Assembly: GCF_014083985.1 (NCBI RefSeq)
Contig: NZ_CP046907.1
Location: 5,528,501 to 5,592,500, forward strand
Direction of reading: 5' to 3'
Source of the DNA: Streptomyces sp. SCUT-3
Lineage (GTDB): Bacteria > Actinomycetota > Actinomycetes > Streptomycetales > Streptomycetaceae
DNA length: 64,000 nucleotides
In this document: positions 1-64,000 of the stretch, in pieces
Layout of the letters: every line of letters starts with the position of its first letter
Position numbering within the stretch: position 1 is the stretch's first letter
The notes under the pieces: generated by a model
The model's database searches: none
Seen by the model: the letters and a program-made list of their open reading frames with translations, nothing else
Told to the model about the DNA's origin: nothing
Program-made: the position numbers and the translations under genes

Positions 1-1113
1 ACCCTCGACATGATCACCCCGGAGAAGGACGCCTTCACCGGGGAACTGCTGGGCCGCCTTCCCGGGACCCTGCGCGACGACGCCCGGCTGCACTTCTGCG
101 GACCCGCCGGCACGGACGCCGTCGAGGCCGCCCTCAAACTCGCCCAGGACGCCACCGGGCGGCGCGGGGTCGTCGCCTTCACCGGCGCCTACCACGGCAT
201 GACGCTGGGAGCCTCCGCGGTCTCCGGCCCGCGCAGGATGCGCGACACGCCCGGAGCGGACGCGGTACCGGTCACCCGGCTGCCCTACCCCTACGACTAC
301 CGCTGCCCGTTCGGCGTCGGCTCCCGGCAGTCCGCCCGGCTGTCGGCCGCACTGCTGGAGAGCCTGATCACCGACCCCGGCAGCGGCGTCGCCCCGCCGG
401 CCGCGGTGATCCTGGAGGTAGTCCAGGGCGAGGGCGGAGTGGTCGAGGGCCCCGACGCCTGGCTGCGCGAGGTCCGCAGGATCACCGCCGAGCACGGCAT
501 TGTGCTGATCGTCGACGAGGTGCAGACGGGCGTCGGCCGCACCGGCCGCTTCTGGGCGTGCGAGCGGGCCGGTGTCACCCCCGACGTCCTCGTCGCCTCC
601 AAGGCCGTCGGCGGCGGACTTCCGCTCGCCCTGATCGCCTACCGGCCCGCGCTCGACACCTGGCGGCCGGGCCGGCACACCGGGACCTTCCGCGGCAACA
701 CCCTCGCCATGGCGGCCGGCCGGGTCACCCTGCGCACGGTCGCCGAGGAACAGCTCGCCCTGCGGGCCGAGGCACTGGGGGAACGCATCCGCGCCGGCCT
801 GCGTCGGATCGGGGCCGGGCGGCCGTCGTTCGGCGACGTCCGCGGCAGGGGGCTGATGATCGGCGTCGAACTGGTCGACCCGGACGGCCCTCCCGACCGC
901 CTCGGCACCCCGCCCGGCGACCCCGCCCTGGCGGCCGCGCTGCGCGCCGCCTGCCTGGAGGAGGGACTCATGCTCGAACTGGGCGGCCGGGACGACACCG
1001 TGCTGCGCCTGCTGCCTCCCCTGGTGCTCACCGACGACCAGGCGGACTCGGTCCTGGAACGGATCGAGGCCGCACTGCGCCGCACCGACACCGCCGGAGG
1101 GACCACCGCATGA
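1..1113 (+). CDS. dat: Diaminobutyrate--2-oxoglutarate aminotransferase, 5' end missing
   Basis: A class III PLP aminotransferase. The reading frame is open to base 1 and the visible 370 residues lack about 55-80 N-terminal residues of the family, so the window cuts the gene. Visible landmarks are GPAGTDAVEAA near the start, DEVQTG (about residues 172-177) and the Schiff-base lysine in VASKAVGGG (codon at 601). By family it transaminates aspartate semialdehyde to 2,4-diaminobutyrate. The downstream decarboxylase and siderophore genes, joined by an ATGA overlap, argue for the siderophore role rather than ectoine (EctB). The operon promoter, possibly iron controlled, lies outside the window. 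Confidence 0.88.
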   Translation, partial: TLDMITPEKDAFTGELLGRLPGTLRDDARLHFCGPAGTDAVEAALKLAQDATGRRGVVAFTGAYHGMTLGASAVSGPRRMRDTPGADAVPVTRLPYPYDYRCPFGVGSRQSARLSAALLESLITDPGSGVAPPAAVILEVVQGEGGVVEGPDAWLREVRRITAEHGIVLIVDEVQTGVGRTGRFWACERAGVTPDVLVASKAVGGGLPLALIAYRPALDTWRPGRHTGTFRGNTLAMAAGRVTLRTVAEEQLALRAEALGERIRAGLRRIGAGRPSFGDVRGRGLMIGVELVDPDGPPDRLGTPPGDPALAAALRAACLEEGLMLELGGRDDTVLRLLPPLVLTDDQADSVLERIEAALRRTDTAGGTTA

Positions 1114-2816
1114 CCGCCGACCCGGGCAGCACCGCGCCCGCCGCCGGCATCGGTACCGGCACCGATGCCGCCCCCGCCGCTACCGGCACCGCCCCCACCG
1201 CGACCGCCGCCGCCACCGCCCTAGCCGGGGGCGTGCGGGGCCCCGAGGCGCTGCGGCCCCTGACCGGCACCGTGCTCGACGCGCTGGCCCGGGGCGCGGC
1301 GGACCGGGAGGGGCCGCTGCCCGCGGGCGGGCCCGCCGCGGTGACGGAACGCGTCCGGGCGGCGTGCGCCCCGTTCCTCCCCGAGCACGGCACCGGGGCC
1401 GACGAGGCTCTGCGCACCCTGGTGCACACCGTCGCCGAGGGCGCCGCGGACCCGGCCGACCCCGCCTGCGTCGCCCACCTGCACTGCCCGCCGCTGGCCG
1501 TGGCCGCCGCGGCCGACCTGGCGGCCTCCGCGCTCAACCCCTCGATGGACTCGTGGGACCAGGCGCCGGCCGCGGCGGTGGTGGAGGAGGAGACCGCCGC
1601 CGCCCTGGCCGCCCTGGTCCACCCCGGCCGCCCCGACCCCGACGCGCTGATCACCAGCGGCGGGACCGAGTCCAACCTCGTCGCCCTGCTGCTCGCCAGG
1701 GAACGGGCCCGGGCGGCGGGCGCCCGCACCGTCCAGGTGCTGTGCGGGACCAACGCCCACCACAGTGTGCGCCGCGCCGCCTGGCTGCTGGGCCTGCCCG
1801 ACCCGGTCACCGTCGGCTGCCGGTCCGGGCGGATGCTGCCCGACGCACTGGACCGGGCGCTGGCCGGGGTCCGCGGCCCCGCACTGGTGGTCGCCACCGC
1901 CGGCACCACCGACGAGGGCCTGATCGATCCCCTGCCCGAGATCGCGCGGACCGCCGCCGCCCGCGGCGCCGAACTGCACGTCGACGCCGCCTACGGGGGC
2001 CCGCTGCTGTTCAGCGACCGGCTCGCCCCGCTGCTCGACGGGCTGGGATCGGCGGTGTCGGTCACCTTCGACCTGCACAAGCTCGGCTGGCAGCCGGTCG
2101 CCGCCGGGGCCCTCGTGCTGGCCGACCGCCGGGCGGCCGCCCCACTGGGCTTCGAAGCCGCCTACCTCAACGCCGACGACGACACCGGGTCGGGCCTGCC
2201 GGACCTGCTCGGCCGTTCCGTTCGCACCTCGCGCCGCCCCGACGCGCTCAAGATCGCCGTCACCCTGAGAGCGCTGGGGCGCCGCGGGATCGGCGACCTC
2301 GTCGAGAGCTGCGTCGAGGCCGCCGGGACGTTCGCCCGCCTCGTCGACGACCACCCCGCCGTGCGGCGGCGGCCCGGCCCCGTCGGGATCAGCACCGTGC
2401 TGTTCCGGCCCACCGCCGCGGACGAACTGCCCGACGCCGAGGGGGACGAGACGGTCGCCGCGGTGCGCCGCCGCCTGCTCGCCGAGGGGCGGGCGGTCCT
2501 CGGACGCGCGGTGGCCGAGGACGCCGACGGGCGCCCCCGGCTGTGGCTCAAGGCCACCCTGCTGAACCCCCGCGCCCGGGAAGCCGACCTGGCGGGGCTG
2601 CTCGAACTCGTCGCCGGCAGCGTGCCCGCCGGCCGAGCGCCGTTCGGCAGTGCCCTCGCCGGCAGCGTGCCCGCCGGCAGTCTCCCCGCCAGCAGTGTCC
2701 CCGCGCCCGCCCCGGCCGACGGACGCGTCCCCGCCCCGGCCCCGGGCCCCCCACCCGCGACCGCACCCCCGGGAACCCCCGCGCACACCCGCCCCCACGA
2801 CGGAGGAACGCGATGA
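1110..2816 (+). CDS. ddc: PLP-dependent L-2,4-diaminobutyrate decarboxylase
   Basis: A 568-residue group II PLP decarboxylase. The conserved core is visible: TSGGTESNL, HVDAAYGGP, and FDLHKLGWQP with the PLP lysine at about residue 324. Placed right after the Dat gene (ATGA overlap), it most likely turns 2,4-diaminobutyrate into 1,3-diaminopropane, the amine arm of schizokinen/rhizobactin-type siderophores. A DesA-like lysine decarboxylase is the alternative, but the Dat neighbour makes it less likely. The N-terminal ~40 residues are Ala/Thr/Pro rich. The last ~60 residues are a repetitive Ala/Pro/Gly/Ser tail, encoded by near-repeats of a short GC unit, that the fold should not need. The start was chosen at the ATG overlapping the upstream stop. 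Confidence 0.87.
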   Translation: MTADPGSTAPAAGIGTGTDAAPAATGTAPTATAAATALAGGVRGPEALRPLTGTVLDALARGAADREGPLPAGGPAAVTERVRAACAPFLPEHGTGADEALRTLVHTVAEGAADPADPACVAHLHCPPLAVAAAADLAASALNPSMDSWDQAPAAAVVEEETAAALAALVHPGRPDPDALITSGGTESNLVALLLARERARAAGARTVQVLCGTNAHHSVRRAAWLLGLPDPVTVGCRSGRMLPDALDRALAGVRGPALVVATAGTTDEGLIDPLPEIARTAAARGAELHVDAAYGGPLLFSDRLAPLLDGLGSAVSVTFDLHKLGWQPVAAGALVLADRRAAAPLGFEAAYLNADDDTGSGLPDLLGRSVRTSRRPDALKIAVTLRALGRRGIGDLVESCVEAAGTFARLVDDHPAVRRRPGPVGISTVLFRPTAADELPDAEGDETVAAVRRRLLAEGRAVLGRAVAEDADGRPRLWLKATLLNPRAREADLAGLLELVAGSVPAGRAPFGSALAGSVPAGSLPASSVPAPAPADGRVPAPAPGPPPATAPPGTPAHTRPHDGGTR

Positions 2817-4315
2817 CCACAGGCACCGACGAAGAACCCCTCGACCTGCTCGGAGTGGGCACGGGGCCGTTCAACCTCTCCCTGGCCGCCCTCGCCGACG
2901 GCGTCCCCGGCCTGACCACCGCCTTCCTCGAACAGCGGCCCGCCTTCCACTGGCACCCCGGCCTGCTCATCGACGGGGCCACCCTCCAGGTCCCCTTCCT
3001 GGCCGACCTGGTCAGCCTGGTCGACCCCACCAGCCCCTGGTCCTTCCTCAACCACCTGAAGGCCCTGGGCAGGCTCTTCCCCTTCTACTTCGCCGAGCGC
3101 CTCCACATCCACCGCGCCGAGTACGACGCCTACTGCCGGCGGGTCAGCGAGCAACTGCCGTCGTGCCGCTTCGGCCACCGCGTGGACACCGTCGCCTGGG
3201 ACGGGCAGCGGCAGGCGTTCACGGTGGACTTCACCCGGCTCGGCCCCGACGGGCACCCCGTGGACACCGGCCGCCTCCTCGCCCGCAACCTCGTCCTCGG
3301 CGTCGGCACCGCCCCGCACGTGCCCGAGCCCCTCCGCCCGCTCGTCGACGACCCCGCGGCCCCGGTCCTGCACTCGGCCGACTACCTCGAACACCGCGAG
3401 GAACTGCTGGCCGCCGGGCACGTCACGGTCGTCGGCTCGGGCCAGTCCGGCGCGGAGGTCTTCCTCGACCTGCTGCGCGCCCGGCCCGCCGGGGCGGAAC
3501 GCCTGTCCTGGCTGGCCCGCACCCCCGCCTTCGCCCCCATGGAGTACAGCAAACTCGGCCTGGAGCAGTTCACCCCCGACTACACCCGGCACTTCCACGG
3601 ACTGGACGAGACCGTCCGCGACCGCCTGCTGCCCGCCCAGTGGCAGCTCTACAAGGGCGTCAGCGCCGACACCCTCGGCGAGATCCACGACGAGCTCTAC
3701 CGCCGCAGCCTCGACGGCGGCTGGCCCGACACCGTCCTGACCCCCGGCGTCACCGTCCTGACGGCCGAGCGGACCGGCGGCCGCGTCGAACTGCTCACCG
3801 AACACGCCGACCAGGGCACCCGGGCACGGCTCGCCACCGACGCGGTCGTCCTGGCCACCGGCTACGCGGAACGGCCCGTGGACCGCCTGATCGCACCCCT
3901 CCTGCCCCACCTGCTGCGCGACACGGCAGGCCGGCCGCTGGTCGACCGGGCCCACCGCCTCGTCCTCGACCCGGACGGCAAGGGGCCGGCCGCGGCGGAA
4001 CCGGGCGCGGGAGCGGTCTTCGTGCAGAACGCCGAACGCCACACCCACGGCGTGGGCGCCCCCGACCTGGGCCTGGCGGCCTGGCGCTCCGCCGTGATCC
4101 TCAACGCGCTCACCGGCCGGGAGACGTACCCGCTGCCGGACCGCACCGCCTTCACCACCTTCGGCCTCGACGGAGCGGCCCGACGGTCCGGCACCCCCGC
4201 CGCCCCCGGGACCCCGGGAGTTCCCGGAACCCGGAAAGCGGCCGGTGTGCCCGACCCGCGGACCGCCCCCCGCACGCCGCCGACCGGGCCCGCCGTCCGG
4301 GCACGGCGCGCCTGA
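2813..4315 (+). CDS. FAD/NADPH-dependent amine N-hydroxylase of siderophore synthesis
   Basis: A 500-residue member of the lysine/ornithine N-monooxygenase family (IucD, RhbE, DesB). The FAD motif GVGTGPFNL is at residues 14-22, the NADPH motif GSGQSGAEV near 208, and the ATGY motif near 350. It should hydroxylate one amino group of 1,3-diaminopropane, giving the hydroxylamine that is later acylated to the iron-binding hydroxamate. The start ATG overlaps the decarboxylase stop (ATGA). The last ~45 residues are Pro/Arg-rich low complexity. Substrate is inferred from the Dat/Ddc neighbours, not from sequence. Confidence 0.9.
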   Translation: MTTGTDEEPLDLLGVGTGPFNLSLAALADGVPGLTTAFLEQRPAFHWHPGLLIDGATLQVPFLADLVSLVDPTSPWSFLNHLKALGRLFPFYFAERLHIHRAEYDAYCRRVSEQLPSCRFGHRVDTVAWDGQRQAFTVDFTRLGPDGHPVDTGRLLARNLVLGVGTAPHVPEPLRPLVDDPAAPVLHSADYLEHREELLAAGHVTVVGSGQSGAEVFLDLLRARPAGAERLSWLARTPAFAPMEYSKLGLEQFTPDYTRHFHGLDETVRDRLLPAQWQLYKGVSADTLGEIHDELYRRSLDGGWPDTVLTPGVTVLTAERTGGRVELLTEHADQGTRARLATDAVVLATGYAERPVDRLIAPLLPHLLRDTAGRPLVDRAHRLVLDPDGKGPAAAEPGAGAVFVQNAERHTHGVGAPDLGLAAWRSAVILNALTGRETYPLPDRTAFTTFGLDGAARRSGTPAAPGTPGVPGTRKAAGVPDPRTAPRTPPTGPAVRARRA

Positions 4316-4345
4316 GACCCGGCTGCCGGACAGGAGAGAGAACCC

Positions 4346-6238
4346 ATGAGCTCCCCCACAGAGCGGCGGCACGCGCACGAACCGCCGCACCCCCCGCACC
4401 CCGCCACCGCCCCGGGGCGCGCCGCCGCACCGGGGCCCGTGGACGCCGTGACGCGCCCGGACCCCACCGTCGTCGCGGATCCCGCCGTCGCCGCGGACGC
4501 CGCCGTCGTCGCGGACCCCACCGTCGTCGCGGACGCCGCGACCACGGAGAACCTGCTCAGGTGCTGGGTCCGTGAGACCGGGGTGCCCCGGCCGGCCGAC
4601 GGCGTGCTGCGGCTCGACCTGCCCGCGGCGGGCACCGGGATCGAGGCGCCCGTGCACCACTGGTCCGCCACCGGCCTGCACCGTTTCGGCCCCGCCCGGC
4701 TGCGCACCGGCACCCCCGCCGCCGCCCCGCTGGTCGCGGCCCTGCTCGCCGTCCAGGCCTCGGCCGGCGACCACGACGCGGTGGCGGACCTGACCGGCCG
4801 CGTCACCGACTCCGCCCGCCGGACCGCCCGGTTCCTGCACGCCCGCACCCGTGCGCCCGAGGACCCCTCCGGCACCACCCCGTTCCTCGCCGCCGAACAG
4901 GCCCTCCTCCTCGGCCACCCCTTCCACCCCACCCCGAAGAGCCGCGAGGGGCTCACCGAGGCCGAGACCGGGCAGTACTCGCCGGAGACCCGCGGCTCCT
5001 TCCCCCTGCACTGGTTCGCCGCCGCCCCCTCGGTGGTGCGCGGCGACTCCGCCCTCGACCGCGGCCCCGGGGAACTGCTGGCCGGCCTCGCCGGGGAGAA
5101 GCTGCAGCCCCCGCCCGGCACGGTCCTGGTGCCGGCCCACCCGTGGCAGGCCCGCGACGTGACGGCCCGGCCCGCGGTGTGCGGCCTGCTGGACGCCGGA
5201 CTGCTGCACGACCTCGGCCCGGCCGGACCCGACTGGTCCCCCACCTCCTCGGTGCGCACCCTCTACCGCGCCGACGCCCCCGTGATGCTCAAGTTCTCCC
5301 TGGGACTGCGCATCACCAACTCCCGCCGGGAGAACCTGCGGGTGGAGCTGCGCCGCGGCATCGAGGTGCACCGGCTCCTGGAGGCCGGACTGGGCCGGGC
5401 GCTGCACGCCGCCCACCCCGGCTTCTCGGTCGTCCGCGACCCCGCCTGGCTGGCAGTGGACGCCCCCGGGGACGCCGCCGGCGCCGGCGACGCCGCACCG
5501 GGCCCCACCGGGCTGGACGTGGTGGTGCGCGAGAACCCCTTCGGCGACGACCGGCGCGTGGCGTGCGTGGCCGGGCTCTGCTCGCCGAGGCCCGACCTCC
5601 CCGCCCGCGGCGGCCGGTCGCAGCTCGCCGTCCTCGTGCACGGCCTCGCGGCCCGCACCGGGCGGAGCGTCCCCGACGTCACCCGCGAGTGGTTCGCCCG
5701 CTACCTGCGGGCCGTGATCACCCCGGTGCTGTGGCTCCACGCCGTCTACGGCCTGGGCCTGGAGGCGCACCAGCAGAACACCCTGGTCGAACTCGACGCG
5801 GACGGCTGGCCGGCCGGCGGCCGCTACCGCGACAACCAGGGCTACTACTTCTCCCCGTCCCGCAGCACCGCGCTCCACACCTGGGTCCCCGGCGCGGGCC
5901 GGGACCTGGGCACCTACGTCGACGACGAGGTCGTCGACGAGCGCCTGGCCTACTACGTAGGGCTGAACAACATGCTCGGCGTCGTCGGCGCCTGCGGCTC
6001 CCAGGGACTGGCGGACGAGACGGACCTGCTGAGGCAGGCGGGCGACGTCCTGGCCGGGCTCGCCGCCGAGCACGGCGACCGGCTGCGCCTGGCCGCCCTG
6101 CTGCGCGAGGCGCCCGTACTGCGCTGCAAGGCCAACCTGCTCACCCGCGTCCACGGCATGGACGAACTGACCGGCCCCCTGGAGTCCCAGTCGGTGTACG
6201 TCGACATCGCCAACCCGATCGCGCAGGCCCTGCGGTGA
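4346..6238 (+). CDS. IucA/IucC-family NIS siderophore synthetase
   Basis: A 630-residue ATP-dependent carboxylate-amine ligase of NRPS-independent siderophore synthesis. Visible family motifs are GHPFHPTPKSREG (about residue 188), the basic K-F-S-L-G-L-R-I-T-N-S-R block, and YGLGLEAHQQN...RYRDNQGYYFS. The HPTPKSREG form resembles type A (IucA/RhbC) citrate ligases more than DesD-type enzymes, which is my reading and not an alignment. The first ~60 residues are an Ala/Val/Asp repeat region unrelated to the fold. The ribosome site GGAGAGAG lies just before the ATG. A partner second ligase, normal in aerobactin- and schizokinen-type pathways, is not seen here and could lie left of the window. 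Confidence 0.88.
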   Translation: MSSPTERRHAHEPPHPPHPATAPGRAAAPGPVDAVTRPDPTVVADPAVAADAAVVADPTVVADAATTENLLRCWVRETGVPRPADGVLRLDLPAAGTGIEAPVHHWSATGLHRFGPARLRTGTPAAAPLVAALLAVQASAGDHDAVADLTGRVTDSARRTARFLHARTRAPEDPSGTTPFLAAEQALLLGHPFHPTPKSREGLTEAETGQYSPETRGSFPLHWFAAAPSVVRGDSALDRGPGELLAGLAGEKLQPPPGTVLVPAHPWQARDVTARPAVCGLLDAGLLHDLGPAGPDWSPTSSVRTLYRADAPVMLKFSLGLRITNSRRENLRVELRRGIEVHRLLEAGLGRALHAAHPGFSVVRDPAWLAVDAPGDAAGAGDAAPGPTGLDVVVRENPFGDDRRVACVAGLCSPRPDLPARGGRSQLAVLVHGLAARTGRSVPDVTREWFARYLRAVITPVLWLHAVYGLGLEAHQQNTLVELDADGWPAGGRYRDNQGYYFSPSRSTALHTWVPGAGRDLGTYVDDEVVDERLAYYVGLNNMLGVVGACGSQGLADETDLLRQAGDVLAGLAAEHGDRLRLAALLREAPVLRCKANLLTRVHGMDELTGPLESQSVYVDIANPIAQALR

Positions 6239-6858
6239 GGGAGGACCGCGGCACGCCCCGGGCCCCCGGCACCCCGGACGCCCCGGAAGCTCCGGACGGT
6301 TCCGCCGCCCCCGCTGTCCCGGACGGTCCCGCGTCCCCTGCGTCCCTCGCGGGCGCGTTCACGCTGCGCCCGGTCGACCCCGCAGCCGACCTGGGGACGG
6401 TCCACGCCTGGATGAACGACCCGGAGGTCGCCCGCTTCTGGGAGATGGCGCACCCGCCCGACCGGATCGGCGACTACCTGCGCGAGCAGATCGCGAGCGC
6501 CCACTCCACGCCGTGGATCGGCTGCATCGACGGCGAGCCGATGAGCTACTGGGAGCTGTACCGGGCCGACCTGGACCCGCTCGCCCGTCACTACACCGCC
6601 CGTCCCCGGGATGCGGGGGTGCACCTGCTCCTCGGCCCCTCCCGCTTCCGCGGCCGGGGTCTGGGCGCCCGGCTGCTGCGGATCATCTCCGACCGGCAAC
6701 TGGCCGCGGATCCGTACGCGCAGCGGGTGGTCGCCGAACCCGACGTGCGCAACGTCCGCTCCGTGCGCGCCTTCGAACGGGCCGGGTTCCGCATGGCCGG
6801 GCAGCTCGAACTCCCGGACAAGCGGGCCGCGTTCATGGTGCGGGAGCGCGCCGGGTGA
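6235..6858 (+). CDS. GNAT acyltransferase of siderophore synthesis (IucB/RhbD/DesC-like)
   Basis: A 207-residue GNAT protein. After a ~40-residue Pro/Ala-rich leader, the domain starts at FTLRPVDP. It has the siderophore-acylase signatures WMNDPEVARFWEM and WELYRADLDP, the acyl-CoA loop GPSRFRGRGLG and the C-terminal VRAFERAGF. By family it transfers an acyl group to the N-hydroxyamine, completing the hydroxamate. The GTG start overlaps the ligase stop (GTGA), so the five genes read as one coupled operon that ends here, facing a convergent gene. The acyl donor (acetyl-, succinyl- or other CoA) cannot be told from sequence. Confidence 0.85.
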   Translation: MREDRGTPRAPGTPDAPEAPDGSAAPAVPDGPASPASLAGAFTLRPVDPAADLGTVHAWMNDPEVARFWEMAHPPDRIGDYLREQIASAHSTPWIGCIDGEPMSYWELYRADLDPLARHYTARPRDAGVHLLLGPSRFRGRGLGARLLRIISDRQLAADPYAQRVVAEPDVRNVRSVRAFERAGFRMAGQLELPDKRAAFMVRERAG

Positions 6859-7002
6859 CGACACATCCGGCGGGCCGCGCCTGCCGGATGCCGTCACGGG
6901 CCGCGCCGGGGCGGCGGGTTCCGGAGTCGGACCGCCCCCGGCCCCCGGCTCCCGGCTCCCGGTGAGCGGTGAGCGGTGAGCGGCGAGGGGGCGGGGGCGC
7001 CG

Positions 7003-10000
7003 TCACGGGAGCGCTGCGAGCGCGTCCTCGAGCCGGTGGCGGAAAGGCCGCAGGTGCTCCGTCGCGGAAGCGATCGCCTGTGCCAGGGCGTCGAGGTCGG
7101 CGAGTACCTCTCCGACCTGTCCGCGGTGCGGGGCTGCGGCCAGGAAGCGCGTCAGGTGCCGGTCGGCCTCCTCCCACGACGACAGCGCGCAGTGGGCGAC
7201 GAAGAGGCCACCCTCCCCGGTGGCCGCTTCCCCGGGAACTGCTTCCCCGGTGGCCGGTCCGGGGCCCGCACCGGCCGCGTCGCGGGCGAAGCGCTCGACG
7301 GCCCGGGCCAGGCACTGCTCCCAGCCGGGGCGCGCCATGGCGCGCAGCGTGAGCCCTTCCTCGTAGTGGGACCACCCGTCGTCGGGGTCGGCGGCGACGA
7401 CACGGCGGGCGTCGGCCAGGGCGGCGTCGTACCGGCCCGTGGCGCGGTGGGTCCGGCCGCGGCCGGCCAGGGCCCAGGCGTCGTCGGGGTCGAGTTCGAG
7501 GGCGTTGTCGAAATCGGCCAGGGCGGCGTCGTAACGGCCCGCCAGCCGGTGGGTCTCGGCGCGTCCGGCGGCGGCCCAGGCGTCGTACGGGTCGGTTTCG
7601 ACGGCCAGGTCGTAGTCGGCGAGGGCGGCGTCGTAACGGCCCGCAATCCGGTGGGTCTCGGCGCGGTTGACGAGGGCCCAGAGGTCGTACGGGTCGAGTT
7701 CGACGGCCAGGTCGAAGTCGGCGAGGGCGGCGTCGTAGCGGCCCATGGCCTGGTGGACCTGGCCGCGGTTGGCGAGGGCCCATGCGTCGTGGGGGTCGAG
7801 TTCGACGGCGCGGTCGAAATCGGCCAGGGCGGCGTCGTAACGACCCGCCAGCCGGTGGGTCTCACCGCGTCCGGCGGCGGCCCGGGCGTTGCGGGGGTCG
7901 AGTTCGACGGCGCGGTCGTAGTCGGCGAGGGCGTCGTCGTGGCGGCCGGCCAGCCGGTAGGTCTCGGCGCGGTCGGCCAGGGACCATAGGTCACCGGGGT
8001 CGAGTTCGAGGGCGCGGTCGAAGTCGGCCAGGGCGTCGTCGTGGCGGCCCGCGGCCTGGCGGGCCTGGCCGCGGCCGGCGAGGATCCAGGCGTCGTCGGG
8101 GGCGAGGTCGACGGCGCGGTCGTAGTCGGCCGACGCCTCGTCGTACCGGTGCGCCTGCCGGTGGATCTCGGCGCGGTCGGCGAGGGCCCGGGCGTCGTCG
8201 GGGGCGAGGTCGAGGACGCGCTCGAAGTCGGCGAGCGCGTCGTCGTACCGGCCCACGAGGACGTGTGCGACGCCACGGCCGTGGTGGGCGCGTCGCGCTT
8301 CCGGGGCCAGGGCGACGGCAGCCCGGTAGTCGGCCAGGGCCTGCTCGTAGTGGCCGGCGTTGCGGCGGTCCCGGGCCCGGAGGAGGTGGGCGAGGGCCCG
8401 GCCGGGGGTGTCGAGTGCGTCGCCGTCCAGGAGCAGGGTCAGGGCCGCGACGCCGGGGAGCGGGTCCTCCAGGGCGGCGAGGACCTGCCGTCCCCGGTCG
8501 CTCACGGCGGGGGCGTCGGCGTCCCGGCCGGCCTGGAGCAGCGCCTCGGCCCAGCGGCGCAGGGTGGGGGTGCCGTGGTCGTAGGCGTCGGGCAGTTCGC
8601 GCAGCGCACGGGGGAGCGCGGCGCGGGGGTCGGCGCACAGCCGGTGGTAGGTCTCCTCCAGTCGGTGGCCGAGCAGGCGCTCGTCCTGCCACCGGCCGCC
8701 GTCCGGGGCGGTGCTGTCCTCGAGCCGCTCCCGCCACTGCCGGAAGGCGTCGGCCAGGCGGGTGTGCTGCTCGCGCCAGAGGTCCGGGGACTGCTCGCGG
8801 TGCAGGCGCAGCACGGCGGTGCGCACCACCTCGTGGTAGCGGTGGCGGCCGGCGCGGCCGGTCACGAAAGGCAGCCGGCGCAGCCGGTCGAACAGCGGGG
8901 CGGCCTCCTCGGCCACCGCGGCGCGGTAGACGTCCTCGTCCCATTCCCGGGGGAGGGCGCAGGCCAGGACGGCGGCGTGGCGGACCGGGTCGGCCTCCCG
9001 CGCGAGGAACTGTTCGACGGTGGCGCGGCCGGGGTCCGCGACGCGCGCCGGACCGGAGGGGCGGCCGTCGGCGGCCGGGTCGGCGGGGCGGTCGGTGGTC
9101 GCCGGCGCGGCAGGGCAGCCGGCGACCAGGGTGGAGACCAGCACCGGCAGTCGTCCGGACAGTTCCAGGACCGCCTCCACGGCTCGCTCCCCGGTGATCC
9201 CCGCGGCGGCCGACAGTTCGCGGACCTCGGTCTCGGTGAGCACCTCCAGCGGCAGGTCGACGACGGGGCCGGTCCGGTCGTCCCGGCGTTGCGCGTCCGG
9301 CCGCGACCGTCCGGCCGTGACCGCCAGCACGTTCGCCGGGGGCCTCCCGTACCGGCCGGTGACCAGCACGTCGTGCAGCCAGGTGCCCGGCACCGGCCCG
9401 GCGTGCCGGTCGCCGGCGTCGAAGAACCACACGGTCCACGGCCGCCCCCGCACCGCCTCCGCCAGTTCATCCAGGAACACCGGGGTGAGGACCTGCAAGG
9501 GGGACAGCACCAGCCGGACGTCCTCGTAGCTGCGCAGCCGGGAACCGAACCGCGCCTTGACCCGGTCCACCCAGGCCACCACCTGCTCCGCGTCGGCCGC
9601 GCGGACGAACGCCCCGGTCCCGGGGGTCAGACGGGGGCCGGGAAGCCCCACCCCCGAAGCTCCCGGAACCGTCACGGCGGCCCGGTCCGCCCCGGTGCCG
9701 AAGACACCGGCCACGGGCTCCTGCCGCAACCGCCGGTAGACCGCCAGCCGCTCCTCGAACCCCTTCAACGGCAGCCCCTGCTGCGCCAATTGCGTGCCGA
9801 CGGCCGCCATGGCCCCGACCGCGTCCGCCACCGGACCGTCCACGTACACGGTGGCCGCCCGCGCCTGCCGGGCGGCGCTCTCCATCCGCCGCAGCAAGGC
9901 GGTTTTGCCCGCCCCGGCCGGGCCGTGGACGCGGAACAGCACCGGCCCCGCCCCCTCCGGCGACCGCCTCAGCGCCTCCTCGAAGGCGGCGATCTCCTCC

Positions 10001-10068
10001 CGCCGCCCGACGAACCCGCCGCCACGCCACCGGAGCGGCTCCTGCCACGAAGGATCCCGACCCGTCAC
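7003..10068 (-). CDS. P-loop NTPase with ten C-terminal TPR repeats
   Basis: About 1021 residues. The N-terminal part has FVGRREE followed by a Walker A GPAGAGKTAL, as in STAND/AAA-type regulatory NTPases. The middle is helical without a motif I recognise. From about residue 570 to 900 there are ten 34-residue TPRs of the form GRYDAALADFDRAVELDPxDAWALAxRAETHRLA, several differing at only a few positions, followed by a helical cap of ~110 residues. There is no DNA-binding, transmembrane or nuclease domain. The start GTG at 10068 was preferred over the upstream GTG at 10092 because GGGGAG lies six bases before it. The gene stands alone and convergent with the siderophore operon. Function unknown; a sensor or scaffold role is inferred from TPRs only. 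Confidence 0.8.
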   Translation of the reverse strand: MTGRDPSWQEPLRWRGGGFVGRREEIAAFEEALRRSPEGAGPVLFRVHGPAGAGKTALLRRMESAARQARAATVYVDGPVADAVGAMAAVGTQLAQQGLPLKGFEERLAVYRRLRQEPVAGVFGTGADRAAVTVPGASGVGLPGPRLTPGTGAFVRAADAEQVVAWVDRVKARFGSRLRSYEDVRLVLSPLQVLTPVFLDELAEAVRGRPWTVWFFDAGDRHAGPVPGTWLHDVLVTGRYGRPPANVLAVTAGRSRPDAQRRDDRTGPVVDLPLEVLTETEVRELSAAAGITGERAVEAVLELSGRLPVLVSTLVAGCPAAPATTDRPADPAADGRPSGPARVADPGRATVEQFLAREADPVRHAAVLACALPREWDEDVYRAAVAEEAAPLFDRLRRLPFVTGRAGRHRYHEVVRTAVLRLHREQSPDLWREQHTRLADAFRQWRERLEDSTAPDGGRWQDERLLGHRLEETYHRLCADPRAALPRALRELPDAYDHGTPTLRRWAEALLQAGRDADAPAVSDRGRQVLAALEDPLPGVAALTLLLDGDALDTPGRALAHLLRARDRRNAGHYEQALADYRAAVALAPEARRAHHGRGVAHVLVGRYDDALADFERVLDLAPDDARALADRAEIHRQAHRYDEASADYDRAVDLAPDDAWILAGRGQARQAAGRHDDALADFDRALELDPGDLWSLADRAETYRLAGRHDDALADYDRAVELDPRNARAAAGRGETHRLAGRYDAALADFDRAVELDPHDAWALANRGQVHQAMGRYDAALADFDLAVELDPYDLWALVNRAETHRIAGRYDAALADYDLAVETDPYDAWAAAGRAETHRLAGRYDAALADFDNALELDPDDAWALAGRGRTHRATGRYDAALADARRVVAADPDDGWSHYEEGLTLRAMARPGWEQCLARAVERFARDAAGAGPGPATGEAVPGEAATGEGGLFVAHCALSSWEEADRHLTRFLAAAPHRGQVGEVLADLDALAQAIASATEHLRPFRHRLEDALAALP
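7420..8370 (-). repeat. 102-bp tandem repeat array encoding TPRs
   Basis: The TPR-coding part of the NTPase gene is a tandem array at DNA level. Units of 102 bp (34 codons) recur about ten times, and blocks such as GTCGTAACGGCCCGC recur almost unchanged in several units. This suggests recent unit duplication or gene conversion and makes the array prone to copy-number change and to assembly collapse. Confidence 0.8.
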
Positions 10069-10161
10069 CTGCGACTCCCCCTGAACGAACACCCCGGCAC
10101 ACCGTCAACGCCATGCTGCCCGCCGCCCGCAGCCGTCCCCGAAGTCTGCGGCACTCCGGCG

Positions 10162-11241
10162 TCAACGGGGTGTCGGAGGCGCCGCGGCCGGTCCGCCGCC
10201 GGTCCTCTCCGCCCTGCGGCCGGCTCTCGCGGGGGAGGGCGACGGCCCGGGCGTCGTCCGGGGGAAGGCCCGCCGGTAGTCGCCCGGCGACACCCCGAGC
10301 TGTTTGAGGAAGTGGTGGCGGAGGTTGTTCGCCGTGCCGAGGCCGCTCAGCTCCCCGATCTTCTCGATCGGCAGGTCCGTCGACTCCAGCAGGCTCCGGG
10401 CCCGTGCCAGACGCTGGTCGAGAAGCCACCGGAGCGGAGTTGTCCCGGTGGCCGCCCGGAGCCGTCGGTGGAGGGTCCGCGGGCTCATCGCCGCGCGCCG
10501 CGCCAGGTCCTCGACCGTCAGGGGCCGGTCCAGGTTCGCACGGGCCCAGTCCAGTACGGGCCCCAGGCTTCCGGTGTCGGTGGTGGGCACTGCCAGGTCG
10601 ACGAACTGCGCCTGGCCGCCGGGCCGGTGGGCGGGCACCACCATCCGCCGGGCCAGTTGGTTGGCGACGTGCGCGCCCAGGTCGCGCCGTACCAGGTGGA
10701 GGCAGAGGTCGAGCCCGGCGGTCAGCCCGGCGCTGGTGAGCACATCGCCGTCGTCCACGTACAGCACCGAGTCGTCGACCTGCACCTTCGGGTAGCGCTC
10801 GGCCAGCCGGGCGGTGTGCATCCAGTGGGCGGTGGCGCGCCGTCCGTCGAGCAGCCCCGCCTCGGCGAGTGCGAAGGCGCCGGTGCACAGGGAAACCATG
10901 CGGGCGCCCGCCTCGTGGGCGCGGCGCAGGGCCGCGACCAGTGGCCGCGGCAGCGGTCTGCCCTCGTCGACGCAGGCGTCGGGCACCGAGGGCACGACGA
11001 CCGTGTCGGCGCCGGCGAGGTCGTCGAGCCCGCGGCTCGTGCGCAGCGACAGTCCGGTCCCGGCGGGGGAGCCGTCCCGGGGACGCTCCCCCGTACCGCA
11101 CAACCACAGGTCGTACCAGGGGTCGGCCAGGTCGGGCTGCGGCTTCCCGAAGACGGTGCAGGGGATGCTCAGCTCGTACAGGTCCCACGAGGGGACCTCG
11201 ATGTCCTCGGTCACGACCACGGCGACGGAACCAGGATTCAT
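10162..11241 (-). CDS. GlxA-type AraC-family transcriptional regulator
   Basis: 359 residues with two domains. Residues 1 to ~190 form a DJ-1/PfpI class I amidotransferase-like domain with the nucleophile-position cysteine at residue 119 (SLCTGAFAL). Residues ~235-335 carry two AraC helix-turn-helices (LTVEDLARRAAMSPRTLHRRL and IGELSGLGTANNLRHHFLKQLGVSP). Such proteins usually act as activators that sense a small metabolite. It is divergent from the imine-reductase-like gene, with a 128-bp shared promoter region, so control of that gene is plausible. The tail after ~335 is Pro/Arg rich. Confidence 0.9.
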   Translation of the reverse strand: MNPGSVAVVVTEDIEVPSWDLYELSIPCTVFGKPQPDLADPWYDLWLCGTGERPRDGSPAGTGLSLRTSRGLDDLAGADTVVVPSVPDACVDEGRPLPRPLVAALRRAHEAGARMVSLCTGAFALAEAGLLDGRRATAHWMHTARLAERYPKVQVDDSVLYVDDGDVLTSAGLTAGLDLCLHLVRRDLGAHVANQLARRMVVPAHRPGGQAQFVDLAVPTTDTGSLGPVLDWARANLDRPLTVEDLARRAAMSPRTLHRRLRAATGTTPLRWLLDQRLARARSLLESTDLPIEKIGELSGLGTANNLRHHFLKQLGVSPGDYRRAFPRTTPGPSPSPARAGRRAERTGGGPAAAPPTPR

Positions 11242-11369
11242 GCCCGGAAGGGTATGGCAGGAATTTGGTGGTCGCCGTCACCGGTGTCACTGTTCCCGGC
11301 CGCCGCCCGCTGCGATCTTGGTCCTCACGTGACCGACCGCCGCAGGCGGACGTACCAAGGAGTTGTGGC

Positions 11370-12260
11370 ATGCATTCCGATCGCCCGGCAGTGACCGTCC
11401 TCGGAGCGGGCTCGATGGGCTCCGCACTGGCCGCCGCGTTACTGGAGCGGGGCCACCCGACCACCGTGTGGAACCGCTCGGCGCACAGGGTCCGGCCGCT
11501 GGTCGACCGGGGCGCCCGTGCGGCCGCGACGCCCGAGGAGGCGGTCGCGGCCGGCTCGCTGGTCATCGCCTGCGTCCTGGACCACGAGGTGCTGCACACC
11601 GTCCTCGATCCCGTCGCCGGCTCCCTCACGGGCAAGGTCCTGGTCAACCTCACCTCCGGTTCCCCCGAACAGGCCCGCGAAGTCGACGCGTGGGCCCGGT
11701 CGCACGCCGCCGAGCACCTCGACGGCGCGATCATGACCACTCCGCCGGGTGTCGGAAACCCGGAGGTGATGTTCCTCTACAGCGGATCCCGCGCCGCCTT
11801 CGAGGCCCACCGTCCGACCCTGGCGTCCCTGGGCGACCCCGTGCACCTGGGCGCCGACCCGGGCCTGGCCTCCCTCTACGACACCGCCCTGCTCGGCCTG
11901 ATGTGGTCCACCATGACCGGCTGGCTGCACGGCACCGCGCTGGTCGGCGCGGAGAAGACACCGGCCACGGACTTCACCCCCGTCGCGATCCGCTGGCTGT
12001 CCACCGTGGCCGGCTTCCTGACCACCTACGCGCCCCAGGTGGACGCCGGCCGCTACCCGGGCGACGACGCCACCGTCGACGTGCAGATCGCGGCCGTCGA
12101 CCACCTCGTCCACGCCGCGGCGGCCCGCGGCATCGACAACGCCCTGCCCGAACTCCTGAAGTCCGTCATGGAACGGGCCAGGGACGCCGGCCACGGCTCG
12201 GACAGCTACGCGAGCGTGATCGAGGTCCTGAAGAACCCGGCGGGCGAGGAGCGACCGTGA
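11370..12260 (+). CDS. NADPH-binding imine-reductase-like oxidoreductase with a TTA codon
   Basis: 296 residues of the 6-phosphogluconate/3-hydroxyisobutyrate dehydrogenase superfamily. A Rossmann motif LGAGSMGSAL (11-20) is followed by NRSAHR, typical of NADP-preferring members. The C-terminal all-helical half (YDTALLGLMWSTMTGWLHG) is like imine reductases and reductive aminases. Leucine 24 is encoded by TTA (11439-11441), the only in-frame TTA I found in the window. In Streptomyces this ties translation to the bldA tRNA and hence to development. AAGGAG sits before the ATG. It overlaps the next gene by GTGA. The substrate is unknown. Confidence 0.82.
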   Translation: MHSDRPAVTVLGAGSMGSALAAALLERGHPTTVWNRSAHRVRPLVDRGARAAATPEEAVAAGSLVIACVLDHEVLHTVLDPVAGSLTGKVLVNLTSGSPEQAREVDAWARSHAAEHLDGAIMTTPPGVGNPEVMFLYSGSRAAFEAHRPTLASLGDPVHLGADPGLASLYDTALLGLMWSTMTGWLHGTALVGAEKTPATDFTPVAIRWLSTVAGFLTTYAPQVDAGRYPGDDATVDVQIAAVDHLVHAAAARGIDNALPELLKSVMERARDAGHGSDSYASVIEVLKNPAGEERP

Positions 12261-12901
12261 CACCGACAACCACCACACACCCCGCGTCCGGCCCGGTGAC
12301 CGCCTCCACCGCCGCGCCGTGGACGGACCTCCTGGCCGCCGCCACCGACGACTGCCTGGGCGTCCTCCTCGAAGGGGCCGACCGGGACTGGTCGCTCCCC
12401 GCCCACGCCCTCGACTGGTCCTGCCGCGAGGTCCTCGACCATCTCGCGCTCGGCCTGACCGGCTACGCGGGCCTGCTCGTCGCCCGTCCCGACGACCGCT
12501 ACATCACCCTCTTCGCCTCCCTCGACCCCCGGGCCCCCGTCCCGGCCTGCCTGGAGGGCCTGCGGATCGCGGCGTCCCTCCTGGCCTCCACCGTCCGCGA
12601 CACGCCTGCCGAAGCGCGCGCATGGCACCCCTGGGGCCACTCCGACGCAACCGGCTTCGCCGCCATGGGGATCACCGAACTGGCCGTCCACACCCACGAC
12701 ATCGCCCGCGCCCTCGGCCTGTCCTGGGCCCCGCCCGACGACCTCGCCTCCGGCGTCCTCGCCCGCCTCTTCCCCGACGCCCCGTCCGGGCACGGGCCGT
12801 CCGACACCCTGCTGTGGTGCACGGGCCGCGTCCCGCTCCCCGGCCTGCCCCGGCGCACGGACTGGCAGTGGGACGGAACCGTGCACAGCCCCGCCCCCTG
12901 A
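12257..12901 (+). CDS. DinB/maleylpyruvate isomerase-like, mycothiol-dependent fold protein
   Basis: 214 residues. It shows the N-terminal helical metal-binding layout of the DinB/MDMPI superfamily: WTDLLAAATDDC, then HALDWSCREVLDHLALGL with the first histidine region, and later GITELAVHTHDIARALG with the HxxH/D-type ligand set. By family it is a thiol (mycothiol)-dependent transferase or isomerase; no specific substrate can be given. The GTG start overlaps the stop of the imine-reductase-like gene, so the two are translationally coupled and may share a pathway and the bldA-dependent timing. Confidence 0.75.
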   Translation: MTPTTTTHPASGPVTASTAAPWTDLLAAATDDCLGVLLEGADRDWSLPAHALDWSCREVLDHLALGLTGYAGLLVARPDDRYITLFASLDPRAPVPACLEGLRIAASLLASTVRDTPAEARAWHPWGHSDATGFAAMGITELAVHTHDIARALGLSWAPPDDLASGVLARLFPDAPSGHGPSDTLLWCTGRVPLPGLPRRTDWQWDGTVHSPAP

Positions 12902-12946
12902 CGGCCGGCGGGCGCCGAGGACGGCCGGAAGCGGGCCCCCGGGGCG

Positions 12947-13273
12947 TCAGTGGGCGTTGCGTTCCGCGGCGGCGTGCCACCACCCGGGCGGCGAAGGGCC
13001 GGTCACCCGGGCGGTCGGCTGGTCGGGGTGCAGGCCGAGCCGCCGCAGGGCGTCCGGGTGCACACGGACGTCGAACCAGCCGTGCCAACGGCCGTCGGGA
13101 CCGACTCCGCAGGCAAGCCCCCAGCGGATCTCGTCGGGGCCGAAGGGCATCCAGTCGATGCCGCGGTCGCGCAGTCAAGCGCGCGCGGCCGCCATCGGCC
13201 GGAGGCGTCCCGGCAGGTTCTCGTAGGCCGCGACGGTGATCCAGTCGGCGTTCGGTGTCTCCACGGTGCTCAT
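12947..13273 (-). pseudogene. Small conserved protein interrupted by an in-frame TGA
   Basis: Read from the ATG at 13273, the frame gives MSTVETPNADWITVAAYENLPG..., reaches TGA at 13175-13177, and then continues in the same frame as LRDRGIDWMPFGPDEIRWGLACGV...WHAAAERNAH to a stop at 12947. The two halves join smoothly as ARA-[W]-LRDRGIDW if TGA is TGG, giving about 108 residues. I do not recognise the family; it is rich in Trp and looks like a small soluble protein. Either it is a nonsense mutant or the base is a sequence error. It is convergent with the preceding gene. Confidence 0.62.
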
Positions 13274-13425
13274 GATGCCCGGCCGCCGCACGGTTGGCAC
13301 AGCCGTTCGGCGAACACGGCGACGACCGCGGTGGCGGGCGCCGGAGGCGGGGCGGATCCGGACAACGGCGGCCCCGAGCACGGTTGTTCCGGCAGCGTCC
13401 GCAGCGCCCGCAGCGCCCGCGCGTC

Positions 13426-13953
13426 TCACGCCCCGGCGACTCCGTCGATGCGCTCCCGGATCAGGTCGGCGTGGCCGTTGTGGCGCGCGTACTCCTCGAT
13501 CATGTGGACCAGGATCCAGCGTAGGGAGACCGTGGGATTACCCAGGTGGCCGGCTTCCTGTTCGGACAGGCGGCCGGAGTCGTCCAGCGAGGCGTCGGCG
13601 ACGAGTTCACGGCTCCGGGCGACTTCCGCCCGCCACGCGGCCGTCGCGCCGTCGAGGCCCCGGGCCGGATCGAGGGCGAAGCCGTCGGGGTTGTCCTCCC
13701 CGAACACCGGCGGCACGTCCTGGCCGGCGAACACCCGCCGGAACCAGTTGCGTTCGATCTCGGCCATGTGCTGGACGAGGCCCAGCAGCGTCATCGAGGA
13801 CGGTGCCGCCGAGGCCGTCCGTGCCTGGTCGTCGCCGAGGCCCGCGCACTTGAGGGCGAGAGTCGCCCGGTGGAAGTCGAGCCATGTTTCCAGCATGGCG
13901 CGTTCGCCGGCGTGTGCGGGCGGGATCGGACGTCCGTCCGGTGTCGTGGTCAT
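13426..13953 (-). CDS. DinB family protein (DUF664-like)
   Basis: 175 residues of the DinB/DUF664 four-helix family, common in actinomycetes as mycothiol-dependent enzymes. Visible are [42 protein letters not shown] (first His ligand) and the C-terminal [29 protein letters not shown], with HxxxEYARHxGH providing the usual metal-binding histidines. The ATG at 13953 is preferred because the frame upstream is Arg/Pro-rich and unlike a protein start. The substrate is unknown. Confidence 0.85.
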
Positions 13954-14193
13954 GGCCGCACCCTGCCGGAAACGGCCGCGCCCCGCGGGCGTATTCGCCG
14001 CCGGTGAACACGGATCCGTGCCCCGGAGGGGGCGAACGCACCGGCCCGTACGACCCGTTGATGATCGTCGCCCTGCTTCCCGTGGCACTCAGGTATGACT
14101 TCGCGACCGGTACGGAGGGGGATTCGGACTACTCCCTCGCCTCCATAGCGTCTTGACCGGCAAGGACCGGCAGGGGCCGGCAGGAGGACGAGC

Positions 14194-15444
14194 GTGACGG
14201 GGAGCCGGATGTCACAGGTGACGCAGCAGGAGACGGCGCAGGACGAGGCGGTGCACGGCGGTGACGCGGTGCACCGTGTCACCGCGGGGGACGACGGCGC
14301 CGCGCGGGGGAAGGCGTTCGCCCCCGAGTACCAGGGCGCTCTCGGCTCGCTGTCGGTGAACTCGTCCCTGACCGACGTGCTGGCCAGGGGGATCGAGGAG
14401 CTGCGGGCGGCGGAGGAGGCCGGGGAGCAGCGGGAGGCGGCGCGCTGCGGGCTCGCCGTCGCGGAGGCGTACCGGCGGCTGGGCAGGGTCGGGGAGGCCG
14501 ACCGTGCGTGGAGGGCGAGTTACCGCGCGGCGCGCGCGGCCGGTGACGTCGGGGCGATGGCATGGGCGCTGTGGAGCGGCGGCACGCTCGCCCGCCAGCG
14601 GGGCGCACTGCGCCTGGCGTACCGCCTGCTCCGCCTCGCGGCGGAGGCGGGCCGGGCAGGGGGCGACGTGGTCGTGCGCGGCTACTCGCTCGCCGGACTG
14701 GCGGAGACCGGGCGGATCCAGGGCGACTACGAGGCCGTCGGTGAACTCCACGAGCAGCTGCTCGCCGAGGCACGCCGACGCGGCGAGGCCCGCCACACGG
14801 TGTGGGCGCTGGAGGGCATAGCGCAGATGCACCGGAACACCGGCTCCTACGACAAGGCGCTCGCCCTTTTCGAGGAGGCGGCCGAGACCGCGGGACGGGC
14901 CGACGACCGGCGGGGACGCGCCTGGGCGCTGCGGGGGATCGCCGACGTGGTGTCCGTGCGCGACGGTGACGCGGAGCGTGCGCTGGCGCTGCTGGCCGAG
15001 GCCGAGGTCGCCTGCCGCGAGATGCGGCTGTCGAGCGCCCTGGCGTACAACCACAAGATGCGCGGCAACGTTCTGTACCGGGCGGGTCGTTACGAGGAGG
15101 CCCGGGAGAACTACGCGCAGGCGCTGGGGGAGTTCCGCGCGATGGACGAGCCGCGCGGGACGGCCCTGTCCCGTCTCGGGCTCGTCAAGTCGCTCGCCCG
15201 GCTCGGGCAGGACGCGACGCGGACCGCCGCGGAGCTGGCCGAACTCCGCGACACCCTGGACCGGATCGGCCTGCGGCACGCCCGGGACATGGTCGACAGG
15301 GCGGCGGCCGAGCTGGGCGTGGGCCCGCTGCCCGCGGAGAGCGGATCCTCCGGATCCGGGGGCGGGGCCGGAGTCGAGGCCGGGGTCGGAACCCGGACTG
15401 GGACCGGGATGCCGGTCGTGCTCGCGGAGGGCGCGCTGCGATGA
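14194..15444 (+). CDS. TPR-like helical repeat protein
   Basis: 416 residues made almost wholly of helical TPR-like repeats from about residue 50 to 380 (for example WALEGIAQMHRNTGSYDKALALFEEAAETA and RGNVLYRAGRYEEARENYAQALGEF). There is no signal peptide, membrane segment or catalytic motif. AGGAGG lies 8 bases before the GTG start at 14194; an internal ATG at 14209 is an alternative. It is coupled by ATGA to the polyprenyl synthase, so a joint function (partner or scaffold) is likely but not demonstrated. Confidence 0.8.
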   Translation: MTGSRMSQVTQQETAQDEAVHGGDAVHRVTAGDDGAARGKAFAPEYQGALGSLSVNSSLTDVLARGIEELRAAEEAGEQREAARCGLAVAEAYRRLGRVGEADRAWRASYRAARAAGDVGAMAWALWSGGTLARQRGALRLAYRLLRLAAEAGRAGGDVVVRGYSLAGLAETGRIQGDYEAVGELHEQLLAEARRRGEARHTVWALEGIAQMHRNTGSYDKALALFEEAAETAGRADDRRGRAWALRGIADVVSVRDGDAERALALLAEAEVACREMRLSSALAYNHKMRGNVLYRAGRYEEARENYAQALGEFRAMDEPRGTALSRLGLVKSLARLGQDATRTAAELAELRDTLDRIGLRHARDMVDRAAAELGVGPLPAESGSSGSGGGAGVEAGVGTRTGTGMPVVLAEGALR

Positions 15445-16559
15445 CCTCTCCCACCACTGCGACCCCCGTGCCCGCCGTACCTTCCGTGTCCGCGGTGTCT
15501 GCGGTGTCCGCGGTGTCCGCGGTGTCCGTGCCGGACGTGCCCGACGTGCTCGGCCGCTGCCGCGCCCTGGTGCGTCCCGCGCTGGCCGACGCCGTCGCGC
15601 AGCTCCACCCGTGGACCGGTGAGATGGCCGCCTACGCGTTCGGCTGGTGCGACGTGGGCGGCGCCCCGGCCTCCGGCGCCTCCGAGGGCAAGGGCGTGCG
15701 GCAGGCCCTGGCCGTACTGGGCGCCGAGGCGGCCGGGGCGGACGGCGGGGCCGCGGTCGGCGGGGCGGTCGCCGTCGAACTGGTCCACGCCTTCTCGCTG
15801 CTGCACGACGACATCATGGACGGCGACGGGACGCGCAGGCAGCGGGAGACCGTGTGGAAGGCGTACGGCACCGGGCCCGCCGTCCTCGCCGGGGACGCGC
15901 TGTTCGCCCTCGCGGTGCAGACCCTCGCCGGGACGCCGGGGCCCCGCACGGCCGCCGCAGTGCGGCGCCTGTGCGCGACGCTGGCCGAACTGGTGCAAGG
16001 CCAGGCGGAGGACCTGCTGCTGGAGGACCGCCCCTGGACGGGGCCCGGAGCCGTCCGGCCGGACGAGTACCGGTCGGTGGCGGAGCGCAAGACCGGTTCC
16101 CTCCTCGGCTGCGCGGCCGCGCTCGGCGGCCTGCTCGGCGGGGCGCCCGGGGAGACCGTCACGGCGCTGGACCGGGCCGGGCGGCACCTCGGCGTGGCCT
16201 TCCAGGCCGTCGACGACCTGCTCGGCGTCCGGGGCGACCCGGCGGTGACCGGCAAACCCGTCCACGGCGACCTGCGGCGGCGCAAGAAGACCCGTCCCGT
16301 TCTCGCCGCCCTCGCCGGGGACGGCCCCGCCGCCCGCGAGCTCGCGGCGCTGCTGGACTCCTCGTTCCGGCTCGACGACGCCGCTGCGGCCCGTGCCGCC
16401 GTGCTCGTCGAGGAGGCCGGGGGGAACGCGGCCACCGTGGAGGAGGCCCGCAGCCACCTCGACGCCGCCCGCGCCTGCCTGCGGGGCGTCCCGCTCGCCC
16501 GGAGCGCGGCGCGGGACATCGACTCGCTGATCGCCTTCCTGCTGCACCGCGCGGTGTGA
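15441..16559 (+). CDS. Polyprenyl (isoprenyl) diphosphate synthase
   Basis: 372 residues of the trans-isoprenyl diphosphate synthase family. The first aspartate motif is LLHDDIMDGD and the second is FQAVDDLLGVRGD, with ERKTGSLL between, so all catalytic metal ligands are present. It should condense isopentenyl diphosphate with an allylic diphosphate (chain length unpredictable). The first ~35 residues contain a Ser-Ala-Val repeat from four 9-bp units. The gene starts in an ATGA overlap with the TPR protein. No terpene cyclase, quinone or carotenoid gene is next to it, so the end product is unknown. Confidence 0.87.
   Translation: MTSPTTATPVPAVPSVSAVSAVSAVSAVSVPDVPDVLGRCRALVRPALADAVAQLHPWTGEMAAYAFGWCDVGGAPASGASEGKGVRQALAVLGAEAAGADGGAAVGGAVAVELVHAFSLLHDDIMDGDGTRRQRETVWKAYGTGPAVLAGDALFALAVQTLAGTPGPRTAAAVRRLCATLAELVQGQAEDLLLEDRPWTGPGAVRPDEYRSVAERKTGSLLGCAAALGGLLGGAPGETVTALDRAGRHLGVAFQAVDDLLGVRGDPAVTGKPVHGDLRRRKKTRPVLAALAGDGPAARELAALLDSSFRLDDAAAARAAVLVEEAGGNAATVEEARSHLDAARACLRGVPLARSAARDIDSLIAFLLHRAV
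15492..15527 (+). repeat. Four tandem 9-bp repeats
   Basis: The unit GCGGTGTCC (first copy ends in T) occurs four times head to tail at the 5' end of the polyprenyl synthase gene, encoding SAV repeats. It is a likely slippage tract with in-frame length variation. Confidence 0.85.
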
Positions 16560-16688
16560 GCACCCCCGCCGGCGCGCGGTGCGGTCGCCTCCGCCCGTGC
16601 GGGCCCGCTGCCCGGGCCCTCCGGGCGGCGCTGCCCCCGCGGCGGCGCTGTCCCCGAGACGGCCCTCCGGGCGGCGGCGGGACCGGAC

Positions 16689-16719
16689 TTGACCTCAACC
16701 TTGATCGAGGTTCGATGCT
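16689..16719 (+). promoter_or_regulatory. MerR/SoxR-type promoter-operator with 19-bp spacer
   Basis: A -35 box TTGACC (16689-16694) and a -10-like GATGCT (16714-16719) are separated by 19 bp, the elongated spacing used by MerR-family activators. The spacer holds the partial dyad ACCTC (16692-16696) - N10 - GAGGT (16707-16711), with AACCT/AGGTT inside. It is 58 bp upstream of the quinone oxidoreductase start. No MerR gene is nearby. Confidence 0.68.
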
Positions 16720-16777
16720 GGTGCCGCACCGGTGAGCACCGGTGCCGGGCGTGGGCCCGTGACGAGGGGTGGACGGC

Positions 16778-17755
16778 ATGAGAGTGATGCGGGTGACGGC
16801 GTTCGGCGGGCCGGAGGTCCTGGTGGCGGGGGAGGCGCCGGAGCCTGTGGCCGGTCCCGGACAGGTGGTGGTCGAGGTCGGTTTCGTGCCGGTCGTCTTC
16901 GTCGAGACGCAGCTGCGGCAGGGCAGGTCGCCCGGCCCGCCGCTGCCGACGCCCCCGTACGTGCCCGGCGGCGGGGTGGCGGGCACGGTGGTCGCGGTCG
17001 GCGAGGGTGTGGATCCGGAGCGGATCGGCGCCCGGGTGGTGACCAGGGTCCTCGGGGGCGGTTGCGCGCAGCGCGCCCTGGCCCCGGCCGACGCGCTGGT
17101 CCCGGTGCCGGACGGTCTCGGGCTCGACGCGGCGGCGGCCCTGCTCAACGACGGCGCCACCGCGCTGGGGCTCTTCGCGGCGGCCCGGGTGCGGCCGGGG
17201 GAGTGGGTGCTGGTGGAGGCGGCCGCCGGCGGGGTGGGCAGCCTGCTGGTGCAGGCGGCGCGCGCGGCCGGGGCGCGGGTGGTGGGTGCCGCGCGCGGCG
17301 GACGGAAGCTGGAAGTGGTCCGCGGGCTGGGTGCCGACGCCGCCGTCGACTACTCCGACCCGGACTGGGCGGAGCAGGTGCGCGCGGTGACCGGCGGCGC
17401 GGGGGCGGACGTGGTCTTCGACGGCGTCGGCGGGGAGATCGGCCGGGCGGCCTTCGGGGTGACGGCGCGGGGCGGGCGTTTCTCCGTGCACGGCGCGGCC
17501 GGGGGACCGCCCACCGAGGCCGCCCCCGGGGAGGCGGAACGGCGCGGGGTGGAGTTCCTGGGACTGGAGCAGTTGCAGGGCTTCGACGAGGAGACGAGCA
17601 GACGGTGGGCCGGGCGGGCGCTGGCCGAGGCGGCGGCGGGCCGTCTGCGGCCGGTCGTCGGGCAGGTCTTCCCGCTGGAGCGGGCCGCCGACGCGCACGC
17701 GGCGATGGATGACCGCGACACTGTCGGCAGGACGCTGCTCTCCGTCAGCCACTGA
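16778..17755 (+). CDS. Quinone oxidoreductase / MDR-family NADPH reductase
   Basis: 325 residues of the medium-chain dehydrogenase/reductase family, zinc-independent quinone oxidoreductase branch. The N-terminal GroES-like fold (VTAFGGPEVLVAGEAPEP) is followed by the Rossmann glycine motif VEAAAGGVGSLLVQAARAAGARVVG and the terminal RAADAHAAMDDRDTVGRTLL. There are no catalytic or structural zinc cysteines. It should reduce quinones or other electrophiles with NADPH. The upstream MerR-type promoter suggests induction by an oxidant, metal or drug. GAGGGG precedes the ATG chosen; a GTG at 16769 is in frame. Confidence 0.86.
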   Translation: MRVMRVTAFGGPEVLVAGEAPEPVAGPGQVVVEVGFVPVVFVETQLRQGRSPGPPLPTPPYVPGGGVAGTVVAVGEGVDPERIGARVVTRVLGGGCAQRALAPADALVPVPDGLGLDAAAALLNDGATALGLFAAARVRPGEWVLVEAAAGGVGSLLVQAARAAGARVVGAARGGRKLEVVRGLGADAAVDYSDPDWAEQVRAVTGGAGADVVFDGVGGEIGRAAFGVTARGGRFSVHGAAGGPPTEAAPGEAERRGVEFLGLEQLQGFDEETSRRWAGRALAEAAAGRLRPVVGQVFPLERAADAHAAMDDRDTVGRTLLSVSH

Positions 17756-17814
17756 CAGCCGCCGCCGGCCCGCGCCGTCCGCCGACCCCGGCGCGTCCGG
17801 CGCCCCGGAACCGA

Positions 17815-17844
17815 GACCGGGCCGGCCCGCCGGGCCGGCCGGTC
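17815..17844. terminator. Bidirectional hairpin terminator
   Basis: A GC-rich inverted repeat (about 13 bp per arm with one bulge, around GGGCCGGC) lies between the convergent quinone oxidoreductase and DksA-like genes. There is no U-run, as is common in this group. Confidence 0.5.
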
Positions 17845-17862
17845 GCGGTCCCGGGGCGCGGC

Positions 17863-18258
17863 TCAGAGGCCGGGCCGGGTCTCGCAGGGGGCGCAGAAGC
17901 GGGTGTGGGGGCGGACCCGGAGCCGGTCCAGGGGGATCTTCTCCAGGCAGGACTCGCAGCGGCCGTAGACGCCCTCGGCCATGTGCCGCAGGGCGCGGGC
18001 GATCTCGGCGAGCTCGCGGCGCGAGGCGGCGACCTCGGCCTCGGCGGCGGCCGACAGGGCGGCCTGTCCGGCCACCGAGCCGGAGCGCTTGCCGTCGCCG
18101 TGCCTGCCGTCGTCGCGGGAGCGGGAGCGGGAGTGATGCGGGTCGGCGGTCCGTGCGGCCCGGGCCACCAGGTCCGCCAGTCTCACGCTGTGTTGCTCGT
18201 ACTGCTCCTCGAGCACGTCCCGCAGTGCCTCGATGGGGTCCTGCCCGGTGAAGATCAT
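17863..18258 (-). CDS. DksA/TraR-type C4 zinc-finger protein (first of three)
   Basis: 131 residues. An N-terminal helical region is broken by a basic Arg/Ser/His linker (residues ~40-60), and a C-terminal C4 zinc finger follows: C101-x2-C104 and C122-x2-C125, within the family context RCESCLEKIPLDRLRVRP. DksA-family proteins act through the RNA polymerase secondary channel; whether this one does is not shown. The ATG at 18258 has AGGAG six bases upstream; an upstream GTG at 18294 abuts the response regulator stop. It lies directly downstream of the two-component pair and is likely co-transcribed with it. Confidence 0.87.
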   Translation of the reverse strand: MIFTGQDPIEALRDVLEEQYEQHSVRLADLVARAARTADPHHSRSRSRDDGRHGDGKRSGSVAGQAALSAAAEAEVAASRRELAEIARALRHMAEGVYGRCESCLEKIPLDRLRVRPHTRFCAPCETRPGL

Positions 18259-18294
18259 CGGCTGCTCCTGGAGGGAGGGGGCAAGGACGAACAC

Positions 18295-19056
18295 TCAGGG
18301 CTCGACGAGCCCGGCGCGGATGGCGTACCTGGTCAGCGCCAGCCGGTCGCGCAGGCCGAGCTTCTGCAGAATGTTCGCCCTATGACGTTCGACGGTCTTG
18401 ACGCTGATGACAAGAGTCTGAGCAATTTCTTTCGACGAATGTCCTTCGGCGACCAGTTTCAGGACTTCTTCCTCACGCACCGTGAGCACCCGTTCCGGGA
18501 CCTCCCCGCCCCGGTGCACGTGCTCCAGGTAGGTGCGGATCAGAGCGGTGACCGCCCCCGGGTACAGGAACGGCTCCCCGCGCATCGCGGCCCGGCACGC
18601 CTCGACGAGGTCCCGGTCGGCCACCGACTTCAGCACGTAGCCCGAGGCGCCCGCCTTGAGGGCCTCGAAGAAGTACTGCTCGTTGTCGTACATGGTCAGG
18701 ATGAGGATGCGCAGTCCCGGGTGGGCGCGGGAGAGCTCCCGGGCGGCCTGCAGGCCGGTCATGCGGGGCATGGCGACGTCCAGGACGGCCAGGTCGACCG
18801 GATGCCTGCGCGCCTGCTCGACGGCCTCGGCCCCGTCGCCCGCCTCCGCGACGACCGTCAGGTCCGGCTCGCTGTCGAGGATCAGCCGGACGCCCCGGCG
18901 GACCAGGGCGTGGTCGTCCGCGAGGAGGATGCGGGTGGGGGCGGGCCGCCCGGCGTCGGCCGGGCCGGGGGGCCGGGCGGTGTCCGGACCGGTGGGTCGG
19001 GGGGCGTCCGGGGGCGCGGGGGTGCGTGCCGGGGGGTTCGGGGAAGGGCTGGACAC
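18295..19056 (-). CDS. NarL/LuxR-type response regulator
   Basis: 253 residues. After a ~40-residue Pro-rich leader, a receiver domain starts at TRILLADDHALVRRG (acidic pair D47/D48) with the phosphoacceptor D93 (VLDVAMPRMTG). A C-terminal LuxR helix-turn-helix at about 187-245 follows (LTVREEEVLKLVAEGHSSKEIAQTLVISVKTVERHRANILQKLGL). The GTG start lies 3 bp after the histidine kinase stop, so the pair is coupled. Target unknown; the palindrome upstream of the kinase is a candidate. Confidence 0.93.
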   Translation of the reverse strand: MSSPSPNPPARTPAPPDAPRPTGPDTARPPGPADAGRPAPTRILLADDHALVRRGVRLILDSEPDLTVVAEAGDGAEAVEQARRHPVDLAVLDVAMPRMTGLQAARELSRAHPGLRILILTMYDNEQYFFEALKAGASGYVLKSVADRDLVEACRAAMRGEPFLYPGAVTALIRTYLEHVHRGGEVPERVLTVREEEVLKLVAEGHSSKEIAQTLVISVKTVERHRANILQKLGLRDRLALTRYAIRAGLVEP

Positions 19057-19059
19057 GGG

Positions 19060-20064
19060 TCACTCGTTCCTGTCGCCTGTACCTGTGGGTGTGCGGTCGC
19101 CGGACGAGGGGGCGTCCGACGGGACGTCGACCGGCACCTGCAGCAGGACCTCGGTGCCGCCGCCGGGCCGCGGACCGATGCTCAGCCGGGCCCCGACCAG
19201 CAGGGCCCGCTCCCGCATCCCGCGGATCCCCGCCCCCTCCCGGACGATGCCCGGCCCTAGGCCGTCGTCGGTGATCCGCAGTTCCACGCAGTCCGCCGTC
19301 CGGCGCAGGGACACCTCGGCGGTGGACGCCTCCGCGTGCCGGGCCACGTTGGTCAGGCCCTCCTGCGCCACCCGGTACAGGACCAGTTCCACCTCGCGGT
19401 CCAGGGGCGGCAGCCCGGGCGGGAAGCGCCGCCGCACGGTCATCCCGGTGTGGGTGGAGAACTCCGTCGCCAGTGAGGTCAGGGCACTGACCAGGCCGAG
19501 GTCCTCCAGGACGCCCGGCCGCAGCCTGCGGGCGAGCCGGCGCACCTCGTCGAGGCTGCCGCGGGTGGTCTCCTGCGCGTGCCCGAGGTCCTCCAGGAGG
19601 TCCTCCGGGGCCCGGTCGGCCACCCGCTTGAGCTCCAGCAGGACCGCGGTGAGGCTCTGGCCGACCTCGTCGTGCAGCTCCTGCGCTATCCGCCGCCGCT
19701 CGGCCTCCTGCGCCGACAGGGCGCGCGCGTTGCTGGTGCTGCGCTCGGCCTCGAGCCGGTCCAGCATCTCGTTGAACGTGCGCAGCAGGTCGGGGATGCC
19801 GCCGTGGCCGGTCACCGGCAGGCGCTGGCCCGGACGGAGCAGGTCGATGGTGGTCATCATCCGGGTCAGCCGCTCCAGCGGGGCCAGGCCGATGCGCAGC
19901 AGCACCGCGTTGGCCAGCAGCATGACGGCCAGCCCGCCGGTGAGCACCACGGCCTCGGTGAGCAGGATCGGGACCGAGACGGTCACCGGGGCCCACAGCA
20001 GCACCGCGGTGGCCACGGCCAGCACCAGGGCGTTGAGCAGAAAGATCCGCCAGAACAGGGACAC
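19060..20064 (-). CDS. NarL-family sensor histidine kinase
   Basis: About 334 residues. Two membrane segments (RIFLLNALVLAVATAVLLW and a second near 38-58) are separated by a very short loop, followed by a HAMP-like linker (APLERLTRMM...FNEMLDRLE). The HisKA_3 dimerisation box AQELHDEVGQSLTAVLLELKR has phosphorylated H131, and a HATPase domain ends at GAGIRGMRERA. The lack of an extracellular sensor loop suggests sensing in the membrane or via a partner. The GTG at 20064 was chosen because GAGGAGG lies 12 bases upstream and the membrane helix starts at once; the frame is open further upstream. Confidence 0.86.
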   Translation of the reverse strand: MSLFWRIFLLNALVLAVATAVLLWAPVTVSVPILLTEAVVLTGGLAVMLLANAVLLRIGLAPLERLTRMMTTIDLLRPGQRLPVTGHGGIPDLLRTFNEMLDRLEAERSTSNARALSAQEAERRRIAQELHDEVGQSLTAVLLELKRVADRAPEDLLEDLGHAQETTRGSLDEVRRLARRLRPGVLEDLGLVSALTSLATEFSTHTGMTVRRRFPPGLPPLDREVELVLYRVAQEGLTNVARHAEASTAEVSLRRTADCVELRITDDGLGPGIVREGAGIRGMRERALLVGARLSIGPRPGGGTEVLLQVPVDVPSDAPSSGDRTPTGTGDRNE

Positions 20065-20415
20065 GACGAAACAGGACCTCCTCGCCCCCCACTGTTCCAC
20101 GGGAACCGGGGGTCCCGGCCGCCGCGTCCGCGGGATGCACCGCCCCCCGGCGGGAAATGGGTGCCAGCACCCATTTCCCGCGGCGGCCTCAGCGGGCATG
20201 GTGGGGATCATGAGTCTGCCTCTGTCCCGCACCGCGAGCGGTTCGCCGCCGGGCGGCCCGCGCACCCCCTGAGGGGCCCGCGAACGGCATCGCCGGCGAC
20301 GGTCCGCCGACGGTGCGACGACGAGGCCGCGGCGGGCCCCGGCCCGCAGGCAGGAACCATTTCGCGCTTCTTCGCGCATCTCCCATTCCTTCGCACGGTG
20401 AGGAACCCACCAGCC
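20065..20415. other. Divergent intergenic region holding a 15-bp perfect palindrome
   Basis: 351 bp without a supported gene separate the histidine kinase from the second DksA-like gene, so it should carry promoters in both directions. The striking element is GCGGGAAATGGGTGC (20150-20164), repeated inverted at 20167-20181 with a 2-bp spacer. It is the only AT-richer patch of the region. No coding signal is visible. Confidence 0.6.
20150..20181. promoter_or_regulatory. Perfect 15-bp inverted repeat, candidate operator
   Basis: The arms GCGGGAAATGGGTGC and GCACCCATTTCCCGC flank a CA spacer. It is 86 bp upstream of the kinase start and 235 bp upstream of the divergent DksA-like gene, with no U-run after it, so a dimeric regulator site is more likely than a terminator. 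The binding protein is unknown; the neighbouring NarL-type regulator is the first candidate. Confidence 0.55.
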
Positions 20416-20745
20416 ATGACGTCCCTGGACACCGAACGCCCCGACAGCCCCCACGAACGCGTCTCCGCGCACGACGCCCGCCAGTGGCTGGCCCGCGAGC
20501 GCAACGCGCGCCTGACCCAGCTCGACGCCATCGAGCAGAGCGGCCAGAAGGACGCCGACGAGCTGATGGCCGCGCAGACGGTCTCGCTCCGTCGGGTGCT
20601 GAAGGAGATCGACCACGCCGAGCAGCGCCTGGAGGCCGGGAAGTACGGCGTGTGCGAGGAGTGCGCCAGGCCCGTCGCCCCGGAGCGCCTGGAGATCCTG
20701 CCCTACGCGCGCTGCTGCGTGTCCTGCCAGAAGAAGGCCGTGTGA
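20416..20745 (+). CDS. DksA/TraR-type zinc-finger protein (second of three)
   Basis: 109 residues, a compact member of the DksA/TraR family. A helical hairpin (ARQWLARERNARLTQLDAIE and SLRRVLKEIDHAEQRLEAGKYGVC) leads into a C4 finger: C80-x2-C83 and C101-x2-C104 (an extra C100 gives CCxxC). The context YGVCEECARPVAPERLEILPYAR is canonical. It is the first gene of a rightward run with the third DksA-like gene, the MreB-like gene and SecDF. GAGGAA precedes the ATG at ~10 bases. Confidence 0.9.
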   Translation: MTSLDTERPDSPHERVSAHDARQWLARERNARLTQLDAIEQSGQKDADELMAAQTVSLRRVLKEIDHAEQRLEAGKYGVCEECARPVAPERLEILPYARCCVSCQKKAV

Positions 20746-20820
20746 GGGCCGCGACGAGACCCCGGACCGGACTTCCCTGACGGGCCCACCCGGCCCCCTC
20801 GCACGGAGGACGTGACACCA

Positions 20821-21224
20821 GTGAGCACCGACACCGCCCCCGACACCGCTCCGGGCACCGTCAACGCCGGACTGTCGCCGGTACAGCTGGCCGCGGCGCG
20901 CGACCTGCTCGAGGAGCAGCGCGGATCCCGCATCGAGCAGTTGCGACGACTGCAGCAGCACGACGGCGGGACCGGCGGAACGGACGGGCCGGACGGGCCG
21001 GACGGTGACGGGGCCGGCGCCGGCGCCGGTGCGGCCCGGATCAGGCTCGTCGACTGGGCCCGCATGGTGCTCGCCGACGTCGACGCGGCCCTCGCCCGGA
21101 TGGACGAGGGCCGGTACGGCGTGTGCGGGATGTGCACCGGGCCGGTCGAGTGGGACCGGCTGCGTGTGGTGCCCAGGCCCGCTACTGCTCGCGCTGCCAC
21201 CCGGCGCGCAGGGCGGGGAGGTGA
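20821..21224 (+). pseudogene. DksA/TraR-type zinc-finger protein (third), frameshifted near its end
   Basis: From the GTG at 20821 (GGAGGA ten bases upstream; an in-frame GTG at 20812 is too close) the frame gives a helical N-terminus, a Gly/Asp/Ala linker and the first finger half YGVCGMCTGPVEWDRLRVVPR. It then runs off into PATARAATRR. One base later, from 21177, the frame reads ARYCSRCHPARRAGR and stops at 21224. This restores the second CxxC of the finger and creates a GTGA overlap with the next gene. A one-G deletion in the AGG at 21175-21177 explains everything. As given, the frame ends at 21243 without the second zinc half-site. Confidence 0.8.
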
Positions 21225-22108
21225 CGCCCCCGCGTCCGGGTGAGGGGGCGGGCGGGGAGGGCCTCCCCTTCCCCCGGGCGCGGTCGAACGGGGCGCCGGG
21301 GGCCGCGCAGCCGGCGCGGGGGGACCTCGCGGCGGGGCTGGCGATCGACATGGGCAGCGCCCGTACCCGGGTGTGGTCCCGGGACGGGGGCCTCCTGGCC
21401 GACATGCCCAGCACCGTCCTCACCGGGGAGACGGCCGGCCGCCCGGTGAGGCGCGGCCGGGTCGTCGACGTGCCCGGCTGCGCCCGCATGCTGCACCGGC
21501 TGGTCGGCGACCGCGCCGCGCGCCGCCGCCACCGGCCGGTGATCGTCCTGAGCTGCCCGGTGCTGTCCGAGCAGGACTACCGGGCGGCCGCGGTCCGCGC
21601 GCTGTCGGCCCTCGGGCCGAGCACGGTGCTGGTGATCGACAGCGCCCGGGCGGCGGCCCTGGGCGCCCGCGCCGACCTCGCGGACCGCCGCCCCCTGCTG
21701 GTGGTCGACGTCGGGGCGGGCCTGGTGGAGGTCACCCTGCTGGCGGACGGGCAGGTGGCCCGCGCCCGGCAGGCCCGGCTGGGCCTGGAAGACATCGGCC
21801 CGGCCCTGCCCGTCGGAAGGATCGTCAGGGCCGTCACCGATATGGTGCTGGACATGCTCAGGGAGGACGGGACCGCGTCGACGGTCGACGCGCTGGACCG
21901 CGGGCCGCTGGTGACCGGCGGCGGAGCCCTGCGCCCGGAGATCGTCTACCGCATCGCCACCCTGCTGGACACCCCGGCCCGTCCGGCCCCCGCACCGGCC
22001 ACGGCCGTCGTGCGCGGTGCGGCCGCGGCCCTGCTGTCCGGACCCGGCCACCCGGCCCTCGTCGCCTGCGACGCCCGGGACGGAACCCCCCAGGGCCTCC
22101 GGCGGTGA
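21221..22108 (+). CDS. Short MreB-like actin-fold protein
   Basis: 295 residues, shorter than MreB (~340-345). The actin/Hsp70 nucleotide-binding landmarks are present: phosphate-1 LAIDMGSARTRVW (about 40-52), VIVLSCPVLSEQDYRAA, phosphate-2 LLVVDVGAGLVEVTLLADG and adenosine motif PLVTGGGALRPEIV. The deficit in length falls in the part that would form subdomains IB/IIB, by my reading. From memory, S. coelicolor has a third, short MreB-like protein in a similar DksA/SecDF setting. The GTG start overlaps the restored stop of the third DksA gene. A role in wall growth or sporulation is inferred from MreB only. Confidence 0.8.
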   Translation: MTPPRPGEGAGGEGLPFPRARSNGAPGAAQPARGDLAAGLAIDMGSARTRVWSRDGGLLADMPSTVLTGETAGRPVRRGRVVDVPGCARMLHRLVGDRAARRRHRPVIVLSCPVLSEQDYRAAAVRALSALGPSTVLVIDSARAAALGARADLADRRPLLVVDVGAGLVEVTLLADGQVARARQARLGLEDIGPALPVGRIVRAVTDMVLDMLREDGTASTVDALDRGPLVTGGGALRPEIVYRIATLLDTPARPAPAPATAVVRGAAAALLSGPGHPALVACDARDGTPQGLRR

Positions 22109-22713
22109 CCCCGCCGCCCGAGCGGGCCGCACCCCGCACGGCACGGTCCGCCGGACGGCCGCGCCCGCGACCGGCCGTGCCCCTCCATCCGGCAGGACAC
22201 CCGGCAGGACACCCGACGGGACGCCCGGCGGACCGGGGTGCGCAGGCGCTGTCGGCCGCACTGCTCGCCGTACTGGCGGTGTTGTCGGTCCTGTGGGCGC
22301 CGACGGCGACGGCGAGGACGGCGGCCCTGCGCACGGCCCCGGCCGGGACCGGGGCGGCGGTGCAGGCCCCGGGCGCGGGGCAGGCCCTGGGCCCGTCCCG
22401 GCCCGGTACGGCCCCCGCCCCGAAGTCCGCGCCCGCGCCCGAACCCGCACCCGTATTCGACCCCGATCCCGCTCCGGCCCCGGCGCGGGCCGACGGGCCG
22501 TGGCGGGTGCCGCCCGGCCACGCGGCCGTGCTGCAGCAGGCGGGGGAGCAGCACGCCCCGGCCGGCCCCGGGCACGCCGCCTCCGCCCAGGCCGCCCGGC
22601 AGCCGCTGCCGGGCGCCGGCCCGCCCGCGCCCCCCGCCCCGGACGGGGCCCGCACCTCCGCGCCGCCCGGGACCCTCCCCGGCGTCCGCGGGCCTCCGGC
22701 GACGACCGGCTGA
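22105..22713 (+). CDS. Small single-pass membrane or exported protein, Pro/Ala rich
   Basis: 202 residues, unrecognised family. An Arg/Pro-rich N-terminus (1-45) leads into one hydrophobic segment, ALSAALLAVLAVLSVLWAPTATA (~50-72), then a long Pro/Ala/Gly-rich tail with the short alternation of APAPEPAPVFDPDPAPAP. The GTG start overlaps the MreB-like stop (GTGA), so it is co-translated with it. The layout (basic N-terminus, one helix, disordered exterior) resembles a membrane anchor or wall-spanning protein. Function unknown. Confidence 0.6.
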   Translation: MTPPPERAAPRTARSAGRPRPRPAVPLHPAGHPAGHPTGRPADRGAQALSAALLAVLAVLSVLWAPTATARTAALRTAPAGTGAAVQAPGAGQALGPSRPGTAPAPKSAPAPEPAPVFDPDPAPAPARADGPWRVPPGHAAVLQQAGEQHAPAGPGHAASAQAARQPLPGAGPPAPPAPDGARTSAPPGTLPGVRGPPATTG

Positions 22714-22794
22714 CCGGTTCCCGAAAGACCGATCCCGTCGTCCTTCCGGCGTGCCCGCCCGGGCGCGCCGGCCTGCCCACCGGAGGCAATTTCC

Positions 22795-25152
22795 GTGACC
22801 CGTGCCACCGCGGTGCGGGCGGTCCTGGCCCTGGCCGTCCTGCTCGCGTCCGCATTCATCGCCCTGGCCACCCCCGTCCGCCTGGGACTCGACCTGCAAG
22901 GAGGAACCCGGATCGTCCTCCAGGCCCGTGACTCGGCCACCGCGACCGCCGACCGGGAGACCACCGAGCGCACCCTGGAGGTCCTGCGCAACCGCGTCGA
23001 CGCCCTCGGCGTCGCCGAACCCACCCTCACCCGGTCCGGCGAGGACCGGATCATCGTCGAACTGCCCGACGTCCAGGACCCGAAGGAGGCCGCAGAGGTC
23101 CTCGGCCGCACCGCGCAGCTGACCTTCCACGCCGTCGAGGGGGTGGAGGAGCAGAAGGAACAGGGGAAGGAGCCCTCGGCCGAGAAGGCTGACAAGGGCG
23201 CCCGAGTCCTGGAGGACGAGTCCGGGCAGCGGCTGCGGCTGGCCCCCACCGCGCTCGACGGATCGGGCGTGAAGGACGCCGCGGCGCAGATCGACACCGC
23301 GCAGGGCGGGGGCTGGTTCGTCTCCGTGGACTTCCGCGGCGGCGGAGGGGACGACTGGGCGAAGCTGACCGGCGATGCCGCCTGCAACCCGGCCGGCAGC
23401 CCGCAGCGGCGGGTCGCGATCGTCCTGGACAACGAGGTGATCTCCTCCCCCCAGGTCGACCCCTCGGTCGCCTGCAAGGTCGGCATCAACGACGGCGCCA
23501 CGCGGATCACCGGCTCGTTCACCGCCGAGGAGGCCCGCGACCTGGCCCTGCTGATCAAGGGCGGCGCCCTCCCCGTCCCCGTGGACATCGTCGAGCAGCG
23601 CACGGTCGGCCCGACGCTGGGCGCCGACGCGATCGACGCCAGCGCCCGCGCGGCCCTGATCGGCATCGCGCTCACCTCGGTCTTCGTCATCGTCGTCTAC
23701 CGGTTCTTCGGGGCGCTGGCCGCCGTCGCCCTCGCCGCCTACGGGCTGATCTCCTACGCGGCCATGGTGGGACTGGGCGTGACCCTGACCCTCCCCGGCC
23801 TCGCCGGGTTCGTGCTGGCGGTGGGCATGGCCGTGGACGCCAACGTGCTGGTCTTCGAGCGCGCCCGGGAGGAGTACGCGTCCGCCCCGAAGCGCGGCCT
23901 GCACAAGGCCTCGACCGCCGGGTTCCGGCACGCCCTCAGCGCGATCGCCGACTCCAACATCACCACGCTCCTCGCCGCCGGACTGCTGTTCTTCTTCGCC
24001 TCCGGACCGGTCAAGGGGTTCGGTGTGACCCTGTCGATCGGCGTGCTGGCCTCGATGGTCTCCGCGCTGGTCGTCACCCGGGCCCTGGCCGACCTGTTCT
24101 CCGACCGCGCGTTCCTCACCCGCCGGCCGCAGCTGAGCGGCATCGCCCTCCCCGGCCGGGTCCGCACATGGCTGGCCGAGCGCAACCCCGACCTGCTGCG
24201 CAGCCCCCGAGGCTGGCTGGCCCTGTCGCTGGCGGCCGTCGTGCTGGCGGGGGCGGGCGTCGCGGTGAAGGGACTGGAACTGGGAGTGGAGTTCACCGGC
24301 GGCAGGCTCACCGAGTACTCCACCACCCGCACCCTGGACGCCGAGGAGGCCAGGGAGGCCGTCGCCGCGGCGGGGTTCGACCGGGCCGCGGTCACCACCT
24401 CCGGCGACGGCGACGTCTCGGTGCGCACCGGTGAACTGTCCAACGCCGGGGAGGAGCGGATCCGGGCGGCCCTCGCCGAGGCGGGCGGCGGCGCAGAGAA
24501 GGTGAAGGACGAGATGATCGGCCCGAGCCTGGGCGACGAACTGCGGCGCAACGCCCTGATCGCGCTCGGCATCGCCCTGGCCGCCCAACTGGTCTACCTG
24601 GCCGCACGGTTCCGCTGGACCTTCGGGGCCTCCGCGGTGATCGCCATGATCCACGACGTGGTCCTGCTGGTCGGGATCTTCGCCTGGCTCGGCAAGCCCG
24701 TCGACGGTGTCTTCCTCGCCGCGCTGCTCACGGTCATCGGCTACTCCGTCAACGACTCCGTGGTGGTCTTCGACCGGGTCCGCGAACTGTGGGGCGCGTC
24801 CCGCCGCACCCCGTTCCGGCAGGTGGCGAACACGGCGGTGCTGCAGACGGTGCCGCGCACCGTCAACACCGGCATCGGCGCGGTGTTCATCCTCGCCGCG
24901 CTGGTCGTACTGGGCGGGGACTCGCTCGCCGACTTCGCGTTCGCCCTGCTGACCGGTGTCCTGGTGGGCACCTGGTCGTCGGTGTTCACGGCCGTCCCGG
25001 CGGCGGTGGAACTGGAGGCCCGCAGGAACGCGCCCCCGCCGCCCCCGGTCTCCAAGGGGAAGAAGCGGACGGGTACCGGCTCCGCCCGCCGGCTCCCCGG
25101 CGGCCGCGCGGCGGACGGCCGCGCGGCGCACCCCAACGGGGCGCAGGTCTGA
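22795..25152 (+). CDS. secDF: SecDF fusion, protein translocase accessory
   Basis: 785 residues joining SecD and SecF in one chain. The SecD half has the first membrane helix (AVLALAVLLASAFIALA), LGLDLQGGTRIVLQ, VLRNRVDALGVAEP, the periplasmic P1 region and the five-helix block with LAVGMAVDANVLVFERAREE. The SecF half starts near LELGVEFTGGRLTEY and has GYSVNDSVVVFDRVRE. By family it uses the proton gradient to pull secreted proteins through SecYEG. GGAGG lies 8 bases before the GTG. Streptomyces usually also carry separate secD and secF elsewhere, so this would be an extra copy tied to this locus. The C-terminus is Lys/Arg/Gly rich. Confidence 0.94.
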   Translation: MTRATAVRAVLALAVLLASAFIALATPVRLGLDLQGGTRIVLQARDSATATADRETTERTLEVLRNRVDALGVAEPTLTRSGEDRIIVELPDVQDPKEAAEVLGRTAQLTFHAVEGVEEQKEQGKEPSAEKADKGARVLEDESGQRLRLAPTALDGSGVKDAAAQIDTAQGGGWFVSVDFRGGGGDDWAKLTGDAACNPAGSPQRRVAIVLDNEVISSPQVDPSVACKVGINDGATRITGSFTAEEARDLALLIKGGALPVPVDIVEQRTVGPTLGADAIDASARAALIGIALTSVFVIVVYRFFGALAAVALAAYGLISYAAMVGLGVTLTLPGLAGFVLAVGMAVDANVLVFERAREEYASAPKRGLHKASTAGFRHALSAIADSNITTLLAAGLLFFFASGPVKGFGVTLSIGVLASMVSALVVTRALADLFSDRAFLTRRPQLSGIALPGRVRTWLAERNPDLLRSPRGWLALSLAAVVLAGAGVAVKGLELGVEFTGGRLTEYSTTRTLDAEEAREAVAAAGFDRAAVTTSGDGDVSVRTGELSNAGEERIRAALAEAGGGAEKVKDEMIGPSLGDELRRNALIALGIALAAQLVYLAARFRWTFGASAVIAMIHDVVLLVGIFAWLGKPVDGVFLAALLTVIGYSVNDSVVVFDRVRELWGASRRTPFRQVANTAVLQTVPRTVNTGIGAVFILAALVVLGGDSLADFAFALLTGVLVGTWSSVFTAVPAAVELEARRNAPPPPPVSKGKKRTGTGSARRLPGGRAADGRAAHPNGAQV

Positions 25153-25157
25153 CACGG

Positions 25158-25194
25158 CCGGTCCCGGGCACCGCGCCGCGGTGCCCGGGACCGG
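25158..25194 (+). terminator. Strong hairpin terminator after secDF
   Basis: A perfect 17-bp stem (25158-25174 with 25178-25194, core GTCCCGGGCACC) with a 3-nt loop starts 6 bp after the secDF stop codon, in a convergent gap. Confidence 0.75.
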
Positions 25195-25250
25195 CGCCCG
25201 GGACCGGCCTCCGGAACCGGGCGCGGCACCCCGCCGCGCCCCGTCCCTTC

Positions 25251-25295
25251 GCGCCGTATCCCGCCGCGCCGTATCCCGCCGCGGCGTATCCCGCC
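25251..25295. repeat. Three tandem 15-bp repeats
   Basis: GCGCCGTATCCCGCC occurs three times in a row (the third copy has GCGGCG) in the convergent gap between secDF and the polymerase gene. Non-coding; meaning unknown. Confidence 0.85.
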
Positions 25296-25331
25296 GCGGC
25301 GCGGCGCGGGTGTCCGGGGCCGGGAGGGGGC

Positions 25332-27004
25332 TCAGCCGGTGTCGGCGTAGCAGCGCACCGCGCGGGCGGACAGCGGGAAGCGCACCGGCGTCGCGCCGAA
25401 GACCAGGCGGCGGGCCTCGTCCCCGGCCTCCGCGACCGCCTCCAGCACCGTGCCGGCCAGTTCCTCCGGCGTGTGGACCATGACCTCGTCGTGCTGGAAG
25501 AAGACCACGCGCGGCCCGTCCGGCCCCGCTCCCGCCAGGCGGCGCCGCAGCGCGGCCAGCATCGCCAGCGCCCACTCCGCGGCACTCGCCTGGACGACGA
25601 AGTTCCTCGCGAAGCGGCCGCGGGAGCGGGCCGCGCGCCCCGCCTCCTCGCCGTCCCCGGGCACGTCGGCCGACGGAGGGGGGCAGGTGCGTCCCAGCCG
25701 GGAGCGGACCAGGCCGCCGGCCTCCCCGGCCCGCGCGGCCTCCTCCACCAGGGCCATCGCGGCCGGGAACCGGTGCCTGAGCACGGGGAGCAGCCGGCCG
25801 GCCTCCCCGGTGGTCTGCCCGTACACGGCGCCCAGCACGGCGACCTTCGCCCGGGCCCGGTCGCCGCCGAACGCCGGGGCCAGCGCCGCGTACAGGTCGC
25901 CGGCCGCCGCCGCCCGGACCAGCCCGGCGTCCTCGGACACGGCCGCCAGGACCCGCGGCTCCAACTGCTCGGCGTCGGCCACCACCAGCAGGTGCTCGGG
26001 GTCGGCGACCACCGCGCCGCGCAGCACCCTCGGGATCTGCAGCGCTCCGCCGCCGCGGGTGGCCCAGCGGCCCGAGACCACGCCGCCGACCACGTACTCC
26101 GGCCGGAACCTGCCGCCGCGCACCCACTGCTCCCGCCACGCCCAGCCGTGGGCGGCGTGGATCCGCGACAGCTCCTTGTACTCCAGTAGCAGCCGGGCCG
26201 CCGGGTGGTCCGCCTCGCGCAGCTCCCACGCCCTGGTGGAGTTCAGCCGCACCCCCTGCTCGGCGAAGGCGCGGAGCACCTGGGAGGGGAGTCCGGGTTG
26301 ACCGGCCGCCCGCCCAGGGCCTGCTGCACCCGCCTGGCCAGCTCCGCCAGGCGGGCGGGGCGCCCGCCGCCCGCCGGACGCGGCCCCAGCAGCCCCTCCA
26401 GCAGCTCGTCGTGGGCCCGCGCGCTCCACGGCAGCCCGTCGTGCCCCATCTCGACGGCGGCCAGCGCCCCGGCGGACTCCGCGGCGCACAGCAGCCGCAT
26501 CCTGTCCGGGTGGGGCAGGCGGGCGGTCAGCCGCTGCTGCTCCGCGTGCACGGCGACCAGGGCCGCCAGCGGGTCCGTGCCCGGGGGCAGCCGGTGCCGG
26601 TCCGCCTCGAACAGCGCGGGTCGGTCGTCGGCGCCCGTTTCAGGGGGGTCCTCGGGCACCGGCAGGCCGTTGGCCCTGGCCCAGGCCGCCCCCAGCGAAC
26701 GCGGCTCGCCGAACCGCCCCTGATGGCCCAGCAGCAGGGCCTCGACCAGCCGGACGTCGTGGCAGCGCGCCGGGCGCACCGGCAGGGAGGGCAGCAGGCG
26801 CGGGTAGACCTCGTCGGTGGCCGCCCACACCCAGCGCGGCGGGCCGGCGACCTCGCGCTCGGCGACCGCGGCGGCCAGGTCCGGCACGTGCGCGGCCGGG
26901 CCGGCAGGTCGGCCGTCCCCGTCCAGCTCCTGCAGTCGCCCGCCGGGCCCCACCGCGTCGGCGGCCACGGCGACCCGCCCGCCGTGCGGCCGCTCACCGG
27001 CCAC
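25332..27004 (-). pseudogene. PolA-family 3'-5' exonuclease/DNA polymerase, frameshifted
   Basis: The N-terminal part (from about 27004) reads VAVAADAVGPGG...WVWAATDEVYPRLLPSLPVRPARCHDVRLVEALLLGHQG and so on to GGRPVNPDSP. The other frame continues SQVLRAFAEQGVRLNSTRAWELRE through the polymerase domain to 25332. Polymerase motifs are visible: A as VVADAEQLEPRVLA, B as RAKVAVLGAVYGQTTGEAGR, C as VVFFQHDEVMVH. One C missing from a CCCC run (26286-26289, plus strand GGGG) explains the break. Restored length is ~557 residues, fitting the short actinobacterial PolA-like proteins without a 5' nuclease. GTG 27004 is a best guess for the start. Confidence 0.75.
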
Positions 27005-27293
27005 CGGGACACCTGCCGGGACCGGACCGCGCCGACGGGGCGGACCGGGCGCGGCGGCCGGTCCGGTGCGGGGCGGGGGAAAGGAGGGGAAGGGGCACGG
27101 CGCGCAAGCTAGCAGCCTGCGCCGACACCCGCGGGCCGCCGCCGTCGCCGGCATCATTGCCCTCACCTTCGCCGTCGGTGGTGGGCGACCGGGTTGCGGC
27201 GGCCGGGGCGGGGGAAAGGATCAAGAGCACGTGCGCCCCCGCCGGGCTGACGGGTCCGGGGAGCGGGGGCTCAGGAAGGTTAGGACGGAACGC

Positions 27294-27614
27294 GTGAACG
27301 ATCTTGACGCACTGGCCGCCGAGCACCTCGGCAAGGCAGTGGACTCCCCCCACGGGCGCAGCGCCCATCTGATCTTCCACGACGGCCCGATGCGGCAGAC
27401 CGTCATCGCGCTGAAGGCCGGAACGGGACTGGACGAGCACAACACGCCTCTGGCGGCGAGCCTGCAGGTGCTGCGCGGCAGGGTCCGGTACACCGGGCCC
27501 TCCGGCGACCAGGAGATCGGAGCGGGGCAGCTGTACCAGGTCCCGCACGAGAAGCACGGGCTGGGGGCGCTGGAGGACTCGGTGGTGCTGTTCACCACCG
27601 TCACCGAGACCTGA
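27294..27614 (+). CDS. Small cupin-domain protein
   Basis: 106 residues forming a single cupin barrel: GRSAHLIFHDGPMRQTVIALKAGTGLDEHNTP (first metal motif region with HN), then LQVLRGRVRYTGPSGDQEIGAGQLYQVPHEKHGLGALEDSVVLFTTV (second motif with PxxKHG). By family it binds a metal and may act as a sensor or a small enzyme; substrate unknown. The GTG was chosen with AGGACGG just upstream. A hairpin terminator follows the stop. Confidence 0.82.
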   Translation: MNDLDALAAEHLGKAVDSPHGRSAHLIFHDGPMRQTVIALKAGTGLDEHNTPLAASLQVLRGRVRYTGPSGDQEIGAGQLYQVPHEKHGLGALEDSVVLFTTVTET

Positions 27615-27630
27615 GCGTCCGCGCGCATGC

Positions 27631-27669
27631 GCGGGGCGCCCTCCCGGCCCGGCCGCGAGGGCGCCCCGC
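27631..27669 (+). terminator. Hairpin terminator after the cupin gene
   Basis: Perfect 13-bp arms GCGGGGCGCCCTC (27631-27643) and its complement (27657-27669), 16 bp after the cupin stop, in a convergent gap. Confidence 0.7.
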
Positions 27670-27697
27670 GCCCGCGGAGGAGGCGCAGGCTCCCGGC

Positions 27698-28222
27698 CTA
27701 TGACGGAGAACGTCTGCCGGCGGTTGTGCGCCAGATCTGGACCAGGCAGTACTGGTCCTTGCCGTTCAGTTCCTCTTCGTGGCCCGGCGGCATGGGCAAG
27801 GGCTCGCGGTGTCCGGCCAGCGGAGAGGTGAAAGGCCCGCCCTCGCGATTGAATATCCAGTGCCACCGCATCCTGTACAGGCCGGGGGAGGGCAGGACCA
27901 AGGGGATTGCCTCCTGCCCGCAGTCCACGGTCTCGAGGGCAAGGTCGCACCCGGGGAGCTCCAGCTCCACATCCTCCCTGCCGGACCACTGCGCGGTGCT
28001 CTCCGGAGGGACGGTGGACCAGCTTTCCAGCCGCACGGACGCCCGGATCACCTGGGGCGGTACCTGCAGGTACACCATGCCGGGGGCGGAGAGCAGCCAA
28101 TTCGCGTGATCCGAATTCGGGTGATATGTGTCGACAGTGGTGTCAACAAGCCCGAAAAGTCGATAACTCGGACTGACCGCGGTTTCGAAGACGTCCAGCA
28201 ACCTGCTCAAGAGACACCTCAC
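27698..28222 (-). CDS. Hypothetical protein of unusual base composition
   Basis: 174 residues I do not recognise. It begins MRCLLSRLLDVFETAV and contains LLSAPGMVYLQVPPQVIRASVRLESWSTVPPE, LELPGCDLALETVDCGQEAIPLVLPSPGLYRMRWHWIFNREG and a C-terminal KDQYCLVQIWRTT. The pattern of alternating beta segments resembles a small beta-sandwich protein. Its 5' half is markedly less GC rich than its neighbours (28080-28200 holds runs such as GTGATATGTG and GATAACTCGG), and it ends in TAG, rare here. This suggests horizontal acquisition. No signal peptide or membrane helix is clear. Confidence 0.65.
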   Translation of the reverse strand: MRCLLSRLLDVFETAVSPSYRLFGLVDTTVDTYHPNSDHANWLLSAPGMVYLQVPPQVIRASVRLESWSTVPPESTAQWSGREDVELELPGCDLALETVDCGQEAIPLVLPSPGLYRMRWHWIFNREGGPFTSPLAGHREPLPMPPGHEEELNGKDQYCLVQIWRTTAGRRSPS

Positions 28223-28424
28223 ACTCCGTCAGGAGAATCCTGAGCGACATCATGTCCTCGAAGCGGTCGGTCGGCCTGTGCTTGCCGAGGGCCGCCCGGC
28301 AGGGGAGGCCGGGCAGGCCGGTTCGCCCGAGCGGTTCCCTTCGGTATCTGCCGGAGGCAGCCGAAAGCCGGCCGGTCCCGGTGGCCCTGGCCCCCACTCA
28401 GGTCTTCTCGGCAACGTGACGGTT

Positions 28425-28459
28425 GCGGCGTGCGGCGTGCGGCGTGCGGCGTGCGGCGG
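28425..28459. repeat. 7-bp tandem repeat tract
   Basis: GCGGCGT occurs four times exactly, followed by GCGGCGG, immediately 3' of the first VOC gene (stop at 28480). Non-coding slippage tract; function unknown. Confidence 0.85.
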
Positions 28460-28479
28460 GTTGCGAGCCGCGGGGAGCG

Positions 28480-28827
28480 TCAGCGGTGACTCAGGACGTT
28501 GACCACGCGGCCGTTGGGGTCGCGGACGAAGAACCGCCGCACCCCCCACTCCTCGTCCTGCAGGGGGTGGACGATCTCCGCGCCGCTGTCCCGCACGATC
28601 GCGTAAACCGCGTCCACGTCGTCGACCTCGACGCTCATGTCGGGGGTGACCGGGCCGGTTTTGTCGCTGGTCATGACGCTGACCTGCGCGGCCGGACTGG
28701 ACTGCGAGGCAAGCGTCACGATCCAGCCGAGATTCATGACTTCCTCGAAGCCCAGCAGGCCGTAGAACTCCCGGCTCTCCTGCGCAGCCTCCGACTGGAT
28801 GACGGGCATGACACGGCGAACGGCCAT
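28480..28827 (-). CDS. VOC (glyoxalase/bleomycin-resistance fold) protein
   Basis: 115 residues with the paired beta-alpha-beta-beta-beta modules of the VOC superfamily: MPVIQSEAAQESREFYGLLGFEEVMNLGWIVTLAS, then MSVEVDDVDAVYAIVRDSGAEIVHPLQDEEWGVRRFFVRDPNGRVVNVLSH. The terminal RDPNGRVVNVLSH is the classic second module end. These proteins bind a metal and act on or sequester small molecules; no specific role is visible. It stands 104 bp after a second VOC gene on the same strand. Confidence 0.88.
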   Translation of the reverse strand: MAVRRVMPVIQSEAAQESREFYGLLGFEEVMNLGWIVTLASQSSPAAQVSVMTSDKTGPVTPDMSVEVDDVDAVYAIVRDSGAEIVHPLQDEEWGVRRFFVRDPNGRVVNVLSHR

Positions 28828-28931
28828 CGACGACTCCGGACGAGAGAGGACACGGATCCGGGACCGTCCGAGCGGACACGGATCCAGGACAGTCCAGTGG
28901 TACTACGGCCCGCCCGTCGTTTCACGCATTC

Positions 28932-29339
28932 TCACGACACCGACCGGTCCTGCGGAGCCAGGGTGCGCAGGACGCAGAACTCGTTGCCCTCGGGGTCTGC
29001 CATGACCACCCAGCTCCGGCCCGCCCCTTGGCCCACGTCGGTCCTGGTGGCGCCGAGGCCGAGCAGTCTGGCCACCTCGTCCTCGGTGCTGCCGTCGATG
29101 GGGCTGACGTCGAGGTGGAGCCGGTTCTTCGCCGTCCTGCCCTCGGGCACCCGGACGAACAGCAGGGTGGGCGGCATCTGGCGGGCCCGGACGTCCTCGA
29201 CGGTCGGCACCCAGGAGCCGATCTCGACCTTGCCCTCGCTCCGGTCGATCACCTCGAAGCCCAGGACCTCGCACCAGAAGACCGCGAGCCCCTCCGGGTC
29301 GTGGCAGTCGACGGTCAACTCGGTGAACCTGCTTGTCAT
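28932..29339 (-). CDS. VOC family protein
   Basis: 135 residues with VOC features: TELTVDCHDPEGLAVFWCEVLGFEVIDRSEGKVEIGSW in the first module, KNRLHLDVSPIDGSTEDEVARLLGLGATRTDVGQG...SWVVMADPEGNEFCVLR in the second. The HLDV and DPEGNEFCVL motifs are typical of the actinobacterial glyoxalase-like subfamily. Substrate unknown. It is probably co-transcribed with the VOC gene downstream; the two are not close copies. Confidence 0.9.
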   Translation of the reverse strand: MTSRFTELTVDCHDPEGLAVFWCEVLGFEVIDRSEGKVEIGSWVPTVEDVRARQMPPTLLFVRVPEGRTAKNRLHLDVSPIDGSTEDEVARLLGLGATRTDVGQGAGRSWVVMADPEGNEFCVLRTLAPQDRSVS

Positions 29340-29454
29340 GACTCTCCCGGTCGGTGCGGACGGGACTCACGGTACGGTCCCGGGCCGCCGACCGGACGGG
29401 TTCGGGGTCTCCCGGACCGGACGGCGGCACCGGGCTCCTGCGCGGCATCGGTTT

Positions 29455-30105
29455 TCACGCGGTCGTCCGCCCGCGGGCCGGTTTCCGGGCTTCCTCCGGC
29501 AGCGCGTCGGCGGCCGACAGCAGCGGTCGGAGTTCCGGTTCGAGGGTCAGCGCGCGGAAGGCGAGCGCGACGGTCACGTCGTGGCCGGGCCGGTGCACGA
29601 TCTCGACCGGGTCGCCGGCGCGCACGTTCCCGGGCGTGACGACGCGCAGGTACGCGCCCGGTAGCGCGGCCTGCGTGAAGCGCTTGATCCAGCCCTCGCG
29701 CCCCAGCCATCCCTGGAAGGTCGCGCACGGGATCCGCGGGCACGACACCTCCAGGACCACGTCGGACCCGACGCGCCAGCGCTCGCCGATCAGCGCGCCG
29801 TTGACGTTCAGGCCCACGGTGGTGAGGTTCTCGCCGAACACGCCGTTCCCCAGCGGTCCGCCCAGCTCGGCCTGCCACCGGTCGAGGTCCTCGCGGGCAT
29901 AGGCGTAGACGGCCTGGTCGGGCCCGCCGTGGTGCTTCACGTCGTGGACGCGGTCGCCCGCGAGACCGACCGCGCCGGTCCCCTTGGGACCGGGAACGGT
30001 GACGGTGACCGGGCCGTCGACGGGCCGTTTGTCGATACCGGTCGCGCTGAGCCCCTTCCACGGGTTGGGCCGGGGCCTGCCGACGTTCACGGAGAGCAGG
30101 TGCAT
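29455..30105 (-). CDS. MOSC domain protein (YiiM-like)
   Basis: 216 residues. The beta-strand-rich MOSC core is clear: MHLLSVNVGRPRP, KGTGAVGLAGDRVHDVKHHGGPDQAVYAYAREDLDRWQAEL, GVFGENLTTVGLNVNGALIGERWRVG, and the conserved cysteine region VLEVSCPRIPCATFQGWLG. MOSC proteins bind or transfer sulfur and molybdenum-cofactor ligands; YiiM-type members reduce N-hydroxylated compounds. A molybdopterin oxidoreductase exists in the window (57.8 kb) but far away. The ATG at 30105 begins exactly at the domain start; the frame is open upstream. Confidence 0.87.
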   Translation of the reverse strand: MHLLSVNVGRPRPNPWKGLSATGIDKRPVDGPVTVTVPGPKGTGAVGLAGDRVHDVKHHGGPDQAVYAYAREDLDRWQAELGGPLGNGVFGENLTTVGLNVNGALIGERWRVGSDVVLEVSCPRIPCATFQGWLGREGWIKRFTQAALPGAYLRVVTPGNVRAGDPVEIVHRPGHDVTVALAFRALTLEPELRPLLSAADALPEEARKPARGRTTA

Positions 30106-30366
30106 GCCGCGACGGTACGGTCCGCCGCACACCGGAGCGACCCAATTTCCCACCCTTGCTGCGTTGCTGACGCGGAGCCGGTGCGTCTTCAAGAGGCCGG
30201 GCCCTGCGCGGTGCCTCCCGGAGCCACCGCTGTCGTGTCGTCCTCCGTGTCCGGACCGGGCGGCGCTCCTGTCGTGTACGCCCGGTCCTCGCCCGGAGTT
30301 CACTCCTCCTTCCCCGCCGTCCGCGCCTCCTGGGACGGGCGGTTCCGCGCCTGCGCGGCGGGCGGG

Positions 30367-31755
30367 TCAGAGCCCGCGCCGGAGGCGGTGCGCCTCCAGG
30401 GCGAGGACGAGTTCGACGAGGTCCTGGGGGCGGCCGAGCGAGCGGCCGGTCAACTGCTCGTACCGGCGCAGCCGGTTGAGCACGGTGTTGCGGTGGCAGA
30501 ACAGCCGGGACCCGGCCCTGAGGGCGGAGCCGTCCGCGGCCAGCCACGCCTCCAGGGTGGACAGGATCACCTCGCGGTCGCCCGGCTCGAGGTCCAGGAC
30601 GGGGCGCAGCGCCCGCTCGACGAGGGCGTCGGCGAGTTCGGGGGCCGAGGTGACGAGGGCCTGCGGCAGGTGCTCCTCGAGCAGCGCCACCCCGCCGGAG
30701 GCGGGGCACGTGAGCAGGGCGGTCTCCGCGTGCTCGCGGGCCGTGCCCAGCGAGGCGAGGCCGGGCACGGCGGGCCCGACGCCGACCCTGACCCCCTCCG
30801 GCGCGGTGATCGCCGGCGCCAGGTCGCGCGGTTCGCGGCCGCCCAGCACGACGACGGCCCGGTCCGCGTCCTCCCCGGTGCACCAGGCCACCCGCACGCC
30901 CTCCGGGAGCGGCCGGGGGAACACTTCCCGCCGGTCGGAGGGGCGCCCGCCGGAGACCAGGACGACGGTGCAGCGGGCCTGCTCCGGCAGCCCCAGGGCC
31001 GCGGCGGCCGTGGTGACGTCGGCGAACCGCGCGGTGCCGTCGAGCAGGGCCTCCAGCAGGGCGCGCGCCTGCTCCTCGTGGCGGCGCACCAGCCGCCGTT
31101 CGGCCCGGCGGTAGGCGTCGGCGACGAGGGTGCAGTGCTCGTCGACGAAGTTCCACACGTCGGCCGCCACGTGCAGCAGCAGGTGGGCGTCCTGCGGGCT
31201 CTGCCGGGTGGTGGTCTCGACGAGGCCCTGCCACACCACGCTGCCGCCCAGGCGGAATGCGTGCAGCACCGCGTCCAGGGGAGTGCCGTGCTCGGCGCGC
31301 AGCCCGCCGATCCGCCAGGAGCACCGGCGCGCCCGGTCGCGGCACGCCTTGGGGTCCAGCAGTGAGCGGATGTTGTTGTCCAGGGACTCGGCGACCTCCT
31401 TCCGGAGGTCCCCGGGGCCGAACGCCTCCGGGCGGTAGGCGGGTTCGAGTTCCTGCAGCATGGCCACCAGCCGGTCGGTCAGCTGCGGCAGCCGGTCCAC
31501 GAGGATCCGCGCGGACCGGTGCAGGACGGCGACGGCTTCGGAGTCCGCCCGGGAGCGGGGCAGCGGCGGGGCCTCGGGGAGACCGGAGAGCAGGTGCGTG
31601 TGGTCCGCGGGCGGCAGCAGTGCGGCCGCGGCGCGCGCCGGCGCCTGCCGCGGCCGTCCGGACGGGCGGTCCCGCCCGGTCTGGGGGGCCGGTCGGCGGG
31701 CCGGCGCCGAAGGGCTTGCAGCAGCGCTCCGGAAGGGTGCGTCCGGGTGGTGCAT
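30367..31755 (-). CDS. PucR-family transcriptional regulator
   Basis: 462 residues. An N-terminal helical sensory region (VLHRSARILVDRLPQLTDRLVAML...VWNFVDEHCTLVADAYRRAERRL) is followed by a GGDEF-like middle domain and the C-terminal PucR helix-turn-helix LEAWLAADGSALRAGSRLFCHRNTVLNRLRRYEQLTGRSLGRP. The HRNTVLNRLRR motif is diagnostic. GGAGG lies six bases before the ATG at 31755. Members of this family control catabolic or secondary genes in response to a metabolite; no target is evident. It sits downstream of the LAL regulator on the same strand. Confidence 0.9.
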   Translation of the reverse strand: MHHPDAPFRSAAASPSAPARRPAPQTGRDRPSGRPRQAPARAAAALLPPADHTHLLSGLPEAPPLPRSRADSEAVAVLHRSARILVDRLPQLTDRLVAMLQELEPAYRPEAFGPGDLRKEVAESLDNNIRSLLDPKACRDRARRCSWRIGGLRAEHGTPLDAVLHAFRLGGSVVWQGLVETTTRQSPQDAHLLLHVAADVWNFVDEHCTLVADAYRRAERRLVRRHEEQARALLEALLDGTARFADVTTAAAALGLPEQARCTVVLVSGGRPSDRREVFPRPLPEGVRVAWCTGEDADRAVVVLGGREPRDLAPAITAPEGVRVGVGPAVPGLASLGTAREHAETALLTCPASGGVALLEEHLPQALVTSAPELADALVERALRPVLDLEPGDREVILSTLEAWLAADGSALRAGSRLFCHRNTVLNRLRRYEQLTGRSLGRPQDLVELVLALEAHRLRRGL

Positions 31756-31911
31756 GGCGGTCCTCCAGTTGTGGCGGCTGACATGCCCGTGGGCATGCCC
31801 GTCGGGGCCTGGCTGAGTCGGCATTGTCGGCCGACCCGTGCCGGTCCACCAGGGGTGCGGCGCAGGAAAACCGTGTACCGACCACCCGGTCGGTACGCAT
31901 GCTGCGGGTGG

Positions 31912-34900
31912 TCAGAGGTGCTTTCCGTGCGCCTGCCCGCGTATCCGCACCGGTGCCTGCGCGCGGCCGGAGGTCCCTTCGGCCGGTCCGTCGCCGGCCC
32001 TGTCGGTCACGGCCCGGGCCAGGGCCGTCCGGGAGCGGACGCCCAGTGCGGAGAAGATGTTGCGCAGGTGGTGGTCGACGGTGCGGGGGCTGAGGAACAG
32101 CCGGGCGGCCACCTCCCGGTTGGTGCACCCCTCGGCGACGCAGAGGGCTATCCGCAGCTGCTGGGGGGTGAGGCGCTCGGTCAGGAGGGCGTGTCCGGCC
32201 GGTTCCGCGGCGTCCGGTGCGCCGGTGGCGCGCAGCTCCTCGCGGGCCTGGTCCGCCCAGGCCGCGGCGCCGCACCCCTCGAAGGCGGCGAGGGCGGCGC
32301 GCAGGTGCCCGCGTGCCGCTCCGGGGCGCCGCTGCCTGCGCAGGGTCCGGCCGTGCAGCAGTTCGGTGCGGGCCCGCTCGAAGTCCGAGAGGGCCGTGCC
32401 GTGCACGGCCAGCGCGCGGGAGAAGAGCCCGTCCGCCTCCTCCGGCGGTGCCAGGAGCGCGCGGCAGCGGGCCAGCCCGGCCAGGGCGTGGGGGTCCCGG
32501 GTGGCCCGCGTCCAGCGGGCGAAGCCGGCGAGCGCCGGATCGTCCGGGCCGGTGGCGACGCCGGCCAGTGCCCGCGCCTCGACCAGGAGCGGCGCGGACA
32601 GCATGCGCACTACCGGGTGGCCGGCCCCCGGGCGGGCCCGGGCCACGGCCTCCAGCCGGGCGAGGGCGGCGTCGGGGTGGTTGCGGGAAAGGTCGGCCAG
32701 GGCCAGTCCCCAGTCGGCCAGGGCGCACACCATCCCCAGTCCGCGGTCGCGGGCGACGCCGAACGCGGCCTCGGCGTGGGCCGCGCAGGCGCCGTCGTCC
32801 CCCTCCATTGCAGCGGCCATGACAAGCAAAGCGTGGTGGTGGGCCGCGCAGTTCTCCTGCCCGCCCCGCTCGGCCTCGCGCAGGCCCTCCCGAGCGAAGG
32901 AACGCGCACGGGCGGGCCGGCCGAGCCGGAGCTCGGCCTCGGCGAGGCGGGCCAGCACGGACGGCAGGAGCGCGGCGGACGCCGACGCGCGGGCCGGCTC
33001 CAGGGCCCGCCGGTACAGGGCGTGGGCGGCCCGGGTCTCCCCCAGTGCCCAGGCGGCGACCCCCGCGCACAGCAGCTCCCGGGGGTCGTGCGAGGCCTTT
33101 GTCCCGGCCGCGGAGAGGCGCATCAGCCGGGCCGCGGAGCCGAAGTCCCCGGACAGGGCCGCGGCCGCGCCCGCGGCCAACCCGGTCGCGGCCAACCCGG
33201 CCGCGGCGGACCCCGGGAGACCGGCCGACGCCCCGATGCGGCGCACCGTCCGGAGGAGGCCGTCCAGGTCGCCGCGGACCCAGTCGGCCTGCGCGGCCAG
33301 TGCGTACGCCTCCAGCGCGTACGCCTCCGGGGCGGTCACGCCGCCGCCCCGCCCTCCCTGCTCGGCCCGTCCGTCCTGTCCGTTCCGTGCGGTGCGTGCG
33401 GCGCGTGCGGCGGCGGACAGCAGGTCCGCCCGGGCGTCCTCGGGCGATCCCGCCTGGAGCCCGACCATGCCGCGCACGAGCTCCACCCCGGCGCGGGCGG
33501 TGTCCGTCGCGGCGCAGGCCGCGGCCCGTGCCAGCAGGCCGCCCGCCACCGCGGGGGAGCCGCCGAGGAAGGCGTGCCGGGCGGCGGCGGCCCAGCGCAG
33601 GGCCCGCCGCTCCTGCGCGGCGGCCTCGGCCTCCTCGGCGCCCTTGCCCTCGCCCTCGGCGCCGTCAATGGGCGCTGCGGGCCCGGTCAGTTCGGCGGCG
33701 CGGGACAGGGCGCGGGCGCGGTCGGAGCGGGAGGGGCCGCCGGGGGCCACGGGGCATGCGGCCGCCCGCTCCAGCGCGTCGGCCAGTGCGTCGTCCGGGG
33801 CGGTCGCGCAGGCGGCCAGGTGGCCCAGTCGCCGCAGGGCGCGTCCGTCGCGCCCGCCCGCCGCTGTCCCGGTGCCGGTCCGGGCGAGCAGTTCGTGCGC
33901 GGCCCGCCGCCGGGACAGCGGCTCCGCCAGGTAGACGGCGGCCCCCAGCAGCGGGTGGCCGAAGCGGATCCGCCCCCCGGCCGGGCGGACCACCCCGGCC
34001 GCCTCCGCGGGCTCCAGGCAGACCGGGTCCAGCCCGGCCGCCTTCGCCGCCTCCAGGAGTCCGCCGGTCTCCGTGGCCCCGCCCTCCTCGCCCGCCACCT
34101 CCTCCTCCGCGGCCAGGAGCAGCAGGAGCAGCCGGGTGTCGGCGGGGAGGCGCCGCACCCTTTGCGCGTCGGCCCGCAGCACGGTCCCCTCCAGGGGCAG
34201 GGGGCGGGGCAGCGGCACGCGCCCCGACAACTCGTCGGGCGAGAGGGCGGCGACCAGCTCGGTGAGCAGCCCGGGGTTGCCGTGGACGGCCCCGAGCAGC
34301 ACGTCGCGCACGCCCGGGCAGGTCTCCCCGCCGGCCAGTTCGCGCAGCAGGACGCCCGCGTCCGCGTCCTCGAGGCCGCCGAGGCGCATGACGGGAATGC
34401 CGGGCAGGCCGAGCCGCTCGGCCCGGTCCTCGTCGGCCGCCATCAGCACCGTCAGCGGCCCCCGCACCCGCCGCGCCGCGAACTCCAGGGCCGCGCGGGA
34501 CTCCCGGTCCACCAGGTGGAGGTCGTCGACGCACACCAGCAGGGGGCCCTCGCGGGCGACGGAGACCAGCAGCTCCGAGAGGGCGGGCAGGACGGCCGTC
34601 CCCACCGGCTCCCCGGCCCCGTCCAGCCGCAGCGCGCGCTCCAGCGCGGCGGAGTGCGCACGGGCCCGCCGCAGCAGCGGCTGCAGGAGGCCGTGCAGGC
34701 CGCTGAAGGGCACCTGCGCCTCCGCGGCGGTGCCGCGCAGACGCAGCACCCGGTGCCGCGTCCCGCTTTCCCGTCCGCCGCCCGCTTTTCCCGCGGAATC
34801 GCCCGGGGCGCAATTCCCGGCGCATTCCACGGCGTACTGCAGAAGGGCCGATTTTCCGGTTCCGGGGTGCGCCAGCACAAGGAGCGCACCGCTTCCGTGG

Positions 34901-35019
34901 GCGCCGCCACATCCCAGGAGGCCCACGACGGTCCGCTGTTCGAAATCGCGCCCGATCAAACGCACGGAGGTCGCCCTTGAACGCACGGAGGTCGCCCTGC
35001 GGGTGAATTCACTGGCCAT
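31912..35019 (-). CDS. LAL-type large LuxR-family ATP-binding regulator
   Basis: 1035 residues. The Walker A motif AHPGTGKSALL is at about 50-60, and a Walker B-like LLVCVDDLHLVD near 157. A long Ala-rich helical middle is TPR-like in layout. The C-terminal LuxR helix-turn-helix reads LTPQQLRIALCVAEGCTNREVAARLFLSPRTVDHHLRNIFSALGVRSR at about 945-995. This size and order define LAL (MalT-like) regulators, often pathway activators in actinomycete secondary metabolism. No biosynthetic cluster is adjacent. Near the N-terminus RATSVRS/RATSVRL is a 21-bp tandem duplication (34959-34998). Confidence 0.92.
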   Translation of the reverse strand: MASEFTRRATSVRSRATSVRLIGRDFEQRTVVGLLGCGGAHGSGALLVLAHPGTGKSALLQYAVECAGNCAPGDSAGKAGGGRESGTRHRVLRLRGTAAEAQVPFSGLHGLLQPLLRRARAHSAALERALRLDGAGEPVGTAVLPALSELLVSVAREGPLLVCVDDLHLVDRESRAALEFAARRVRGPLTVLMAADEDRAERLGLPGIPVMRLGGLEDADAGVLLRELAGGETCPGVRDVLLGAVHGNPGLLTELVAALSPDELSGRVPLPRPLPLEGTVLRADAQRVRRLPADTRLLLLLLAAEEEVAGEEGGATETGGLLEAAKAAGLDPVCLEPAEAAGVVRPAGGRIRFGHPLLGAAVYLAEPLSRRRAAHELLARTGTGTAAGGRDGRALRRLGHLAACATAPDDALADALERAAACPVAPGGPSRSDRARALSRAAELTGPAAPIDGAEGEGKGAEEAEAAAQERRALRWAAAARHAFLGGSPAVAGGLLARAAACAATDTARAGVELVRGMVGLQAGSPEDARADLLSAAARAARTARNGQDGRAEQGGRGGGVTAPEAYALEAYALAAQADWVRGDLDGLLRTVRRIGASAGLPGSAAAGLAATGLAAGAAAALSGDFGSAARLMRLSAAGTKASHDPRELLCAGVAAWALGETRAAHALYRRALEPARASASAALLPSVLARLAEAELRLGRPARARSFAREGLREAERGGQENCAAHHHALLVMAAAMEGDDGACAAHAEAAFGVARDRGLGMVCALADWGLALADLSRNHPDAALARLEAVARARPGAGHPVVRMLSAPLLVEARALAGVATGPDDPALAGFARWTRATRDPHALAGLARCRALLAPPEEADGLFSRALAVHGTALSDFERARTELLHGRTLRRQRRPGAARGHLRAALAAFEGCGAAAWADQAREELRATGAPDAAEPAGHALLTERLTPQQLRIALCVAEGCTNREVAARLFLSPRTVDHHLRNIFSALGVRSRTALARAVTDRAGDGPAEGTSGRAQAPVRIRGQAHGKHL
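34959..34998. repeat. 21-bp period tandem duplication in the LAL gene
   Basis: AACGCACGGAGGTCGCCCT occurs at 34959-34977 and again at 34980-34998. It is inside the coding region near the start of the LAL regulator and duplicates seven residues. An internal start after the repeat is possible. Confidence 0.8.
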
Positions 35020-35253
35020 GTCGTCACGTTACGCACGTGCCAATGCGGTGCGGAAGAGGAGAAGCGGGTCCGCCCACTCCGCGGTGTCCGTCGTCCGCGA
35101 AGAACGCGCGGATTTCTCCCGGGCCCCTGTGAATCCGCACAGGGAACGGCCCCGATTACTGGGAGGCGTCCCGGCGCGGCGCCGCGCGCCCGTGCCGCGC
35201 GCATCCGTGCCCGACGGGCCCGCGGCGCCGACGCTCGTGGTACGCAGGTGCCC

Positions 35254-36285
35254 ATGACCATCATCGACCTGCGCAGCGACACCGTCACCCGGCCCACCGA
35301 GGCGATGCGCCTGGCCATGGCCCGGGCCGAGGTCGGCGACGACGTCCTCGGCGACGACCCGACCGTCACCGCCCTGCAGGAGCGCACCGCGGAACTGCTG
35401 GGCTTCGAGGCCGCCCTGTTCATGCCCTCGGGCACCCAGAGCAACCTGTGCGCGCTGCTGAGCCACTGCGGACGCGGGGACGAGTACCTGGCCGGCCAGG
35501 ACGCGCACCTGTACCGCTGGGAGGGCGGCGGCGCGGCGGTCCTCGGCGGCATCCAGCCGCAGCCGCTGGCCCACCGCCCCGACGGCACCCTGGACCCGGC
35601 CGACATCGAGGCCAACATCAAGCCCGACGACCCGCACTTCCCCCGCACCCGGCTGCTGTGCCTGGAGAACACCCTGGGCGGCCGGGTGGTACCGGCCGCC
35701 TACCTCGACTCGGCCACCGCGCTCGCCCGCTCCCACGGACTGGCCGCCCACCTGGACGGCGCCCGCCTGTTCAACGCCGCGGTCGCCTCCGGCCGCGAGC
35801 CGTTCGACGAGGCCCGGCGCATCGCCTCGGGCTTCGACAGCCTGTCGGTCTGCTTCAGCAAGGGCCTCGGCGCGCCCGTGGGCTCGGTGCTGCTGGGCGG
35901 CCGGGAGTTCGTCTCCCGCGCCCTGCGCTGGCGCAAGGCCGCCGGCGGCGGCATGCGGCAGGCCGGGGTGCTGGCCGCCGCGGCGCTGCACGCCCTCGAC
36001 CACCACGTGGAGCGGCTGGCCGAGGACCACGCCAACGCCGCCCGGTTCGCCGACGCCCTCGCCGGCCTGCCCGGCCTGGCCGTGGAGCCCGCGCGGACCA
36101 ACATGGTCTTCGCCGTCCCCGCCGCCGGCCTCGGGGCGCGGATCGTCGAGCGGCTGCGCGACCGCGGGGTGCTGTGCACCGGCGACGCGCGCCTGCGGTT
36201 CGTCCTCCACCTCGACGTCTCCCGCGAGGACGCCGAGGAGGCCGCCCGGCTGGTGCGCGAGACGGTGAAGGAGGCCACCGGCTGA
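35254..36285 (+). CDS. ltaE: Low-specificity L-threonine aldolase
   Basis: 343 residues of the PLP fold-type I threonine aldolase family. It begins MTIIDLRSDTVTRPTEAMRLAMARAEVGDDVLGDDPTV, the family hallmark. HLDGARLFNAAVA provides the cofactor aspartate, and K203 in CFSKGLGAPVGS is the Schiff-base lysine. It cleaves threonine or allo-threonine to glycine and acetaldehyde. The ATG at 35254 was chosen over a GTG two codons upstream. A hairpin terminator follows the stop. Length and motifs are intact. Confidence 0.95.
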   Translation: MTIIDLRSDTVTRPTEAMRLAMARAEVGDDVLGDDPTVTALQERTAELLGFEAALFMPSGTQSNLCALLSHCGRGDEYLAGQDAHLYRWEGGGAAVLGGIQPQPLAHRPDGTLDPADIEANIKPDDPHFPRTRLLCLENTLGGRVVPAAYLDSATALARSHGLAAHLDGARLFNAAVASGREPFDEARRIASGFDSLSVCFSKGLGAPVGSVLLGGREFVSRALRWRKAAGGGMRQAGVLAAAALHALDHHVERLAEDHANAARFADALAGLPGLAVEPARTNMVFAVPAAGLGARIVERLRDRGVLCTGDARLRFVLHLDVSREDAEEAARLVRETVKEATG

Positions 36286-36309
36286 CCCTCCCGGCCCGTA
36301 CCGGGAGGG
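36286..36309 (+). terminator. Hairpin terminator after ltaE
   Basis: Nine-bp arms CCCTCCCGG (36286-36294) and CCGGGAGGG (36301-36309) with a 6-nt loop, directly after the stop codon. Confidence 0.65.
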
Positions 36310-36386
36310 GCCGTCGCGGACGGCCCCGCGCTGCTGGCAGGATGCGAACTTCCGTTCCCGTTCTGCCACCAGTGAAGGGGCATTCC

Positions 36387-37319
36387 TTGAGAACCAGACC
36401 CACCGGGGCGATAGGCCGCCGCAGAGCGTGCGCGCTCGCCCTCGCCGGAGCCGTGCTGGCGGTCGCGGTCCCCGCGTCCGCCACGCCGGCCCAGGCCGCC
36501 ACCGGCCCTTCGGGCATCACCGCCAAGGGCGCGTTCCTGCTCGACAACACGGCCAACAAGACGCTGTGGAGCAAGAGCGCCGACACCAAGCGGCAGATGG
36601 CCAGCACCACCAAGGTGATGACCGCCGCCGTCGTGGTCAGCAGCGGCATCGACCTCGACCGCCTGGTCACCGTCAAGTCGACGTACCGCACGTACGTCGC
36701 CGAGAAGGGCGCCTCCACCGCGGACCTGAAGACCGGCGACAAGCTGACGGTCCGCCAGCTGCTCTACGCCATGATGCTGCCCTCGGGCTGCGACGCGGCC
36801 TACGCCCTCGCCGACACCGTCGGCACCGGCAGCACCGTCAAGGCGCGCACCGCCTCGTTCATCAAGAAGATGAACGCCAAGGCCGCGGCGCTGGGCATGA
36901 CCAACACCAAGTACGACTCCTTCGACGGCATCTCGCAGACCGGGTACAACTACACGACCCCCCGCGACGCCGCCAAGCTCACCCGGTACGCGCTCAAGTC
37001 GACGAACATCCGCACCGTCGTCAAGTCCGCCAAGACGGTGCAGAAGGCGACCAACGGCCGCACGTACACCTGGTACAACACCAACAAGCTCCTGGGGTCG
37101 TACAGCGGCGCCAACGGCGTCAAGACCGGCACGGGGAGCGTCGCGGGCCCCTGCCTGATCTTCTCCGCCACCCGCAACGGCCGCACCGTCGTCGGCGTCA
37201 TCCTCAACGACGCCAACCGCTACACCAGTGCGGCGAGGATGCTGGACTACGCCTACGGCACCAACACCGCGAGCACCATGCAGCTGCGCAAGCTCCCCGC
37301 GGGCGCCCAGCGCGACTGA
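36387..37319 (+). CDS. Secreted D-alanyl-D-alanine carboxypeptidase (DacF/PBP5-like)
   Basis: About 310 residues. A signal peptide (RTRPTGAIGRRRACALALAGAVLAVAVPASATPAQA) precedes an S11 serine peptidase domain. The catalytic SxxK is STTK in MASTTKVMTAAVV, the second motif is SGC in MLPSGCDAAYAL, and the KTG triad is in NGVKTGTGSVAG. It trims the terminal D-Ala from peptidoglycan stem peptides outside the membrane. A TTG start at 36387 was chosen because AAGGGG lies 6 bases upstream; an in-frame GTG at 36372 lies before that site. No C-terminal membrane anchor is seen. Confidence 0.9.
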   Translation: MRTRPTGAIGRRRACALALAGAVLAVAVPASATPAQAATGPSGITAKGAFLLDNTANKTLWSKSADTKRQMASTTKVMTAAVVVSSGIDLDRLVTVKSTYRTYVAEKGASTADLKTGDKLTVRQLLYAMMLPSGCDAAYALADTVGTGSTVKARTASFIKKMNAKAAALGMTNTKYDSFDGISQTGYNYTTPRDAAKLTRYALKSTNIRTVVKSAKTVQKATNGRTYTWYNTNKLLGSYSGANGVKTGTGSVAGPCLIFSATRNGRTVVGVILNDANRYTSAARMLDYAYGTNTASTMQLRKLPAGAQRD

Positions 37320-37339
37320 CGGACGCAGCCCGGAGAACC

Positions 37340-37401
37340 GCCGGCCCCGCCCCGCCGCACCGCCCGCACGCTTCCGCGGGCGCCGGCGGCGCGGGGCCGG
37401 C
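37340..37401. terminator. Bidirectional nested hairpin terminator
   Basis: The outer arms GCCGGCCCCGC (37340-37350) and complement (37391-37401) enclose an inner hairpin CGCCCGC/GCGGGCG (37361-37382). It sits in the gap between the convergent carboxypeptidase and LysE-type genes. Confidence 0.6.
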
Positions 37402-37413
37402 GCGGTCCCGGGA

Positions 37414-38061
37414 TCACCCCGTGCCGGACGGCAGCGAGGTGTCGACGGCCAGCGAGACGGCCAGCGCGCCGAGCGCCGTTCCCATCAGGAAACGCTGGAC
37501 CCTCAGCCAGGAGGGGCGGCGGGCGAGGAAGACGGAGACGGTTCCGGCCGCCAGCACGAGGGCCAGGTTGACGGTGAGGGCCACCGCGATCTGGACGGAG
37601 CCCAGCACGAGGCCCTGGAGCAGTACGTGCCCCGCCCCCGGGTCGACGAACTGCGGGATCAGGGAGAGGTACATGACGGCGATCTTCGGGTTCAGCAGAT
37701 TCGTCGTCAGGCCCGTCGTGAACAGTCGGCGCGGGGTGTCGTGCGGGACGTCCCGGGGCGCGAAGACGGAGGGGCCCCCGGGCCTCAGGGCGTTCCAGGC
37801 CAGGTACCCGAGGTAGGCCGCGCCGGCCAGTTTCACGGCGGTGTACAGCTCGGGCACCGCGACGAACACGACCGACAGGCCGAGGTTCGTGGCCAGCAGG
37901 TAGACCGCGAACCCCAGGGCGACACCGGCGAGGGACACCACCCCGGCGCGCCGCCCCTGGGTGATGCTCCGGGACACGAGGTAGACCATGTTCGGTCCGG
38001 GGGTGAGCACCATCCCCAGGGCGACCGCAGCCACCCCCAGCACCCCGCTCGCCTCAACCAC
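37414..38061 (-). CDS. LysE/RhtB-family amino acid exporter
   Basis: 215 residues with about six membrane helices. The family start GVLGVAAVALGMVLTPGPNMVYLVSRSITQGRRAG (the TPGPN motif) is clear, as are AAYLGYLAWNALRP and TTGLTTNLLNPKIAVMYLSLIPQFV. It should export amino acids or derivatives by proton exchange. It is divergent from a MocR-type regulator across a 372-bp region that holds a palindromic operator candidate, so control by that regulator is likely. The GTG start is at 38061. Confidence 0.92.
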   Translation of the reverse strand: MVEASGVLGVAAVALGMVLTPGPNMVYLVSRSITQGRRAGVVSLAGVALGFAVYLLATNLGLSVVFVAVPELYTAVKLAGAAYLGYLAWNALRPGGPSVFAPRDVPHDTPRRLFTTGLTTNLLNPKIAVMYLSLIPQFVDPGAGHVLLQGLVLGSVQIAVALTVNLALVLAAGTVSVFLARRPSWLRVQRFLMGTALGALAVSLAVDTSLPSGTG

Positions 38062-38433
38062 GGCCGCCCGCCGCCCTCCGGCCGGGCCGGTGCGGTGGCG
38101 GGGGAGCGGTGGTGCGGACCGGTGACGGGTGCGGTGCGGCCTTCATCCGACTGAGGTTTCCTTCCTGGCGGATTGTTCCTCCGGCCGTGCGGGTCGGCGC
38201 GGGCCGGTGCGGGTCGGCGCGGTCCGGCGCAGGCCGGACGGGCCGGCCAGCGGCCTTCGGGGCAATCGCGAGTCTAGGTCGGTCATTTGCTCGGTTCAAT
38301 GAGGAACATTGAACTCGGTGCAATTCTGTGCTTCGATACCGGCACACGAGGCACACAGGGCATGCGGGGCATGCGGGGCACGCAGGGGGTGCCGGTGCGC
38401 AGGGGGCACCGGGCGCCTCGGAAGGAGAGGGCC
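38062..38433. other. Divergent intergenic region between LysE exporter and MocR regulator
   Basis: 372 bp with no convincing gene. The part next to the regulator (38291-38325) is AT-richer and holds the operator described separately. Just after it, 38345-38400 has short repeats around GGCATGCGGGGCATGCGGGGC. Two oppositely facing promoters are expected. Confidence 0.6.
38291..38324. promoter_or_regulatory. MocR/PdxR-type operator candidate
   Basis: A perfect inverted repeat GTTCAATG (38294-38301) - AGGAA - CATTGAAC (38307-38314) overlaps two direct repeats, TCGGTTCAAT (38291-38300) and TCGGTGCAAT (38315-38324). Direct plus inverted arrangements are typical of MocR-type binding sites. It is about 110 bp upstream of the MocR start. 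Confidence 0.62.
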
Positions 38434-39777
38434 GTGAAGGACTACCGCAGCGTCGCCGACGCGGTGGCCGAGGACATCAGGGCGGGCCGGCTCAGGGCGG
38501 GCGACCGGCTGCCCCCGCAGCGGGACTTCGCCCGGCAGCACGGCATCGCCAACTCCACGGCCATTCGCGTCTACCGGGAGCTCGCCCGACGGGGCCTCAC
38601 CGTCGGGGAGGTGGGCCGCGGCACCTTCGTGCGCGCCGCCTCCGGCGCGACCGCCCCCGTCCCCGCCCTGTCCGAGCCGGCGGACGGCCGGGTCGACCTG
38701 GAGCTCAACCACCCGGTGGCGCCCGGCCAGGCCGGGCTGCTCGCGGCCGGACTCGGCGGGCTGCTGCGCCCGGACGCCCTGGAGTCCGCGCTGCGGCCGG
38801 TCGGCCCGGCCGGCACCCCCGCCGCGCGCGACGCGGCGGCCGGCCTGCTGGCCCGCGGCGGCTGGCGTCCCGACCCGGCGCGGGTGCTGTTCGCCGGGAG
38901 CGGCCGGCAGGCGATCGCGGCCGTGGTCGCCGCCCTGGCGAGGCCGGGTGCGCGGCTGGGCGTCGAGGAACTGACCTACCCGGTGCTCAAGGCGATCGCC
39001 GCCCGGATCGGCGTCACCCTCGTGCCGCTGGCCGTGGACGAGGCCGGGCTGGTCCCCGAGGCCGTCGAGGAGGCCCACCGGGCCGACCCGCTGCATGCCG
39101 TCTACGTCCAGCCGGTGCTGCACAACCCGCTGTCGCTCACCATGCCCGGGGAGCGGCTGGACCGGCTGGCCGACGTGCTGCTGAGGACGGGGATCCACGC
39201 GGTCGAGGACGCCGTCTGGAGCTTCCTCCGGGACGACCTGCCGCCCCTCGCGGAGCGCGCGCCCGAGCGGACGGTCCTCGTGGACAGCCTGTCCAAGAGG
39301 CTGGCCCCGGGACTGTCCGCCGGGCTCGTGGTGGCTCCCGAGTCCCTCGCGGGCGGCGTCGCCGCGTCGCTGCGCTCGGGGGGCTGGGCCTCCGCGCGGT
39401 TCCCGCTGGAGGCGATGTGCCGGTGGCAGGCGGACGGCACCGTGCAGGCGCTCGTGGAGGCCAAGCGGCGGGAGGCCGGGGTGCGGCAGGAGATCGCCCG
39501 CCGCCACCTCGGAGACTTCGCGACGCGGAGCGCTCCCTGCTCGTACCACCTGTGGTGGGAGCTGCCCCGCCCCTGGCGCGCCGACACCTTCGTCGCCGCG
39601 GCCGCGCGGCACGGCATCGCGGTGACACCGGCGGCGGCGTTCTCCGTCGGCCGCCGGCGCGTCCCGGAGGCCGTCCGCCTGGGCCTGGCCTCGCCTCCCG
39701 CCGACGTCCTCTCCCGGGCGCTGGCCACCCTCGCCGACCTCGCCCGGTCGTCCCCGGAGGACCTCGCGGCCGACTGA
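38434..39777 (+). CDS. MocR-type GntR/aminotransferase regulator
   Basis: 447 residues. An N-terminal GntR winged helix (SVADAVAEDIRAGRLRAGDRLPPQRDFARQHGIANSTAIRVYRELARRGLTVGEVGRGTFV) is fused to a fold-type I aminotransferase domain. Its PLP lysine is in VLVDSLSKRLAPGLSAG and its aspartate-binding region is AVYVQPVLHNPLSLTM. Such proteins sense PLP or an amino acid and usually control a divergent transporter or PLP-pathway gene, here the LysE-like exporter. GGAAGGAGAGG precedes the GTG at 38434, which decides the start; the frame is open 49 codons upstream. Confidence 0.92.
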   Translation: MKDYRSVADAVAEDIRAGRLRAGDRLPPQRDFARQHGIANSTAIRVYRELARRGLTVGEVGRGTFVRAASGATAPVPALSEPADGRVDLELNHPVAPGQAGLLAAGLGGLLRPDALESALRPVGPAGTPAARDAAAGLLARGGWRPDPARVLFAGSGRQAIAAVVAALARPGARLGVEELTYPVLKAIAARIGVTLVPLAVDEAGLVPEAVEEAHRADPLHAVYVQPVLHNPLSLTMPGERLDRLADVLLRTGIHAVEDAVWSFLRDDLPPLAERAPERTVLVDSLSKRLAPGLSAGLVVAPESLAGGVAASLRSGGWASARFPLEAMCRWQADGTVQALVEAKRREAGVRQEIARRHLGDFATRSAPCSYHLWWELPRPWRADTFVAAAARHGIAVTPAAAFSVGRRRVPEAVRLGLASPPADVLSRALATLADLARSSPEDLAAD

Positions 39778-39871
39778 GGGCGGCGCCCCGCGCGGCGGTG
39801 CGGGGGCCGTCCGGACGGCCGTGCGGGGTGCCGCCGCGGGGTGACGGCCGACGCCCGGACGCCCGCACCTC

Positions 39872-39902
39872 TTGAGCCCCGACCGAATGGTCGGTTACCT
39901 TG
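39872..39902 (+). promoter_or_regulatory. paa operon promoter with TetR-type operator
   Basis: The inverted repeat CCGACC (39879-39884) - GAAT - GGTCGG (39889-39894) lies between a TTGAGC (39872-39877) and a TACCTT (39897-39902) that could be -35 and -10 boxes. TetR-family PaaR repressors bind similar CCGACC/GGTCGG dyads upstream of actinobacterial paa genes. The regulator gene is not in the window. Confidence 0.62.
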
Positions 39903-39970
39903 GTGGCGGGTCGGTCGGGCCGGCCCCGGTACGGCCTGCCGCCGCACCGGTATCCCTGGGAGTGATCTGC

Positions 39971-41677
39971 ATGCCGGAACACGTGTCCACCCGCACCGAC
40001 CTCTTCGAGCGGCACCGCGAGGTCCTCGACCGGGCCGCCCGGGCGGCCGTGGAACGCGACTACTGGAGCCCCTTCCCGGAGAGCCCGAGCACCTCGGTCT
40101 ACGGCGAGGAGGCGCCCAAGCGCGGCGAGGAGGCGTTCCGCGCGCAGCTGGACCGCCCGTTCGTCCTGGACGGCCACCCCGGCAGCGGGACGGTCGACCC
40201 GGGGGAGAAGTCCCCCTACGGCTTCCCGCTGGGCGTGACCTACCCGCGCGTCGGCGTCGACGAGGCGCTCGCCGCGGCGAAGGCCGCCACCCGCGCCTGG
40301 CGCGACGCCGGCCCCGACACCCGCGCCGGCGTAGCCGCCGAGATCCTGCACCGGATCAACGCCGCCTCCTTCGAGATCGCCCACGCCGTGCACCACACCA
40401 CCGGGCAGCCCTTCGTCATGGCCTTCCAGGCCGGCGGCCCGCACGCCCAGGACCGCGGCATGGAGGCCGTGGCCTACGCCTGGCAGGAGCAGCTGCGCCA
40501 CCCGGCCACCGCCCGCTGGACCAAGCCGCAGCGCAAGGGCGACCCGCTGGTCATGGACAAGAAGTTCACCCCGGTCGGACGCGGAACGGCCCTCACCGTC
40601 GCCTGCAACACCTTCCCCACCTGGAACGGCTACCCGGGGATCTTCGCCTCCCTGGTCACCGGCAACCCGGTGGTCGTCAAGCCGCACGCCGGCGCCGTGC
40701 TGCCGCTGGCGATCAGCGTGCGCATCGCCCGCGAGGTGCTGGCCGAGGCCGGGTTCGACCCGAACCTGGTGATCCTGGCCACCGAGGCGCCCGAGGAGCG
40801 CACCGCGGCCGAGTACGCCGTCCACCCGGACGTGCGCATCGTGGACTTCACCGGCTCCACCGCCTTCGGCGAGTGGCTGGAGGCCAACGCCCGCCAGGCC
40901 GCGGTGTACACCGAGAAGGCCGGACTGAACACGGTCGTGGTGGACTCCACCGACGACTACGCCGGGATGCTGCGCAACCTCGCCTTCTCGCTGTCCCTGT
41001 ACAGCGGCCAGATGTGCACCACCCCGCAGAACATCCTCGTCCCGCGCGACGGCTTCCCCACCGACCGGGGCACGAAGACCGCCGACGAGTTCGCCGCCGA
41101 CCTCGGGCAGGCCCTGGACAAACTCCTCGGCGACCCGGCGCGCGCCGCCGGCACCCTGGGCGCCATCGTCAACGACGGCGTGCGCGACCGCCTCGACAAG
41201 GCCGCCTCGCTGGGCCGCACGGTCCGCCCCTCCGCGCCCGTCGAGCACCCCGAGTACCCCGACGCCGTGCTGCGCACCCCGCTGGTGGCCCGGCTCGACC
41301 CGGACGCCGACCGCGACACCTACACCCGCGAGTGGTTCGGCCCGGTCTCCTTCGTCATCGGCACCGACTCCACCGGCCGCAGCCTGGAGATCTTCCGCGA
41401 GACGGTGCGCGAGCACGGGGCGATGACCGCCTCGGTCTACTCCACCTCCGAGGAGGTGCTGGCCGCCGCCGAGGAGGCCGCGCTGGACGCCGGCGTGCAC
41501 CTGTCGGAGAACCTGCACGGCGCGGTCTTCGTCAACCAGACCGCGGCCTTCAGCGACTTCCACGGCACCCCCGCCAACCCGGCGGCCGGCGCCGCGCTGA
41601 CCGACCCGGCGTTCGTGGCGGGCCGCTTCTTCACCCTCCAGTCCCGCCGCCACGCCGACCCGGCCGGCCGGCAGTGA
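39971..41677 (+). CDS. paaN: Phenylacetic acid degradation protein PaaN (aldehyde dehydrogenase type)
   Basis: 568 residues of the aldehyde dehydrogenase superfamily, PaaN/PaaZ-like branch. Visible are [29 protein letters not shown], the [13 protein letters not shown] nucleotide loop, TEKAGLN and the catalytic-cysteine region [17 protein letters not shown]. It should oxidise the ring-opened aldehyde of the phenylacetyl-CoA pathway; the separate hydratase half of E. coli PaaZ is absent. The ATG at 39971 has GGGAG 9 bases upstream and leads the operon. A TetR-type operator lies ~75 bp upstream. Confidence 0.9.
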
Positions 41678-41717
41678 CGGGAACGGGGAACCGACGGTGA
41701 GCACACAGGAGGCAGCG

Positions 41718-42764
41718 ATGCCCGCACGGACACCGGGCCGGACGGACGGCCGGACCCCGGCCCCCGGGGCGGCCAACGCCCCGGACCCCGCGCCCGCGCA
41801 GGACCCGGCGCGGGCCGCGGCCGAGGAGCACTTCGAGGCGACCCTCGCCCGGGAGCAGCGGATCGAGCCCCGGGACTGGATGCCCGACGGCTACCGCAGG
41901 ACCCTGGTCCGGCAGATCGCCCAGCACGCCCACTCGGAGATCATCGGCATGCAGCCCGAGGGCGCCTGGATCACCCGGGCCCCCTCCCTGCGCCGCAAGG
42001 CGGTCCTGCTGGCCAAGGTGCAGGACGAGGCCGGCCACGGCCTGTACCTGTACTCGGCCGCCGAGACCCTCGGCGCCGACCGGCAGGACCTGACCGAGCG
42101 CCTGGTCGACGGCCGCCAGAAGTACTCGTCGATCTTCAACTACCCCACCCTGAGCTTCGCCGACGTCGGCGTGATCGGCTGGCTGGTGGACGGCGCGGCC
42201 ATCTGCAACCAGGTGCCGTTGTGCCGCAGCTCCTACGGGCCCTACGCCCGAGCCATGGTGCGCGTGTGCAAGGAGGAGTCCTTCCACCAGCGCCAGGGCT
42301 ACGAGCTGCTGATGACGATGATGCGCGGCACGCAGGCCCAGCGGGAGATGGTGCAGGACGCGGTGGACCGCTGGTGGTGGCCCTCGCTGATGATGTTCGG
42401 CCCGCCCGACGCGGACTCGCCCAACACCGCGCAGTCCATGGCCTGGCGGATCAAGCGCCACACCAACGACGAACTGCGGCAGCGCTTCGTCGACATGACG
42501 GTGCCCCAGGCGGAGAAGCTCGGCGTCACCCTCCCCGACCCCGAGCTGCGCTGGAACGAGGAGCGCGGCCACCACGACTTCGGCACCCCCGACTGGGACG
42601 AGCTCAAGAGGGTCATCTCCGGCGGCGGCCCCTGCAACGCGGAGCGGGTCGAGAGGCGCCGCGCCGCCCACGAGGACGGGGCCTGGGTGCGCGAGGCGGC
42701 CGCCGCCCACGCCGCCAAGCAGGCCGAACGCAGCCGACGCGCAGGCAAGGAGCAGGCAGCATGA
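41718..42764 (+). CDS. paaA: Phenylacetyl-CoA epoxidase subunit A
   Basis: 348 residues, the catalytic diiron oxygenase subunit of the PaaABCE complex. Metal-ligand motifs are visible: [26 protein letters not shown] (ExxH) and [18 protein letters not shown] (second ExxH). [14 protein letters not shown] and the C-terminal [22 protein letters not shown] are family landmarks. The complex converts phenylacetyl-CoA to the ring-1,2-epoxide. The ATG at 41718 with AGGAGG five bases upstream was preferred over the GTG at 41697. The N-terminal ~35 residues are Pro/Ala-rich. Confidence 0.95.
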
Positions 42765-43045
42765 GGAACGAGTGGCCGCTGTACGAGGTGTTCGTGCGCG
42801 GCAAGAGGGGCCTGAACCACGTGCACGTCGGTTCGCTGCACGCGGCCGACGACCGGATGGCCCTCACCCACGCCCGCGACGTCTACACCCGTCGCAACGA
42901 GGGCGTGAGCATATGGGTGGTGCGCTCGGACGCGATCGCCGCGTCCGCCCCCGACGAGAAGGACCCGTTCTTCGAGCCCAGCGGTGACAAGGTCTACCGG
43001 CACCCCACCTTCTACGACATCCCCGACGACGTCCCCCACATCTGA
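42761..43045 (+). CDS. paaB: Phenylacetyl-CoA epoxidase subunit B
   Basis: 94 residues, full family length. It reads [51 protein letters not shown] and ends [11 protein letters not shown], all highly conserved in PaaB. It is a small structural subunit bridging PaaA-PaaC heterodimers. The ATG overlaps the paaA stop (ATGA). Confidence 0.96.
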
Positions 43046-43057
43046 GCGGGAGCCGAG

Positions 43058-43942
43058 ATGACCACCGAGGACCACCTCCACCTCCCCCCGGCCGACACCG
43101 CGCCCGAGGGGGACGACCGCTGGGCGTTCGGCACCGGGTTCACCGACCCGCTGCACGGCGTCGACACCGCGCTCCCCCCGGGGGCGGACGGCGCGGCCCT
43201 GGCCGCCTACTGCCTGGCCCTGGGCGACGACGCCCTGGTGCTGGCGCAGCGACTGGCCCAGTGGTGCACCCACGCCCCCGAACTGGAGGAGGAGGTGGCC
43301 CTGGCCAACATCGGCCTGGACCTCCTCGGCCAGGCGCGCCTGCTGCTGACCAGGGCCGGCCAGGCCGACGGATCGGGCCGCGACGAGGACCGGCTCGCCT
43401 ACTTCCGGGACGCGCCCGAATTCCGCAACGTGCTGCTCGCCGAGCTCCCCAACGGGGACTTCGCCCACTCCACCGCGCGCCTGCTGGCCCTGTCCGCCTG
43501 GCGCCTGGCCCTGTTCGGCCGGCTCACCGGCTCCGCCGACCCGGTGCTGGCCGCCGTCGCGGCCAAGGGCGTCAGCGAACTCGCCTACCACCGCGAGTAC
43601 GCGGCGCAGTGGGTGGTGCGGCTGGGCGACGGCACGGACGAGTCCCACCGCCGCATGCAGGAGGCGGTCGACGCCCTCTGGCCCCGCCTGGGCGAACTGC
43701 TCGCCGTCTCCGCTACCGAACGGCGGGCCGTCGACGAGGGCTTCGGCGCCGACCCGGCCGCGGTGAACGAGGAGTTCGAGGCCGTCATGCGGCAGGTGCT
43801 GGACGCGGCCGGCCTGCGCGACCCCGGGCCGCTGCTGCCCGGTGAGCCCGCCGGACGCCTGGGGGCGCACTCCGAGTACCTGGCCCCGCTGCTGGACGAG
43901 ATGCAGAGCGTGGCCCGCGCCCACCCGGAGGCGACGTGGTGA
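43058..43942 (+). CDS. paaC: Phenylacetyl-CoA epoxidase subunit C
   Basis: 294 residues, the ferritin-like structural partner of PaaA that lacks a full diiron site. Landmarks are YCLALGDDALVLAQRLAQWCTHAPELEEEVALANIGLDLLGQARLLL, the DRLAYFRDAPEFRNVLLAELPNGDFAHS block and ELAYHREYAAQWVVRLGDGTDESHRRMQEAVD. GGGAG precedes the ATG, 12 bp after paaB. Confidence 0.95.
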   Translation: MTTEDHLHLPPADTAPEGDDRWAFGTGFTDPLHGVDTALPPGADGAALAAYCLALGDDALVLAQRLAQWCTHAPELEEEVALANIGLDLLGQARLLLTRAGQADGSGRDEDRLAYFRDAPEFRNVLLAELPNGDFAHSTARLLALSAWRLALFGRLTGSADPVLAAVAAKGVSELAYHREYAAQWVVRLGDGTDESHRRMQEAVDALWPRLGELLAVSATERRAVDEGFGADPAAVNEEFEAVMRQVLDAAGLRDPGPLLPGEPAGRLGAHSEYLAPLLDEMQSVARAHPEATW

Positions 43943-44505
43943 CCCGCCTGCGGCCCGTCCCCCCGCCCCCCGCCGGGGCGGCGCCCGGCGGGGCGGCGCC
44001 CGACGAGGCGGCCGTGCGCGCGCGGCGGGCGGCGGAGTCCGTCCCCGACCCCGAACTGCCCCAGCTCACCCTCGCCGACCTCGGCGTGCTGCGCGGGGTG
44101 GAGGTCGCACCCGACGGCACGGTCACCGCGAGCCTGACCCCCACCTACTCCGGCTGCCCCGCCATGGCCGAGATGCGCGCCGACCTGGCCGCCCGCCTGC
44201 ACGCCGCCGGGTTCGCCGAGGTCCGCATCCGCACCGTCCTCGACCCGCCCTGGTCCACCGACCTGATCACCCCGGACGGCCGCCGCAAGCTCGCCGAGGC
44301 CGGCATCGCGCCCCCCGGCCCCGCCCCGCGCCGGACGTCCGGGCCCGTCCCCCTGGAACTGTCGCCCGTCCGCCGGGCCGTCCCCTGCCCGCGCTGCGGC
44401 TCCGCGGACACCGAGGAGACCTCGCGGTTCTCCGCCACCGCGTGCAAGGCGCTGCGCCGCTGCCGCGCCTGCCGCGAGCCGTTCGAGCACGTCAAGGAGA
44501 TCTGA
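43939..44505 (+). CDS. paaD: Phenylacetyl-CoA epoxidase-associated protein D
   Basis: 188 residues. The N-terminal MIP18/SufT-type domain (VPDPELPQLTLADLGVLRGVEV...TPTYSGCPAMAEMRADLAARL) is followed by a C-terminal zinc-ribbon-like CPRCGSADTEETSRFSATACKALRRCRACREPFEHVKEI with four cysteines. By family it is thought to help assemble the iron or Fe-S centres of the epoxidase. The GTG at 43939 overlaps the paaC stop (GTGA); a GTG one codon earlier is equally open. Confidence 0.93.
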   Translation: MTRLRPVPPPPAGAAPGGAAPDEAAVRARRAAESVPDPELPQLTLADLGVLRGVEVAPDGTVTASLTPTYSGCPAMAEMRADLAARLHAAGFAEVRIRTVLDPPWSTDLITPDGRRKLAEAGIAPPGPAPRRTSGPVPLELSPVRRAVPCPRCGSADTEETSRFSATACKALRRCRACREPFEHVKEI

Positions 44506-45656
44506 TGGTCACCGCCCCCGTCCCGGCGAGCAGCCCCGCCCCGGTGAGCGGCCCCGCCCCGGCGCGCGGTTCCGTGCCGGCGCGCCGCCGCGCCGCCGCG
44601 GTCTTCCACCCCCTGCGGGTCGCCTCGGTGACCAGGCTGTGCGACGACGCGGCGGCCGTGGAGTTCGAGGTCCCGGAGGAGCTGGCCGAGGCGTACGCCT
44701 TCGCCCCCGGGCAGTCGCTGACCCTGCGCCGGACCGTCGACGGCCGCGACGAGCGCCGCTCGTACTCCATCTGCTCCCCGGCCGGCGGCGCGCCGCGCAT
44801 CGGGGTGCGGGTGGTCCCCGGCGGCCTGTTCTCCTCCTGGCTGGTCGAGCAGGTGCGGCCCGGCGACGTGCTGGAGGTGCTGCCGCCGGCCGGGGTCTTC
44901 ACCCCCGACCTGCACGAGCCCGCCCACCACGTGCTGGTCGCCGCGGGCTCGGGCATCACCCCGATGCTCTCCATCGCCGCCTCGGTGCTGCGGGCCCACC
45001 CGGACTCGCGCGTCACCCTCTTCTACGGCAACCGCCGCACCTCCACGGTGATGTTCGCCGATGAACTGGCCGACCTCAAGGACAGCTTCCCCGGGCGGTT
45101 CCAGCTCGCCCACGTCCTCTCCCGCGAGCCGCGCGAGGCCGAACTGCTCTCCGGCCGCCTGGACGCCGACCGTCTCGCCGCGCTGGTCGCCGCGCTGGTG
45201 GACGTGGAGTCCGCCGGCCACTGGTGGCTGTGCGGGCCGCACGGCATGGTCCAGGACGCGCGCCGGGTGCTGGCCGGGCTCGGGGTCCCCGACGCCAGGG
45301 TCCACCAGGAGCTGTTCCACGCGGGCGAGGACGAACCGCCGGCCCCGGCACGGCACGAGGACGCGACCCCGGACGGCCCCGTCAGCCGGGTCACCGTCGT
45401 CCTCGACGGCCGCACCACGCGGACCGACGTCCCGCGCGACCGCACCGTGCTGGACGGGGCCCAGCGGATGCGTCCCGACATGCCGTTCGCCTGCAAGGGC
45501 GGGGTGTGCGGCACCTGCCGCGCGCTGGTCGTCGACGGGGAGGTGCGCATGCACCGCAACTTCGCCCTCGAGAAGGCCGAGGTCGACGCCGGGTACGTCC
45601 TGACCTGCCAGTCCACGCCGGTCTCGGAGGACGTCGTCCTGGACTTCGACAGCTGA
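44505..45656 (+). CDS. paaE: Phenylacetyl-CoA epoxidase reductase subunit E
   Basis: 383 residues. A ferredoxin-NADP reductase module (RRSYSICSP for FAD, GSGITPMLSIAASVL for NADPH, WWLCGPHGMVQ) is followed by a plant-type 2Fe-2S ferredoxin domain with CKGGVCGTCRA and a distal cysteine in LTCQSTP. It passes NADPH electrons to PaaA. The ATG overlaps the paaD stop by one base (TGATG). The first ~40 residues are Ala/Pro-rich and extra to the family. It ends the paa operon; paaK and the thiolase genes are not nearby. Confidence 0.95.
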   Translation: MVTAPVPASSPAPVSGPAPARGSVPARRRAAAVFHPLRVASVTRLCDDAAAVEFEVPEELAEAYAFAPGQSLTLRRTVDGRDERRSYSICSPAGGAPRIGVRVVPGGLFSSWLVEQVRPGDVLEVLPPAGVFTPDLHEPAHHVLVAAGSGITPMLSIAASVLRAHPDSRVTLFYGNRRTSTVMFADELADLKDSFPGRFQLAHVLSREPREAELLSGRLDADRLAALVAALVDVESAGHWWLCGPHGMVQDARRVLAGLGVPDARVHQELFHAGEDEPPAPARHEDATPDGPVSRVTVVLDGRTTRTDVPRDRTVLDGAQRMRPDMPFACKGGVCGTCRALVVDGEVRMHRNFALEKAEVDAGYVLTCQSTPVSEDVVLDFDS

Positions 45657-45843
45657 CGCACCGGACGCGGCACGGCCCTCGCGGCTGCGGACGGAGCCCG
45701 GGGCCCCGCCCCGCTGGCTCCCCGTCCCGCGGGTTCCCCGCCCCCGGGGCTGCTGGGGCGTGGAGGGCGCGTGCGGCGGCAGGACCGGCCCGCCGCCGCA
45801 CGCACCGCGTCGCACAGCGCCCCCGGAACGGGGGTGACGCGGG

Positions 45844-46845
45844 TCAGCCGCCCAGCAGGCGGGCCGCCGTCCCCGGGCCGGCGGGCGCCCATGCCGGGGA
45901 GTGGTCCTTGTCGACCAGCACGGCGCGCACCCCCTCGGCGAAGTCCGGCTCCCGCGTCAGCGCCTCGCCCAGGCGCAGTTCGCGCTCCAGGCACTCGGCG
46001 AGCGTGGACCGCGCCCCGCGGCGCAGCAGCTCGAAGGTGACGGCCAGGGCGGTGGGGGAGGCGCGCCGCAGCTCCGCCAGCACCTCCAGGGCCCACTCGC
46101 CGCCGTCGGCCTCCAGCCGTCCGAGGACCTCCTCCAGGGAGGCGGCGCCGAAGCAGTGGTCGATCTGCTCCCGGTGGGCGGTCAGTTCCGAGGAGGGCGC
46201 GGGCCGCGCGTGCGCGGCCAGGGCCCCGGCGACGTCCCGCCCGCCCCCGCCGAACAGGTCCCGCTCCAGCGCGGGCAGGTCCGCGGAGGGCACGAAGTGC
46301 GTGGCCAGGCCGCACTCCACGGCCGCACCGGCCGAGATCCGGGCGCCGGTCAGCCCCAGGTACATGCCGGTGCCGCCGGGCAGCCGGGGCAGGAAGTGGC
46401 TGGCCCCAATGTCGGGGAAGAAGCCGATGCGGGTCTCGGGCATCGCGAAGGAGGCGCGCTCGGTCACCACCCGGGCCGACCCGTGCACGGAGATCCCCAG
46501 GCCGCCGCCCATGGCGAACCCGTCGACGACCGCGACGTACGGCTTGGGGTACTCGGCGATCAGCCGGTTCAGGCGGTACTCCTCGGTGAAGAAGGCCCGC
46601 ACGGCCTCGCGGTCCCCGGACAGCACCCCCTCCCGCACCGCCCTTATGTCGCCGCCCGCGCAGAACGCCTTGGGGGAGGAGCTGCTCACCACCACGGCGC
46701 CCACGGCGGGGTCGTCGCGCCAGTCCAGCAGGGCGGAGTGGATGGCGCGGACCATGGACAGATCCAGTGCATTGAGCGCCGCGGGCCGGTCGAGGAGCAG
46801 GTGCCCCGTGCCGTCGGTCACGCTCGCCGTGACGAATGAGTTCAT
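45844..46845 (-). CDS. Enoyl-CoA hydratase/isomerase family protein, 3-hydroxyisobutyryl-CoA hydrolase-like
   Basis: 333 residues of the crotonase fold: LLLDRPAALNALDLSMVRAIHSALLDW, the oxyanion region KAFCAGGDIRAVREG and GFAMGGGLGISVHGSARVVTERASFAMPETRIGFFPDIGASHFLPRLPG. The GGDIR loop, the glutamate in MPETRIGFFPD and the extended C-terminal helical part (HCFGAASLEEVLGRLEADGGEWALE) favour 3-hydroxyisobutyryl-CoA hydrolases of valine breakdown over simple hydratases. It converges on the paa operon, so a beta-oxidation role in phenylacetate use is also possible. The ATG at 46845 was chosen; an ATG four codons upstream is in frame. Confidence 0.85.
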   Translation of the reverse strand: MNSFVTASVTDGTGHLLLDRPAALNALDLSMVRAIHSALLDWRDDPAVGAVVVSSSSPKAFCAGGDIRAVREGVLSGDREAVRAFFTEEYRLNRLIAEYPKPYVAVVDGFAMGGGLGISVHGSARVVTERASFAMPETRIGFFPDIGASHFLPRLPGGTGMYLGLTGARISAGAAVECGLATHFVPSADLPALERDLFGGGGRDVAGALAAHARPAPSSELTAHREQIDHCFGAASLEEVLGRLEADGGEWALEVLAELRRASPTALAVTFELLRRGARSTLAECLERELRLGEALTREPDFAEGVRAVLVDKDHSPAWAPAGPGTAARLLGG

Positions 46846-47024
46846 GCACGCCTGCATATCATCCGCCGCCGCGGGGGCCGCAGGGCAGGAGCGGCGGGGA
46901 CCGCACTGCCGCCGCGGGACGGCCGGGCGGACGGGCCCGGCCGTCCGCATGCCGGACCGGAAGGGGCCGCCTTGTGAGAAGGGCCGCCTTGTGAGCACGA
47001 CACGGGGGGAACTAGGGTCACTGT

Positions 47025-47195
47025 GCCTTGGTGTTCGGGAAGCCGGTGAGAAACCGGTGCGGCCCTCGCCACTGTGATCGGGAAGCATCCGCTCCACCCC
47101 CGCACGGGGAGCCACTGGGAAAGCGCGCGCAGGCGCGGCCTCCCGGGAAGGCGGAACGGAGGCGTCGACCCGTCAGCCAGGAGACCGGCCGAGGC
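47025..47195 (+). ncRNA. Cobalamin (B12) riboswitch
   Basis: The conserved elements occur in order: GAAGCCGGTGAGAAACCGG (47050s), GCGGCCCTCGCCACTGTGA, AAGC...GAGCCACTGGGAA (47108-47121), GGGAAGGCG, and the B12 box AGCCAGGAGACCGGCC (47175-47190). It lies 45 bp before cbiM, so adenosyl- or methylcobalamin should repress cobalt uptake. The kissing-loop part and the expression switch were not folded. Confidence 0.93.
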
Positions 47196-47238
47196 GTGTC
47201 CGTCCATCCACGAGGTGTTGGAGAGGGTCCGTCCAGCC

Positions 47239-47937
47239 ATGCACATCGCCGAGGGCTATCTGCCCCCACTGCACGCGGTCGCCTGGAGCGCCGCAGCCGC
47301 CCCGTTCGTCGTCCACGGGGCCCGTGCCCTGACCCGCGAGGTCCGCGAAAACCCCGGCAGCACCCTGATGCTGGGTGCCTCCGGTGCGTTCGTCTTCGTC
47401 CTGTCCGCGCTGAAGATCCCCTCGGTGACGGGCAGTTGCTCGCACCCCACCGGCACGGGACTGGGGGCGGTCCTGTTCAGGCCCCCGGTGATGGCGGTGC
47501 TGGGCACCGTCACCCTGCTCTTCCAGGCCCTGCTGCTCGCCCACGGCGGCCTGACCACGCTCGGCGCCAACGTCTTCTCCATGGCCGTCGTCGGCCCGTG
47601 GGCCGGCTACGCCGCCTACCGCGCCGTCCGCGCGCTGCGCGGCTCCCTGATGCCCGCCGTCTTCGCCGCGGCCTTCACCGCCGACCTGACCACCTACTGC
47701 GTCACCAGCGCGCAGCTGGCCCTGGCCTTCCCCGACCCGGCGACCGGTTTCGCCGGAGCACTGGCCAAGTTCGGCGGCATCTTCGCCGTCACCCAGGTCC
47801 CGCTGGCCGTCAGCGAGGGCCTGCTGACGGTGCTCGTCGTCCGCCTGCTGGGCCAGTCCGGCCGCGGCGAACTCGCCCGCCTCGACACGACCGGCCGCGA
47901 GGACACGACGGACGCGGAAGGGACGGTGGCCCGGTGA
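47239..47937 (+). CDS. cbiM: Cobalt ECF transporter S component CbiM
   Basis: 232 residues. It starts with the metal-binding N-terminus [16 protein letters not shown]; the M-H-I-x-E-G motif supplies the Co ligands, so the start is fixed. About six membrane helices follow, with [25 protein letters not shown] and [24 protein letters not shown], both hallmarks. It captures Co2+ for cobalamin synthesis. It is the first gene behind the cobalamin riboswitch, in operon with cbiN, cbiQ and cbiO. Confidence 0.96.
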
Positions 47938-48452
47938 AGCGCGACACCCGCGTCAACCTGCTGATCCTGCTCGCCGTCCTCCTCCTGGCCGCCGCACCGC
48001 TGGCGCTGGGACTGGGCGACCACAAGGAGGAGCCGTTCGCCGGCGCCGACGGCGAGGCCGAGGCGGCCGTCACCGAGCTGGACCCCGGCTACGAACCCTG
48101 GTTCGGCCCGCTGTACGAACCCCCCTCCGGAGAGGTGGAGTCGGGACTGTTCGCGCTCCAGGCGGCCCTGGGCGCGGGCGTGCTCGCCTACTGCATCGGC
48201 CTCAGGCGGGGCCGCCGCCAGGGCGCGCGGGCCGCCGCGGTGCAGGCCGCGGCCGCGCGGACGGAGACGCCGGCGCAGTCACCGGCACAGTCACCGGCAC
48301 AGGTCCCCGCGCCCGCCGGGAAGGCGGGCGCGGGACCGGAGCGGGACTCCGGGCAGGCTCCCCGGCAGGACCCCGGGCAGGGGTCCGGGCAGGACCCCGG
48401 GCAGGCTCCCGGGTCCCGCCGTGACGGCGGCGCCGCCGACGGCGAGGGCTGA
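47934..48452 (+). CDS. cbiN: Cobalt transporter accessory subunit CbiN with a long repetitive tail
   Basis: 172 residues. The CbiN part has two membrane helices ([21 protein letters not shown] and [18 protein letters not shown]) around an external loop with [29 protein letters not shown], the family signature. From about residue 105 a Pro/Gln/Ala tail with [10 protein letters not shown] and repeated QDPGQ units adds ~70 residues beyond normal CbiN length (~100). The GTG start overlaps the cbiM stop. The end overlaps cbiQ by 32 bp. Confidence 0.92.
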
Positions 48453-49214
48453 TCCGCCGGTGCTCCCCATCGACGCGGCGGCGCACACCAGCCGGTGGCG
48501 CCGCCGCCACCCCGTCGACAAGGCGGTGCTCGCCCTCGGGCTGACCGCCGCCGCCGTCGCACTGCCCCCGTGGCCGGGAGCCGTCCTGGTCGGCGCGGTC
48601 ACGCTCGTCCTGCTGCTGTGCGCGGCGCGAGTGCCCGCAGGCCGCCTGTGGCGGGCGTTCCGGGTGCCGCTCGGCTTCTGCGTCACCGGCTCCCTCACCC
48701 TGCTGGTGCAGGTCAACGGCTTCTCCGACCCCGCGGGGTTCGTTGGCCCGGCGCCCGACGGCCCGCTGCACGCGGCCGAGCTGCTCGCCCGCACCGCTGC
48801 CGCCTCCCTGGCCGTCCTGCTGTTCGCCTTCACCACACCGCTCTCGGACGTCCTGCCCCGGCTGACGGCGCTCGGCGTCCCGCCCGCCGTGGTGGACGTG
48901 ACCGCGCTGGTCTACCGCATGTCGTTCCTGCTGCTGGACAGCGTCTCGACCGTGCGCGAGGCCCAGGCAGCACGCCTGGGCTACACCGACCGGCGCGCCG
49001 CCCGGCGCTCCCTGGCCGGCCTGGGGGCGACCGCCTTCGTCCGCGCCTTCGACCACGCCGCCCGGCTCCAGGACGGCCTGGCCGGACGCGGCTACACCGG
49101 GTCCCTGCGCGTCCTCGTGGACGACGTGCGGATCTGCCCGCGGTTCGTCGCCGCCTCGCTCGCCCTGGTGGCCTGCGTGACGGGCACCGCCCTGCTGCTC
49201 GGAAGGATCCTGCC

Positions 49215-49218
<4 letters not shown>
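48421..49218 (+). CDS. cbiQ: Cobalt ECF transporter T component CbiQ
   Basis: 265 residues with about five membrane helices. The T-component signature pair is present: ARLGYTDRRAARRSLAGL (A-R-G-like coupling motif) and FDHAARLQDGLAGRGYTG (the second Arg-Gly motif that contacts the ATPase). The start SRWRRRHPVDKAVLALGLTAAAVALP is typical. It couples the ATPase to CbiM. The GTG at 48421 overlaps cbiN by 32 bp; a later start would remove the overlap but also the conserved N-terminus. Confidence 0.93.
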
Positions 49219-50171
<953 letters not shown>

Positions 50172-50310
50172 CCCGCCCCGGCGGGCGCCGCCCCGCCGGG
50201 GCCCGCCGGCCGGGCAGGTCCCGGAGCCGGTCGGAGGGGTGTCCCGCGCGCGGCCCCTCGGCTACCGTCGGCCGGGAACCATCCGCCCGCCGGACCAGGA
50301 AGGCCCCGCC

Positions 50311-51456
50311 GTGCCGCTGCCCCTCGACGGAGTCACCGTCGTCTCCCTGGAACAGGCCGTCGCGGCCCCCTACGCCACCCGTCAGCTCGCGGACCTCGGC
50401 GCCCGCGTGATCAAGATCGAGCGCCCCGGCGGGGACTTCGCCCGGGACTACGACCGCGCAGCCAAGGGCGAGTCGGCCTACTTCGTGTGGTGCAACCGGG
50501 GCAAGGAGAGCGTGGTCCTGGACCTGAAGGAGGCCGGCGACCGCGCCCTGCTGGACCGCGTCCTGGCCCGCGCCGACGTCTTCGTGCAGAACCTGGCCCC
50601 CGGCGCCGCCGGCCGCCTCGGCCTGGACGCGGACACCCTGCGCGCCCGCCTGCCGAGGCTGATCTGGTGCGGCATCTCCGGGTACGGCGACACCGGCCCC
50701 TACCGCGACAAGAAGGCGTTCGACCTGCTGGTGCAGTGCGAGACCGGGCTGGTCTCGCTCACCGGCACACCGGAGACCCCGGCCCGGGCGGGCTTCTCCG
50801 TCGCCGACGTCGCCGCCGCCATGTACGCGTACACGGGCATCCTCACCGCCCTGTACGAGCGCGAACGCACCGGCACCGGCAGCGCGTTCGACGTTGCCAT
50901 GCTCGACGCCCTGGGGGAGTGGCTCGGCCAGCCGATGTACCAGACCCTGTACGGCGGGCGGCCGCCGGTCCGCAGCGGCGCCCGCCACCCCACGATCGCG
51001 CCCTACGGCCACTACCGCGCCGGAGACGGCCGCGAGGTGTTCCTCAGCGTGCAGAGCGACCGTGACTGGGTGGTCCTGTGCGAGAAGGTCCTGGGCCGGC
51101 CCGACCTGGTGCGCGACCCGCGCTTCGCGGACAACCCGCTGCGCCGCGAGCACGACGACGAGCTGACCCCCGTGCTGGAGGAGGCGTTCGCCGCCCACGG
51201 CGCCGACGAGCTGCTGGAACTCCTGGACGGGGCGGGCATAGCCGGGGCCCGGCTGCGCACCGTGGACGAGTTCGTCGACCACCCGCAGCTGGCCGCCCGG
51301 GACCGCTGGCGGGAGTTCGACTCCCCGGCCGGACCGCTGCGCGGCCTGCTGCCCCCGGTCGCCGTCCGCGGCCGCGAGGCCCGGATGGGCGCGGTGCCCG
51401 CGCTGGGCGAGCACACCGACGCCGTCCGCGCGGAGTTCGCCGACCCCGGGGCCTGA
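50311..51456 (+). CDS. Family III CoA transferase (CaiB/BaiF)
   Basis: 381 residues. Family landmarks are VVSLEQAVAAPYATRQLADLGARVIKIERPGGDFARDYD, NRGKESVVLDLKEAGDRALLDRVLARADVFVQNLAPGAAGRLGLD, GYGDTGPYRDKKAFDLLVQ with the catalytic aspartate in KKAFD, and PYGHYRAGDGREVFLSVQSD. It moves CoA between organic acids; acid specificity is not evident. The GTG is preceded by AGGAAGG. It stands alone, on the same strand as but separated from cbiO by 139 bp. Confidence 0.92.
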   Translation: MPLPLDGVTVVSLEQAVAAPYATRQLADLGARVIKIERPGGDFARDYDRAAKGESAYFVWCNRGKESVVLDLKEAGDRALLDRVLARADVFVQNLAPGAAGRLGLDADTLRARLPRLIWCGISGYGDTGPYRDKKAFDLLVQCETGLVSLTGTPETPARAGFSVADVAAAMYAYTGILTALYERERTGTGSAFDVAMLDALGEWLGQPMYQTLYGGRPPVRSGARHPTIAPYGHYRAGDGREVFLSVQSDRDWVVLCEKVLGRPDLVRDPRFADNPLRREHDDELTPVLEEAFAAHGADELLELLDGAGIAGARLRTVDEFVDHPQLAARDRWREFDSPAGPLRGLLPPVAVRGREARMGAVPALGEHTDAVRAEFADPGA

Positions 51457-51552
51457 CCCCAGCCCCGCCCCCGCCGTGCCGTCCCGCAGCGCCCACGCCC
51501 CCGCCGTGCCGGCCGGTCGCGCCGGCCGGCCGCCCCGCGGGGGCGCGGGGCC

Positions 51553-53184
51553 TCAGCCGCCGGCCGGGGCGCCCGTCCCTGCCCGCGCCGGCCGGGACGT
51601 GCCGCTCCGGCCGGCGGCCCGCTGGGCGGGGGCCCTGCCCGCGCGCTCCTGGCCGAACCGCACCACCATCAGCGCCCGGTCGTCCGGCCAGTCGGCCTCG
51701 GCGTGGCTGTCCACCAGCAGCCGGCACAGCATGTCCGGGGCGAGCAGGTGGGTGTCGGCGGTGATCCCGGTGAGGAACTCCAGGCCGTCGTCGAGGCATT
51801 CGTCCCGGCGTTCGATCAGGCCGTCGGTGTACAGCAGCATCGTGGCGCCCGGCGCGACCTCCTCCTCGTGCTGCCCGGGTTCGGGCGCCCCGGGGATGCC
51901 CAGGAGCATCGACCGCCCCTCCAGCAGCCGGGGCCGGCCCTCCGGGTCGACCAGCACCGGCGGCATGTGACCGGCGTTGGCGTAGTGCAGGGTCCCGGCG
52001 GCCGGGTCGTAGGAGAGGAAGCAGGCAGTGGCGGTCCGCCCGGGCAGGTAGGTGCACACGTAGTCGTTGAGCTTGGCCAGGACCTGCCCGGGGGCGCAGC
52101 CCCGGTCCAGCGCGATCGCGCGCAGGGCGCTGCGCAGCTGGGCCATCTCGGTGGCCTCCGTCAGGCCGTGGCCGGCCACGTCGCCGATCGCCATCCCGAC
52201 GCGCCCGCCCGCCAGCGGGAACAGGTCGTACCAGTCCCCGCCGACCGCCACCTGGTCGCTGCCGGGGGCGTACCGGGCGGCGACCGTCAGGCCGGGCAGG
52301 TCGGCCAGGTCCGGGAGCAGGTTCACCTGCAGCCGCTGGGCGAGCCGGTGCTCGTGCTCGAACAGCCCGGCCCTGGCGACTGCCTGGGTGACCAGCTGGG
52401 ACATCGACTCGATGTGGGCGAGCGAGTCCGCGTCCGGGTGGGCGGACAGGGCGAGTTGCAGCACGCCCAGGGACTCGCCCTCGTAGCCGTGCAGCGGCAG
52501 TGCGTACGGCAGCCGGCCCTCGGCGCGGGCCCGCCCCACGAAGCGGTCCAGCTCCTCGACGCCCTCGGGGGTGTCCAGGTCCGCCCACGGCGGGGCCGGC
52601 GCGTGGCGCCGGTCGTGCCGTTCGAGGACCGGTACCAGGCGGTCGATGTGCAGGGCCAGCAGCGCCTCCCGCGCACCGACGACCCCGGGCACCTGGCGGT
52701 GCACCGCGGCGGTCACGTCCCGCAGGGAGGTGGCGGAGGCCAGGGACGAGGTGAGCCCGTACAGGCGGCGCAGCTGGGCGGCCGGGGTGGAGAAGACGGC
52801 CTTCAGGCACACGGCCGCCTCCTCCGGCCCCGCCGCGCGGTTGCCCGTCCACTCGTGGACCGGTGTGCCGTTGGAGGCGCGCAGCGGGATCCGCATCGGC
52901 ACGGGGCCCGGCGAGGCGGCGCAGGCGCGCAGCATCTCCCGCAGGCCGTCGGCGCAGGGGAGTTCCGGCCGCGCCCCCTCGGCCTGGCCGTCGCACTCCA
53001 GCAGCTCCTCCAGCCGGGCGCCGACCAGCGGCCTGGCCGCCTGGGCCCCGGCCCCGGCGCCGTCGCCCAGTGCCCGCAGCGCGGGCGTGTTGGCGGCCAG
53101 GACGACTCCGTCCGGAGTCACCAGCAGCATGGGCCCGGTCACCAGTTCCGCCACGGCGGAGAACTGCTCCACAACACCACTCAA
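51553..53184 (-). CDS. PP2C-type phosphatase with PAS and GAF-like sensory domains
   Basis: 543 residues. A PAS-like N-terminus (FSAVAELVTGPMLLVTPDGVVLAANTPALRALG) is followed by a GAF-like middle (residues ~130-270) and a SpoIIE/RsbU-type PP2C domain: ERHDRRH region, then LAQRLQVNLLPDLADLPGLTVAARYAPGSDQVAVGGDWYDLFPL, GDVAGHGLTEATEMAQL and TMLLYTDGLIERRDECL, giving the metal aspartates. Such proteins dephosphorylate anti-anti-sigma factors; no partner is adjacent. It starts at TTG 53184 with GGAGGG 7 bases upstream; a GTG four codons later is possible. The C-terminal ~25 residues are low complexity. Confidence 0.9.
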   Translation of the reverse strand: MSGVVEQFSAVAELVTGPMLLVTPDGVVLAANTPALRALGDGAGAGAQAARPLVGARLEELLECDGQAEGARPELPCADGLREMLRACAASPGPVPMRIPLRASNGTPVHEWTGNRAAGPEEAAVCLKAVFSTPAAQLRRLYGLTSSLASATSLRDVTAAVHRQVPGVVGAREALLALHIDRLVPVLERHDRRHAPAPPWADLDTPEGVEELDRFVGRARAEGRLPYALPLHGYEGESLGVLQLALSAHPDADSLAHIESMSQLVTQAVARAGLFEHEHRLAQRLQVNLLPDLADLPGLTVAARYAPGSDQVAVGGDWYDLFPLAGGRVGMAIGDVAGHGLTEATEMAQLRSALRAIALDRGCAPGQVLAKLNDYVCTYLPGRTATACFLSYDPAAGTLHYANAGHMPPVLVDPEGRPRLLEGRSMLLGIPGAPEPGQHEEEVAPGATMLLYTDGLIERRDECLDDGLEFLTGITADTHLLAPDMLCRLLVDSHAEADWPDDRALMVVRFGQERAGRAPAQRAAGRSGTSRPARAGTGAPAGG

Positions 53185-53355
53185 CCGGTGGCCCTCCCTC
53201 TCGATCCGGCCGGCAGTCCCCCGATCTCGACATCGTGAGGAATGTTGTCGGTTGGCAACAGTATGCGAACCGGAGGCGTCCGCGCCGCCCCGCCCCCTCC
53301 CGGTGGAGGTGAAATTCGGGTGCCCGCCGCCTCACGGCTCCCTACGATCACGTCC

Positions 53356-54350
53356 GTGAGGGATCTCGAACTGCTGCCCAAGGCCCATCTGCACGTCCAC
53401 CTGGAGAGCACGGTCCGGTGGGCGACTCTCCGGGAGATCGCCGCCGCACACGGCCTGCCCGCCCCGCCGGCCCCCGCCGGCGGCCCGCGGCCCTTCGAGG
53501 GGTTCCGGGCGTTCGGCGACCACAACTCGCTGGTGCGGGACTGCCTGAGGAGCCCCGCGGACTTCCACCGGGTCGCCCTGGAGTTCTGCGAGGACGAGGC
53601 GGCCCAGGGCACCCGCTATGCCGAGGTCACCTTCACCGCCGCCTCCCACGGGGAGCGCCTGGGCTCACCGCAGGCGCCCTGGAGGCCGTCCTGGAGGGGC
53701 TCCGTGAGGGAGGGCGGCGGTACGGGATCGAGTGCCGGGTGATCCTGGACCACTCCCGGCGGCGTCCGGTCGAACGGGCCCGCGCCACCCTGCGGCTGGC
53801 CCTGCGGTACGCCGCGGACGGCGTGGTGGGCATCGGCATGGCAGGGGAGGAGTCCCACTCCCTGCGCCCCTTCGCCGACGTGCTGCGCGAGGCGCGGGAC
53901 GCCGGCCTGCACCTGGTCCACCACGCCGGGGAGATGTGCGGGCCGGACAGCATCCGCGAGGCCCTCGACGTCGGCATGGCCGAACGCCTCGGCCACGGCA
54001 TCCGCGTGCTGGACGACCCGGAGCTGCTCGCCGAGGTCAGGGACCGGGCGGTCCCCCTGGAGGTGTGCCCCTCCTCCAACGTCGCCCTCGGCCTCGTCCC
54101 CTCCTACGGCGGCCACCCGCTGCCCCGGCTGACGGGCGCGGGACTCGCCGTCACCCTCAGCACCGACATCCCCTCCGTCGCGGGCGTCCGCCTGACCGAC
54201 GAGTACCGGCGGGCCCGGGACGCCTTCGGCTACGACGACGAGGCACTGGCCGCCCTCGCCCGGGCCGCCGCCGACGCCTCCTTCGCCCCCGAGGAGACGA
54301 AGGCCCGCCTGCACCGGGAGGTCGACGACTGGCTGGCCTCCCCGGATTGA
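53356..54350 (+). pseudogene. Adenosine deaminase family protein, frameshifted
   Basis: From the GTG at 53356 the frame gives LLPKAHLHVHLESTVRWATLREIAAAHGLP (HxH zinc motif) to TRYAEVTFTAASHGERLG, then turns to nonsense (SPQAPWRPSW) and stops at 53742. One base over, the protein resumes as LTAGALEAVLEGLREGGRRYGIECRVILDHS with HHAGEMCGPDSIREALDVGMAERLGHGIRVL (zinc His and catalytic HAGE) and LSTDIPSVAGVRLTDEY, ending at 54350. A G missing from the run at 53661-53663 restores ~331 residues. The aspartate motif STDIPS departs from the usual TDDP, so the substrate may be a modified purine. Confidence 0.78.
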
Positions 54351-54420
54351 CCGGACGAAGTCCGGCCGGGCGATGACGCCGACGCGGCGGCTGTCGTCGT
54401 CCGGCTCCGAACGGGAATCC

Positions 54421-54855
54421 TTACGCGACCCAGCAGTAGACGCCCTGTTCCTGGCGTCGGGCGCCGCGGGCGAGAGCAGCCAGATCACTCATGATCGCGT
54501 CCGCGGTCTCCACGTCGACGACCTCGCCGTCCTCCGCACGCTGCGCGGCCCACGACGCGGCGACATCACGCAACTCGCAGCGCCCGGCACCGGCGAGTGC
54601 TGCGGACAGGCGGGGCGAGACCGCGAAGACGATGCACTCGTCATCATCCTGACCGGCGACGACCCGGGGCTCACCGGTTTCGACGAGTTCCTCGAAGCTG
54701 CCGCCGACGAGAAGGCATTCCCATTCGACCACCGCTTCTTCCGGGTCGAAGTTGCCGAAAGAGAGCGACTCGAACGACCGTCCCGGCCCGGTCCGGAGCA
54801 CCGAAGCCGCTGACGTGTCGTCCGGTGCTGCGAAGAACTTGACGATGATGCTCAC
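54421..54855 (-). CDS. Conserved hypothetical acidic protein
   Basis: 144 residues, no recognised domain. It begins VSIIVKFFAAPDDTSAASVLRTGPGRSFESLSFGNFDPEEAVVEWECLLVGGSFEELVETGEPRVVAGQDDDECIVFAVSPRLSAALA and ends RQEQGVYCWVA. The composition is acidic and soluble, without signal or membrane segments. The regular mix of short beta segments and a helix (DVAASWAAQRAEDGEVVDVETADAIMSDLAALAR) suggests a small compact fold. The stop is TAA, uncommon here. Start GTG at 54855 is a best guess, since the frame is open further upstream. Confidence 0.7.
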   Translation of the reverse strand: MSIIVKFFAAPDDTSAASVLRTGPGRSFESLSFGNFDPEEAVVEWECLLVGGSFEELVETGEPRVVAGQDDDECIVFAVSPRLSAALAGAGRCELRDVAASWAAQRAEDGEVVDVETADAIMSDLAALARGARRQEQGVYCWVA

Positions 54856-55146
54856 CGGGGCATCATGCCCGGCTGTCCACGAGCATGATCGGCCGGACAG
54901 GTCCGGGCAGGGGAAGGCCTCCGGCGCGGTCCGCAGGGCGTTGTTCCGGGCTCGGCCGCCGTCGAGGCCGAGGAGATGGTGGCGAGTGCGGCCGGAGGAC
55001 GCGGGGGGCCGGGGCGCTCCCCGTGGGAGAGCCGAAGCGGCTTCCGGGGGCGGCCGGCGGGTCCTGCGGTGCGCGGGTTTGGCCGGGCGCAGCCGGGTCA
55101 GGCGTCGTCCGAGGCAGGACACGGTCCCGACGAGGAGGCACAGCGG

Positions 55147-55410
55147 ATGGCGAAGGTGTACGAACCGGTCGGCTTCCTGGTGGGAACGCTCGGCGGCCTG
55201 GCGGCCGGGCAGCTGTTCAAACGCGCCTGGAGGTCCGCGGGCAGGAGGAGTTACTTTCCCGAGCCCACGGCCGAGCGCGCCCGGTGGCCGGAGGTGGTGG
55301 CCGCGGCCGCACTGCAGGGGGCGGTCTTCTCGGCCGTGCGCGCCGTGATCAACCGCGGGGGTGCCGCGGGCCTGCGCCGGGCCACCGGCAACTGGCCCGG
55401 CCACCGGTAG
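55147..55410 (+). CDS. DUF4235 small membrane protein
   Basis: 87 residues: MAKVYEPVGFLVGTLGGLAAGQLFKRAWRS, then EVVAAAALQGAVFSAVRAVINRGGAAGLRRATGNWPG. One or two short hydrophobic helices flanked by basic loops match the actinobacterial DUF4235 family of unknown function. GAGGAGG lies 8 bases upstream of the ATG, which fixes the start although the frame is open earlier. Stand-alone gene. Confidence 0.88.
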   Translation: MAKVYEPVGFLVGTLGGLAAGQLFKRAWRSAGRRSYFPEPTAERARWPEVVAAAALQGAVFSAVRAVINRGGAAGLRRATGNWPGHR

Positions 55411-55518
55411 GGGCCCGGCCGCCGCCGTGGGCCCCGGGGGCGGCCGGGAGCCCGGGGGCGGCCGGCGCCGGGGCGTTCACCGCCCGCCCGCCGGCCGCCG
55501 CTCCGGGCCCGGGGCGGC

Positions 55519-56616
55519 TCAGGCGCCGACCGGCTTGCCGCCGCTGCGCTCCCAGCCGACGGCGGCCAGCATCCGGTGGGCGGCGTACGCCTCGGCCGGG
55601 TCGTCCACGGTCGTCCACGGCAGGGCGCCGACGTGGCCGTCGACCAGCCGGAACTGCTCCAGCGCCTCGCCGTGGCGCTCGGCCTTGACCAGGAACCACG
55701 CCAGCAGGTGCCGCACGTGCGGCATCACCGGGTGGTCGGCGGGGGCGGAGCGGACCGCGTACAGCGCCCCCTCGACGGCCGTGCCCACCACCGCGCTGCG
55801 GAAGAGGCTCCCGACCAGGTTGACGTCGGGGAGGTTGGCGAAGACCGCGAAGAGCGGCAGGGCCGGGAGCAGGCTGCCCCCGGGCGCGGACGCGGCCGCC
55901 CGTTCGGCGAAGGCGTGGGCCTCGGCCCTGGAACCGTGCCCCTTCTCGCCCCAGTGCGGGAGGGCGGCCAGGTGGGCGCCCATGTGGTGGGGGGCGAGGG
56001 CGGTGATCCTGCCCCACAGCGACTCGACGTCGGCCCGGCGGTCCCCGGCGTAGCAGGCCACCACCAGCTCGGCGACGAGCGGGGTCGGGTCACCGGGGGC
56101 CAGGAGGGCGGCCTGCGCGCACGCCGAGCGGGCCTCCTCCAGGATGATCCGGTGTTCGTGGGAGCCGGGGCCGGCCGCGGACCCTGCCGCCTGGTGCGCC
56201 AGGAACAGGGCGTGCACCACCGCGCCGCCCGGCTCCTCGGGGGCCTCCAGGCGCCAGGTGCGCAGCCACCGGCCGCCCTCGCCCGGCGTCCGGACCAGTT
56301 CGACGCGGGCCGCCCCGGCCAGGGAGTGGACGCGCTGCCAGCGCAGTTCCCAGTCGTCCCCGGTCAGCGCGAGCAGCCGGGCGGCGGGCTGCCACTGCCC
56401 GGTCCGCCCCATCTCCTCCAGGGCCTCGTCCAGTTCCGGGTCCGGGCCCGGCAGCCGCACGTCCAGCCGCTCCGCGGGGACGAAGCCGTGCCGTGCCGCC
56501 ACGGTGTCCCCGTACTCCTGCAAGGTCTGCCGCTTCCCGTGGCCACGCCCGCGGCGGAGCGTGGCCACCGCCCCTACGATCATGGTCGTGGCGATCAGGA
56601 TGAGCAGAATGTCCAT
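55519..56616 (-). CDS. Hypothetical protein with N-terminal membrane anchor and helical repeat region
   Basis: 365 residues. One membrane helix at the very N-terminus (MDILLILIATTMIVGAVATL) is followed by a basic stretch and a long soluble helical domain. Parts such as EARSACAQAALLAPGDPTPLVAELVVACYAGDRRADVESLWGRITALAPHHMGAHLAALPHW look like degenerate TPRs. The C-terminus (MLAAVGWERSGGKPVGA) is conserved-looking. I do not recognise the family for certain. It is likely an anchored cytoplasmic adaptor. The start is well defined by the helix. Confidence 0.75.
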   Translation of the reverse strand: MDILLILIATTMIVGAVATLRRGRGHGKRQTLQEYGDTVAARHGFVPAERLDVRLPGPDPELDEALEEMGRTGQWQPAARLLALTGDDWELRWQRVHSLAGAARVELVRTPGEGGRWLRTWRLEAPEEPGGAVVHALFLAHQAAGSAAGPGSHEHRIILEEARSACAQAALLAPGDPTPLVAELVVACYAGDRRADVESLWGRITALAPHHMGAHLAALPHWGEKGHGSRAEAHAFAERAAASAPGGSLLPALPLFAVFANLPDVNLVGSLFRSAVVGTAVEGALYAVRSAPADHPVMPHVRHLLAWFLVKAERHGEALEQFRLVDGHVGALPWTTVDDPAEAYAAHRMLAAVGWERSGGKPVGA

Positions 56617-56725
56617 GGGTTGTCCTGGTCCTGTGGGCGCAGCGTCGTGCTGCCGGCCGGCAGCAGTGGTCCGGAACGGATCCTATGTGCTGCCCGAGAA
56701 GGGGCACTTGGCGCGCGGACGCGGT

Positions 56726-56767
56726 GCGGCCCCGGACCGGGAGGGGACGGACCCGGTCCGGGGCCGC
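56726..56767 (-). terminator. Hairpin terminator after the fasciclin gene
   Basis: Perfect 16-bp arms GCGGCCCCGGACCGGG (56726-56741) and complement (56752-56767) with a 10-nt loop, 40 bp downstream of the fasciclin stop on the minus strand. Confidence 0.7.
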
Positions 56768-56807
56768 GGCGGGGGCACGGGGATCCCCCGCGCCCCGCGG
56801 CGCGGGG

Positions 56808-57473
56808 TCAGGACGCCGCGGGCATCAGGACGTCGTCGACGATGTACACGGTGGCGTTCGCCGTCATGACGTTGCCGCAGACGACCTTCGCCTTCCCGTC
56901 GACCTCGTAGTCCTCCCCGGAGCCCGAGGTGGTCAGGGTCTGCTCGGCGAGGGTGTCGAACTTCCCGTCCTCGAGGTCCTGCGGCGTCAGCCTCTTGCCC
57001 ACCACGTGGTGGGTGAGGATCGTGGTGAGCTGCTCCTTGTCGGCCAGCACCTTGTCCAGCTCGGCCTTGGGGATCTTGGCGAAGGCGTCGTTGGTCGGCG
57101 CGAACACGGTGATGTTCTCGGCGCTGTTGAGGGTGTCCACCAGGCCGGCCTTCTTGACCGCGGTGACCAGCGTAGACAGCACCGGGTTGTTCGAGGCCGC
57201 GGTGGCCACCGGGTCCTGCGCCATGCCGTCGAAGCTGCCCGCGCCGTCCTCGGGCACGGCGGAGCAGGCGGCGCCGAACGGCTTGTCCGAGGCCGGCATC
57301 GCCTCCGCGGCGCCGGACTCCTCCTTCTCCTCCTGCCCGGCGGGGGCGGAGGAGGCGGCGCTGTCGTCCTTGGCGGTTCCCGTGTCCTCCCCGCCGCAGG
57401 CGGCGAGGGAGAAGGAGAGCGTCGCGGCTGCGGCGACGGCGACGGCGGCACGGGGGATGCGGCGGGTACGCAC
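56808..57473 (-). CDS. Fasciclin-domain lipoprotein
   Basis: 221 residues. A lipoprotein signal peptide (VRTRRIPRAAVAVAAAATLSFSLAACGG) has the lipobox L-A-A-C. An acidic Ser/Glu linker leads into one FAS1 domain with DPVATAASNNPVLSTLVTAVKKAGLVDTLNSAENITVFAPTNDAFAKIP and ILTHHVVGKRL (the H box), ending VYIVDDVLMP. It should be anchored on the outer face of the membrane and mediate adhesion or protein contact. The GTG at 57473 has AGGAG 8 bases upstream. It is divergent from a molybdopterin oxidoreductase, a pairing that suggests shared control. Confidence 0.93.
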   Translation of the reverse strand: MRTRRIPRAAVAVAAAATLSFSLAACGGEDTGTAKDDSAASSAPAGQEEKEESGAAEAMPASDKPFGAACSAVPEDGAGSFDGMAQDPVATAASNNPVLSTLVTAVKKAGLVDTLNSAENITVFAPTNDAFAKIPKAELDKVLADKEQLTTILTHHVVGKRLTPQDLEDGKFDTLAEQTLTTSGSGEDYEVDGKAKVVCGNVMTANATVYIVDDVLMPAAS

Positions 57474-57849
57474 GGGGTTCACTCCTGGTGGATAAGGCGG
57501 TTTTCCCGACAAAACGCCGGGCGCGGGGTGCGGCGGTCCGTGGCCGGCCGTCGGTGACGGGCGGTCCGGGCCGTCCTCTTCGGTTGTCGCCCTCGGTCGC
57601 GAGGGCCGGACGGCGACCGCGCCGCCCCGGTCACGGAAGGGCGTTGTCGGCCGTCACACCCCGTATCCGTGGCCGCGGCGGCCGCGGATTGGTCCGGATC
57701 GGGGAATTTCTCCCCGGCCTCCGTTCCCGGCCTCTTCGGCTCCCTCCCCGTCCCCGCCACTCCCGCCGTCCGCCCGGTTCCCGCCCCGTCCGTGGGTGCG
57801 GCGGCCCTCCGGCACCCATCCGCGGGCCCCGCGGCCGCGAACCCCTGTC
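57474..57849. other. Divergent intergenic region between fasciclin and molybdopterin oxidoreductase genes
   Basis: 376 bp without a supported gene. Close to the fasciclin start there is a small dyad GTTTT (57500-57504) - N6 - AAAAC (57511-57515) flanked by GGCG/GCC, which could fold in the fasciclin leader or bind a regulator. No clear sigma-factor boxes were recognised. Confidence 0.5.
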
Positions 57850-60265
<2,416 letters not shown>

Positions 60266-60286
60266 TCTCCCCCCGCCCAGGCGGTC

Positions 60287-60318
60287 GAGGGCCCGCACCG
60301 TGCGCGGTGCGGGCCCTC
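60287..60318 (+). terminator. Strong hairpin terminator after the cold-shock gene
   Basis: Perfect 13-bp arms GAGGGCCCGCACC (60287-60299) and GGTGCGGGCCCTC (60306-60318) with a 6-nt loop, 21 bp after the stop. Confidence 0.85.
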
Positions 60319-60352
60319 GTGTGCCGATCCCACACCTCCGGAAGGCCCGTCC

Positions 60353-62074
60353 ATGTCCCGCCCCGCCGCGTCCGCCTTCGACGAACTGCCGCTCGATCCG
60401 GTTCTGCTGAAGACGCTGGCCGACAACGGCGTCACCACCCCGTTCCCGATCCAGGCCGCCACGCTGCCGGACTCCCTGCAGGGCAGGGACGTCCTGGGCC
60501 GGGGCCGCACCGGGTCCGGCAAGACCCTCTCGTTCGGACTGCCGCTGCTCCACCGCACCGCGGGGAAGCGCGCCGAGCCGCGCCGCCCCCTGGCCCTCGT
60601 GCTGGTGCCCACCCGTGAACTGGCGCAGCAGGTCACCGACGCGCTGACCCCGTACGCCGAGCGGCTCGGGCTGCGGACCGCCACCGTCATGGGCGGGGTG
60701 TCGATCACCCGCCAGATCGGTGTCCTGCGGCGCGGCGCCGAGGTCCTGGTGGCCACCCCGGGCCGGCTGAAGGACCTCATCGACCGGGACGCCTGTGCCC
60801 TGGACCGGGTGAGCATCTCGGTGCTGGACGAGGCGGACCACATGGCCGACATGGGCTTCCTGCCGCAGGTCACCGGCCTGCTGGCGCAGGTGCCGCCCGG
60901 CGGGCAGCACATGCTGTTCTCCGCCACCTTGGACAACAACGTCGACAAGCTGGTCCGCCGCTTCCTCACCGACCCGGTGACCCACTCGGTGGACGCCCCC
61001 GCGGCCACGGTCACCACCATGTCGCACCACGTGCTCCAGGTGCTCCCCGAGGACAAGAAGGCGGTCACCAGCCGCATCGCCGCCCGCGAGGGACGGCTGA
61101 TCATGTTCGTGGGCACCAAGCGGGGCGCGGACCGCACGGTCAAGCAGCTGCTGGCCGCCGGGGTGCACGCGGCGGCCCTGCACGGAGGCAAGTCACAGCC
61201 GCAGCGCAACCGGGTGCTGGAGCAGTTCCGCACCGGGCAGGTCACCGCGCTGGTGGCCACCGACGTCGCGGCCCGCGGCATCCACATCGACGGCCTGGAC
61301 CTCGTCGTCAACGTCGACCCGCCGACCGAGGCCAAGGACTACCTGCACCGCGGCGGCCGGACCGCGCGGGCGGGGGAGACCGGCTCGGTGGTCACCCTGG
61401 TCCTGCCCGAGCAGCGGCGCGAGGTGGGCAGGCTGATGCGCGAGGCCGGCATCCGGCTGGAGACCGAGCGCCGGGTGCGCCCCGGGGACGCGGAGCTGGC
61501 CGAGGTCACCGGGGCCCGCGAGCCCTCCGGCGTGGCGGTCGTGGTGCCGGTCCCGGCGCAGGAGCAGCCGCAGCCGTCCGCTTCCGGCGGGCGGCGGCGG
61601 AATCGACGCGGCGGACGCGGCGGCAGCGGCGGCAGCGGTGGGACGGCGGCCCCCGGCGCAGGGAGCGGTTCCGGGTCCGGCGGCGGACGCGGCCGCGATT
61701 CGGGCAGGGACGCCCCCGCCGCGACGGCGCCCGTGGCGGCACGGCCCGCGGCGGGGACGGGGCCCGCGGCGGCTCGGCCCGCGGCGGCACCGCCCGCGGC
61801 GGGCAGCAGCGGACGGGGACGCAGCGCGCCGGGGAGGCACGCTCCTCGGACCGGCGGACGGCGGGCTCCGGGGGGACCGGCGGCGCCGGCCGCCGGGGCG
61901 GCACGGGCTCCGCGGGCGACGGCGTCGTCGGGGCGAGCCGCCGCGCCGGCCGCGGCCGCGGCGCCCGCCCGCGCTGACGGCCCGCCCGCGCCGACGGCCG
62001 GCTCACACCGACGGCCGCCTGCTACGGGCGGGGTGCGATCAGGCGGTGGAGCGCCGCGCCCCGGCCGCCGGTGA
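60353..62074 (+). CDS. DEAD-box RNA helicase, C-terminus frameshifted
   Basis: The helicase core is complete: Q-motif FPIQAATLP, Walker A GRGRTGSGKT, PTRELAQQV, TPGRLKDL, LDEADHMADMGF (DEAD), LFSAT, and the second domain with IMFVGTKRGADRT, LHGGKSQPQRNRVLEQFRTG, LVATDVAARGIHI and HRGGRTARAG. It unwinds RNA duplexes. As given, the frame runs to 62074 with an Ala/Pro tail that overlaps the convergent gene by 53 bp. In the frame reached by adding one C to the run at 61713-61717, the tail reads RRDGARGGTARGGDGARGG... and stops at 61977. That is a normal RGG tail with no overlap. The true end is therefore probably 61977. Confidence 0.9.
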   Translation: MSRPAASAFDELPLDPVLLKTLADNGVTTPFPIQAATLPDSLQGRDVLGRGRTGSGKTLSFGLPLLHRTAGKRAEPRRPLALVLVPTRELAQQVTDALTPYAERLGLRTATVMGGVSITRQIGVLRRGAEVLVATPGRLKDLIDRDACALDRVSISVLDEADHMADMGFLPQVTGLLAQVPPGGQHMLFSATLDNNVDKLVRRFLTDPVTHSVDAPAATVTTMSHHVLQVLPEDKKAVTSRIAAREGRLIMFVGTKRGADRTVKQLLAAGVHAAALHGGKSQPQRNRVLEQFRTGQVTALVATDVAARGIHIDGLDLVVNVDPPTEAKDYLHRGGRTARAGETGSVVTLVLPEQRREVGRLMREAGIRLETERRVRPGDAELAEVTGAREPSGVAVVVPVPAQEQPQPSASGGRRRNRRGGRGGSGGSGGTAAPGAGSGSGSGGGRGRDSGRDAPAATAPVAARPAAGTGPAAARPAAAPPAAGSSGRGRSAPGRHAPRTGGRRAPGGPAAPAAGAARAPRATASSGRAAAPAAAAAPARADGPPAPTAGSHRRPPATGGVRSGGGAPRPGRR

Positions 62075-63665
62075 CGGCGCCGTCCGCCCGTTCCCGCGTG
62101 GATCCGCCCTTCCCCGGCCGCCTCGGCGCCGGGGGCGGGGGCGCGTCGCAGACGGCGTCCGGGCCGGCCTTGGCGCGCGGCAGCCTGCCGTCGGCCAGGT
62201 AGTCGACCAGGTACCGGTCCATGCAGGCGTTGCCGCTGAACGAGACGCCGTGGTTGGCGCCGCCGTCCTCGACCACCAGCCGGGAGCGTCCGAGCAGCCG
62301 GTGCATGGCGGCGGCGCCCCGGTAGGGGGTGGCGGCGTCCTCGCCGGCCTGGAGCAGCAGGGCCGGGGGGATCCGGTGGTTCTCCACGTCCGGCGGGGTC
62401 AGGGACGGGGCGGGCCAGAAGGCGCACTGCGCGTTGTACCAGGTGTTGTTCCAGGTCAGGAATGGTGACTTGGCGTGCGCCTTCCGGGCGTCGGCGCGCC
62501 AGGCGGACCAGGAGCGCGGCCAGCGCGCGTCGCGGCACCCCACGGCCGCGTAGACGCTGAACCCGTTGTTCCCGGCGGCGTCCACGGCGGCGAGCGAGTC
62601 GTACAGCCCGACCAGGGGGCCCTCGTCGCCCTCGTTGGCCCAGGCCGCGAAGCCGGCGGCCAGGTCGGGCCAGTGGCCGTCGTAGTAGCCGCCGTGCGCG
62701 AAGGTGTCCTCCAGTTCGCCCGGGCCCACCCGGCCCCCGGCCGGGCGGGCGCGCACGGCCTCGCGCATCTCGTACCACCTGGCCTCGACCCGCGCCGGGT
62801 CGGTGCCCAGGCGGTAGACCGCGTCGTGCTCGGCGACCCAGGCCGCGAACGCCTTGTGGCGGGCGTCGAAGGCGTGGTTCTGCTCGAGGTTCGCGTCGTA
62901 CCAGACGGCCTCGGGGTCGACGACGCTGTCGAACACCAGCCGCCGCACGCGCTCGGGGAACAGCCGCGCGTAGACGGCGCCGAGGTAGGTGCCGTAGGAG
63001 TAGCCGAGGTAGTTGACCCGCTCCGCCCCGAGCGCGGCGCGCAGGAGGTCCATGTCGCGGGCGGTGCTCACGGTGTCGACGTGCCGGAGCGTCCTGCCGT
63101 GCTTCGCGCCGCAGGTCGCGGCGAAGGACCTGACCCGCTGGAGGTTCGCGGTCTCCTCGGCGCGGTTGCGCGGCACGGGGTCGGGGCGCACCGGGGCGAA
63201 GTGGCGGGGGGCGCAGTCCAGTGAGGGCTCGCTGCGGCCGACGCCGCGCGGGTCGAACCCGACCACGTCGTACTGGGCGGCCACCTCCTCGGGCAGTGAG
63301 CCGGCGACGAACCCGGCCAGGTCCAGGCCGCTGCCGCCCGGACCGCCGGGGTTGACCAGCAGGGGTCCCTGGAAGGTCTTCGCGGTGTGCGGGACGCGGG
63401 AGAGCGCGAGGGTGATCCTCTCGCCGTCCGGGCGCGCGTGGTCCAGTGGCACCCGCAGGGTGCCGCACTGCAGCGTCGGCTGCTTGTCGGTGCCGCACTC
63501 CCTCCAGGAGATGCGGCCGGTCCCCGCGGGGGCGGCCGCCCGCGCCCGGTCCTGCGGCGGTGCTCCGGCGGGTGCCGCTCCCGCGGCGGCCGGCGGTGCG
63601 CCGGGTACGAGCAGTCCTGCCGCTGCGGTGGCCAGGGCGACGGCCGCTGCCGCGTGTCTTCTCAC
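62022..63665 (-). CDS. Secreted tripeptidyl aminopeptidase-like alpha/beta hydrolase
   Basis: 547 residues. A signal peptide (VRRHAAAAVALATAAAGLLVPGAPPAAAGA) precedes the mature enzyme of the Tap/SlpD/SlpE family. The oxyanion and core motifs LLVNPGGPGGSGLD and YDVVGFDPRGVGRSEPSLDC are present. The nucleophile serine is in NYLGYSYGTYLGAVYARLFPERVRRLVFDSVVDP, and the acid and base lie in LLLQAGEDAATPYRGA and EDGGANHGVSF. Cysteine pairs (CGTDKQPTLQC and others) suggest disulfides. It should cut tripeptides from protein N-termini outside the cell. GGAGA lies 5 bases before the GTG at 63665, which fits the signal peptide start. Confidence 0.92.
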   Translation of the reverse strand: MRRHAAAAVALATAAAGLLVPGAPPAAAGAAPAGAPPQDRARAAAPAGTGRISWRECGTDKQPTLQCGTLRVPLDHARPDGERITLALSRVPHTAKTFQGPLLVNPGGPGGSGLDLAGFVAGSLPEEVAAQYDVVGFDPRGVGRSEPSLDCAPRHFAPVRPDPVPRNRAEETANLQRVRSFAATCGAKHGRTLRHVDTVSTARDMDLLRAALGAERVNYLGYSYGTYLGAVYARLFPERVRRLVFDSVVDPEAVWYDANLEQNHAFDARHKAFAAWVAEHDAVYRLGTDPARVEARWYEMREAVRARPAGGRVGPGELEDTFAHGGYYDGHWPDLAAGFAAWANEGDEGPLVGLYDSLAAVDAAGNNGFSVYAAVGCRDARWPRSWSAWRADARKAHAKSPFLTWNNTWYNAQCAFWPAPSLTPPDVENHRIPPALLLQAGEDAATPYRGAAAMHRLLGRSRLVVEDGGANHGVSFSGNACMDRYLVDYLADGRLPRAKAGPDAVCDAPPPPAPRRPGKGGSTRERADGAVTGGRGAALHRLIAPRP

Positions 63666-64000
63666 AAGGTCTCCGGTACGGGTGGGGGCTGGGGCGCGAA
63701 CGGCGTTGCCGCCGTTGTTGGTTGATGCTGTCTCATTCGTCGCCCCCGGGGCGGTATTTTCCCGCTTTCCGCGTGTGGCTCCCTGTCCGTGCCGTCCTGT
63801 CCGCGGCGGGGCCGGCGGGGGCGGCTGCCCGGCGGACCGCCCGATACGCGCGCGATCGGAGAAGAACGGTCGATTTCGATCCGTGACGATCGGTGCCGGT
63901 CGCAATTTTTCGCACACTCCTTCATGTGCCGGACGAATTTGCCGCAGTGGGTGCAGTCGGGCACATGACTTCACTAGCCTTCGGTGTCGCTGGTCCCACG
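63666..64000. other. AT-richer intergenic region at the right window edge
   Basis: 335 bp upstream of the peptidase gene with no supported gene. The bases from 63840 on are clearly AT-richer (AATTTTTCGC, CGATTTCGAT), as expected for promoter DNA. A minus-strand frame from a GTG at 63964 reads VPDCTHCGKFVRHMKECAKNC, Cys/His rich, but its later codons lose the third-base bias. A gene beginning right of the window is possible. Confidence 0.45.

Follow-up and report, generated by a model that had tools for sequence, protein, structure and literature searches.

The gene encoding a fused SecDF protein in Streptomyces sp. SCUT-3 follows a small gene whose product ends in a predicted translation arrest motif, and the last codons of this small gene pair with the Shine-Dalgarno (SD) sequence of secDF in a stem that, as judged by sequence comparison, covaries across Actinomycetes. 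The location of an anti-SD within the codons of an arrest peptide is new here. We think it probable that the locus constitutes a locally regulated cell-envelope/secretion module, in which a transcription layer governed by the two-component system GarRS is combined with translational feedback on SecDF. A preliminary description had envisaged a system linking a membrane signal, the cell envelope, and export; the conserved neighborhood, a palindrome, and co-regulation speak for this outline, while DksA1 as a member, an intact DksA3, and a partnership between the Pro-rich and MreB-like proteins found no support.

Gene content of the locus

The window, i.e., the whole stretch of 64,000 nucleotides that was analyzed, contains the following features.

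17863-18258, minus strand: DksA1, a DksA-like C4 zinc-finger protein of 131 aa (PF01258, 37 bits)
18295-19056, minus strand: GarR, a NarL/LuxR-type response regulator (Response_reg and GerE; orthologues)
19060-20064, minus strand: GarS, a HisKA_3 sensor kinase with two TM segments (domain match and ortholog alignment)
20148-20183, no strand: candidate GarR operator, a 36-bp palindrome around AAATGGGTGCCAGCACCCATTT (conserved core, locus specific)
20416-20745 (frame 19579-20745), plus strand: DksA2, a short DksA-like protein of 109 aa with an intact C4 finger (Pfam, AlphaFold2)
20821-21243, plus strand: DksA3, a DksA-like protein with a frameshift within the second Cys pair of its zinc finger (alignment of relatives)
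21221-22108, plus strand: Mbl2/MreB-like short actin-fold protein of 295 aa, counterpart of SCO6166 (PF06723, AlphaFold2)
22105-22713, plus strand: putative ApdA-type translation arrest peptide of 202 aa, ending in LPGVRGPPATTG (motif, published homologue)
22687-22698, plus strand: arrest motif codons R-G-P-P (CGC GGG CCT CCG), with CCT at 22693 as the predicted P-site codon
22692-22699, plus strand: anti-SD arm GCCUCCGG, within the arrest codons
22780-22787, plus strand: secDF SD arm CCGGAGGC, with GGAGG at 22782-22786
22795-25152, plus strand: fused SecDF of 785 aa, start codon GTG at 22795

The NarL-type regulator, the shortened MreB-like protein, and the SecDF fusion are all present as first described, and the kinase, reported to have almost no extracellular loop, is indeed a HisKA_3 protein with two TM segments and a short loop. 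The fused SecDF is a second copy, with separate secD/secF genes elsewhere in the genome (PF02355 matches at C1:5310251-5311812). The GTGA overlaps said to join the rightward genes were recovered between the MreB-like and Pro-rich genes (22105-22108), but that between DksA3 and the MreB-like gene is present only in the reading frame of relatives.

A probable ApdA-type arrest peptide precedes secDF

The Pro-rich open reading frame (202 aa, thus below 300) lies on the same strand as secDF, 81 nt upstream of GTG 22795; its product, as read from sequence, has one N-terminal hydrophobic stretch, ALSAALLAVLAVLSVLWAP, behind a basic region, and the C terminus VRGPPATTG. An R[AGS]PP leader is found upstream of secDF in 44 of 49 Streptomycetaceae loci, and also at most secDF loci of other families. 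It has been reported that the ApdA homologue of S. lividans (SLIV_07330), encoded upstream of secDF, arrests translation, as do RAPP/RGPP peptides (PMC12992588). The gene is lost in three loci (L014, L029, and L036), the first belonging to the sole other genome with the layout of the window.

The single-pass Pro-rich membrane protein of the preliminary description retains its one hydrophobic segment, but a structural role for it found no support. That it is a stable membrane partner linking the MreB-like protein to SecDF would fit its place between mbl and secDF here and its hydrophobic segment, yet we regard this as highly improbable: the gene travels with secDF, not with mbl, when layouts change, conservation is confined to the hydrophobic segment and the C-terminal RxPP region, and the body is of low complexity, with no family match in Pfam/NCBIfam profile comparison. 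Its features fit an arrest peptide of the ApdA type, acting on secDF, far better than a structural partner of the MreB-like protein. Its assignment as the SCO6167 counterpart was likewise rejected, as the post-mbl gene of relatives belongs to the Rv1733c family.

Predicted pairing of the arrest codons with the secDF SD sequence

The stem formed by GCCUCCGG and CCGGAGGC is part of the MFE fold in the window (z of -2.2). Across loci, the longest perfect pairing averaged 7.32 nt for a locus's own arms versus 5.87 ± 0.18 nt with swapped partners, and 0 of 20,000 swaps matched; in a hold-out of 48 loci the mean was 7.69 nt, with 77% at 7 nt or more and again 0 of 20,000 swaps matching, counts that overstate significance because the junctions are phylogenetically non-independent. 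Upstream windows used for comparison gave a mean of 4.88 nt, and 38 control gene pairs gave 4.21 nt, none of them reaching 7 nt, versus 66% of apdA-secDF junctions. The flanking pairs vary on both sides (G-C 20/A-U 13; G-C 20/C-G 11; C-G 17/G-C 5), and compensatory arm pairs occur in unrelated lineages, for example, GCCUCCAGCA:UGCUGGAGGC in L030 and L035, GCCUCCAAC:GUUGGAGGC in L105, CCUCCACGGG:CCCGUGGAGG in L076, and CCUCCUGCGG:CCGCAGGAGG in L064.

These data bear on an alternative in which the leader acts by arrest alone, for example through transcription-translation coupling or mRNA stabilization, the anti-SD being a by-product of a common SD context and of conserved residues at the C terminus (Pro-Pro, Ser-Gly) for which common codons are used. 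The 2021 discovery paper predicted no SD-sequestering hairpin for ApdA (PMC7897499), one SD context is common to most Streptomyces loci, and 34 of 95 unique junctions pair weakly, with no perfect 7-nt stem. Against this, own arms exceed swapped arms in three data sets, the compensatory changes arose in unrelated lineages, and nothing comparable was seen in control gene pairs; we consider arrest alone unlikely.

Codon usage at the junctions is skewed: the stall-site codon is CCT in 35 of 95 junctions versus 1.7% of Pro codons, and the tail Ser codon is TCC in 40 of 41 versus 44.5%. As the rare stall codons CCT/CCA are present also at junctions without a 7-nt stem, this bias may partly serve stalling itself.

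In the window, the predicted cost of opening the SD falls from 10.5 to 6.7 kcal/mol when a ribosome is stalled at RGPP, and the mean cost drops by about 2 kcal/mol only while the ribosome sits between codons -2 and +8 relative to the stall. In the window, the SD is freed just as well when the ribosome has reached the stop codon (6.5 versus 6.7 kcal/mol at the stall); what would count is how long the stall lasts. On the evidence of prediction and covariation alone, the stem would hide the secDF SD and be opened by the stalled ribosome, as in a SecM-type leader.

The neighborhood is conserved in several layouts

Of the genomes compared, 31 sampled Streptomycetaceae and 80 named ones that include Kribbella, most carry the garRS-dksA2-dksA3-mbl cluster; the 80 loci came from an alignment-based scan, a single-protein scan of contigs having given no relative. 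Among 200 sampled genomes, fused secDF adjoins the mbl cluster in all 31 that bear mbl, a conservation far beyond chance. Fused secDF occurs in 49 of the 200, 18 of them without mbl, and Kribbella carries garRS-dksA-mbl without secDF nearby; the parts of the cluster are thus separable. The genes nevertheless remain together despite changes of order (layouts A, B, and C), and do so again in another family (f15). In most Streptomyces, secDF lies 3' of garR, whereas in the window it lies 3' of mbl, and the post-mbl gene of layout A, which encodes an Rv1733c-family membrane protein, is absent from the window. Comparison of gene order hence upholds the suggestion that the arrangement is conserved in relatives, most of the cluster being retained. 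A comparable S. coelicolor set, mentioned in the preliminary description, does exist as SCO6160-6167, although secDF is on the other side and the membrane protein after mbl differs.

GarRS and a candidate operator

GarR orthologues, 71 to 87% identical, occupy the same position (presence was scored from retrieved loci only). In an alignment of 25 GarS orthologues, the loop WAPVTVSVP is very short and nearly invariant, which supports GarS as a kinase of the putative intramembrane-sensing type. This NarL-type regulator and HisKA_3 kinase are divergent from a dksA-like gene and share a promoter element with it: between garS and dksA2 lies a palindrome with the conserved core RATGGG-N8-CCCATTTC. 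The full 36-bp element was rejected as the conserved unit, conservation being limited to this core. Exact matches were confined to the GarRS locus in the 12 genomes scanned, 57 of 70 garS loci carry the core with at most one mismatch, and none of six loci without GarRS has it with at most two. The palindrome is thus placed as the probable GarR operator.

Published expression data show that SCO6160-6167 drop jointly on glucose (PMC4848846) and go up jointly in an sco5282 mutant (PMC6629963), and the name GarRS dates from 2024, when the pair was described as a negative regulator of ACT/RED that responds to glucose (PMC11043171). The earlier view that no function is established is therefore partly outdated, the more so as deletion of secDF in S. 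coelicolor lowers secretion (PMC4139356).

The locus might instead be a mere neighborhood, in which GarRS regulates antibiotics in response to glucose, SecDF is a spare motor, and the MreB-like and DksA-like proteins are passengers kept by common inheritance. The altered ACT/RED of the S. coelicolor GarRS deletion (PMC11043171), the flanking genes left unjoined by Operon-mapper in S. coelicolor, the secDF-only genomes, and Kribbella agree with it. Set against these points are the persistence of the cluster through layouts A, B, and C, its recurrence in f15 and Kribbella, the published co-regulation (PMC4848846, PMC6629963), and one palindrome specific to the locus, and we accord this explanation a low probability.

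DksA-like and MreB-like proteins

The preliminary description counted three DksA genes. DksA1 and DksA2 have a C4 zinc finger and pass the Pfam cut-off, but that of DksA3 is frameshifted. Scores lie below the NCBIfam DksA cut-offs. The AlphaFold2 model of DksA2 (pLDDT 84) has the finger and two antiparallel helices (18-41 and 49-73) forming a short coiled coil; in this model and in an alignment with the E. coli sequence, the acidic D-x-A tip (E. coli DksA D74, A76) was not conserved. In DksA3, a frameshift near 21170 removes the second Cys-x-x-Cys; the protein has no match to Pfam zf-dskA_traR and is absent from the scan of its own genome, whereas all four Cys are kept in the 22 relatives from which the gene could be extracted. 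Since a DNA polymerase gene (~26280), 5 kb away, is likewise split at a C-run, the frameshift is likely an assembly error. Coupling of DksA1 to the kinase pair did not hold: as a start codon, ATG 18259 is preferable to GTG 18294, and none of the relatives' loci compared has a DksA at this position. DksA1 adjoins the cluster in this genome alone and was rejected as a module member.

The MreB-like protein matches PF06723 (86 bits, E of 2.7e-24), and its AlphaFold2 model (pLDDT 80) matches MreB/Mbl structures with TM of 0.65 to 0.75, i.e., an actin-like fold with nucleotide-binding motifs. It falls under NCBIfam MreB cut-offs and is about 80 residues short of the four-subdomain architecture of about 330 residues; as only about 70 residues separate the phosphate-2 and adenosine motifs, there is little room for subdomain IIB.

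A proposed two-layer model

In the first layer, the intramembrane-type kinase GarS would phosphorylate GarR, which would bind the palindrome located where the garS and dksA2 promoters diverge, thereby setting expression of the garSR and dksA2-dksA3-mbl sides jointly, with secDF riding with either side. In the second, the gene directly before secDF would encode a monitoring peptide of the ApdA type. Fast export would pull out the nascent chain by its signal and allow translation to be completed, upon which the last codons of the peptide would pair with the secDF SD and shut it; when export is slow, the ribosome would stall at RGPP and cover the anti-SD codons, leaving the SD free for extra SecDF to be made. 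Relief of arrest by export in this organism, and action of the DksA-like and MreB-like proteins in the same response, are what we infer. The 300 bp upstream of S. coelicolor secDF have almost no promoter activity (PMC4139356), as expected if the gene is transcribed from upstream through apdA; the constitutive low-level expression reported for it (PMC4139356) counts against the model. More tentatively, and with rather less than even confidence, ApdA arrest and tail codons may serve Actinomycetes-wide as both stall signal and secDF RNA lock, with this translational sensor built into a GarRS-DksA-Mbl module whose short actin-like and DksA-like proteins would execute an envelope/secretion stress response.

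Comparison with known systems

The discoverers of ApdA left the control of secDF open and saw no SD-hiding hairpin (PMC7897499); the comparative evidence here supplies a candidate, with exact nucleotides. The design is compact, as pairing to the ribosome-binding site of the next gene dictates which codons a coding region uses. It further connects the monitoring of secretion with a sensor kinase that is conserved and with a short MreB-like protein, in bacteria that produce antibiotics and are employed for protein secretion.

Compared to S. coelicolor SCO6160-SCO6167, with GarR/GarS as SCO6162/6163, the gene set is orthologous and its co-regulation published, with secDF there on the garR side; DksA1 and the frameshift in DksA3 are further differences, both on the side of the window. 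DksA/TraR proteins and DksA2 are alike in the C4 zinc finger and antiparallel helices, but here the coiled coil is shorter and no acidic D-x-A tip is conserved. MreB/Mbl and the MreB-like protein have in common the actin fold and the phosphate and adenosine motifs (DLGS.RTR, DIGA.LTE, GGGALRP), the latter protein having about 250 structured residues and being conserved as a family of its own. ApdA (PMC7897499, PMC10987492; SLIV_07330, PMC12992588) shares with the window peptide a signal-bearing small ORF immediately 5' of fused secDF and a C-terminal R-A/G-P-P, which in the window reads RGPP and is followed by a tail of 4 residues. For ApdA, no covarying anti-SD within the arrest codons has been reported, the 2021 paper having found no hairpin (PMC7897499). 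In SecM-secA, VemP-secDF2, and uDF_RQH_Enterobacterales-secDF2 (Alteromonas, PMC10987492), arrest opens a stem and unmasks the SD of the sec gene that follows, as has been demonstrated for SecM and the Alteromonas peptide. The sequence relation of these peptides to that of the window is limited to RxPP/RAGP and, unlike in the SecM-type leaders, the left arm of the stem here is formed by the arrest codons or tail codons themselves.

Gene content of the window

Family scans of the window (G000:C1:5528501-5592500, within a single-contig genome of 6.08 Mb from the family that includes Streptomyces) matched DksA1, the NarL-type regulator, the HisKA_3 kinase, DksA2, the MreB/Mbl-like protein and the fused SecDF, all of which had been named in the preliminary description.

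Genes discussed (window coordinates, strand)
17863-18258 (-), DksA1
18295-19056 (-), GarR, NarL-type regulator
19060-20064 (-), GarS, kinase
20416-20745 (+), DksA2
20821-21243 (+), DksA3
21221-22108 (+), Mbl-like protein
22105-22713 (+), Pro-rich protein (apdA)
22795-25152 (+), SecDF
25332-27166 (-), family A DNA-polymerase gene, broken by a frameshift (C-run near 26280) into two overlapping ORFs

Because a separate secD/secF pair is present elsewhere in the genome (C1:5310251-5311812), the window SecDF is a second set. Three DksA genes had been counted; the scans bear out DksA1 and DksA2, whereas DksA3 carries a frameshift within the latter half of the zinc finger, reading ...VVPRPATARAAT where all 22 relatives with an extractable gene have the C-terminal end ...VPQAR[YF]CxxC.... 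Since the DNA-polymerase gene is also split, in a C-run, assembly error is the likelier cause of both frameshifts. The polymerase split suggests indel errors in this assembly. Among the loci compared, DksA1 adjoins garR in the window only, which removes it from the conserved system. An ARAGORN tRNA-Gly call at 15370-15463 (-) overlaps two coding genes at their ends and is probably a false positive.

Conservation and published context

Fused SecDF was found in 49 of 200 sampled family genomes and the short Mbl-like protein (E < 1e-30) in 31, all of them within the 49. Three layouts were read from 20 kb around each locus.

Layouts among the loci compared
Layout A, 23 loci: secDF-apdA-garR-garS divergent from dksA2-dksA3-mbl, an Rv1733c-family gene often next
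Layout B, the window and L014: garR-garS divergent from dksA2-dksA3-mbl-(apdA)-secDF
Layout C, 6 loci: mbl-apdA-secDF without GarRS or DksA

Layouts A and C recur in 80 named loci, among which Kribbella has garRS, dksA and mbl with secDF not nearby; loci of another bacterial family (f15; L069-L071, L073, L075, L078) carry dksA-mbl-dksA or mbl-dksA near apdA-secDF, without GarRS. The gene set therefore stays together while its order changes, and in this sense the conserved arrangement that had been suggested as possible is found. One locus, L044 (G187), retains remnants only: SecDF, GarS and Mbl fragments inside 1.2 kb (about 9300-10500 after orientation), left from the entire cluster after decay. 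The membrane protein 3' of mbl in layout A (NF050032; e.g., L015:8552-9214, -) belongs to the family of Rv1733c, a DosR dormancy-regulon protein.

The S. coelicolor gene set previously named as comparable is indeed orthologous (SCO6160-6167). There, GarR/GarS (SCO6162/6163) received their name in 2024 as a negative regulator of ACT and RED that responds to glucose, and garRS are co-transcribed (PMC11043171); SCO6160-6167 is lowered by glucose (PMC4848846) and raised in a sco5282-D125G mutant (PMC6629963). Secretion of two enzymes falls when secDF is deleted, and promoter activity is almost nil in the 300 bp upstream of secDF (PMC4139356). An OsdR site is predicted between SCO6163 and SCO6164 (PMC5069765); it and the Rv1733c-family gene of layout A occur in the same kind of locus.

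Altogether, the cluster is conserved and real and, gene by gene, largely on record already; new here are an identity for the Pro-rich protein, a lock on the Shine-Dalgarno (SD) sequence that covaries, a candidate operator specific to the locus, and corrected accounts of DksA1 and DksA3. Of the single system first proposed, most of the gene set is supported; DksA1 as a member, an intact DksA3 and the Pro-rich protein as a structural partner of the MreB-like protein are not.

A putative arrest peptide before secDF

The Pro-rich protein, initially described as a membrane protein, has the C-terminus LPGVRGPPATTG. In 44/49 Streptomycetaceae loci, the ORF preceding secDF has R[AGS]PP and a short tail at its C-terminal end, mostly as GRAPPxxSG[TI]* in layout A and as VRGPP in layout C, a likeness to ApdA; apdA is missing from some loci, among them L014, the relative with layout B. 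ApdA was found in 2021 (PMC7897499), and a 2024 study widened its known range to 398 actinobacterial genomes (PMC10987492). Seven RAPP/RGPP peptides of S. lividans were shown in December 2025 to arrest translation, one of them being the ApdA homologue encoded upstream of secDF (PMC12992588). By position, signal-like segment and motif, the window protein is thus identified as a predicted ApdA-type arrest peptide. In the secDF-only loci L056-L062, the leader peptide has two arrest motifs in tandem near its C-terminus, for instance QERAPP and, about 9 residues on, RGPP or RAPP, possibly a double-stall design.

Covarying pairing with the SD

The window codons GGG CCT CCG GCG include GCCUCCGG, which is exactly complementary to the SD arm CCGGAGGC, and the stem is present in the minimum-energy fold; for layout A, the arm CUCCGGCA comes from tail codons (UCC GGC, Ser-Gly) and faces UGCCGGAG.

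Arms in the window
22692-22699, anti-SD arm
22780-22787, SD arm

Across loci, differing SD context is accompanied by matching codon differences, and base pairs that flank the SD core show changes in both arms.

Paired arms in individual loci
L030, L035: GCCUCCAGCA with UGCUGGAGGC
L105: GCCUCCAAC with GUUGGAGGC
L076: CCUCCACGGG with CCCGUGGAGG
L064: CCUCCUGCGG with CCGCAGGAGG

The longest perfect pairing averaged 7.32 nt over 50 unique junctions versus 5.87 ± 0.18 with swapped partners (0/20,000 swaps, a count that is not a probability because loci share ancestry, as for those below); windows taken upstream in these transcripts averaged 4.88, and 38 unrelated gene pairs 4.21. The 12 non-Streptomycetaceae junctions alone gave 7.67 versus 6.56 ± 0.33 (38/20,000), and 48 other loci held out gave a mean of 7.69, with 77% at ≥7 nt (0/20,000). 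Among all junctions, a third yielded no 7-nt perfect stem.

Codon choice follows the anti-SD pairing: tail Ser is TCC in 40/41 tails versus 44.5% elsewhere, and the stall-site Pro is CCT in 35/95 versus 1.7%. Rare CCT/CCA make up more than half of P-site codons at 95 unique junctions, even without strong anti-SD pairing; because they occur at junctions lacking the 7-nt stem, the bias may also serve stalling, with a tRNA or wobble effect possible.

Placing a ribosome footprint between codons -2 and +8 relative to the stall lowered the predicted SD-opening cost by ~2 kcal/mol (mean, 40 loci), and footprints placed elsewhere in these loci reduced it much less; the window values were 10.5 (free) versus 6.7 kcal/mol (stalled). 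The window SD is predicted to open equally well with a ribosome on the stop codon, so the regulatory difference would have to come from dwell time.

A candidate operator

Between garS and dksA2 lies a palindrome:
20148-20183, core RATGGG-N8-CCCATTTC

Exact matches in 12 whole genomes fall at this locus only; it recurs within one mismatch in 57/70 garS loci of the named set, and no match within two mismatches was found in the six layout-C loci. The simplest reading is a candidate GarR operator with a local regulon. The secDF genes of layouts A and B lie on opposite sides of the same divergent promoter and are therefore downstream of the palindrome promoter in either layout.

Comparison with known proteins

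In GarS, two TM segments and a loop that hardly varies across 25 orthologues (WAPVTVSVP) suggest sensing within the membrane; the envelope-stress kinase LiaS is among its longest NCBIfam matches, below cut-off. The DksA-like and MreB-like proteins may act in the same response as the rest of the module. The Mbl-like protein retains the actin fold and nucleotide motifs, with a structured part ~80 residues shorter than that of MreB. DksA2 has a zinc finger, but its coiled coil is short and does not carry the acidic tip seen in E. coli DksA, so the evidence takes its name no further than "DksA-like."

Follow-up and report, generated by a model that had tools for sequence, protein, structure and literature searches.

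The perfect dyad at positions 20150 to 20181 of the window (the whole 64,000-nucleotide stretch of Streptomyces sp. SCUT-3 DNA that was analyzed) is probably the operator of an operon of DksA-like genes of the SCO6164/6165 type, read by the response regulator GarR, which would activate the dksA promoter. The core of the dyad is conserved in the corresponding gap of related loci, stands at fixed spacings from promoter-like hexamers and is nearly restricted to this locus. Apart from its unusual symmetry, it would be nothing out of the ordinary: the operator of a NarL-type regulator, located in a divergent gap.

The gap runs between the GTG start of a histidine kinase gene on the minus strand (20064) and the ATG start of a dksA-like gene on the plus strand (20416), and is thus divergent, as the initial annotation had said. 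The genes of the locus are as follows.

18295 to 19056, minus strand: NarL-type response regulator of the GarR type, the putative binder (domain match).
19060 to 20064, minus strand: histidine kinase of the GarS type, with HisKA_3 and HATPase_c domains (domain matches).
20416 to 20745, plus strand: dksA-like gene 1, zf-dskA_traR, 109 aa, the probable target (domain match).
20821 to 21243, plus strand: dksA-like gene 2, the zinc finger being out of frame in its second half.

The HisKA_3 kinase and the NarL-type regulator are adjacent on the same strand and face a divergent pair of DksA-like genes. Beyond this pair, the plus strand carries a reading frame that we take to be actin-like, for which no Pfam match was found, followed by a SecDF-like gene. 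By gene order and families, the counterpart of the locus in S. coelicolor is SCO6162/6163 (GarR/GarS) opposite SCO6164/6165; excerpts of two papers (PMC6629963, PMC11043171) give the order there as SCO6160 (secDF), SCO6161, SCO6162 (GarR) and SCO6163 (GarS), facing SCO6164 and SCO6165 (DksA-like), then SCO6166 (mreB/mbl2) and SCO6167. In dksA-like gene 2, the second zinc-finger cysteine pair (YCSRC; window 21090-21245) lies off frame from the first, seemingly by a single-base frameshift, for which a sequencing error is possible.

The dyad itself and its core are given below.

20150 to 20181, no strand: perfect dyad with 15-bp arms and a 2-bp spacer, read as an operator; core conserved.
20157 to 20174, no strand: conserved operator core ATGGG-N8-CCCAT, exact in 74/86 loci and present in 86/86 as ATGGG-N8-CCNAT.

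Re-reading the sequence returned the left arm GCGGGAAATGGGTGC (20150-20164), the spacer CA (20165-20166) and the right arm GCACCCATTTCCCGC (20167-20181), exactly as the palindrome had been described, with perfect symmetry over 15 bp and 90% symmetry across 20 bp. The dyad has a G+C content of 66%, against 76% for the window. The sequence GAAATGGGTGC occurs in the 6.08-Mb genome of the strain just as the two arms, and the dyad occurs once, which rules out a genome-wide repeat family; a search for the 24-bp dyad with up to three mismatches found it in 1 of 200 family genomes, namely the strain's own. The claim that such a palindrome is unlikely by chance stood in part. Perfect dyads with arms of at least 15 and spacers of at most 10 arose 0.04 times per dinucleotide-shuffled 64 kb, which would amount to about four per genome at 6 Mb, but the real window holds four of them (20150, ∼25157-25161, 56727 and 60286). 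Because three other places qualify, symmetry by itself is a modest argument, and the case rests on conservation.

The conservation was followed in the upstream regions of kinase homologs. Of 553 loci found by scanning species genomes, the best 80 were retained, mostly from Streptomyces and also from Kribbella, Amycolatopsis, Stackebrandtia, Asanoa, Saccharopolyspora, Antrihabitans and Phytohabitans; with 30 loci from family genomes (the strain's own included), and after regions with identical last 150 bases had been dropped, they gave 107 distinct upstream regions; a divergent DksA-like gene lies within 1.5 kb in 86 of these and not in the other 21. Within the 86 dksA-bearing loci so obtained, which are mutually related and whose counts are not independent cases, ATGGG-N8-CCCAT is found exactly in 74 (shuffle mean 0.06), and the same half-sites occur once in total over the remaining spacings between 0 and 29. 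With one base left free, ATGGG-N8-CCNAT is present in every one of the 86; among spacings of 0 to 20, only spacing 2 occurs besides 8, in 12 loci. Half-sites number 4.2 per region on average, compared with 1.1 in shuffles.

The conservation expected upstream of orthologous kinases therefore holds for the core and not for the 15-bp perfection, which is absent from the other 85 loci: 15 of 16 pairs are symmetric in the window, compared with 4 to 11 in those relatives. On this count, we consider the core to be old and the perfect symmetry to be peculiar to the lineage of the window among the loci seen. The right half in relatives is mostly CCGATGG, so that ATGGG recurs as a direct repeat 16 bp further on, and the window has CCCATTTCCC in its place, mirroring the left arm. 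Neither of the two stricter patterns used on family genomes (kinase-side and dksA-side) fits the window, owing to the difference in its right half.

It is very improbable that the dyad acts as an RNA hairpin, whether a terminator or a leader structure. It folds well as RNA on both strands (z ∼-2.3), but the conserved element is not the full symmetry, the gap is divergent and the dyad lies upstream of the inferred dksA start. As the initial annotation had pointed out, there is no U-run: neither a T-run nor a terminator-like site was found at the dyad, and an intrinsic terminator (a G+C-rich stem followed by a T-run) was not detected there. We rejected the terminator or RNA hairpin on the missing T-run and the unconserved symmetry.

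The core kept in orthologous gaps, together with promoter-like hexamers at fixed spacing, bears out the initial suggestion of an operator. In the dksA direction, 22 bp separate ATGGG-N8-CCNAT from a downstream -10-like hexamer such as CACGGT, CATGGT or CAGGGT in 75/86 loci (shuffle mean 0); in the kinase direction, 22 or 23 bp separate ATGG-N9-CCNAT from a downstream hexamer such as CAGGCT in 72/86 (shuffle mean 0.03), and the core is there usually continued by CGAC, giving a -35-like TCGAC. Composites facing both dksA and the kinase are present in 64/86 loci (shuffle mean 0), with 67 to 88 bp between the box centers in most two-box loci. With the hexamers taken as -10 elements, the spacers would be 17 to 18 bp and both operators would be centered near -43.5 or -44.5. 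Sites centered near -43.5/-44.5 are common for NarL-family activators, DevR included, and the DevR box is placed near -42.5. The window has the core and the 22-bp distance to the hexamer toward dksA (20157-20174 to 20197-20202), which suggests the following promoter elements.

20174 to 20179, plus strand: position of the inferred dksA -35 hexamer, TTTCCC, a poor match, placed by the spacing of the conserved arrangement.
20197 to 20202, plus strand: putative dksA -10 hexamer CATGGT, after a 17-bp spacer, with a hexamer in the matching place in 75/86 loci.

Transcription of dksA would then start near 20209, with the window site centered near -43.5 relative to this start. A 20-codon reading frame, MSLPLSRTASGSPPGGPRTP (window 20210-20272), begins at the inferred dksA start, and would be leaderless if that start is right.

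In the mechanism that we favor, a GarR dimer would most likely sit on ATGGG-N8-CCCAT, with each subunit on one half-site; from a center near -43.5 relative to the dksA start, in contact with the -35 region, it would aid RNA polymerase at a promoter with the -10-like CATGGT but no good -35 element. We think it unlikely that the regulator instead represses the dksA promoter from the same operator by covering the -35 region. The core does touch the inferred dksA -35 hexamer, and the kinase-side TCGAC is a fairly good -35-like element, so that the promoter on that side does not strictly require an activator; however, the dksA-side -35 is poor both in the window and in relatives, and a center near -43.5 is the usual one for NarL-family activators.

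In most relatives, a second box is likewise placed for garS, so that one regulator would govern the DksA-like genes together with its own operon. The window lacks the garS-side copy, its dksA-side copy being the perfect palindrome: no kinase-facing arrangement of core and hexamer was found in its gap. The initial annotation had suggested that the palindrome may control both directions. Kinase control through the single copy is not supported, as relatives use two separate boxes and the promoter arrangement in the window faces dksA only. That one perfect palindrome serves both dksA and garS is doubtful, even though full symmetry carries no polarity, no separate kinase-side box exists in the window and the dyad center lies ∼101 bp upstream of the kinase start, for the kinase strand has no -10-like hexamer 22 to 23 bp downstream and relatives carry one box per promoter even where the genes are apart. 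There is some chance, below even, that we are seeing an operator in remodeling: ancestrally, each promoter would have had one imperfect box, that of dksA overlapping the 16-bp direct repeat of ATGGG; this lineage would then have lost the box of garS, and its dksA box would have turned into a perfect 15-bp palindrome, perhaps by quasipalindrome-templated correction; a formerly self-controlled regulator would now mainly drive the DksA-like genes, or one symmetric site would serve both sides. Separately, an element GA[TC]AGT, often TGACCGACAGTGGAGG, is conserved ∼-43 to -54 upstream of kinase homologs in 53/86 loci, and is possibly a second kinase promoter.

The box is nearly restricted to the garRS-dksA locus. 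Kinase homologs of the garS type (E 1e-60) are found in 41/200 family genomes; the kinase-side box occurs in 19 of these 41 and in 3 of the 159 genomes without a garS homolog, and the dksA-side box in 18/41 and 1/159, a co-occurrence that is confounded, since genomes lacking garS have no such promoter. In the 3-kb stretches of the four loci from genomes without a garS homolog (L124, L125, L126 and L146), no garRS or DksA homolog was found. In the genome of the strain, the composite of box and -10-like hexamer occurs once, as expected for a local regulator, and there is one kinase of the GarS type at E 1e-60. Exact ATGGG-N8-CCCAT occurs at four places in this genome, the window site included, and we claim no regulon from them. 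One of the other three lies near a NrdR-like frame (L118, near 1501-1518) and may be a chance occurrence. The frequency of garS homologs is itself higher than the term "not widespread" in the available portion of PMC11043171 suggests, and some of the 41 may be paralogs.

Counting against the operator reading, the 21 loci without a neighboring dksA hold just 2 composites of the dksA type and 7 of the kinase type. Kinase homologs of this kind carry single boxes in Asanoa, Amycolatopsis and Stackebrandtia, and several others are boxless. In one genome (G075), the pair of DksA-like genes is found ∼3.5 kb past the regulator gene, still with a composite of its own that begins 118 bp before the start of the pair, and garS retains its kinase-side box. 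These cases suggest that the box accompanies the two-component system and not dksA alone. Together with the co-occurrence in family genomes and the single composite in the strain's own genome, they make GarR the best candidate binder. The earlier proposal of the adjacent NarL-type regulator as binder is thereby plausible and favored.

The closest solved relatives of the GarR-type regulator are VraR, NarL and DevR, and its recognition-helix region reads mostly KTV[EHQ]RHR[AE]N, with 16 of the 107 loci unread by this pattern and one reading otherwise. NarL 7-2-7 sites are arranged TACCCAT-N2-ATGGGTA. This arrangement was not found at the window site, where the half-sites face the opposite way with N8 between ATGGG and CCCAT; the box here is ATGGGTR-N4-YACCCAT, opposite to the E. 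coli sites in both orientation and spacing. The half-sites themselves, YACCCAT, resemble the E. coli NarL heptamers, and the TACCCAT of relatives fits TACYYMT as given in excerpts of PMC4886647. The operators of OsdR and DevR, read by NarL-family regulators, share the inverted GGG-N8-CCC with the box, OsdR having the consensus AGGGCCGATCGGCCCT in the part of PMC5069765 available; here, the AT/AT flanks and the inner bases differ, and the box is nearly confined to one locus. We rejected an OsdR site, as the core ATGGGTGCCAGCACCCAT does not fit AGGGCCGATCGGCCCT and has GGG-N8-CCC alone in common with it. More broadly, the operator is quite unlikely to be read by a regulator other than GarR, such as a paralogous NarL-type protein (SCO5785 type) or OsdR. 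An OsdR site is predicted near SCO6164 (in the accessible text of PMC5069765), and SCO5785 is 77% identical to GarR (according to excerpts of PMC11043171); however, that prediction concerns a different element, seen in 3 of the loci scanned, and the composite is single-copy in a genome with one such kinase.

In S. coelicolor, the kinase and the NarL-type regulator likewise face a DksA-like gene, with a few hundred bp in between, but in the excerpts of PMC11043171 sco6164 is not linked to GarR, and the window differs in having no garS-side box in its gap. The same excerpts propose three 30-bp MEME motifs upstream of garS as GarR sites, one of them also found before sco5784 and sco6424, and through these the operator may be partly in print already. 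They also consider sco6164 to be seemingly transcriptionally unrelated, which counts against GarR control of the DksA-like genes. In the available part of PMC6629963, SCO6160-6167 rise together in a sco5282 mutant, which counts for it, and DESeq2, one of three tests, was not significant for SCO6162-6166, which counts against it. No footprinted GarR site and no shared two-promoter arrangement were found among the titles and abstract openings listed by the literature searches. GarR/GarS affects antibiotic production, and the core offers a precise candidate binding site for this two-component system, along with the prediction, against the published description as transcriptionally unrelated, that GarR/GarS directly controls DksA-like proteins, which are of the RNA-polymerase-binding type. 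The displaced operon of G075 and the symmetrized site of the window would be natural variants for testing GarR control.

Elsewhere in the window, a long perfect hairpin directly follows the SecDF-like open reading frame (25157-25195) and is probably a terminator without a T-run. The perfect dyad at 56727 lies inside a tRNA-Arg call, another long perfect dyad, GAGGGCCCGCACC/GGTGCGGGCCCTC, spans 60286-60320, and a cobalamin riboswitch is found at 47012-47207 with a score of 86 bits.
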